Source: a virus
Reading direction: 5' to 3' (one strand)
DNA: 20,744 nucleotides
IMG/VR virus record: IMGVR_UViG_3300006733_000154
Span: 1 to 20,744 of that record
The notes beneath the pieces are model-generated. The model searched no databases. It worked only from the letters and a program-made list of their open reading frames with translations, and was not told where the DNA came from. Shown here in pieces: positions 1 through 20,744 of this stretch (positions within the stretch are counted from its first letter, which is position 1; every line of letters begins with the position of its first letter). The position numbers and the translations under genes were made by a program.

Positions 1-1456
1 CGCAGCAGTCCTCTACCCCGCCGTTGACCAACTCGTTGAACAGTTTGAACGATACCAACTCGAACCGGCTGTTGATTCTCTCCTCCAACATCCGCACCTT
101 GGTCCTCACGAACTCGTCTGTCAGAAACATCTGGTTCTCCAGTGTCTCGAAGGCTTTGGCAAGCCGCTTCTCCTCGGCCTTCAGTTCGGAGATACGTGCG
201 TCGCCCCTGGCGATGGTTTCCAGTGCGGTGAGGGTCACGGCATGGTGCGTGATGTCGGCCTGTATCTGCTCTATCTCGGCGTCTAGGGCGGAGGTGTCTA
301 TTGTGCCGCCTGCTTCCACTGACTCGATCTCTGCCCGTAGTTGCTCGGCGTGTGTTTCCAGCCCCTCGTTCGTCTCCTTCAACCCATCCACCGCGGCCTT
401 CCTCAACTTGCCCTCGTAGTCGATCTGCTCAAGCCCCGTGGCTTTCGAAGCCTCAAACCTGGACCGTGACTCCTGAACCATGTTCTCGGGCATGGGCTGG
501 CCGCAGGTAGGACAAGTATCCGCCGCCCGAGGAAAGACATCGGCGTTCAACTTCCGCCAATGCCCCAGTAGGTTCTGCAACTTGGCCTCAAGGTCGGCAA
601 TCTCACGCCTGTTGTTCTCAAGCCGTGCTAGGGTTATCCGCAGTTCGCCCTTCTTCTCGTCGGCGCTGGTGGATGCCGTGGCCTGCGCCCTAACACCCTG
701 CTTTTCTTCGAGGGTTCCTTGCAGGGCAACCAGGGCAGCCTCTATGGTGGGGCCATCACCCGTGCCCTCTGGCAGTTCAGGCAACCCCAACTTCACCTCG
801 TCAATCCTGACGGGTATCTGTTTCAGTTGGGCGTTGATCTCGGTTCGCTCGGCGGCTAGCACCTTGCGATGCTCGTCAAGGCTGCGGTCGCCAAGAACAC
901 CTGGAAGTAGTTGCAGCCTGTCATCGCTACTAATCACATCGTACTCTGAGACATCACCACACACAGCCACGATGAGGTCTCGGCGTGTCCTCCACGGCAG
1001 CACCTCGTTGAAGTGGCGGGGGTTGGTCAGCAACCGAAACACCCCTTCCTCCACTAACTTGGCTATGAGGGCATCAAACTGTTTCTTTTGAGTCGGTACG
1101 CCGTCTACCCAATAGTCAGTCGTGTGACCGCCGAACTCGGCTAGGCTCTTGCCCTTCTTCTTGGTCCACTTCTCGGCAAAGGACTTCTTCAGGGTGATGC
1201 TCTTGCCTCTCACCTCCAGCACCGCCTCGACCTCATGCTTGACCCCGCCATCCGGCAACGGCTTGGTCATGTCCTTCAGGTCAAAGTCGGCCTGGTTCAG
1301 CGAGTCCTTGCCAAAGAGCAGCCAGAGGAACGAGTCCATCAGCGTTGTTTTGCCGGAGCCGTTCTGCCCGTAAACCAATACCTCCTCTCCGAGCGGTTCA
1401 AGGGTGAAGTTGCTGATTCCTTTGAAGCTAGTCAGCTTCAGGCTATGGAGTCTCAT
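1..1456 (-). CDS. SbcC/Rad50-like AAA ATPase with zinc hook, partial (C-terminus beyond window)
   Basis: The first 485 residues are present and the frame is still open at the left edge. The N-terminus (MRLHSLKLTSFKGI) is the usual start of RecF/SMC/Rad50-type ATPases. A Walker A motif GQNGSGKTT lies at residues 30-38. A long charged helical, probably coiled-coil region follows. It is interrupted by CPTCGQPMP (Cys315 and Cys318), which resembles the CxxC zinc hook through which Rad50/SbcC arms dimerise. The last visible residues (INSRFELVSFKLF, then NGGVEDCC) resemble the part just before the C-terminal ATPase lobe of phage members. The signature motif and Walker B are therefore outside the window. 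The start ATG at 1456 lies 14 bases inside the preceding small gene. The likely role is in phage DNA end processing, recombination or replication. A nuclease partner (SbcD/Mre11 type) would be expected further left but cannot be seen. Confidence 0.85.
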   Translation of the reverse strand, partial: MRLHSLKLTSFKGISNFTLEPLGEEVLVYGQNGSGKTTLMDSFLWLLFGKDSLNQADFDLKDMTKPLPDGGVKHEVEAVLEVRGKSITLKKSFAEKWTKKKGKSLAEFGGHTTDYWVDGVPTQKKQFDALIAKLVEEGVFRLLTNPRHFNEVLPWRTRRDLIVAVCGDVSEYDVISSDDRLQLLPGVLGDRSLDEHRKVLAAERTEINAQLKQIPVRIDEVKLGLPELPEGTGDGPTIEAALVALQGTLEEKQGVRAQATASTSADEKKGELRITLARLENNRREIADLEAKLQNLLGHWRKLNADVFPRAADTCPTCGQPMPENMVQESRSRFEASKATGLEQIDYEGKLRKAAVDGLKETNEGLETHAEQLRAEIESVEAGGTIDTSALDAEIEQIQADITHHAVTLTALETIARGDARISELKAEEKRLAKAFETLENQMFLTDEFVRTKVRMLEERINSRFELVSFKLFNELVNGGVEDCC

Positions 1457-1640
1457 GGTTCGCTCTCCTTTTCAGTCTCTTAGATTGACACCTGCCGTCC
1501 TTCCGTAGCTTCCACTCCTCCCCGAGAGAGCAACACGGCTGCCCCTTCCGCAGCGCCTTCCTCTGAGCGTACATGCAATCACGGCAACCGAGCGTGGCGT
1601 GGGTGTGACGGCGTTCTGTCTTGGTACGGCCTTGGTTCAT
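1443..1640 (-). CDS. Small cysteine-containing basic protein, 65 aa, unknown function
   Basis: This is a 65-residue basic protein starting at the ATG at 1640, which overlaps the TGA of the upstream gene as ATGA. It contains CRDC (Cys19, Cys22), a Cys36-Cys37 pair and Cys51, a pattern compatible with a small zinc-binding fold. It ends in a Lys/Arg-rich tail that could touch nucleic acid. The same frame stays open further upstream to 1808, but that part runs over the neighbouring zinc protein, so the ATGA start is preferred. Its 3' end overlaps the start of the ATPase gene by 14 bases. I do not recognise the family. The reality of the gene rests on the overlap pattern and the cysteine spacing. 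Confidence 0.6.
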   Translation of the reverse strand: MNQGRTKTERRHTHATLGCRDCMYAQRKALRKGQPCCSLGEEWKLRKDGRCQSKRLKRRANHETP

Positions 1641-1864
1641 GGCATCGCCCCAGCAGCCAGTTGCTCGATACACCAGCCACACAGAGCCCGACCCTGATAC
1701 TTCCTGACCGGGCCTTCGTACCTGTAGGCGAAAGGTTCCATGTGGGTAGGGCCAATCATGATGCGGCAGCGGGCGCAGGCATTGTGGAACGGCTTGCGTG
1801 CTGCACACTCGGGGCAGGGGTCAACTGGTCGATTCAGCGTGGTGGGGATGCAGGATGCCATCAT
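1637..1864 (-). CDS. Small protein with three CxxC pairs, 75 aa (zinc-ribbon-like)
   Basis: The protein has three CxxC pairs: CPEC (17-20), CARC (30-33) and CGWC (62-65). This is enough ligands for one or two structural zinc sites, as in rubredoxin-like knuckles. The stretch between the second and third pairs holds a short aromatic and basic segment (EPFAYRYEGPVRKYQG). The ATG at 1864 shares an ATGA with the end of the 66-residue gene before it, and the stop shares an ATGA with the 65-residue gene after it. Translation of the three is therefore probably coupled. The exact function is unknown. Binding nucleic acid, or acting as an adaptor in phage replication or recombination, would fit the ATPase two genes downstream, but this is inference. 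Confidence 0.7.
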   Translation of the reverse strand: MMASCIPTTLNRPVDPCPECAARKPFHNACARCRIMIGPTHMEPFAYRYEGPVRKYQGRALCGWCIEQLAAGAMP

Positions 1865-2061
1865 TGCCCCTCAATTATCCTCTGGGCCTGTCGCGCTATC
1901 TCAAGCTCGGACTCCCACGACAAGGTGCCCCCGAACTTCCGATATAGCCCGAAGCACTCACGGCCTATGGCTTCTTGCCCATGCCGTAGGTGGAGGGTGG
2001 TATCACTCCCCAACGCCAAGCGACATCGGCGTAGTTCTTCCTCTGTGAAACTGATCTCCAT
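1861..2061 (-). CDS. Hypothetical small helical protein, 66 aa
   Basis: This 66-residue, mostly helical, charged protein has no recognised motif. Its ATG at 2061 directly follows the TGA of the upstream gene. A GGGGAG sequence about 8 bases upstream may serve as its ribosome binding site. It ends with an ATGA overlap into the three-CxxC protein. Its place inside an unbroken run of coupled small genes is the main reason to accept it. No function is proposed. Confidence 0.6.
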   Translation of the reverse strand: MEISFTEEELRRCRLALGSDTTLHLRHGQEAIGRECFGLYRKFGGTLSWESELEIARQAQRIIEGQ

Positions 2062-2343
2062 TCACGGGCTCCCCACGGTACTTGGAAGTTCAGGTATGCC
2101 CCCAACCAGATATTGCTTGAACTGCTCGGGGCCATCGGCCAAGTGACGTGCGACAACAACCCGCGTGGCATCTCGTGCGCTCTGCGTTTGCTCATGCCTA
2201 GTACATGAGGACAGGGTGCTAGTGGCTACCTTCACCTTTGAGAGAGCGTCCTGGTCGCCCTTCTTTGAGTTTCGTAAGTACCACGTGATAACCTGCGCGG
2301 ATTCCATAAACAGTTGATCCCAAAGTTCGTTAGTATCAGTCAT
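2062..2343 (-). CDS. Hypothetical protein, 93 aa, predicted helical
   Basis: This 93-residue protein starts at an ATG overlapping the previous stop as ATGA. It is predicted helical, with an acidic N-terminus (MTDTNELWDQ) and a central basic segment rich in Ser, Thr and Lys. It has a single cysteine and no visible metal site or membrane helix. I do not recognise a family. Its coupling to the zinc-finger-like protein upstream suggests the two are made in similar amounts and may work together. Confidence 0.6.
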   Translation of the reverse strand: MTDTNELWDQLFMESAQVITWYLRNSKKGDQDALSKVKVATSTLSSCTRHEQTQSARDATRVVVARHLADGPEQFKQYLVGGIPELPSTVGSP

Positions 2344-2780
2344 CGGACTCGTTCCTCCTCTAACCGTTTCTCTAGCCGCGTTATGCGATCCTCAAACAAA
2401 GCTACATCCGTAACTCTCGCCATGGCACCTGCTAATCGGGCAATCGTATCACCCTTTTCGCGTGGGATCTCGTCCCGATCCACTTTATAGATTGTAGCCT
2501 CCAGTAGTTCGAGGACCGAGGCATATCGGCGCGGGATTCGGCGCTCCATCCTAATCGAAGTCGCACTGTTGCGACCGCCCTTTCGCCTCGCTTCGGCGGC
2601 TCCGGGTGAATGACCCACACAGAAGCCGTCCTTAGTGGCACGCGCCGCGCATGGTCGGCCATCCTTGCGTGTGGCGTTGCATCGCGGATAGCCCAGTTGG
2701 TCGGCCCCGACTGCTGGCCGTGGAGTGCGAACCCTCAGCAATCGCTTTGTCTCGTCTGCGATCTCTTTTCTGCGCTCCAC
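2340..2780 (-). CDS. Small phage protein with Cys/His zinc-finger-like motif and C-terminal coiled coil, 146 aa
   Basis: The start is a GTG at 2780, one base inside the TAG of the previous gene, with AGGAGG at 2786-2791 five bases upstream. No ATG occurs before residue 77, which supports the GTG. Residues 33-60 carry Cys34-x9-Cys44-x9-Cys54-x2-His57. This resembles the RCxATxxxGxPC...CxxH segment found in many small phage and mobile-element proteins, and it probably binds zinc. The C-terminal third ends in a short coiled-coil stretch (EDRITRLEKRLEEERVR). It may be a DNA-binding or packaging accessory protein, but its context with a recombination-type ATPase favours DNA metabolism. The function is unproven. 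Confidence 0.7.
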   Translation of the reverse strand: MERRKEIADETKRLLRVRTPRPAVGADQLGYPRCNATRKDGRPCAARATKDGFCVGHSPGAAEARRKGGRNSATSIRMERRIPRRYASVLELLEATIYKVDRDEIPREKGDTIARLAGAMARVTDVALFEDRITRLEKRLEEERVR

Positions 2781-2992
2781 TACCGCCTCCTACCCATGAC
2801 CCGCCCCGAGGGTGTCCAGAGGTGAGGCTTGCCGTGGTGCGCCATGCGGTCAAAGACCCTGATTGCCTCTCCCTTCTCGTTGTGGCGACCCTCCTGGTAT
2901 CGTGCCGTTCGGAGTGCAGCCTCTAGTGTCTCGTCATGGCAGACGACACCACAGTACGTACATGAGATTTCGTACCGTTGCATGAGTCCCAT
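2780..2992 (-). CDS. Small CxxC protein, 70 aa, unknown function
   Basis: The ATG at 2992 is the preferred start because GAGGAGG at 3000-3006 sits seven bases upstream. A GTG two codons earlier (2998) would lie almost against that ribosome binding site. The protein has CTYC at residues 11-14, Cys18, and a His-rich stretch (MAHHGKPH, 50-57) that could complete a metal site. The tail is Arg-rich (GRRR). The upstream gap contains a long inverted repeat, so expression may differ from that of the helix-turn-helix gene before it. The family is not recognised. Confidence 0.65.
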   Translation of the reverse strand: MGLMQRYEISCTYCGVVCHDETLEAALRTARYQEGRHNEKGEAIRVFDRMAHHGKPHLWTPSGRVMGRRR

Positions 2993-3016
2993 TTTCACAC
3001 CTCCTCAAGTGTGGGG

Positions 3017-3064
3017 GGTGGTGGGAGTGAGGAACCCGCTGGTGAGGCAGGGACTCCCACCACC
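3017..3064. promoter_or_regulatory. 12-bp perfect inverted repeat between two early genes (attenuator, terminator or binding site)
   Basis: The arms GGTGGTGGGAGT (3017-3028) and ACTCCCACCACC (3053-3064) are perfectly complementary, with 24 bases between them. The repeat fills the gap between the helix-turn-helix gene and the ribosome binding site of the next gene. It has no following T-run on the minus strand, so a classical intrinsic terminator is unlikely. An attenuating or processing hairpin, or a protein binding site, is possible. Confidence 0.55.
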
Positions 3065-3069
3065 ACTCC

Positions 3070-3252
3070 TTATTTACGACGCCCGTGCGGGCCCGGGTTC
3101 TGGCTGTTGTACCGCTTTAGAATCTGCGATACCCGTTGCTGGCTGATTCCAAACTCACGTCCTACCTCCTTCAAACTCATCTCAGGGTGCCGTTGATGGT
3201 AGCCAACAACAGCAAGGTTGCGCTGGAGCTTGGTCAAGTCCTCATACTTCAT
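3070..3252 (-). CDS. Small helix-turn-helix DNA-binding protein, 60 aa (sigma-70 region 4-like)
   Basis: Residues 26-46 (SLKEVGREFGISQQRVSQIL and following) form a helix-turn-helix. It closely resembles the -35-recognising HTH of sigma-70 region 4 and the many small phage regulators built on it. The basic tail ends GRRK. At 60 residues it is little more than the HTH. It is the first gene after a consensus promoter whose predicted start point coincides with the ATG, so its mRNA may be leaderless. An AGGAG at 3265-3269 lies 12 bases upstream and could serve as a ribosome binding site only on a longer read-through transcript. It may regulate its own promoter or the early/late switch. Direct repeats around the -35 box are candidate binding sites. 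Confidence 0.8.
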   Translation of the reverse strand: MKYEDLTKLQRNLAVVGYHQRHPEMSLKEVGREFGISQQRVSQILKRYNSQNPGPHGRRK

Positions 3253-3258
3253 GGTTGG

Positions 3259-3287
3259 ATTATACTCCTAGTACACCTACTTGTCAA
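3259..3287 (-). promoter_or_regulatory. Consensus sigma-70 promoter (TTGACA-17-TATAAT) for the early operon
   Basis: On the minus strand TTGACA (3287-3282) and TATAAT (3264-3259) are both exact consensus hexamers, separated by exactly 17 bases. Six bases (CCAACC) separate the -10 box from the ATG at 3252. Transcription should therefore start at or within a base or two of the start codon. This is the only strong promoter I see. It sits at the boundary between the structural genes and the small-gene operon. Confidence 0.85.
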
Positions 3288-3297
3288 CCCCCTAGTA
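3267..3297 (-). promoter_or_regulatory. Direct repeat TACTAGG flanking the -35 box (possible operator)
   Basis: TACTAGG occurs at 3291-3297, just upstream of the -35 box, and again at 3267-3273 inside the spacer. Both copies are in the same orientation, 24 bp apart. Each contains the palindrome CTAG and is followed by further purines (GGGG and AG). A repressor or activator could use the pair. The adjacent helix-turn-helix protein is an obvious candidate. Short repeats of this length can arise by chance. Confidence 0.35.
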
Positions 3298-3347
3298 TAT
3301 ATGAATGCCACACGCCGCCCCAGGAGAGCGAAACCGGGACGGACGTG

Positions 3348-3371
3348 CGGTGCTGAGAGGAGGCAGCGCCG
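3348..3371. other. Short hairpin between SpeD homologue and early promoter
   Basis: Arms of 8 bases (3348-3355 and 3364-3371) enclose an 8-base loop. Read on the plus strand the stem pairs fully with one G-U wobble. On the minus strand, the direction of transcription, it has one C-A mismatch. It lies a few bases past the stop of the SpeD homologue and could mark the end of the late operon, but no T-run follows. Confidence 0.25.
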
Positions 3372-3376
3372 GACCT

Positions 3377-3721
3377 CTATGGCAATGGGGGAAAGCTGCG
3401 GTCAAGCAGGTTCTTGTACCTGCACTCCCATATCCCGAAGCGGTCACGAATGAAGTTCTGCGCTCCCACAACCCTGAACGGTTTGCAAGAGTAGATTTCC
3501 ATTGAGAGGTAGGGGGGGCGGCCATCGAGATTGTAGTAATGGCCGAACACATGGGACTCAGCAATCATCTGAAAGAAGGAAGGTCCGAGGGCATCAAACT
3601 CCTGCCAGCAGAAGGGGCCAACCGGCGTCATGTCGACGGTCCGTATCAGTTCAAGGGTAAGCTGCTCGGCTTCGTCTTTGGTCAGTGTCCGCTTCACATA
3701 GCCATCGTACATGAGGTGCAT
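3377..3721 (-). CDS. speD: S-adenosylmethionine decarboxylase (SpeD) family pyruvoyl enzyme homologue, 114 aa
   Basis: The segment MIAESHVFGH matches the self-cleavage site of AdoMetDC proenzymes. Glu55-Ser56 would be the cleavage bond, with Ser56 becoming the pyruvoyl group, His61 at +5 and Cys79 in IYSC at +23. In the bacterial Thermotoga-type enzyme the corresponding Ser, His and Cys are at 0, +5 and +20, so the processing and catalytic residues are kept with a three-residue insertion. The TWPE segment that follows the His in bacterial SpeD is replaced by YYNLDG, so the substrate pocket may differ. SpeD homologues acting on ornithine or arginine instead of AdoMet are known. The chosen ATG at 3721 gives the usual length and has AGGGGG ten bases upstream. 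A GTG at 3781 would add 20 residues and overlap the upstream gene. It is the last gene before the early promoter. It is likely a polyamine or SAM-related accessory gene of the phage. Confidence 0.75.
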   Translation of the reverse strand: MHLMYDGYVKRTLTKDEAEQLTLELIRTVDMTPVGPFCWQEFDALGPSFFQMIAESHVFGHYYNLDGRPPYLSMEIYSCKPFRVVGAQNFIRDRFGIWECRYKNLLDRSFPPLP

Positions 3722-3756
3722 GGCCTCGATTCCCCCTTCGCTGAAATGGCTCCATT

Positions 3757-4248
3757 CTATCCACCACCCGATGCCTGCCACAGTCTGATGATTTCCCAGA
3801 TGAGCAAGCCGACCGCCCCTATGATGCCCGTCGGTATGCCATACTTCTTGGCAGCCTGTTTCGCCTTGTTCACCTCAGCGTCCTGCTTACCTCTCCTATA
3901 GCCGTTGAGTCTCGACACCTTCTCCTCTACACGCCGAATCTGGTGCTCATGTTCCCCACAAGGCAACTCCTTGATAGCATTGAACACGCGATCGAATATC
4001 GGCGGGATACCCAGCGCAGGATTTCCCTGAAAATTGTGCTCAAGTTCCGTCACCACGTTATCAACCTTCCCCAACTTGATAGTGCTGGCGGCGACTTCCT
4101 TTACCAGGGTGTCCACGACGACGGCCACTGTATCCACCTTCTCAAGTTGTACATTGGCGCCGGCCACTTCCGTGACCAACCTATCAACTATAGCTGCGAC
4201 CGTCCCAAGTTGCTCCATGACCTCAGCGTTATCGTTCTTTTCCGTCAT
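3757..4248 (-). CDS. Coiled-coil protein with one C-terminal transmembrane helix (holin/XhlA-like), 163 aa
   Basis: Residues 12-70 are heptad-rich and internally repetitive (VDRLVTEVAG..., VDTLVKEVAA..., VDNVVTELEH). This is followed by a charged stretch (HEHQIRRVEEKVSRLNG, 100-116), then a Lys/Arg-rich linker and one hydrophobic segment at about 138-156 (GIPTGIIGAVGLLIWEII). A coiled coil ending in a single C-terminal membrane helix resembles XhlA-type haemolysin/holin accessory proteins and some phage lysis proteins. Its position after the tail gene also fits a lysis module, but no endolysin is seen nearby. The start at 4248 overlaps the previous stop as ATGA. An anchored tail or ejection accessory protein is an alternative. 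Confidence 0.65.
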   Translation of the reverse strand: MTEKNDNAEVMEQLGTVAAIVDRLVTEVAGANVQLEKVDTVAVVVDTLVKEVAASTIKLGKVDNVVTELEHNFQGNPALGIPPIFDRVFNAIKELPCGEHEHQIRRVEEKVSRLNGYRRGKQDAEVNKAKQAAKKYGIPTGIIGAVGLLIWEIIRLWQASGGG

Positions 4249-4451
4249 CCGTCACCCCTCCCGATTCGGCAGTCGGGCGCTCCCTCATTGGCCTTGGCTT
4301 CCTGCTGCTGCATCATCTCGATTATCATTGCTTGGGCTTTCTGAATAAAACTTAGAAGTTCGGCGTATGAGAATGGCTGACCCCCATCTTGGAGATGCAC
4401 GGTTGGGGATGCTGGTTGGTCTGGGATGTCAATTAGTATGTAGCCCCGCAT
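4245..4451 (-). CDS. Hypothetical small protein downstream of tail gene, 68 aa
   Basis: This 68-residue protein starts at the ATG at 4451, with AGGAGG six to seven bases upstream, nine bases after the tail gene stop. The N-terminal half is beta-like with Pro (MRGYILIDIPDQPASP). The middle is a helix rich in Met and Gln (FIQKAQAMIIEMMQQQEAK). It may be a tail-fibre chaperone or assembly helper by position, but nothing in the sequence proves this. It is coupled to the coiled-coil membrane protein by an ATGA overlap. Confidence 0.6.
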   Translation of the reverse strand: MRGYILIDIPDQPASPTVHLQDGGQPFSYAELLSFIQKAQAMIIEMMQQQEAKANEGAPDCRIGRGDG

Positions 4452-4460
4452 ATACGCCTC

Positions 4461-7400
4461 CTAGAAAGCATGAATAACGTGCCAAGCCCCGTTCTTGTAG
4501 AACTCTATGTCGTCGTCGTCCTCCATGTAACAGATCATGCCCTCGTATGGAGTCCCAGGTTTGGCGGCGTCGTTAGCGTAGCACGGGATAGCAAAGGAAT
4601 CGGAGGTTCGCAAATCGGCAAAGCCCGATACCTCAATCTTGCCCGTGACATAGGTATCAGCCTCTAGGTTTATATCATCCCCGGGGTTGAGGGTGATGTC
4701 ACCTGTGCCTGAACTATTGAGTCTGAGGTCTTTATTCGATTGCGCCGTAATGTCGAGATAAGTAGCCGCCCCGTACATACCGCCAATGAGCGTCGCCCCC
4801 GAATAGAACTTGAGCACATCGCCATAGATTTTGATCCCATCTGCGTCTATGAGAACGCTACCGGCTCCCGCCGTAATCTGGCCGCTGGAGTTTACGCTGC
4901 ACTGTACCGTCCCTGCCTTCGTCGCTCTCGTAGTCAGGGCGTTATTTGTGCCGTAGATGTTGATTCCGTGGCTGGCGTCAATCTCTACACCGCTCTCGTT
5001 GTACCATTCGCCATCAACAACAGTGGCTGAGGTGAGTTTGATATGACCGCTGCTCAGGTCGGTCGCTAATATACGCTTATATGTCGTGCCATCTGGTAAA
5101 TCATCAACGTCCTTGCCATTGAAATACTTGTTGGTGCTACCCTCAGCAATGTTGTCAATGCTGCCGGTACAGGTAGACAGTAATATATGCCCGGACGATA
5201 TGTCCGTCTTGGCTACCCTTCCATAACTCGTCCCATCAGCAATATCGTCCAAATCCCCAACTGTTTCAGACAATATGATATGCCCGGACGATATGTCCGT
5301 CTTGGCTACCCTTCCATAACTCGTCCCATCAGCAATATCGTCCAAATCCCCAACTGTTTCAGACAATATGATATGCCCCGCGGATATATCTGTGAGCAGT
5401 ACACGGCCGTATGTCGTCCCATCTGATACAGCGTCCAGATCGCCGGTCACCTTCCCTTGTGCTGCTACGGCTGCCAGGCTGATCTCGCCAGCCTTGACAT
5501 GCGCGGCCAGTATGGAATCCGCAGCAATGATAGTCGCATTGATAATTGGTTCTTTGCTCTTGTTCGGCAGAACGATTGCCGACTGCCCGTTCGTACCCTC
5601 TACGACAACCGCCAGCAATCCCTTGTTCGAAGCTGCGGCGTCGTTATAATTCGATGACCATTGAATTGTAGCGTTGCCTTCCAGAAAATATGCGAAGTCT
5701 GTCCCGCTCACATCATCCTTGCTGCCCGCGTCGACGGCCTGCGAACTGCCATCTGCGAAGTAAATCGTACCAGCCCCCCACGACACGCTATTGCCATCAA
5801 CCGAAGTCCAAACAATATCGACATTGAATGGCTGCCCGGCTCTCCGTAGTAAGTCGGGCGATATCGTGTGCATTTTTATGATGTTCGGGGCGGTCATGCC
5901 CGAGCCCAATGCCAGTTGGTCAATGAACGCCTCAACATCATCCGTGTTGAGTTTGCGTATCAGGCCACCGATACGCAGCTCCATCAGAAACGGGTCACGG
6001 CTCTCGGGGTAATAGCGCCAGTAGAGACCGCCCACTCTGCCAGTGGCCCCGGTGTTGCCCCTGTTGTCCGTGACGGTCACCTTGTCGTAGACCTCTTGCA
6101 GATAGTTGGGCGTCGTGATAAGGAAACCTGTCTCAGTCTGACTCTGCGCCCTCTCGACCATGGACTGAGCAATCCACTCACAATCAGCGTCAGATCCCAC
6201 CAACCCGAATGGTTCCTGCATGGCCCAGATTCCCATACTGGAATCCCACGCCGGCGATGTGCTGGCGTAGTCGCCCGAGTATGCCGCTGTGTAGACCTCG
6301 ACCTTCATTTTCTTGAAGTACAGACTGCGGGAGTGCGACTTGCGGAAGTAGTGAGCCGCATCGCTAAGATAGGTGTAGTCTACCGAGTCCCCATCCTGGC
6401 AATACTTGAGATGCACCTTCGTCGTGCGCGGGACCAGGACGCAGCGGGTGACCCTCTCCATGGTGTAGTCAAGGAACTCCCTGCCGGTCTGCTTGCTCTC
6501 CCAGGTGGCTTGAGGTTCCCACGAATCGTTGTCTACCTTGCCATCGAGGGTGCCGATGTCAGCGCCGAGGTCGCTGCCGGCCTTCTCCGCCACGAAGTCA
6601 ATGATCTCCTCCATGTTGTAGTTCTGATACGTGGCGTCATCCTGGTTGAAGCGATAGCCCAAATGAGCATCGCAGGTATAGCGCCCGATCTTGTCCGGCG
6701 CCCCCTCTGCGTGAATCACGTAGACGTCCTGCGCCCCGGGCCTGCGGTCTGATATAAAGTCCTGAGCATAACACCAGACATAAGGGCGATAGACTACCTC
6801 AATCCCATTGGCGCAGTCAGCACCAATGCCGAGTCTAATCTGAGCACCCTGCAAGGCCTGCGAGTCGTAGAGGCTGCCCTGGTTGTTGAGCGTGATGGTG
6901 ACGTTGATGCCCCACGGCTCCTCGTTCCCTTCTATACTCTTAATGCGGTAGTCGTTCGTTGCTACTACGAGGGGATAACTGTAGGTGTCGAAGTACAGGT
7001 CGCCAGTACCAAGCGCAGACCACGAACCGCCGCCATCAGTGGAGACCAATGCTGCACCATTGGCATAGCCACCACTAGCATTGTATTTGAGGCCGATAGA
7101 GTTATTGACATCACCATTGAGGCACCTCAAGACCAGCGCGTACTTGGTGCCCGAGGTCAGACTTGCATAGGACAACGGTATCGTGTACTCCACTCCCGTT
7201 GAGTTCGTAGTGAAGTCATCGGAATTGATACTGCCTGAACAAAGGTCTGGTCCAGTCGGCAGGGAACTGCCATCAACAGCCGTGATGGACGCTGTGAGTT
7301 TCCCAGGGCTACCGCCCCGATAAGCCTTGATCTTCACGATACCCAGGATTTGATTGGCCTGCGGCGTGAAGGTCTGCGCCCTCCATTGATCCCCATAGAC

Positions 7401-7523
7401 AGACGTGGTGCCTGTTGGCGAGGTTGTAAAGTTCTCGCGCTGAGTCTCCGCGCCGCCGAGAATATGCACGAACGGCGAATGGCTAGCTTTCTGCGCTGCC
7501 TCTAGGGTTGCATTGGTCCTCAT
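4461..7523 (-). CDS. Large tail/baseplate protein with fibre-like repeats, 1020 aa
   Basis: Residues about 35-185 resemble a beta-sandwich 'choice-of-anchor R' module (WRAQTFTP, GGSPGKLTASI, SGTKYALVLR, GGSWSALG), often found in carbohydrate- or surface-binding proteins. About 190-540 resembles a phage tail/baseplate hub-type protein (EEPWGINVTITLNNQGS, VTVTDNRGNTGATGRVGGLYW). About 545-660 is beta-rich. About 665-850 holds repeats built on DGTxYGRVxxTDISxGHIxLS, two of them identical. The C-terminus (YEGMICYMEDDDDIEFYKNG) looks like the distal end of a tail fibre. The protein therefore probably joins a structural anchor to a receptor-binding fibre. The ATG at 7523 is chosen because it forms an ATGA with the preceding stop. 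An in-frame start at 7547 would add eight residues and overlap that gene more. No depolymerase active site is evident. Confidence 0.8.
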   Translation of the reverse strand: MRTNATLEAAQKASHSPFVHILGGAETQRENFTTSPTGTTSVYGDQWRAQTFTPQANQILGIVKIKAYRGGSPGKLTASITAVDGSSLPTGPDLCSGSINSDDFTTNSTGVEYTIPLSYASLTSGTKYALVLRCLNGDVNNSIGLKYNASGGYANGAALVSTDGGGSWSALGTGDLYFDTYSYPLVVATNDYRIKSIEGNEEPWGINVTITLNNQGSLYDSQALQGAQIRLGIGADCANGIEVVYRPYVWCYAQDFISDRRPGAQDVYVIHAEGAPDKIGRYTCDAHLGYRFNQDDATYQNYNMEEIIDFVAEKAGSDLGADIGTLDGKVDNDSWEPQATWESKQTGREFLDYTMERVTRCVLVPRTTKVHLKYCQDGDSVDYTYLSDAAHYFRKSHSRSLYFKKMKVEVYTAAYSGDYASTSPAWDSSMGIWAMQEPFGLVGSDADCEWIAQSMVERAQSQTETGFLITTPNYLQEVYDKVTVTDNRGNTGATGRVGGLYWRYYPESRDPFLMELRIGGLIRKLNTDDVEAFIDQLALGSGMTAPNIIKMHTISPDLLRRAGQPFNVDIVWTSVDGNSVSWGAGTIYFADGSSQAVDAGSKDDVSGTDFAYFLEGNATIQWSSNYNDAAASNKGLLAVVVEGTNGQSAIVLPNKSKEPIINATIIAADSILAAHVKAGEISLAAVAAQGKVTGDLDAVSDGTTYGRVLLTDISAGHIILSETVGDLDDIADGTSYGRVAKTDISSGHIILSETVGDLDDIADGTSYGRVAKTDISSGHILLSTCTGSIDNIAEGSTNKYFNGKDVDDLPDGTTYKRILATDLSSGHIKLTSATVVDGEWYNESGVEIDASHGINIYGTNNALTTRATKAGTVQCSVNSSGQITAGAGSVLIDADGIKIYGDVLKFYSGATLIGGMYGAATYLDITAQSNKDLRLNSSGTGDITLNPGDDINLEADTYVTGKIEVSGFADLRTSDSFAIPCYANDAAKPGTPYEGMICYMEDDDDIEFYKNGAWHVIHAF
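5187..5372. repeat. Perfect 93-bp tandem duplication inside the tail protein gene
   Basis: Bases 5187-5279 and 5280-5372 are identical, and identity runs a few bases past each edge (about 101 bp in total). Each unit encodes 31 residues (GHIILSETVGDLDDIADGTS and following). More diverged copies lie on both sides: one reads SDGTTYGRVLLTDISAG and another PDGTTYKRILATDLSSG. Complete nucleotide identity beside diverged copies points to a recent duplication or ongoing copy-number change. Confidence 0.95.
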
Positions 7524-8524
7524 TGCTCCTCGCTGTACTCCTCCCAAATGCGTGGGCGCGCGATACCCCTCAGTTCACGCTCAGCATCAACCAGTTTCCT
7601 CCGGCCCCATGCCTCGTACTTGTCGGTGAGAATGGTGCTCTGAATCTGAGCACGTATGCGGTTCATGTAGGTGTTTGCCTGCCCCAAAGCGGCCCCAGCC
7701 TCAGACAGCCGCCCCGACCCCTGCGCCTGCCATACTCGCGGCGGTGAGTCCTCCTGTAGGTAGCCCTGCGCCTCTCTGAGCTTGCCAGCAGCGACGTTCA
7801 ACTCGCCGCCCGCAAAGTTCACATAGTCCGACTCAGGGATACCGATGTTGACCTGATTGGTGAAACTGCGGGCCGAACCGAGGTCTGCCGTGGCTCGGTC
7901 AATGATGGTCGCCATAGCCGCAACCGCCGTGGCCGCATTGAGCCGGTCCGTACCGATGATCGAGCCACCAGTCGCAAAGGCGGTGGCCGCCTCAAGTATG
8001 GTGTTTTGAGCCTTCAGTATGGCTGTGCTCAGGTCCGCAAACATCAAGTCCGCTGCCTGCGTGTTCAGGTTTGCCATAGGCTGAGAGATTGCCAGCCTTG
8101 CCGCCGCCAACTGAATCAAGGCCTGCTCCTCGTCTGGTCTCATGCTGTTTGTGGCACCCGAGAGCGTGTGGGGGACGGCGAAATAGACGAACGCCGTGTC
8201 CCCAGTGGAGGGCGTGAAGCTGATATTGACCTCCACGCTGTCCAGGTAATTGTCATCGAAGTTGCGGTACCGCCGCGGGTCTTTGTCGATCTTGTACTCA
8301 ATGCGGTCAACCCATAGCAGGTTGGTCAGGGTAGAACAGTCGAGTTTGTGGGCTGTACCGGCGAAGGTCACGGTTGCAAACGTGATATTCGGAGAGTACC
8401 TGCTCAGTTCCACCAGGGACCGGGCGATCTGCCTCTGTATCTGCGCCGTCCCAAACACGGCAGTTGCCGACACGTCCTGAAGTTCCGCCAAGATCAGGTC
8501 AATTACCGATGCTTCTGCTACCAT
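7520..8524 (-). CDS. Head-tail adaptor-like structural protein, 334 aa
   Basis: The N-terminal part (DLILAELQDVSATAVFGTAQIQRQIARSLVELSRYSPN read as helices, about residues 8-46) is like the helical start of gp6-type head-tail connectors, which pack under the portal. A beta-rich segment with FVYFAVPHTL follows at about 95-120. The rest (about 130-334) is an Ala/Gln-rich helical region without clear motifs, ending in a charged tail (WEEYSEEQ). Its place after the coat gene and before the tail protein supports a connector or tail-completion role. The ATG at 8524 has GGAGG five bases upstream, and the stop forms ATGA with the tail gene. The family assignment is tentative. Confidence 0.6.
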   Translation of the reverse strand: MVAEASVIDLILAELQDVSATAVFGTAQIQRQIARSLVELSRYSPNITFATVTFAGTAHKLDCSTLTNLLWVDRIEYKIDKDPRRYRNFDDNYLDSVEVNISFTPSTGDTAFVYFAVPHTLSGATNSMRPDEEQALIQLAAARLAISQPMANLNTQAADLMFADLSTAILKAQNTILEAATAFATGGSIIGTDRLNAATAVAAMATIIDRATADLGSARSFTNQVNIGIPESDYVNFAGGELNVAAGKLREAQGYLQEDSPPRVWQAQGSGRLSEAGAALGQANTYMNRIRAQIQSTILTDKYEAWGRRKLVDAERELRGIARPRIWEEYSEEQ

Positions 8525-8533
8525 GACAGCCTC

Positions 8534-8689
8534 CTATCTGGTGGGCTCCCAGCCGTGGCTCGCTGCGTTCCTCGCATTGGCCGACTTCTGTGCGTCCCTG
8601 CGCGTCTTGCTGTGACCGTAGACCTCGCCGGTCCTCCTGTTGTATATGTCCCAGCCTCCGTTGCGGTTGCGCTTAACTGCTGCTGGCAT
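8534..8689 (-). CDS. Small basic protein, 51 aa
   Basis: The ATG at 8689 is preceded by GGGGGTGA and the gene ends in TAG at 8534-8536, nine bases before the adaptor-like gene starts. The product (MPAAVKRNRNGGWDIYNRRT, then GEVYGHSKTRRDAQKSANARN) is Arg- and Lys-rich. The central WDIYNRRTGEVYGHS is beta-hairpin-like and is followed by a helix. I have seen similar short basic proteins in phage structural regions, but no function is known to me. It fills the gap between the radical SAM gene and the adaptor gene exactly, and the coding pattern is convincing. Confidence 0.7.
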   Translation of the reverse strand: MPAAVKRNRNGGWDIYNRRTGEVYGHSKTRRDAQKSANARNAASHGWEPTR

Positions 8690-8700
8690 GGCTCACCCCC

Positions 8701-9882
8701 CTATACAAACTTGCCGAACCCTACGAAACTGGCTAGCTGCTCCCAGTGTAACTCGTCGGTTCTGACGTAGTGCATACCGTAGGCATAGTGCTCATACGGC
8801 ACCTCTTTCTTGTGCCCCTTCTCCGTCACTATGCGGTCGAACTCGGTGAGAGGAAATGGCACAGCGTGGCACCACCCGAATCTATCAGGGCGTACCGTGC
8901 CAATCCATTGTTTTGTCTCTCGCACGGTGTCCCAACTCTCCCCGGGCAAGCCAATCACGAAACTGCACTCGCTCCCGATGCCGGCCGCCCTCGTCATTTC
9001 ACAAGCCCTGGTCGCCTCCTCCACCGTGGTTCCCTTTTTCATTCGGTCGAGCATTTCCTGACTGCCGGACTCAATACCGTAAAAGATGTTCCACACCCCA
9101 GCCTCGCAAGCCAAGTTCAGGAACTCCTCGGTTATCAGTTTCTCGTTGACCCTGCAACAGATTCGGAAGAGCATGTCGTCGTTCAGTCCACGGTCAACGA
9201 TACCCTGCAGAATCTCACCCGCCCACTTCAGGTTCAGGTTGAACGTATCATCCTGCAGAAACACCTCGGCGGCCCCGTACTTATCCCTCAGTATTTGGAT
9301 TTCGTCAAGAACGAGCTGCGGGTTGCGGTATCGTACCTGCCTGCCCCACATGACAGGGGTATTGCAGAAAATGCACTCGCTCGGGCATCCACGGGATGCC
9401 ATAATGCACATCGACGGCACCGCCCCAACACCCGAAATGCCACAGAACTTGTTGAGCTCCACCAGTTCGTAATCCAGCATCGGGATATCGTCAATGCTGT
9501 TTACCCACGGCCTCTCTCCGAGGATCTCCAACCACTTGTTCTCACCCTCTCCCACGACTACTGCATCCGCCCCGTTGTCCCAGACGCAGGCATGAGGGCC
9601 GCCGACCACCAGGCGTGTCCCCTTCCCGTCCCGGTGCAGGTAATTGCTGATCTCTTTGGCGTGCTTGACCTGGAAGGTGTTGACGGTGAGCCCGACCAAC
9701 TCTGGCCTGTAATCCCTAAATACGTCCTTGAAGTCAACGGAGTGGTCCAGGTCCATGTGCCACACCTGCACCTCATGGCCGTGCATCCGGGCCAGCGTGC
9801 CCAAGATGAGGAGGGCCGTACTAGGTGCCTCGCAATACGGCTGATACCAGTTCATTCGAGGTTGAACTAAGAGGATTCGCAT
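8701..9882 (-). CDS. B12-binding-type radical SAM enzyme, 393 aa
   Basis: The radical SAM [4Fe-4S] motif is SRGCPSECIFC, with Cys166, Cys170 and Cys173 (CxxxCxxC). The N-terminal 150 residues have the Rossmann-like layout of cobalamin-binding domains in this class (PSTALLILGTLARMHGHEV, LVVGGPHA, VVVGEGE at 108-114). No DxHxxG cobalamin ligand motif is visible, as is common in this class. Further family marks are FLQDDTFN (208-215), YGIESGS (268-274) and FVIGLPGE (308-315). Members use the 5'-deoxyadenosyl radical and often methylcobalamin to methylate unreactive carbon or phosphorus, or to rearrange rings. The substrate cannot be told from sequence. It is the last gene of a cassette with a glycosyltransferase and methyltransferases, overlapping the upstream methyltransferase gene by 16 bases. 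A sugar or glycan substrate is therefore plausible. It is intact, with no sign of decay. Confidence 0.85.
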   Translation of the reverse strand: MRILLVQPRMNWYQPYCEAPSTALLILGTLARMHGHEVQVWHMDLDHSVDFKDVFRDYRPELVGLTVNTFQVKHAKEISNYLHRDGKGTRLVVGGPHACVWDNGADAVVVGEGENKWLEILGERPWVNSIDDIPMLDYELVELNKFCGISGVGAVPSMCIMASRGCPSECIFCNTPVMWGRQVRYRNPQLVLDEIQILRDKYGAAEVFLQDDTFNLNLKWAGEILQGIVDRGLNDDMLFRICCRVNEKLITEEFLNLACEAGVWNIFYGIESGSQEMLDRMKKGTTVEEATRACEMTRAAGIGSECSFVIGLPGESWDTVRETKQWIGTVRPDRFGWCHAVPFPLTEFDRIVTEKGHKKEVPYEHYAYGMHYVRTDELHWEQLASFVGFGKFV

Positions 9883-10595
9883 GGCCTCACCTTCTGCGCC
9901 AACACATAGAGGTGCGTGCCTGTGTAGTACAGTTCGTCGCCATGGCCGATCATCTCCTGCGTTTGCATGAACTCGGACAATACGGCCTGGTGGTCCGAAA
10001 CCTTGTCATTGTGCAGCAACGCCGTGTATATGTTCGGGACGTCACCCGTCTTGCGCCTTGCAGCAAATCCCCAGTCCGCCAGTTTCAGAAGCAGGGCAAA
10101 GGGCGTGTAGCATCGAATGTGGAGCGAACCGAAGGGCGGCACGTTGAAACCATTGGGGGTGGTAAGGAACAAATGCCCGCTTGTCTGCAATACTCGGTTG
10201 ATCTCAGAGAGTAGCGCATCGTCGTTCGGGACGTGCTCGATAACCTCACGGCAAAGCACAAGGTCGAAGCTATGCGTCTTGAATGGAAGTTGGCAGCCGT
10301 CCCCTACCATGTCCACGTAGTCGCTGTGTACGACGTCCAACACGGTCGCATGTGCCCAGCACATACGCTGAATCAAGGCAGCCTCCGGCCACTCTCCGCC
10401 GCCAACGCACAGCACATGCAGGTCGGCTATGCCGAAATCCCAGAGTAATTTACTGGCGATGTCATTCCGGGTCTCGTTCATCCACAGGTCCGCTTGATAG
10501 TTGGATCTGCTCTTGTCCTTCCACCACTTCTGGTGCATCCCCTCATGGAGCCGGTAGAGCTGGAGGTATCGCTTGTCGACCCGAGCCGTAGTCAT
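9867..10595 (-). CDS. SAM-dependent class I methyltransferase, 242 aa
   Basis: The SAM-binding motif I is VLCVGGGE (about 61-68). Motif II/III elements follow (DMVGDGCQLPF), then SFDLVLCREVIEHVPNDDAL and GHLFLTTPNG. This is the Methyltransf_11 layout typical of small-molecule and sugar methyltransferases. Motif I is GGG rather than the common GCG. The start is taken as the ATG at 10595, which overlaps the previous stop as ATGA. Another in-frame start at 10616 would add seven residues. The C-terminal HIRCYTPFALLLKLADWGF segment is a usual post-core extension in sugar-linked members. Its target is unknown, but its neighbours suggest a glycan or its carrier. Confidence 0.85.
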   Translation of the reverse strand: MTTARVDKRYLQLYRLHEGMHQKWWKDKSRSNYQADLWMNETRNDIASKLLWDFGIADLHVLCVGGGEWPEAALIQRMCWAHATVLDVVHSDYVDMVGDGCQLPFKTHSFDLVLCREVIEHVPNDDALLSEINRVLQTSGHLFLTTPNGFNVPPFGSLHIRCYTPFALLLKLADWGFAARRKTGDVPNIYTALLHNDKVSDHQAVLSEFMQTQEMIGHGDELYYTGTHLYVLAQKVRPCESS

Positions 10596-11119
10596 CGCAC
10601 CCTCCTGAGTACCCACTCGTCGGTTTGCATATCAACGACTTCAAAGCGAGGAGAGCGATCAAGGAACCTGTCGACCTCGGCTTTGACGATATGGTAGTCG
10701 TGGCCTGCCAGAAGCCCCCCCACTTTCACCAGGCTGCGCCATGCTTCCAGGTCATCTGCTATAGCGTCGGCGTTGTGGTTGGCGTCGATGTATACCAGAT
10801 CAAGCGAGATGCCCCGGTCCACAAGGCACACCGAAGCCAGCATAGAGTGCATGTTCAGCCATTCCACCCTGCCGTTGTACGGTTCCAACACTAGGGAAAC
10901 CATGGTCTGTCTCGCTATGTTTAACTCCTCCTGAGTCACCGGGTCATAGACGTCCTGATATGCCTTGTAAGGGTCAATGAGATATAGCTTGACTATGTCC
11001 AGCCCCTCCAGCATTGCCAGAGCGTTCTCGCCCAGATAGACACCCACCTCTGCCACAGTGAGAGGAGGTGCGAGTAACTCCCTCGCCAGTTCCCCGCTTC
11101 TACGCATTGCCGCTACCAT
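10592..11119 (-). CDS. SAM-dependent methyltransferase (Methyltransf_24-like), 175 aa
   Basis: The SAM-binding loop AEVGVYLGENAL (23-34) is followed by LYLIDPYKAY and by DLVYIDANHNADAIADDLEA (about 107-126). The latter is the acidic and IDAxH signature of the Methyltransf_24 group, whose members methylate sugars, macrolides and other small molecules. The strand GGLLAGHDYH (134-143) completes the core. At 175 residues it is a minimal domain. The ATG at 11119 overlaps the glycosyltransferase gene stop by seven bases; a second Met at residue 5 could also be used. It is coupled to the next methyltransferase by ATGA, so both are probably made together. Confidence 0.8.
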   Translation of the reverse strand: MVAAMRRSGELARELLAPPLTVAEVGVYLGENALAMLEGLDIVKLYLIDPYKAYQDVYDPVTQEELNIARQTMVSLVLEPYNGRVEWLNMHSMLASVCLVDRGISLDLVYIDANHNADAIADDLEAWRSLVKVGGLLAGHDYHIVKAEVDRFLDRSPRFEVVDMQTDEWVLRRVR

Positions 11120-12696
11120 GTCACGCAGCCGTCCCCGCTCGTCAGCGTCGTGTATGAGACTCCCCTCACTATCCTATGATCGGGGTCATGCTTGAAAAAG
11201 GGATTCTGCGGCGTTGAGAAAATCATCACGCCGTGCTTGCCGACACGCTTTGCCTCGGCTACCACCTTCTCCGGGCTGATGCAATGCTCCAGCACCTCGC
11301 AACACCAGACAAACCCGAACTCGTTGTCCTTGAACGGCAACTCATGGGCGTCATGCACCAGAATCTCCTGGTTCACGCCGTTGCCGTTCTCGTTCCTCTT
11401 GTCCACGGGGTAATACTTGCCCATCCCTTCGAGGTACGGCTTATAGGGAGTAGTCACGCCACAGCCCAGGTCCAGCACCTTGCGGGGTTGGCACGTCTTG
11501 GGAATGAACAGCAGTTTCCATTCCTGTACGCCTTCGAGATTGGTGCGGGGCGCTTTCAATTTCTTCTCAATACGGTCAAGAACGGGAACCCACAGTTCGG
11601 GAAACACTACATTGTCATCGAACTGCAAAGCAAAGTCCCGTGCCTTGTCCTTCTCGATTTGTATGCTCCCGTCCTTCCAGGCCGCAAACGCCTTCTCCAG
11701 TTGCTCTAGAATATCGTCTGGGTCGCACTCAAACTGCCACGACGCCTGCGACGTCCAGACACGGTGCTTGTCGTACACCGGCACATACCAGCCGCCGCCG
11801 AGCAACTCCGCATGGCTGGTGCATTTGGTGATGATGTTCGGGACACCACAAGCCTGCGACTCGACAATCGGCATACCGAACCCCTCACCTTTTGAGGGCA
11901 GCAAGTGGACGTCCATGACATTGTACGTGCGGGCCATGGTCTCTTGCTCAATGCCGATTTCCAGGCTGTCCTGCGAGGGGAAGAATGTCGTGCCGCCTAT
12001 GCCCAAAGCAAGCCGCAGGGCGTTCAGGTCAATGCCCCTCTGGTCAAATACCTTCGTGTGGCAATACATCACGGTCTCGCCCTTGTGCCGGTGCTCGAAC
12101 TCCGCAAATGCCTTGAAGCTGGCCGTCCAGTTTTTCCTCTCGTTGTGGTTTGTGGCTACGCAGCCGACGACGAACTTCTTGGTCCAGTTGTACTTGTCCC
12201 GCGCCTCGTCTCTCCACATTTGATTCGGCTGAAACAGATTGCAGTTGATCGCCGGTGGGATGTACTCGGCATTGATGCCGATCTCCTGCAGCTTCTCAAC
12301 GCCAAAGCGGGACTGCGTAATCGCCTGGATGATTGCCGGGTGCTTCTGAAGGATGTCCGTGACTATCTTGGGCGGCGGGTCATGGTCGATGGGCAACCAC
12401 GGCACCCACGGAATATCAAGGGGCATACCACCCAGCACCCAAACATCGACCAGGGTGAGGAATATGTCTGCATTGAAGTCCTTGAAATAGGCCGGGGCTT
12501 GCGAAACCCCCCAGTCGTCGGTGTTGTTGGGATATATGGGGACTTCGCCCCAATCCACCTTTGTGCCCTTCAAGCCCCAGAAGGCGAGCACGGCTACATC
12601 GTGCCCCAGGCGGCGGAGCCAATGGACACACGATGCCGTTGTCATTCCGTAGCCAGTCGGGGCAAACGGGATATTGCTACTCCATAAGATTCTCAT
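11113..12696 (-). CDS. GT4-type glycosyltransferase fused to a SAM-dependent methyltransferase, 527 aa
   Basis: Residues 1-390 form a GT-B, GT4-like glycosyltransferase. It has the N-terminal donor-side start MRILWSSNIPFAPTGYG, a central VVGCVATNHNERKNW strand and the EGFGMPIVESQACGVP signature, with the E-x7-E pair at Glu271 and Glu279 that binds the nucleotide-sugar ribose and phosphate. From about residue 400 there is a separate methyltransferase: KVLDLGCGVTTPY (SAM motif I, about 402-414), then HDAHELPFKDNEFGFVWCCE, VLEHCISPEK and GVMIFSTPQNP. The two domains follow one another without a frame break, so this is a true fusion. It suggests that a sugar is transferred and then, or at the same time, methylated. 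The gene starts 77 bases after the coat gene, behind a stem-loop. No signal peptide or membrane segment is seen, so it acts in the cytoplasm. Confidence 0.85.
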   Translation of the reverse strand: MRILWSSNIPFAPTGYGMTTASCVHWLRRLGHDVAVLAFWGLKGTKVDWGEVPIYPNNTDDWGVSQAPAYFKDFNADIFLTLVDVWVLGGMPLDIPWVPWLPIDHDPPPKIVTDILQKHPAIIQAITQSRFGVEKLQEIGINAEYIPPAINCNLFQPNQMWRDEARDKYNWTKKFVVGCVATNHNERKNWTASFKAFAEFEHRHKGETVMYCHTKVFDQRGIDLNALRLALGIGGTTFFPSQDSLEIGIEQETMARTYNVMDVHLLPSKGEGFGMPIVESQACGVPNIITKCTSHAELLGGGWYVPVYDKHRVWTSQASWQFECDPDDILEQLEKAFAAWKDGSIQIEKDKARDFALQFDDNVVFPELWVPVLDRIEKKLKAPRTNLEGVQEWKLLFIPKTCQPRKVLDLGCGVTTPYKPYLEGMGKYYPVDKRNENGNGVNQEILVHDAHELPFKDNEFGFVWCCEVLEHCISPEKVVAEAKRVGKHGVMIFSTPQNPFFKHDPDHRIVRGVSYTTLTSGDGCVTW

Positions 12697-12735
12697 GACG
12701 CTCTCTGGTTACTCTCCTCTCACTTGGTTCCCAGT

Positions 12736-12764
12736 GGGGAGGGGTAGGCTGATTACCCCTCCCC
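12736..12764. terminator. Perfect 11-bp stem-loop after the coat gene
   Basis: GGGGAGGGGTA (12736-12746) and TACCCCTCCCC (12754-12764) pair perfectly around a 7-base loop, between the coat gene stop and the glycosyltransferase gene. A GC-rich stem at this place often reduces read-through after a highly expressed coat gene, or protects its mRNA end. No T-run follows on either strand, so it is at best a partial terminator. Confidence 0.5.
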
Positions 12765-12773
12765 CTGAGTAGC

Positions 12774-13883
12774 TTACCGGGTGTCGTTGAACCGTGCAGC
12801 AAGCAACTGGTCAAGAACTTTCACGCCCAGCAGGATGTCGAGCGAGATTAGGTTTTTCTTGGTCCTCTGCTCGTACCCGTACACCACGCGGGCGCTTATG
12901 TTCCTGAAGTTCATGACGCTCGCCTGCGCTCCGCCCAGCGGTGCCTCCAGTGGTGCCGTTACCAGAGCGATTGCGTTCTTGTGGAACGCCATGTTTGCCC
13001 TGCCAGACGGCATGATGGTGACCACGCTGTTATTGGCGAACGGCCCTGTCACAGCAGGCGCGACACCTACAGTGACGGTCCCGCCAGTGGACGCCGTGGC
13101 AGCCGTGTTCGACACGAACCACTCGTCGTAGCCGGTGACCTTGATGTTGCTGCCCACGGGAATTACAGCCGAAGCCGTTATCCCGTCTATCGCCAGTGCG
13201 GTTGCAGCAGCAGCCACCGTTGCGTCGATAGCACCCGTCGAGTCGGCGCAGGTTATGGTGTGGGTCTGGATGTTCTGGTCCATATAGGTATCGAACCCGA
13301 GCACCTGCCCCAGCTCCGCCTTTCGGAGTGCTTGTCCGCCGTCTCCCCGCTTATCTGCGTTCAGGAACGCGTCGAGGCTCATGTATCCACTCTTGGTCAT
13401 CGGATGCAGGACAAGCCTGCGGTCCATCAGAGGAACCTTCTGCGCGTCCATTACCGCCTCAAGTCCTGCCACGTCCCCGACTGCCGGGGTCGAACTGACC
13501 TCGTAGTGGCCCCCGATCTCGGTGTACTTGTCTGCGAGCTGTCTGTCAATCGCCTGAGCGTGCCCACGCATCGCAGGTTGAATCAACTGTTCGCTGAAGT
13601 CCTTCATAGAAAGAGTCAGCTCCTGGCTGGTGATCTCAACCGTGATGTCGAGGTGGGTGTCCAGTACGACGTCGACCGATGACTCCGTGAGGGTCTGCGT
13701 GTTGACAGTCCCGCTTACGGTGCCCGAGGTCAGGGTTGCAGGCTTGCGGATTGACACAGTGCTGCCCACCTTCTTGAACTCCTTGCTGAAGTCACGGTGA
13801 ACCAACCCCGCCAACACCATGTTGTTCTCGAGCACGATTAGTGACTCGGCTGCAATCATGTGCGGGGTTATCAGTGTCGCCAT
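12774..13883 (-). CDS. Major coat protein, P22-type HK97 fold, 369 aa
   Basis: The N-terminus (ITPHMIAAESLIVLENNMVL, then HRDFSKEFKKVGSTVSIRKP at 29-48) is the P22 coat-family signature (H-R-D-x-S-K-E-F-x-x-V-G-x-T-V-x-I-R-K-P). So is ITSQELTLSMKDFSEQLIQP (85-104), which matches the family's TSKELTLSIEDFSERYIQP pattern. About residues 217-295 form a Gly/Thr/Val-rich beta insertion that may be the counterpart of the inserted domain in P22-like coats. The C-terminal LLGVKVLDQLLAARFN is typical of the fold's end. The gene lies directly after the scaffolding protein, with AGGAG seven bases before the ATG at 13883. It should be the most abundant protein of the virion. Confidence 0.9.
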   Translation of the reverse strand: MATLITPHMIAAESLIVLENNMVLAGLVHRDFSKEFKKVGSTVSIRKPATLTSGTVSGTVNTQTLTESSVDVVLDTHLDITVEITSQELTLSMKDFSEQLIQPAMRGHAQAIDRQLADKYTEIGGHYEVSSTPAVGDVAGLEAVMDAQKVPLMDRRLVLHPMTKSGYMSLDAFLNADKRGDGGQALRKAELGQVLGFDTYMDQNIQTHTITCADSTGAIDATVAAAATALAIDGITASAVIPVGSNIKVTGYDEWFVSNTAATASTGGTVTVGVAPAVTGPFANNSVVTIMPSGRANMAFHKNAIALVTAPLEAPLGGAQASVMNFRNISARVVYGYEQRTKKNLISLDILLGVKVLDQLLAARFNDTR

Positions 13884-13902
13884 TCCTTATCTCCTGGTCA
13901 AA

Positions 13903-14610
13903 TCATTTGAACCGCGCTTTGACGGACGGATGCTCGGCATACTCCTCAGCCGTCATACGCTCGATTTGCTCCGGCGTCAATTCCGCGGTGGCTCCCCTGC
14001 CGTCCATGGAGTCAGGTCGGCTCGCTGGTGGTGGCTCTGGAGGTGGCTCGCCTGCTGGTGGCTGCCCTGTTCGTGGCAACTTCTGAGCGAGCGACTCCAT
14101 TGACTCGAAGGTAGAACCTCCGTGGGACAACAAGACGGCCTGAGCGACACCATACTGAGAAGCAAGGTTCGCAGCCCACGATTGGGACTGCAAGGTGTTG
14201 AACTGCGTTTGAGCGGTCTGAAGTGCTGCTTGCTCGCTTCGCAACGCCGCTAACTGTGTATCGGCGTCCGCCATCATCTGACGAGCCTCTTGCTTGAGCC
14301 TGTATGCAGCCAGTCCGTCATCGTTCCCCTGTAGCCCTTCCATCTCTCTGGCGTCGATCTGGCCCTGGAGTGCCCTTTGCTGTTGGGTTAGACTGGAAAT
14401 CTGAGATTCCAGCGTGCTTGTCCTCGTCTGGGACTCTTGCGCTACCCGCCGAGCATCAGCCAACTCCCGACCGTGGGCGGTCTTGGCATCCTGCACCATC
14501 TTATCAACCTGAGCCTGTGTGTACGACTGGGGCGGGGTACTTTGTCCGGGATCAGGCGGGGTTGCCTCGAATTGAGGGGTGCCCTCCTGAGTGCCTTCCG
14601 TTTCACCCAT
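13903..14610 (-). CDS. Capsid scaffolding protein, 235 aa
   Basis: The composition is acidic, Gln- and Ala-rich and strongly helical, with no cysteine. The N-terminal 30 residues are a Pro/Thr/Gln-rich disordered tail. About 31-150 is a long coiled coil (LESQISSLTQQQRALQGQ; LRSEQAALQTAQTQFNTLQS). A second Pro-rich linker follows (GEPPPEPPPAS, about 185-195). The C-terminus is basic (EHPSVKARFK). Its place directly upstream of the coat gene, its size and its coiled coil fit the scaffolding proteins of P22- and phi29-like phages, whose basic C-terminus contacts the coat. GGGAGG lies eight bases before the ATG at 14610. No protease domain is visible. Confidence 0.8.
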   Translation of the reverse strand: MGETEGTQEGTPQFEATPPDPGQSTPPQSYTQAQVDKMVQDAKTAHGRELADARRVAQESQTRTSTLESQISSLTQQQRALQGQIDAREMEGLQGNDDGLAAYRLKQEARQMMADADTQLAALRSEQAALQTAQTQFNTLQSQSWAANLASQYGVAQAVLLSHGGSTFESMESLAQKLPRTGQPPAGEPPPEPPPASRPDSMDGRGATAELTPEQIERMTAEEYAEHPSVKARFK

Positions 14611-14637
14611 TACATCGACCTCCCTTTCGTTATTTCA

Positions 14638-14653
14638 CTAGGCTTGCGCCTAG
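14638..14653. other. GNRA-tetraloop hairpin before the scaffolding gene
   Basis: In the 55-base gap between the giant protein and the scaffolding gene, the minus strand reads CTAGGC-GCAA-GCCTAG: a perfect six-bp stem capped by a GCAA (GNRA) tetraloop. It may be an RNA processing or stability element in the late mRNA, or a weak terminator. No T-run follows. Confidence 0.4.
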
Positions 14654-14665
14654 ATCGACCCGTTC

Positions 14666-17600
14666 TCACCTCACTACCTCCTCACCCACATAGTACAACT
14701 CACCAGGACGCACGCCCGGTGGCCGTAGCAGAATATCCCACTCAGGTTCCTTCCAGTGGCCGAGCCTCACCATTTCGTCAGCAAGCCCGACATGGCCGGT
14801 CAGATACTTCACCCTCTCCCTCTCGCTGTCAAAGTCCTGCATATAGTAGTCCACGTACTCAGGGATAAACCGTTCGGCTACCCCCTTCTGATAAGCGTCC
14901 CGGCGCCGGCGTGCCTCGGCATACTCGGGGTTCTCGATCAGGTACGCGTCTCGGTCACCGCCCGGTTTCAGTTCCTCGTATGTGTCATCTTGCTGGCGGT
15001 AGTCGACATTGATACGCATGACCTCTATGTTGTGGTCGGGCTCGTCAAGCCCCGCCCAGTCCAGATAGGCCGGATGTTCCATGCGCCAGAGTATTGCCTC
15101 GGAACTTCCGGGGGAGTATTGGTCAATCAAATCCTGGTACTCAAAGACGCTCTCAGCGACGTTTTTAGGGGGTATACCCTCCACAAAGGATGACGGGACG
15201 TCCATCTCGTCTAGCATGGAACTGGCCTTATTGTAGCCCTCCAGCGTTGACAATTTCGGGCCACCCCAGATCGACAACAATGCGTTTTGCTCAGGGTTGG
15301 CCTTCAGCCAGTCCTCGCGGCGATTGACCGTCAACTCCGGGTGCTCCTCAAGGAAAGCCTCCTGCTCCGCTTCCGGCAAGTCGTGGTACTCCTGAATCAA
15401 CTCAACGTCCCTGCGGCTCAGAGAAGTGTCCGCGTAGACGTCGGTGATCTCAGATAGCGGTGTGGACGGGAAGCTGTTGTATATCTCCCTGGCCTTTTCC
15501 TTCTCCGCCCAGGACTTCACTATTGGGCTATCCGTATCACCTATCACCTCGTCTGGTGTCATGCCCGAGAATATGCTACGCAGTTCGGTACTCAAGTCGT
15601 TCATACCGTAAATGTCGGGTTCCTCGGTACTCCAGATCAGATCCTCCTCGTCAACGGGCTCGCCCAAGCGTGCCACGGCATCGGCAGCCTTTTCCGTCGG
15701 TGTTGGCGGCTGCGTGGTGGCCCCGAATATGGCATGCTGCAGCGCCTCAGCCAATGACCTGTCAACCTCATACTGGCCGCCGTTAAGTCGGTATTGCTCA
15801 TCAATCATGCCCCGTATCTTTCGCATCGCTTCCTTGTCGACATGCTTCCTGTCTGTAGCAGAGTCAATGGCCTGCACGGTGATTTTGTAGAACGGCAAGC
15901 CCTGCTTCGCTGTTCTGCTTATCATGTCGGGTAATTTGCCCATAGCATATTCGTTCCCTTGACTGGCATCCACAATGTAGCCAACAGTGTCACCAATCAT
16001 AGTGAAGGACGCAAGCAGCAAACCGCCCGGGCTGTACTGTAGGATATTGAGGGGGTTATAAGGGTTGTATCTTTTGCCCGTCATGAGCCCGAACAGCCAA
16101 CCCGCCATCATTCCAGCCACAATGATGTATGCTACATTCTTTGCTGCCTCGTATCGCTCTTTTGCTGGCACATCCGCCTTCGGGTCGAGCTTGCCCAACT
16201 GAAGCAACATACGCTCGGCCCAGGACCGTTGAAATACGAGGATGTTCCCCATGATCTCACCTGTCGGCCCGTGCTCGGCCGGTGCCCGTTGCGCCCTGTC
16301 ATAGAGGAACTGCACGTTGTTCACATGCTGCTGCGTGACGTAGCGGAGAAACGCCTCTTTGCCACTGACGGGCTCCATTCCCTCAATGCCGTAGTCAACC
16401 GATTCCCTACCGAGCAATTCAAGCGCATGGACCTGCTGCAGCTTCGTCAATTCATTGGTGCCGGAGCGTTCGAGGAGTCTATGCACGTCCCCGTCCCTCT
16501 CGAACTCGGTCACCGCCCGGTCAACCCGGTTGCTCCTCAGCCAGAAGGTCCATAGCCTGTTTACCTTGTCCGACCACGGGAAGGCGCTAGTGCGGTTTGC
16601 CATCCTCAATAGTTTATCCATCGGAGCCGCCGACGTGCTGACGTTCAAGCCCAGCTTGCGGAAGAAGTACAACGCATCATTAAGGTCAAGAGGCTTGACT
16701 CCCCGCATGAGGTAGTCCTGAACAAGCCCCTTGTCCTGCGCCACGAATATCTCAAACCATAGCCGTCTCTCGGGGTTCACACGCCTATTACGGCGGTCAA
16801 ACGTCAACACCGTGTCGGGGTTGAAAGCCAGATTCTGATGTAAGTTCCTGACTGCCATATATGGTTGCCAGAATGTTGCCGCCGCAAACTGCGAATAAAG
16901 TCGTTGCGCCGCCCAGTGGAATAAGCCCCCGTGCTCACGGTAGCCCTTCATGATATTCAAGTCCCGACTCAGTACGCCGGCGATATGCTGCGGATTCTCG
17001 AACTTCCCCGCCTCCTCCTCGAACGTGCGGGCAAAGGTACGGACTTGCGGCTGCACATGAATCAAGCCGTAAAGCTGGCGCATGTACGAGCGATAGCGAT
17101 CCAGAATGTTCCTGTCCTCTTGCGTGAACTCGTTGCCCTGGCGTGTCTTGATATGGCCCTTCCCGAACGTGGTGACCTTCGGCTTGAACAAGTAGAGGTG
17201 AGGCTTGACTATGGATAGCGGACTGTAGCCGCTCCGAATCACGCCCCAGTCCTGTGTGTCAAGAAACTCACGAAGTGCAGTATCGCCCTTTGACTCAAAG
17301 ATGTCGACGGCACGCCGGAGCGCCTGTTTCGGTGCGCTCGGGATCTCGTTCTGTATGAGCTGTACGTCCCCGCCGTGCTCGGCAAAGGCGTTCTTGAACC
17401 TGGCGAATCTCACATCGTTCTGAAACTGAAACAGTTGGCGCTCCAGTTCCTCAGCGACAGCCACCTCCGCATCCGTCATGTCGGTCGGTGATTTGACTCC
17501 GCTCGCTTTATGCTTGGTCGCAATGTAGTCCTCGACCCGGCGCATGGCCGCATCGTTGCCCGCGATATCCTTGAAGTCATCCTTGCCTGCGACGTCCTCC

Positions 17601-20600
17601 AGCCTGTTCAAAAGGTGCTGCTCGTACTGTCTGCGGGCGAGGTGGGTCATGTTAATCATGTTCCATTGCTTCGCCAACTTCGGCCCCAACTTCTCCACGT
17701 AGTAGCGCATGGACCGCAACTCGCTCCCGTAGCCGATGCGAACCGGCTTGCCCTCCAGTTCTGGCTCGGGCGTCATTTCTCCCTGGATGATATTGCGCTC
17801 CCTGGCTATGGCGGGGTGGGCTGCAAGGCCGTCCTCTGTGGCGATCTCCTCAGCCATCCAATCGGCTTCGTCGTTCATAGCCCGAATCAGCGCCTTGCCG
17901 TCAGACTCCGTGATGTAGCGTTCGCCGGAGATATAGCCCTCCACCCTGAGATTGAGTGCAGCTTTCAGCCGCTCGAAACTCTCCTCGGTCAGCTTTTTCT
18001 CTCTGAGCAGGGTCGCCTTCAGCAGTTCAATCTTGTGCTCAGTCTTGCGGGTGATTACCCGGTGCCCCTTGATCGTCTTGGGCCGTGCTTCTCTGACGGC
18101 TTCGAGGGTGGCCTGTAGTTGTTCCTGCGTCATCTTGGTGAGGTGAACCGACTTGCCGTGCTTGCGAAATAGATTTTCATAGTGGACCTTCGGCAGCCCC
18201 TTGAAGCTAACGGCGGCCATAATGGTTGAACGCAGCTTCTTGACCTCGGGGGTCGGTTCGGCAGGCGGGGGCTTCTCCGCCTTGGGCTTCTTGCCTTTCT
18301 TCGCAGGTTCGGCGGCGGGTTCCTCGACAACCGTCTCAGCCACCACTTCAGCCTCCTCGACGGCGGCCTCAGCCACGGGTTCGGTAATTGGCATCGGTTC
18401 AGACGTGCGTTGTTGGCTGATAACCCGTCCTATTTCTCGCGCTGTCCACTTCGACCCGCCCTCTGTAATAACCGATTTCGGGTTTTTCTTAATCACTTTC
18501 AGTGGGACGTTGCCTCCCACGTCAATGGAATCGCCAACTTCAATGCTATCCAGTTGCACTTGCTCATATTCTGCGACATGCTTCGCAGTTTCAATACGTT
18601 GCGGTGCGCGTCTCTGATACTCGATTTGACCCTCAACAGACCTCAGTTCCTCAGTAAGCCTCACCACTTCGCTAGCGCGGTTAATCCTGCGCTCCATTTG
18701 TTGCTCAACCTTCTTCATCCTCTTGCCTGGAACCCCGCTGGCTCCTGTTACATACGTCCCTGGCATATCGGTTCTGTCTGATTGCTCAATAGCTTTGTTC
18801 AGTTTCTCCAGGCGTGTCCTTATCCTGTCCCGCTTTTGTAGCAATCTCCAGTCCACCGGGCCTTCCTCGACCACGACCTCGGGGGTCTCGCTCGGCTCCA
18901 CGGGCACCTCGACGGGGGGAGGCCCTATCACCACTCCAGTAGTGCCCAGTGGGACTACGGGGGCTGGCGGTAGTTTCGTCTCTGCCTTCTGCTGCAACTC
19001 GGGGTAGTCCGCCAGCACTTCGGCGGCTTTGTGATTTAGAGATTTCAGGTCAACAGTTTCGGCTGTTGGGATATTACCAACTCTTTGAACCATATCGGCA
19101 TCAGGCACAACAACCACACCATCATCATAGACGGTAGCATCTTGTGAACTGACATAGGCCACAATGATCCCACCACCAGGACTGGCATAAGCAGCAGCGT
19201 CTTGCGGGCGCTTGTAGAAATAGACACCAGGCCCATGCACACCTTGCTCGGCTTTGACTAACTCAGCCATTCCTCTTGGGCCTACACCACGAAATACTGG
19301 AATCTGAGGGAGATTACGATACTCCTCCCTAGTCATCTCCCACGGCTGCTTGGCGGGCGGGGTAATCCCCGCCTCAACCTCTGCCCGCTCAATCGCTCCT
19401 TCCAGCCCAGCCACAAACTTGCCCATACGCTCAGATTTTGCCTTCTCCGCAGTACGCCGTGCCTTCTGGAACTGCCGAATCGCTGCGTCCGTGTCACCCA
19501 CCCCCTCCGCTTCAACCGCTGGCGGGGGGACCGCAGCGGCGGCTTCCTGCACACCCTCAAGTCCCGCAGCCCTTTTGACCAACTCCGCCTTTTGCTCGAT
19601 TGACACAGGCATCGCAACGACCTTGACCTCATCACCGACCATGAACGTAATCGGCCCAGATGCCGTGTTGACCAAGATCGTCGCATCAGGGTGGTGCTTC
19701 AAGGCCAGGGAGAGAATGTCCAGATTGAGGCGTGCCAACACGCTGCCGTTCCACAGATACGCGCTTGGGGGATAGCCCCGCTCTATCGCCACAACTCGGG
19801 CAGGCGTACCCCTGTTCTCCTCACTCGGTATCAATTGCTGATAGTTGGGGAACTTCTCCTTGTTCGCTTCTATCTGCTGCTTTGTCCACTCTTTCACCTC
19901 AGCAGTGGCTTCCGCTAGACTCAGGTCGGGGCGTAGCCGCATACGGGTTTTGATTTCCCTCTGCTCAATCTTTTTGAGTGCATCATTGAGCAGTTCGTCA
20001 GCCACGTTCGGGTCAAGGTACATGACAAACCCATCAGTCGCGACGTGCGCCGTAACGCCGCCATAGAACAGTTGCGGCCTCATTTCCACCTGGTCCTCTA
20101 GATTTAACCCCTTGCTCGGATTTGACGCCTTCTTGAGAATGAAATCCATGTCTTGGGTAGGAACCACGCCCTCGTAGTCCTCAAGCACTCGCATGGTCTG
20201 TGAACGGTTCAACGCAGCAAACGGCTGCCCGAACTTGTGCTCGGCAATCCGCCCCAACTCTTGCTGTGCGTCTGCTGGCATCTCCGCCCGCACCCCCCTC
20301 ACCGCCTGCACCGTCACGGGCTCTATCCCCGATATCTCCCCCAACTCCGCCCTCTGCCGCTCGAACTCTATGTTCCATGCCGCCGCATCCGCCTCGTTCT
20401 TCGCCCTGATCTGCCCTGCCGTCCACTCGATATTGGCCCGCTTGGTTACGTTCTCCACTATGGCCGCCGCTTCCTCGTTCTCCCCTACCAACTCGTCCAT
20501 AGCTAGCAGTTTGGCGTTCTTCACTGTCATGCCGGTCCTGACGTGGTTGGCAACCTTCCTGACAAACTCCATGTTCAACTCGGGGTTGAAGTTCCTCTCG

Positions 20601-20744
20601 CTCACCCGCGCAACCGTGGCTATGATGTTCGCTCCGAGCCCCGGCACCACGCCCCACATGGCCCCGAGCACAGCCACCTTCCTGAACTCCTCCTCGCTCA
20701 GATTGCCCGGAATATCCCAGAACTGGACCTCCTGCCCCAATGCC
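14666..20744 (-). CDS. Giant multidomain phage protein (over 2020 aa) with ADP-ribosyltransferase-like module and two membrane segments, partial
   Basis: The frame is open at the right edge; the first possible start in view is a TTG at 20740, so the true N-terminus is probably outside. Residue numbers count from there. Residues about 475-560 look like an ADP-ribosyltransferase fold (PVFRGVGPRG with Arg484; GPGVYFYKRPQDAAAYA, 503-519; IIVAYVS), but the catalytic Glu is not obvious. About 588-624 and 781-832 are Pro/Val/Glu- and Pro/Lys/Ala-rich linkers. Between them, about 729-773 is a small beta domain (VGDSIDVGGNVPLKVI). Two hydrophobic segments lie at about 1533-1553 (VAYIIVAGMMAGWLFGLM) and 1570-1590 (GGLLLASFTMIGDTVGYIV). 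Near the C-terminus are repeats of the type FLEEHPEL, LKANPEQ and LIENPEY. The features suggest an internal virion or DNA-ejection protein of the 'polyvalent' kind, possibly with an injected enzyme. Portal and terminase are expected further right. Confidence 0.7.
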   Translation of the reverse strand, partial: ALGQEVQFWDIPGNLSEEEFRKVAVLGAMWGVVPGLGANIIATVARVSERNFNPELNMEFVRKVANHVRTGMTVKNAKLLAMDELVGENEEAAAIVENVTKRANIEWTAGQIRAKNEADAAAWNIEFERQRAELGEISGIEPVTVQAVRGVRAEMPADAQQELGRIAEHKFGQPFAALNRSQTMRVLEDYEGVVPTQDMDFILKKASNPSKGLNLEDQVEMRPQLFYGGVTAHVATDGFVMYLDPNVADELLNDALKKIEQREIKTRMRLRPDLSLAEATAEVKEWTKQQIEANKEKFPNYQQLIPSEENRGTPARVVAIERGYPPSAYLWNGSVLARLNLDILSLALKHHPDATILVNTASGPITFMVGDEVKVVAMPVSIEQKAELVKRAAGLEGVQEAAAAVPPPAVEAEGVGDTDAAIRQFQKARRTAEKAKSERMGKFVAGLEGAIERAEVEAGITPPAKQPWEMTREEYRNLPQIPVFRGVGPRGMAELVKAEQGVHGPGVYFYKRPQDAAAYASPGGGIIVAYVSSQDATVYDDGVVVVPDADMVQRVGNIPTAETVDLKSLNHKAAEVLADYPELQQKAETKLPPAPVVPLGTTGVVIGPPPVEVPVEPSETPEVVVEEGPVDWRLLQKRDRIRTRLEKLNKAIEQSDRTDMPGTYVTGASGVPGKRMKKVEQQMERRINRASEVVRLTEELRSVEGQIEYQRRAPQRIETAKHVAEYEQVQLDSIEVGDSIDVGGNVPLKVIKKNPKSVITEGGSKWTAREIGRVISQQRTSEPMPITEPVAEAAVEEAEVVAETVVEEPAAEPAKKGKKPKAEKPPPAEPTPEVKKLRSTIMAAVSFKGLPKVHYENLFRKHGKSVHLTKMTQEQLQATLEAVREARPKTIKGHRVITRKTEHKIELLKATLLREKKLTEESFERLKAALNLRVEGYISGERYITESDGKALIRAMNDEADWMAEEIATEDGLAAHPAIARERNIIQGEMTPEPELEGKPVRIGYGSELRSMRYYVEKLGPKLAKQWNMINMTHLARRQYEQHLLNRLEDVAGKDDFKDIAGNDAAMRRVEDYIATKHKASGVKSPTDMTDAEVAVAEELERQLFQFQNDVRFARFKNAFAEHGGDVQLIQNEIPSAPKQALRRAVDIFESKGDTALREFLDTQDWGVIRSGYSPLSIVKPHLYLFKPKVTTFGKGHIKTRQGNEFTQEDRNILDRYRSYMRQLYGLIHVQPQVRTFARTFEEEAGKFENPQHIAGVLSRDLNIMKGYREHGGLFHWAAQRLYSQFAAATFWQPYMAVRNLHQNLAFNPDTVLTFDRRNRRVNPERRLWFEIFVAQDKGLVQDYLMRGVKPLDLNDALYFFRKLGLNVSTSAAPMDKLLRMANRTSAFPWSDKVNRLWTFWLRSNRVDRAVTEFERDGDVHRLLERSGTNELTKLQQVHALELLGRESVDYGIEGMEPVSGKEAFLRYVTQQHVNNVQFLYDRAQRAPAEHGPTGEIMGNILVFQRSWAERMLLQLGKLDPKADVPAKERYEAAKNVAYIIVAGMMAGWLFGLMTGKRYNPYNPLNILQYSPGGLLLASFTMIGDTVGYIVDASQGNEYAMGKLPDMISRTAKQGLPFYKITVQAIDSATDRKHVDKEAMRKIRGMIDEQYRLNGGQYEVDRSLAEALQHAIFGATTQPPTPTEKAADAVARLGEPVDEEDLIWSTEEPDIYGMNDLSTELRSIFSGMTPDEVIGDTDSPIVKSWAEKEKAREIYNSFPSTPLSEITDVYADTSLSRRDVELIQEYHDLPEAEQEAFLEEHPELTVNRREDWLKANPEQNALLSIWGGPKLSTLEGYNKASSMLDEMDVPSSFVEGIPPKNVAESVFEYQDLIDQYSPGSSEAILWRMEHPAYLDWAGLDEPDHNIEVMRINVDYRQQDDTYEELKPGGDRDAYLIENPEYAEARRRRDAYQKGVAERFIPEYVDYYMQDFDSERERVKYLTGHVGLADEMVRLGHWKEPEWDILLRPPGVRPGELYYVGEEVVR

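Follow-up and report, generated by a model that had tools for sequence, protein, structure and literature searches.

In the window analysed here (20,744 nucleotides, positions 1 to 20,744 of IMG/VR virus record IMGVR_UViG_3300006733_000154), which belongs to an uncultured phage, the coat gene is directly followed by a cassette of four genes that is probably a late, phage-encoded glycosylation module. Its target would be the virion of the phage itself, with the coat protein as the likeliest acceptor and a tail protein as another possible one. The cassette spans positions 8701-12696 of the minus strand, exactly where the preliminary description placed it, and the gene order on that strand (coat, GT4-methyltransferase fusion, Methyltransf_24, Methyltransf_11, B12-binding and Radical_SAM, presumed adaptor) is that of the following lines, which also include the upstream structural context:

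13903-14610, minus strand: scaffolding protein, upstream structural context (phrog_206, 2.4e-6; phrog_1793, 1e-5)
12774-13883, minus strand: P22-type major coat protein (PF11651, 8.6e-38; phrog_283 major head protein, 1e-68)
12730-12769, minus strand: strong hairpin between the coat stop and the fusion start (intergenic 12697-12773, MFE -32.3)
11113-12696, minus strand: GT4-methyltransferase fusion (PF13692, 4.5e-9; PF08241, 1.3e-12; phrog_2170)
10592-11119, minus strand: Methyltransf_24-type small methyltransferase (PF13578, 5e-12)
9867-10616, minus strand: Methyltransf_11-type methyltransferase (PF08241, 1.2e-12)
8701-9882, minus strand: B12-binding-domain radical SAM enzyme (PF02310, 2.8e-13; PF04055, 2.2e-23)
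7520-8524, minus strand: putative head-tail adaptor gene that follows the cassette (by position)

All four cassette genes overlap a neighbour: the fusion and Methyltransf_24 genes by 7 bp, the Methyltransf_11 and radical SAM genes by 16 bp, and the Methyltransf_24 and Methyltransf_11 genes by 4 bp, given a start of the latter at the in-frame ATG at 10595, which is its likely start and agrees more closely with its relatives than does the GTG at 10616. Pfam matches and coordinates agree with the preliminary description in placing four overlapping genes between a coat gene and an adaptor gene, and its statement that the key motifs are kept also holds: E-x7-E, LDxGCG and CxxxCxxC are intact in the window and invariant among homologues at 48-57% identity, which implies that the cassette genes are under selection. 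The adaptor is presumed from its position; its product has no match in Pfam or PHROG, and relatives of it stand at the same place after the cassette, one of four scanned (the homologue in contig L147) having a weak structural PHROG match (phrog_399). The hairpin between the coat and fusion genes (z -2.6) lacks a U-tract, and similar hairpins are found at this place in relatives (33 contigs tested, median z -3.3, z < -2 in 28 of the 33); an Rfam search of the whole window gave no match. The hairpin probably sets expression of the enzymes lower than that of the coat.

The fusion protein consists of a GT4 glycosyltransferase (residues ~1-390) and a class I SAM methyltransferase (~393-527). The former scores above the Pfam cut-offs (PF13692, 37.1 over 27 bits; PF00534, 31.9 over 26.4 bits), has an E-x7-E motif (E271/E279) that is invariant among homologues, and matches GT4 structures in fold, all of which place it among GT4-type (GT-B fold) enzymes, as does the PHROG match of the fusion (phrog_2170 glycosyltransferase, 1.6e-34). 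The AlphaFold2 model of the fusion (pLDDT 83.7) has as its top PDB fold match the chlorovirus NY2A glycosyltransferase B736L (3oy2), with scores close across many GT4 enzymes. The methyltransferase domain has an LDxGCG motif invariant among homologues, and its top PDB sequence match is a D-glucose O-methyltransferase (6uv6, 3.4e-7). This domain is covalently joined to the glycosyltransferase in all complete members of the fusion family.

All three methyltransferases of the cassette are of the class I SAM type, with PF08241 and PF13578 above their curated cut-offs. The radical SAM protein has both a B12-binding domain (PF02310, 50.2 over 32.1 bits) and a radical SAM domain (PF04055, 83.7 over 29.5 bits), together with a CxxxCxxC motif (C166/C170/C173) invariant in 7 homologues, and is assigned to the B12-binding radical SAM enzymes on these three features. 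It reaches the cut-off of no NCBIfam family, the best being BchE (119 bits against 481), so its reaction cannot be deduced from families; B12-binding and radical SAM domains also occur together in enzymes that do not methylate. Its matches to BchE, PhpK and HpnJ and to the solved structures 9ccb, AprD4 (6fd2) and TsrM (6wte) are significant yet distant; all have in common the radical SAM domain with CxxxCxxC, and several also the B12-binding domain. A scan of a genome collection for relatives of this protein returned only candidates of 24-29% identity, and its AlphaFold2 model is poor (pLDDT 59.6).

Comparison with related contigs indicates that the place of the cassette is fixed and its content variable. 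A glycosyltransferase tied to structural genes, the gene-level mark of phage virion glycosylation, is found throughout: the fusion lies directly 3' of the coat gene in 41 of 41 contigs that contain the fusion and sequence upstream of it (window included), and an adaptor homologue follows wherever the contig extends that far and the homologue is recognised. The coat-adjacent location of the cassette is not due to chance. The slot between fusion and adaptor, in contrast, is modular: it holds a radical SAM gene in 18 contigs, a GDP-mannose 4,6-dehydratase (Gmd) gene in 7 (the one scanned, in contig L124, scores 435.9 bits with TIGR01472 over the NCBI cut-off of 415), an HddA-like heptose kinase gene in 3, and, in single contigs, genes for a HAD-GmhA fusion, an HldE-like nucleotidyltransferase and a PMI-type cupin. 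Methyltransf_11 homologues (32-38% identity by alignment) occupy it in 12 counted contigs, and Methyltransf_24 is a rare accessory gene (2 contigs), of which contig L098 has a relative of 26% identity in the same slot. Thus, the expectation that related contigs would show the same order was borne out for the placement between coat and adaptor, in every readable case, but not for the exact set of four genes, which is no conserved unit: the conserved core is the GT4-methyltransferase fusion, joined often by Methyltransf_11 and radical SAM genes and seldom by Methyltransf_24, and the slot may instead be taken by Gmd or heptose genes. Gmd and radical SAM genes are seemingly mutually exclusive in the slot, in a number of independent lineages too small for a claim. 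Two named phages were set aside. In Streptomyces phage Galactica, the best coat match among named phages, the 'methyltransferase' gene after the coat gene matches no Pfam family and was not used; a distant GT4 with sugar genes also occurs in Tetrasphaera phage TJE1, but upstream of the terminase, and lends no support to the coat-adjacent pattern.

The association recurs in phages with an unrelated coat gene: Microcystis phage Mae-JY09, Pontimonas phage phiPsal1 and IMG/VR contigs L135, L136, L137, L140 and L142 all have a homologous GT4 gene (31-34% identity) after it, and in L138 extra genes separate the two. The partners of these GT4 genes in the second coat lineage are GT2, FkbM, GNAT, methyltransferase or epimerase genes, and the fused C-terminal domain has been exchanged (FkbM in L137, GT2 in L140). 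Mae-JY09 and phiPsal1 resemble the window phage in placing the homologous GT4 (34% identity) in this slot, which there runs from the major capsid gene to the neck/adaptor genes and includes other sugar genes, but differ from it in coat type and in having no fused Methyltransf_11 domain; a search of both records for the radical SAM family found it in neither.

Decoration of the virion with a methylated sugar, the reading preferred in the preliminary description, is the best supported, with the acceptor and the chemistry as its conjectural parts. In its favour are the fixed place of the fusion after the coat gene, the recurrence of a homologous GT4 with an unrelated coat, the nucleotide-sugar genes in the slot, the fold match to a viral glycosyltransferase, the match of the methyltransferase domain to a D-glucose O-methyltransferase, and the precedents in other phages. 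The GT4 domain would transfer a sugar from a nucleotide-sugar donor onto an acceptor residue of the virion, and the genes in the slot of relatives suggest that this sugar may be GDP-mannose- or heptose-derived. O-methylation of the transferred sugar would fall to the methyltransferase domain of the fusion together with the Methyltransf_11 and Methyltransf_24 proteins, while the B12-binding radical SAM enzyme, presumably also acting on the sugar, would most likely add a carbon-bound methyl group or make a related radical change, and the hairpin would hold these enzymes below the coat protein in expression. The phage could gain shielding or altered adsorption. The coat protein is a candidate acceptor. 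Comparison with cassette-free relatives showed no additional tail or insertion rich in Ser/Thr and only a few clade-specific Ser/Thr columns, too little to point to an acceptor site; the 32 coats of the cassette clade have no added C-terminal tail and no conserved terminal Ser/Thr, and other acceptors are possible.

A bolder version, put forward tentatively, is that this phage lineage builds a rare capsid sugar, both O-methylated and C-methylated (or otherwise radical-edited), by means of a B12-dependent radical SAM enzyme encoded in a swappable slot that also takes GDP-6-deoxymannose or heptose genes, such that the glycan diversifies between related phages. To our knowledge, glycosylated particles have been demonstrated for few phages, mostly mycobacterial, and a virion-modifying B12 radical SAM enzyme would represent a role new to phage enzymes. 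If virion decoration is correct, the fixed association of such a module with the coat gene in environmental phages of two unrelated coat lineages would suggest that virion glycosylation is more widespread, with glycans diversifying by gene swapping at one site as in bacterial surface-antigen loci, and a GT4 gene directly after a coat gene would be a simple genomic marker for predicting glycan-bearing phages.

Coat-adjacent genes can also be accessory genes unrelated to virions. The cassette might alter the surface polysaccharide of the infected host, for example to block superinfection or to release progeny from receptors, and lie in the structural operon only for late expression. In favour of this, the synthesis of lipopolysaccharide, capsule or exopolysaccharide commonly employs GT4 enzymes, GDP-mannose dehydratase and heptose genes. 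Pelagimyophage glycosyltransferases with radical SAM cassettes, located in a host-recognition region, have been interpreted in this way (PMC7029224). Nevertheless, a role at the host surface is rather unlikely: the slots read contain no recognisable genes for a membrane glycosyltransferase, a flippase or O-antigen modification, genes expressed late would have little time to exclude a superinfecting phage, and such a role does not call for the fixed position next to the coat gene that is seen again in an unrelated coat lineage.

Hypermodification of the phage DNA with a methylated sugar, for evasion of restriction, is considerably less probable. DNA hypermodification with various glycans by phage glycosyltransferases has been reported (Pyle 2024, as cited in PMC12619734), and the Methyltransf_24 protein matches phrog_2675, which is annotated as a DNA methyltransferase, but the cassette genes are among the head genes rather than the replication genes, and in two longer relatives ordinary-looking DNA methyltransferase open reading frames were read from the sequence elsewhere. 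DNA modification is made less likely by the finding of the thymidylate synthase/hydroxymethylase family in none of 19 relative contigs, which are fragments (the same family was found in 9 of 14 control genomes); a search for Tet/JBP-type base oxidation gave 0 of 24, but matched no control genome either. The least probable reading considered is that side chains of virion proteins are the direct substrates of the methyltransferases and radical SAM enzyme, alongside a separate glycosylation. B12-dependent radical SAM enzymes that methylate carbons of proteins or peptides do exist, and models for Mcr glutamine and RiPP C-methyltransferases are among the distant matches of the window protein, but all of these fall far below their NCBIfam cut-offs; moreover, one methyltransferase is part of the glycosyltransferase polypeptide, and in relatives the slot of the radical SAM gene also holds sugar-nucleotide genes.

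As a virion glycosylation module, the cassette is best read as a possible analogue of the systems behind mycobacteriophage virion glycans and chlorovirus capsid glycosylation. Mycobacteriophages (Che8, Corndog and relatives) bear virion glycans on the C-termini of capsid and tail-tube proteins (Freeman 2023, as cited in PMC12619734 and PMC11256854). Corndog (cluster O) has genes for an O-methyltransferase, two glycosyltransferases and a putative N-acetylglucosaminyltransferase among its structural genes, between portal and protease, and these enzymes are proposed to add methyl and glycan groups to the capsid (PMC4351075), a precedent that makes a coupled set of glycosyl- and methyltransferases within phage structural genes less unusual than had been said. 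Both systems have phage-encoded glycosyltransferases; the window phage differs in its P22-type coat, the location between coat and adaptor, the fused GT4-methyltransferase, the B12 radical SAM enzyme, and the Gmd and heptose genes of its relatives. Mycobacteriophage glycans have been measured, whereas the window cassette is known from its genes.

The chlorovirus system (PBCV-1 A064R, A061L and A118R; PMC9614988) likewise joins glycosyltransferase and methyltransferase domains in one virus-encoded fusion, has an additional methyltransferase encoded separately and a virus-encoded GDP-mannose dehydratase (here present in the 7 relatives), and is also the source of B736L, the top fold match. It belongs to a eukaryotic virus and makes N-glycans, and no mention of a B12 radical SAM enzyme was found in the passages of PMC9614988 that were consulted. 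The glycosyltransferase domains of A064R are two in number and of other types, and its likeness to the window fusion is one of layout, with no homology implied (PMC9614988). According to the same source, NY-2A B736L binds GDP-mannose best, and the N-glycans of the NY-2A coat are without mannose, so the coat may not be the B736L acceptor.

All genes described in the window, a linear virus record of 20.7 kb from IMG/VR, lie on the minus strand, in the reading order 2024-aa protein, scaffolding protein, coat protein, cassette, presumed adaptor and presumed tail protein. Gene order and family matches bear out the four-gene cassette of the preliminary description, in which adjoining genes overlap by 4 to 16 bp:

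Minus strand, P22-type coat protein (PF11651, 8.6e-38)
11113-12696, minus strand, GT4-Methyltransf_11 fusion (glycosyltransferase and methyltransferase in one protein)
10592-11119, minus strand, Methyltransf_24 protein
9867-10616, minus strand, Methyltransf_11 protein (probable start ATG 10595)
8701-9882, minus strand, B12-binding radical SAM protein
Minus strand, presumed tail protein, 1028 aa, 3' of the presumed adaptor in reading order

The coat protein, the fusion and the radical SAM protein served as queries to gather relatives from IMG/VR (contigs with L-numbers), which gave a table of 43 records, window included, after removal of duplicate contigs. The fusion gene lies directly 3' of the coat gene in all 41 records that have the fusion and upstream sequence, usually across a gap of 58-150 bp (541 bp in L103, 213 bp in L126). 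This arrangement is not due to chance. Among ten aligned fusions (48-55% identity to that of the window), neither the GT4 glutamates nor the glycine motif of the methyltransferase varies, and the three radical SAM cysteines are likewise invariant across seven homologues. No GT4 match was found in the records L013-L023, more distant relatives with coats 32-42% identical, and so the cassette is the mark of a single clade, not of P22-type coats generally. In contigs L063, L078, L080 and L081, from other phages whose P22-type coats are distant, a GT4 gene lies 2-3 kb upstream of the coat gene, not downstream. The fusion gene of L133 is split between residues 100 and 102 by approximately 0.8 kb (2871-3712), which could be an intron, intein or insertion.

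The gap from the stop codon of the coat gene to the start of the fusion gene contains a strong hairpin that lacks a U-tract (window 12730-12769), and all 33 of the coat-fusion intergenic regions folded have low energy (median z-score -3.3 versus dinucleotide shuffles, 28 below -2, several of the contigs being close relatives and not 33 independent cases). The hairpin may be an attenuator or mRNA-processing barrier that would hold the enzymes under coat protein levels.

The slot between fusion and adaptor is modular. In the 43-record table, it holds a radical SAM gene in 18 contigs, a Methyltransf_11 gene in 12 (a count that missed copies in L003 and L102), GDP-mannose 4,6-dehydratase in seven, HddA-like heptose-7-phosphate kinase in three, a Methyltransf_24 gene in two, and a HAD-GmhA fusion, an HldE-like nucleotidyltransferase and a PMI-type cupin in one each; some contigs have the fusion alone. 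The L124 dehydratase exceeds the NCBI curated gmd cut-off (435.9 versus 415 bits) and the other six were identified through their resemblance to this protein; strong matches to HddA, GmhA and HldE stay under the curated cut-offs. Because slot genes make activated sugars, the locus is tied to glycan synthesis, not methylation alone. Homing-endonuclease-like ORFs also occur within the slot (L096 7617-8075, confirmed as HNH_3; L098 3691-4233 and L082 3955-4404, called by sequence reading).

GT4 homologues of 31-34% identity occupy the same slot in a second lineage, between a coat of different type and a putative adaptor. The homologue is coat-adjacent in Microcystis phage Mae-JY09 and Pontimonas phage phiPsal1 (coat HK97-type by Pfam) and, as far as gene order is readable, in L135, L136, L137, L140 and L142; the 282-aa coat of L135, with weak PHROG major-head matches only, is tentatively typed. 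Further structural-looking genes separate coat from GT4 in L138, and the pattern is absent from L139, where GroES-like (89 aa) and GroEL-like (524 aa) ORFs were read near GT4 (6985-8825). Partners of GT4 in this lineage include GT2, FkbM, GNAT acetyltransferase, methyltransferase and epimerase, with GT4 fused to FkbM in L137 and to GT2 in L140. A GT4 that keeps its place next to the coat gene as its partners vary is as expected if the modification were directed at the coat.

The AlphaFold2 model of the fusion is good (pLDDT 83.7), and its best PDB match is the GT-B enzyme B736L of chlorovirus NY2A, reported in PMC9614988 to bind GDP-mannose best. Other GT4 enzymes match only slightly less well than B736L, and so the fold match cannot by itself identify the donor; a GDP-manno-type donor is plausible when this match is combined with the Gmd and heptose genes of relatives. 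The best PDB sequence match of the fused methyltransferase is a D-glucose O-methyltransferase. The radical SAM protein resembles the BchE, PhpK and HpnJ models only distantly, and its own model is unusable (pLDDT 59.6); C-methylation of the sugar, or a similar radical modification of it, would be its most likely role.

Probably the cassette decorates the phage's own virion; the main weakness of this reading is that the coat has no obvious acceptor tail. Hypermodification of phage DNA requires a suitable base, and is very improbable here: no thymidylate synthase-type hydroxymethylase was found in 19 contigs, which are fragments, with control genomes positive. A search for Tet/JBP-type base oxidation gave 0 of 24, and no control genome gave a hit either. 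Modification of the host surface, as has been published for the glycosyltransferases of pelagimyophages as an interpretation (PMC7029224), is unlikely, given the coat-adjacent position fixed in two coat lineages and no recognizable membrane or flippase genes among the slots read.

Virion decoration has precedents. Mycobacteriophage capsid and tail-tube proteins bear glycans at their C-termini (Freeman 2023, as cited in PMC12619734 and PMC11256854), the structural genes of Corndog include those for an O-methyltransferase and glycosyltransferases (PMC4351075), and virion glycosylation of a Rhodococcus phage was inferred from one glycosyltransferase and one methyltransferase (PMC13313380). The chloroviruses offer a parallel, since their capsid glycan involves a fusion of glycosyltransferase and methyltransferase, a further methyltransferase and a GDP-mannose dehydratase (PMC9614988). 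Phage virion glycosylation itself is thus known, and the present case differs in its coat type and position, GT4-methyltransferase core, swappable sugar-gene slot and B12 radical SAM enzyme; no description of these in combination was found in the literature searched, with subscription papers mostly outside the search.

Elsewhere in the window, the unclassified 2024-aa protein 5' of the scaffold gene (14666-20740, minus strand) has no Pfam or PHROG match, and relatives in the same place in other contigs for its C-terminal part only. In the 1028-aa presumed tail gene, a 93-bp sequence is perfectly repeated in tandem (2.1 copies, 5185-5378) and encodes repeated 31-residue modules, and an SbcC-like ATPase gene (2-1456, minus strand) is truncated by the window edge. 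An S-adenosylmethionine decarboxylase-like ORF (3377-3781, minus strand; PF02675, 35 bits versus a cut-off of 25) keeps an ESH sequence and has a 31% identical relative within the cassette slot of L010 (12937-13248).

Follow-up and report, generated by a model that had tools for sequence, protein, structure and literature searches.

A giant late protein of a viral contig, probably a modular head-cargo protein, with an ART-like module

Polyvalent proteins of phages are found near late genes, and it has been proposed that they are packaged and injected; ADP-ribosyltransferases (ARTs) are the commonest of their protein-modifying domains, with His-Tyr-Asp (H-Y-D) given as the residues of the polyvalent ARTs (Iyer et al. 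2017, PMC5512222). The Alt protein of phage T4 is an injected ART (PMC5512222). A different arrangement is provided by the muf genes, which sit immediately downstream of portal genes and may encode ART extensions (Jamet et al., PMC5576092).

The window analysed here, i.e. the whole of a single viral contig of 20,744 bases, contains a giant late gene the product of which can be set against each of these systems. Like the polyvalent proteins, it is a very large, multidomain product of a late gene in a portal-terminase phage, and LPD38, ParB-like and ART modules occur in members of its family; it differs in that Pfam has no name, and PHROG only scattered matches, for its conserved frame (modules N1, N2 and A plus a C-terminal core), and in that the window itself shows only one weak named domain. 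With ART-PolyVal (PF18760, the H-Y-D clade) it shares a predicted fold, a GVYF motif with the strand-2 Tyr and the position in a giant phage protein, whereas the strand-1 His is replaced by Arg, the third residue is uncertain and the score is about half the cut-off. The analogy to T4 Alt would be that of an ART travelling in the phage head and acting at once, as proposed here for the giant protein, but Alt, a member of the R-S-E clade, is not a polyvalent protein (PMC5512222), and no R-S-E pattern was recognised by eye in the window. MuF minor head proteins and MuF toxins (PMC5576092) have in common with it the slot downstream of the portal and the variable effector modules; however, no MuF domain was found, and the cargo of the giant protein is central, between conserved ends, not C-terminal. 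The closest solved folds are those of the Rhs toxin ARTs TreX (VIA Z of 8.4) and TreTu (by Foldseek rank), but the identity is 10-15% and those toxins are delivered by other systems.

Judging from sequence comparisons, we consider it reasonably probable that the giant protein is a modular polyvalent-type head-cargo or ejection protein, packaged in the head and injected. This likeness had been noticed in a preliminary description made from the window alone, and it gains support from the relatives, which carry LPD38, ParB-like and ART-PolyVal-like domains of that class. The class, i.e. polyvalent, head-packaged and effector-bearing proteins, is already known, but a conserved frame that bears exchangeable cargo and sits in the post-portal slot seems not to have been described, as far as the libraries searched show; we found no literature on this particular giant-protein family. 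If true, phages of uncultured bacteria would use one conserved delivery frame for many interchangeable early effectors, such effectors could be found by reading the stretch from the conserved N-terminal module to the middle domain, and the notions of an internal ejection protein and of an injected effector, usually separate, would come together.

The giant gene and its relatives

The frame runs along the minus strand without a stop across 2025 codons, down to the stop codon at 14666-14668, and both the single chain of more than 2020 residues announced in the preliminary description and its location just upstream of the scaffold gene are borne out, with 55 nt between the giant stop and the scaffold gene (Table 1). 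It is a real gene and not a chance frame, because homologues align along its length. The TTG at 20740 was ruled out as the true start: the frame runs off the contig, and this codon is simply the first start-like one past the edge. Since the frame is open there, the protein must be longer than 2025 aa. The window starts within module A, which, according to an iterated HMM, begins at residue ~320-500 in relatives. An iterated profile made from residues 1-140 placed the conserved module at about residues 480-700 in other members, and a wider profile placed it at about 320-690 in some 20 relatives, as compared to residues 2-102 in the window. Thus, ~450-550 residues would be lacking at the N-terminus, and the full-length protein would probably measure ~2,500 aa, within the range of complete relatives. 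Residues are numbered here from the first codon of the contig; the numbers of the preliminary description are one lower.

Table 1. Features of the giant gene and of the adjoining head genes in the window
Feature	Position	Strand	Basis
Giant late gene, 5' end lost at contig edge, 2025 codons visible	14666..20743	-	ORF listing and family of relatives
N-terminal module A, residues 2-102, includes hydrophobic segment 23-45	20438..20740	-	Iterated HMM; hydropathy
Hydrophobic Gly-rich segment, residues 23-45	20609..20677	-	Kyte-Doolittle 1.74
Window-specific cargo, residues 214-382, clamp-like motif spacing	19598..20104	-	Small clamp profile vs shuffles
ART-like module, residues 476-566, candidate site R485, Y508, D550	19046..19318	-	PF18760 sub-threshold; fold model and fold searches
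Pro-rich linker, residues 591-630	18854..18973	-	Composition
Small strand-rich stretch, residues about 728-775	18419..18556 (residues 730-775)	-	Sequence inspection
Pro/Lys/Glu-rich linker, residues 780-832	18248..18406	-	Composition
Middle domain, residues 832-1720	15584..18250	-	Common only to four sister contigs, 38-52% identity
Hydrophobic segment, residues 1536-1557	16073..16138	-	Kyte-Doolittle 1.83
Family-wide C-terminal core, residues 1794-1896	15056..15364	-	HMM hits in relatives reaching this region
Acidic C-terminal tail, residues 1859-2000, degenerate repeat unit	14744..15169	-	Composition; repeat search
Scaffold gene adjoining the giant gene	13903..14610	-	phrog_206 2.4e-6
P22-type major capsid protein (MCP)	12774..13883	-	PF11651 8.6e-38; phrog_283 1e-68

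Relatives were found on about 40 other viral contigs, by searches that started from the capsid protein and went on to the C-terminal core and the middle domain. Their giant proteins are mostly of 1,682-2,735 aa (one, that of L006, is split in two), and an iterated profile of the C-terminal core matched most of them at 1e-48 to 1e-15. A tblastn search with the whole giant protein against 50,697 annotated phage records gave no match; no Pfam or NCBIfam family was above cut-off and no PHROG was convincing. Peptide-pattern scans of viral contigs returned no matches for the whole protein or for its ART region, and no relatives of the middle domain were found in cellular genomes. On one 44.6-kb contig (IMGVR_UViG_3300036760_000421) there are two distinct giant genes that resemble each other (L110 and L112; 2073 and 1948 aa), for which a duplication, two joined phages or an assembly effect could account. 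The 12.5-kb contig of another relative (L137) was assigned by binning to an uncultured Chloroflexi bacterium; this is a weak hint at the host, the binning of phage contigs being unreliable.

Mosaic architecture of the giant protein family

The sequences of the relatives show a fixed frame, made up of N-terminal modules and C-terminal core, that encloses two exchangeable parts, a cargo zone and a middle domain. Along the chain, a conserved N-terminal part is followed by the variable cargo zone, by one of at least five alternative middle domains and by the conserved C-terminal core; when the modules were tabulated, N1, N2, A and the C core were common to members and the middle domains were mutually exclusive. 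A further model, N3, was discarded as a module, for it drifted between the N- and C-terminal parts, probably via a shared repeat. The middle domain of the window is of the type common to L120, L125, L126 and L128; another type is LPD38 (PF18857), matched in L107 and L122 only (at 1.4e-43 and 1.3e-49), and there are three further types. LPD38 was rejected as the middle domain of the window: there was no profile match, and profile-profile comparison gave no support for a link of the window domain with LPD38 or with the other middle types.

Several segments already proposed in the preliminary description take their place on this frame. The two hydrophobic segments were found again (Table 1), as were the Pro-rich linkers, at about residues 591-625 and 780-832, and the small beta domain, which matches a stretch that is strand-rich on inspection. 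For the C-terminal acidic repeats the outcome was mixed: the last 300 residues are indeed acidic (21.7% D/E, 10.3% K/R) and the degenerate repeat is real in the family, with 1-5 copies in relatives, but in the window a single copy is above threshold. No peptidase family matched the giant protein of the window, which has no HExxH motif.

The cargo zone holds, in the window, one weak ART and a putative clamp-like stretch. In the latter, VATDGF, FPNYQQLIP and MPVSI are spaced as in the bacterial sliding clamp, and a small clamp profile scored 5.6 bits, with 3 of 2000 shuffles scoring higher; the yardstick was the E. coli clamp sequence, 100% identical over its length to the database record. The Pfam clamp domains PF02767 and PF02768 had no match in the giant protein. 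We regard the likeness as a lead only, because the idea arose after viewing the sequence. ParB-like stretches were observed in the cargo zones of L120 (residues 635-695) and L131 (residues 20-130). That of L131, VNGHQRLALAKRSG, was recognised by inspection and is in the same chain as an ART. The DdrB-type ParB family (PF18763) had no match in the window or in the relatives tested.

The ART-like module

The module is located in the variable cargo zone. ART-PolyVal is the only Pfam family reported at residues about 490-576, where it scores 16.2-16.4 bits (E of 0.018 in the domain scan and of 1.6e-4 in a single-record search), i.e. about half of the 31.2 bits set as the curated cut-off. Besides the window, only L106 matches this family among 31 records (3.1e-5), and a search with the L106 module led to L131, which also matches PF18760 (4.7e-4). 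The modules of L106 and L131 are 57% identical, though the middle domains are of different types, and both display a clear LYHATT...GVY...RMDF pattern, i.e. His-Tyr-Asp. In the window, the strand-2 Tyr is present (Y508, in GVYF) and D550 is aligned to the RMDF Asp, in a part where the model is below pLDDT 50; the position of the strand-1 His is occupied, in the alignment, by R485 (in VFRG). Since the expected His is an Arg, the activity of the window copy is only putative, and the doubt over the catalytic residues that the preliminary description had raised stands. A profile built from L106 and L131 alone did not find the window module above shuffles, and a PDB sequence search with the window ART region gave no match.

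A single-sequence model of residues 455-610 had a pLDDT of 34.8 and was discarded. When L106 and L131 were added as rows, the mean pLDDT was 60.9, with about 66-83 over the first 70 residues; these two relatives are themselves ART-like and thus able to steer the fold. With this model, Foldseek put ART-fold toxins, PARPs and tRNA 2'-phosphotransferases in the lead among PDB entries, at E of 0.06 and up (best 0.056, a moderate value), and PARP-like and ART proteins among viral models. In the VIA comparison, all of the 50 top rows were from the ART superfamily, the best Z being 8.4 over 94 residues (TreX), with 7.4 for Tpt1, 7.3 for diphtheria toxin and 7.2 for PARP16; a Z under 8 may reflect a common arrangement, and the unanimity of the 50 rows is the stronger point. 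The ART-like fold suggested earlier for residues 470-565 is upheld mainly by the guided model and the fold comparison; the sequence likeness is weak, with a score below the cut-off. Of the domains typical of polyvalent proteins, LPD38, ParB-like and ART-PolyVal-like ones are present in relatives, and a sub-threshold ART-PolyVal in the window. Overall, we are rather confident that residues 476-566 have an ART fold, while the chance that the module is catalytically competent falls, in our estimate, a little short of even.

The head-gene slot and possible roles

On the minus strand of the window, the giant gene is followed by the scaffold gene, the P22-type MCP gene and then sugar- and methyl-transferase-like genes. 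The order in sister contigs L125-L128 is TerS-like gene, TerL gene (phrog_2, 2.6e-16 to 5.6e-31 in the three tested), a conserved ORF of 538-577 aa and the giant gene, with scaffold and MCP genes where the contig continues. Late virion genes of the portal-terminase type are therefore present near the giant gene, scaffold and MCP in the window, TerL and the portal-size ORF in the sisters. From its size and place, the ORF of 538-577 aa is a putative portal gene; its product gave no profile match and no PDB-sequence match. In other phages, the slot that the giant gene has in relatives is taken by MuF minor head proteins, and an illustration is Streptomyces phage Galactica, a capsid relative, which has a MuF-like gene between the portal gene and the genes preceding the MCP. 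A different capsid family, phrog_212, stands beside the giant gene in L127 (15314-16339) and L128 (10956-11981), as compared to phrog_283 in the window, and thus the giant gene moves among phages of differing capsids. In the 45-kb contig of L120, no other ORF of more than 600 aa was seen between TerL and an integrase-like gene, and consequently no tape-measure gene stands out. This hints at a short-tailed phage, for which the giant protein would be the obvious candidate for an internal or ejection protein.

One could argue, in line with the structural alternative of the preliminary description, that the protein is mainly a structural internal virion or ejection protein, as in short-tailed phages, its ART-like module being either a degenerate remnant or an inactive binding domain. 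The conservation of frame and C-terminal core but not of cargo, the lack of a tape-measure-size gene in L120, the hydrophobic segments, and the Arg in place of His together with the uncertain acidic third residue would all fit, and a structural role may hold for most of the giant chain. Yet enzyme-like domains can be recognised in the cargo zones of relatives (ParB-like, H-Y-D ART), which points to selection for activities, and we take a mainly structural protein to be possible but doubtful. It is unlikely, in our view, that residues 476-566 are not an ART at all and that a chance pattern was boosted by the alignment used for the model: the sub-threshold Pfam score, the failed single-sequence model and the miss by the L106/L131 profile speak for it, but ART-PolyVal is the sole Pfam family there, the same Pfam model matches the cargo zones of two other members, and the best structural rows were ART in 50 cases out of 50. 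Another possibility would be an enlarged MuF-type minor capsid protein, bound to the portal and extended by a long effector part. The slot is that of the Galactica MuF-like gene, and muf genes directly downstream of the portal may carry ART extensions (PMC5576092); however, none of 30 N-terminal plus middle regions matched MuF at E 0.1, many of the N-termini being complete (the window's own is missing), and we hold this origin to be very improbable.

If the giant protein is, as we favour, a polyvalent-type protein packaged and injected, one may speculate about its course. The conserved frame would bring it into the procapsid, perhaps via the portal or the scaffold; there it would form the internal or ejection protein of a seemingly short-tailed phage and, upon infection, would enter the cell along with the DNA, possibly aided by its hydrophobic segments in passing across or into the membrane. 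The ART-like module might then modify a host molecule early, like T4 Alt; catalysis by the window copy is the least certain step of this scheme. A bolder version, speculative and somewhat unlikely, is that a single head-slot family would be both ejection machinery and carrier with plug-in cargo (ART, ParB-like, clamp-like and others), the ends serving for loading and delivery, and that the R-Y-D ART of the window would be a new active-site variant.

A few other genes of the window, all on the minus strand, deserve mention. The interval 8701-12696, which separates the capsid gene from the next structural-looking one, contains genes for two methyltransferases, for a B12/radical-SAM protein and for a glycosyltransferase-methyltransferase fusion. 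The fusion gene is conserved after the MCP gene in 13 relatives, with 46-55% identity. The ORF at 3377-3781 has a weak match to the S-adenosylmethionine decarboxylase family (phrog_3125, 6.3e-6), which is unusual for a late region. The product of the ORF at 2-1456, open at the contig end, resembles on inspection an SbcC/SMC-type ATPase, with GQNGSGKTTLMDSFLWLLFG near its start.
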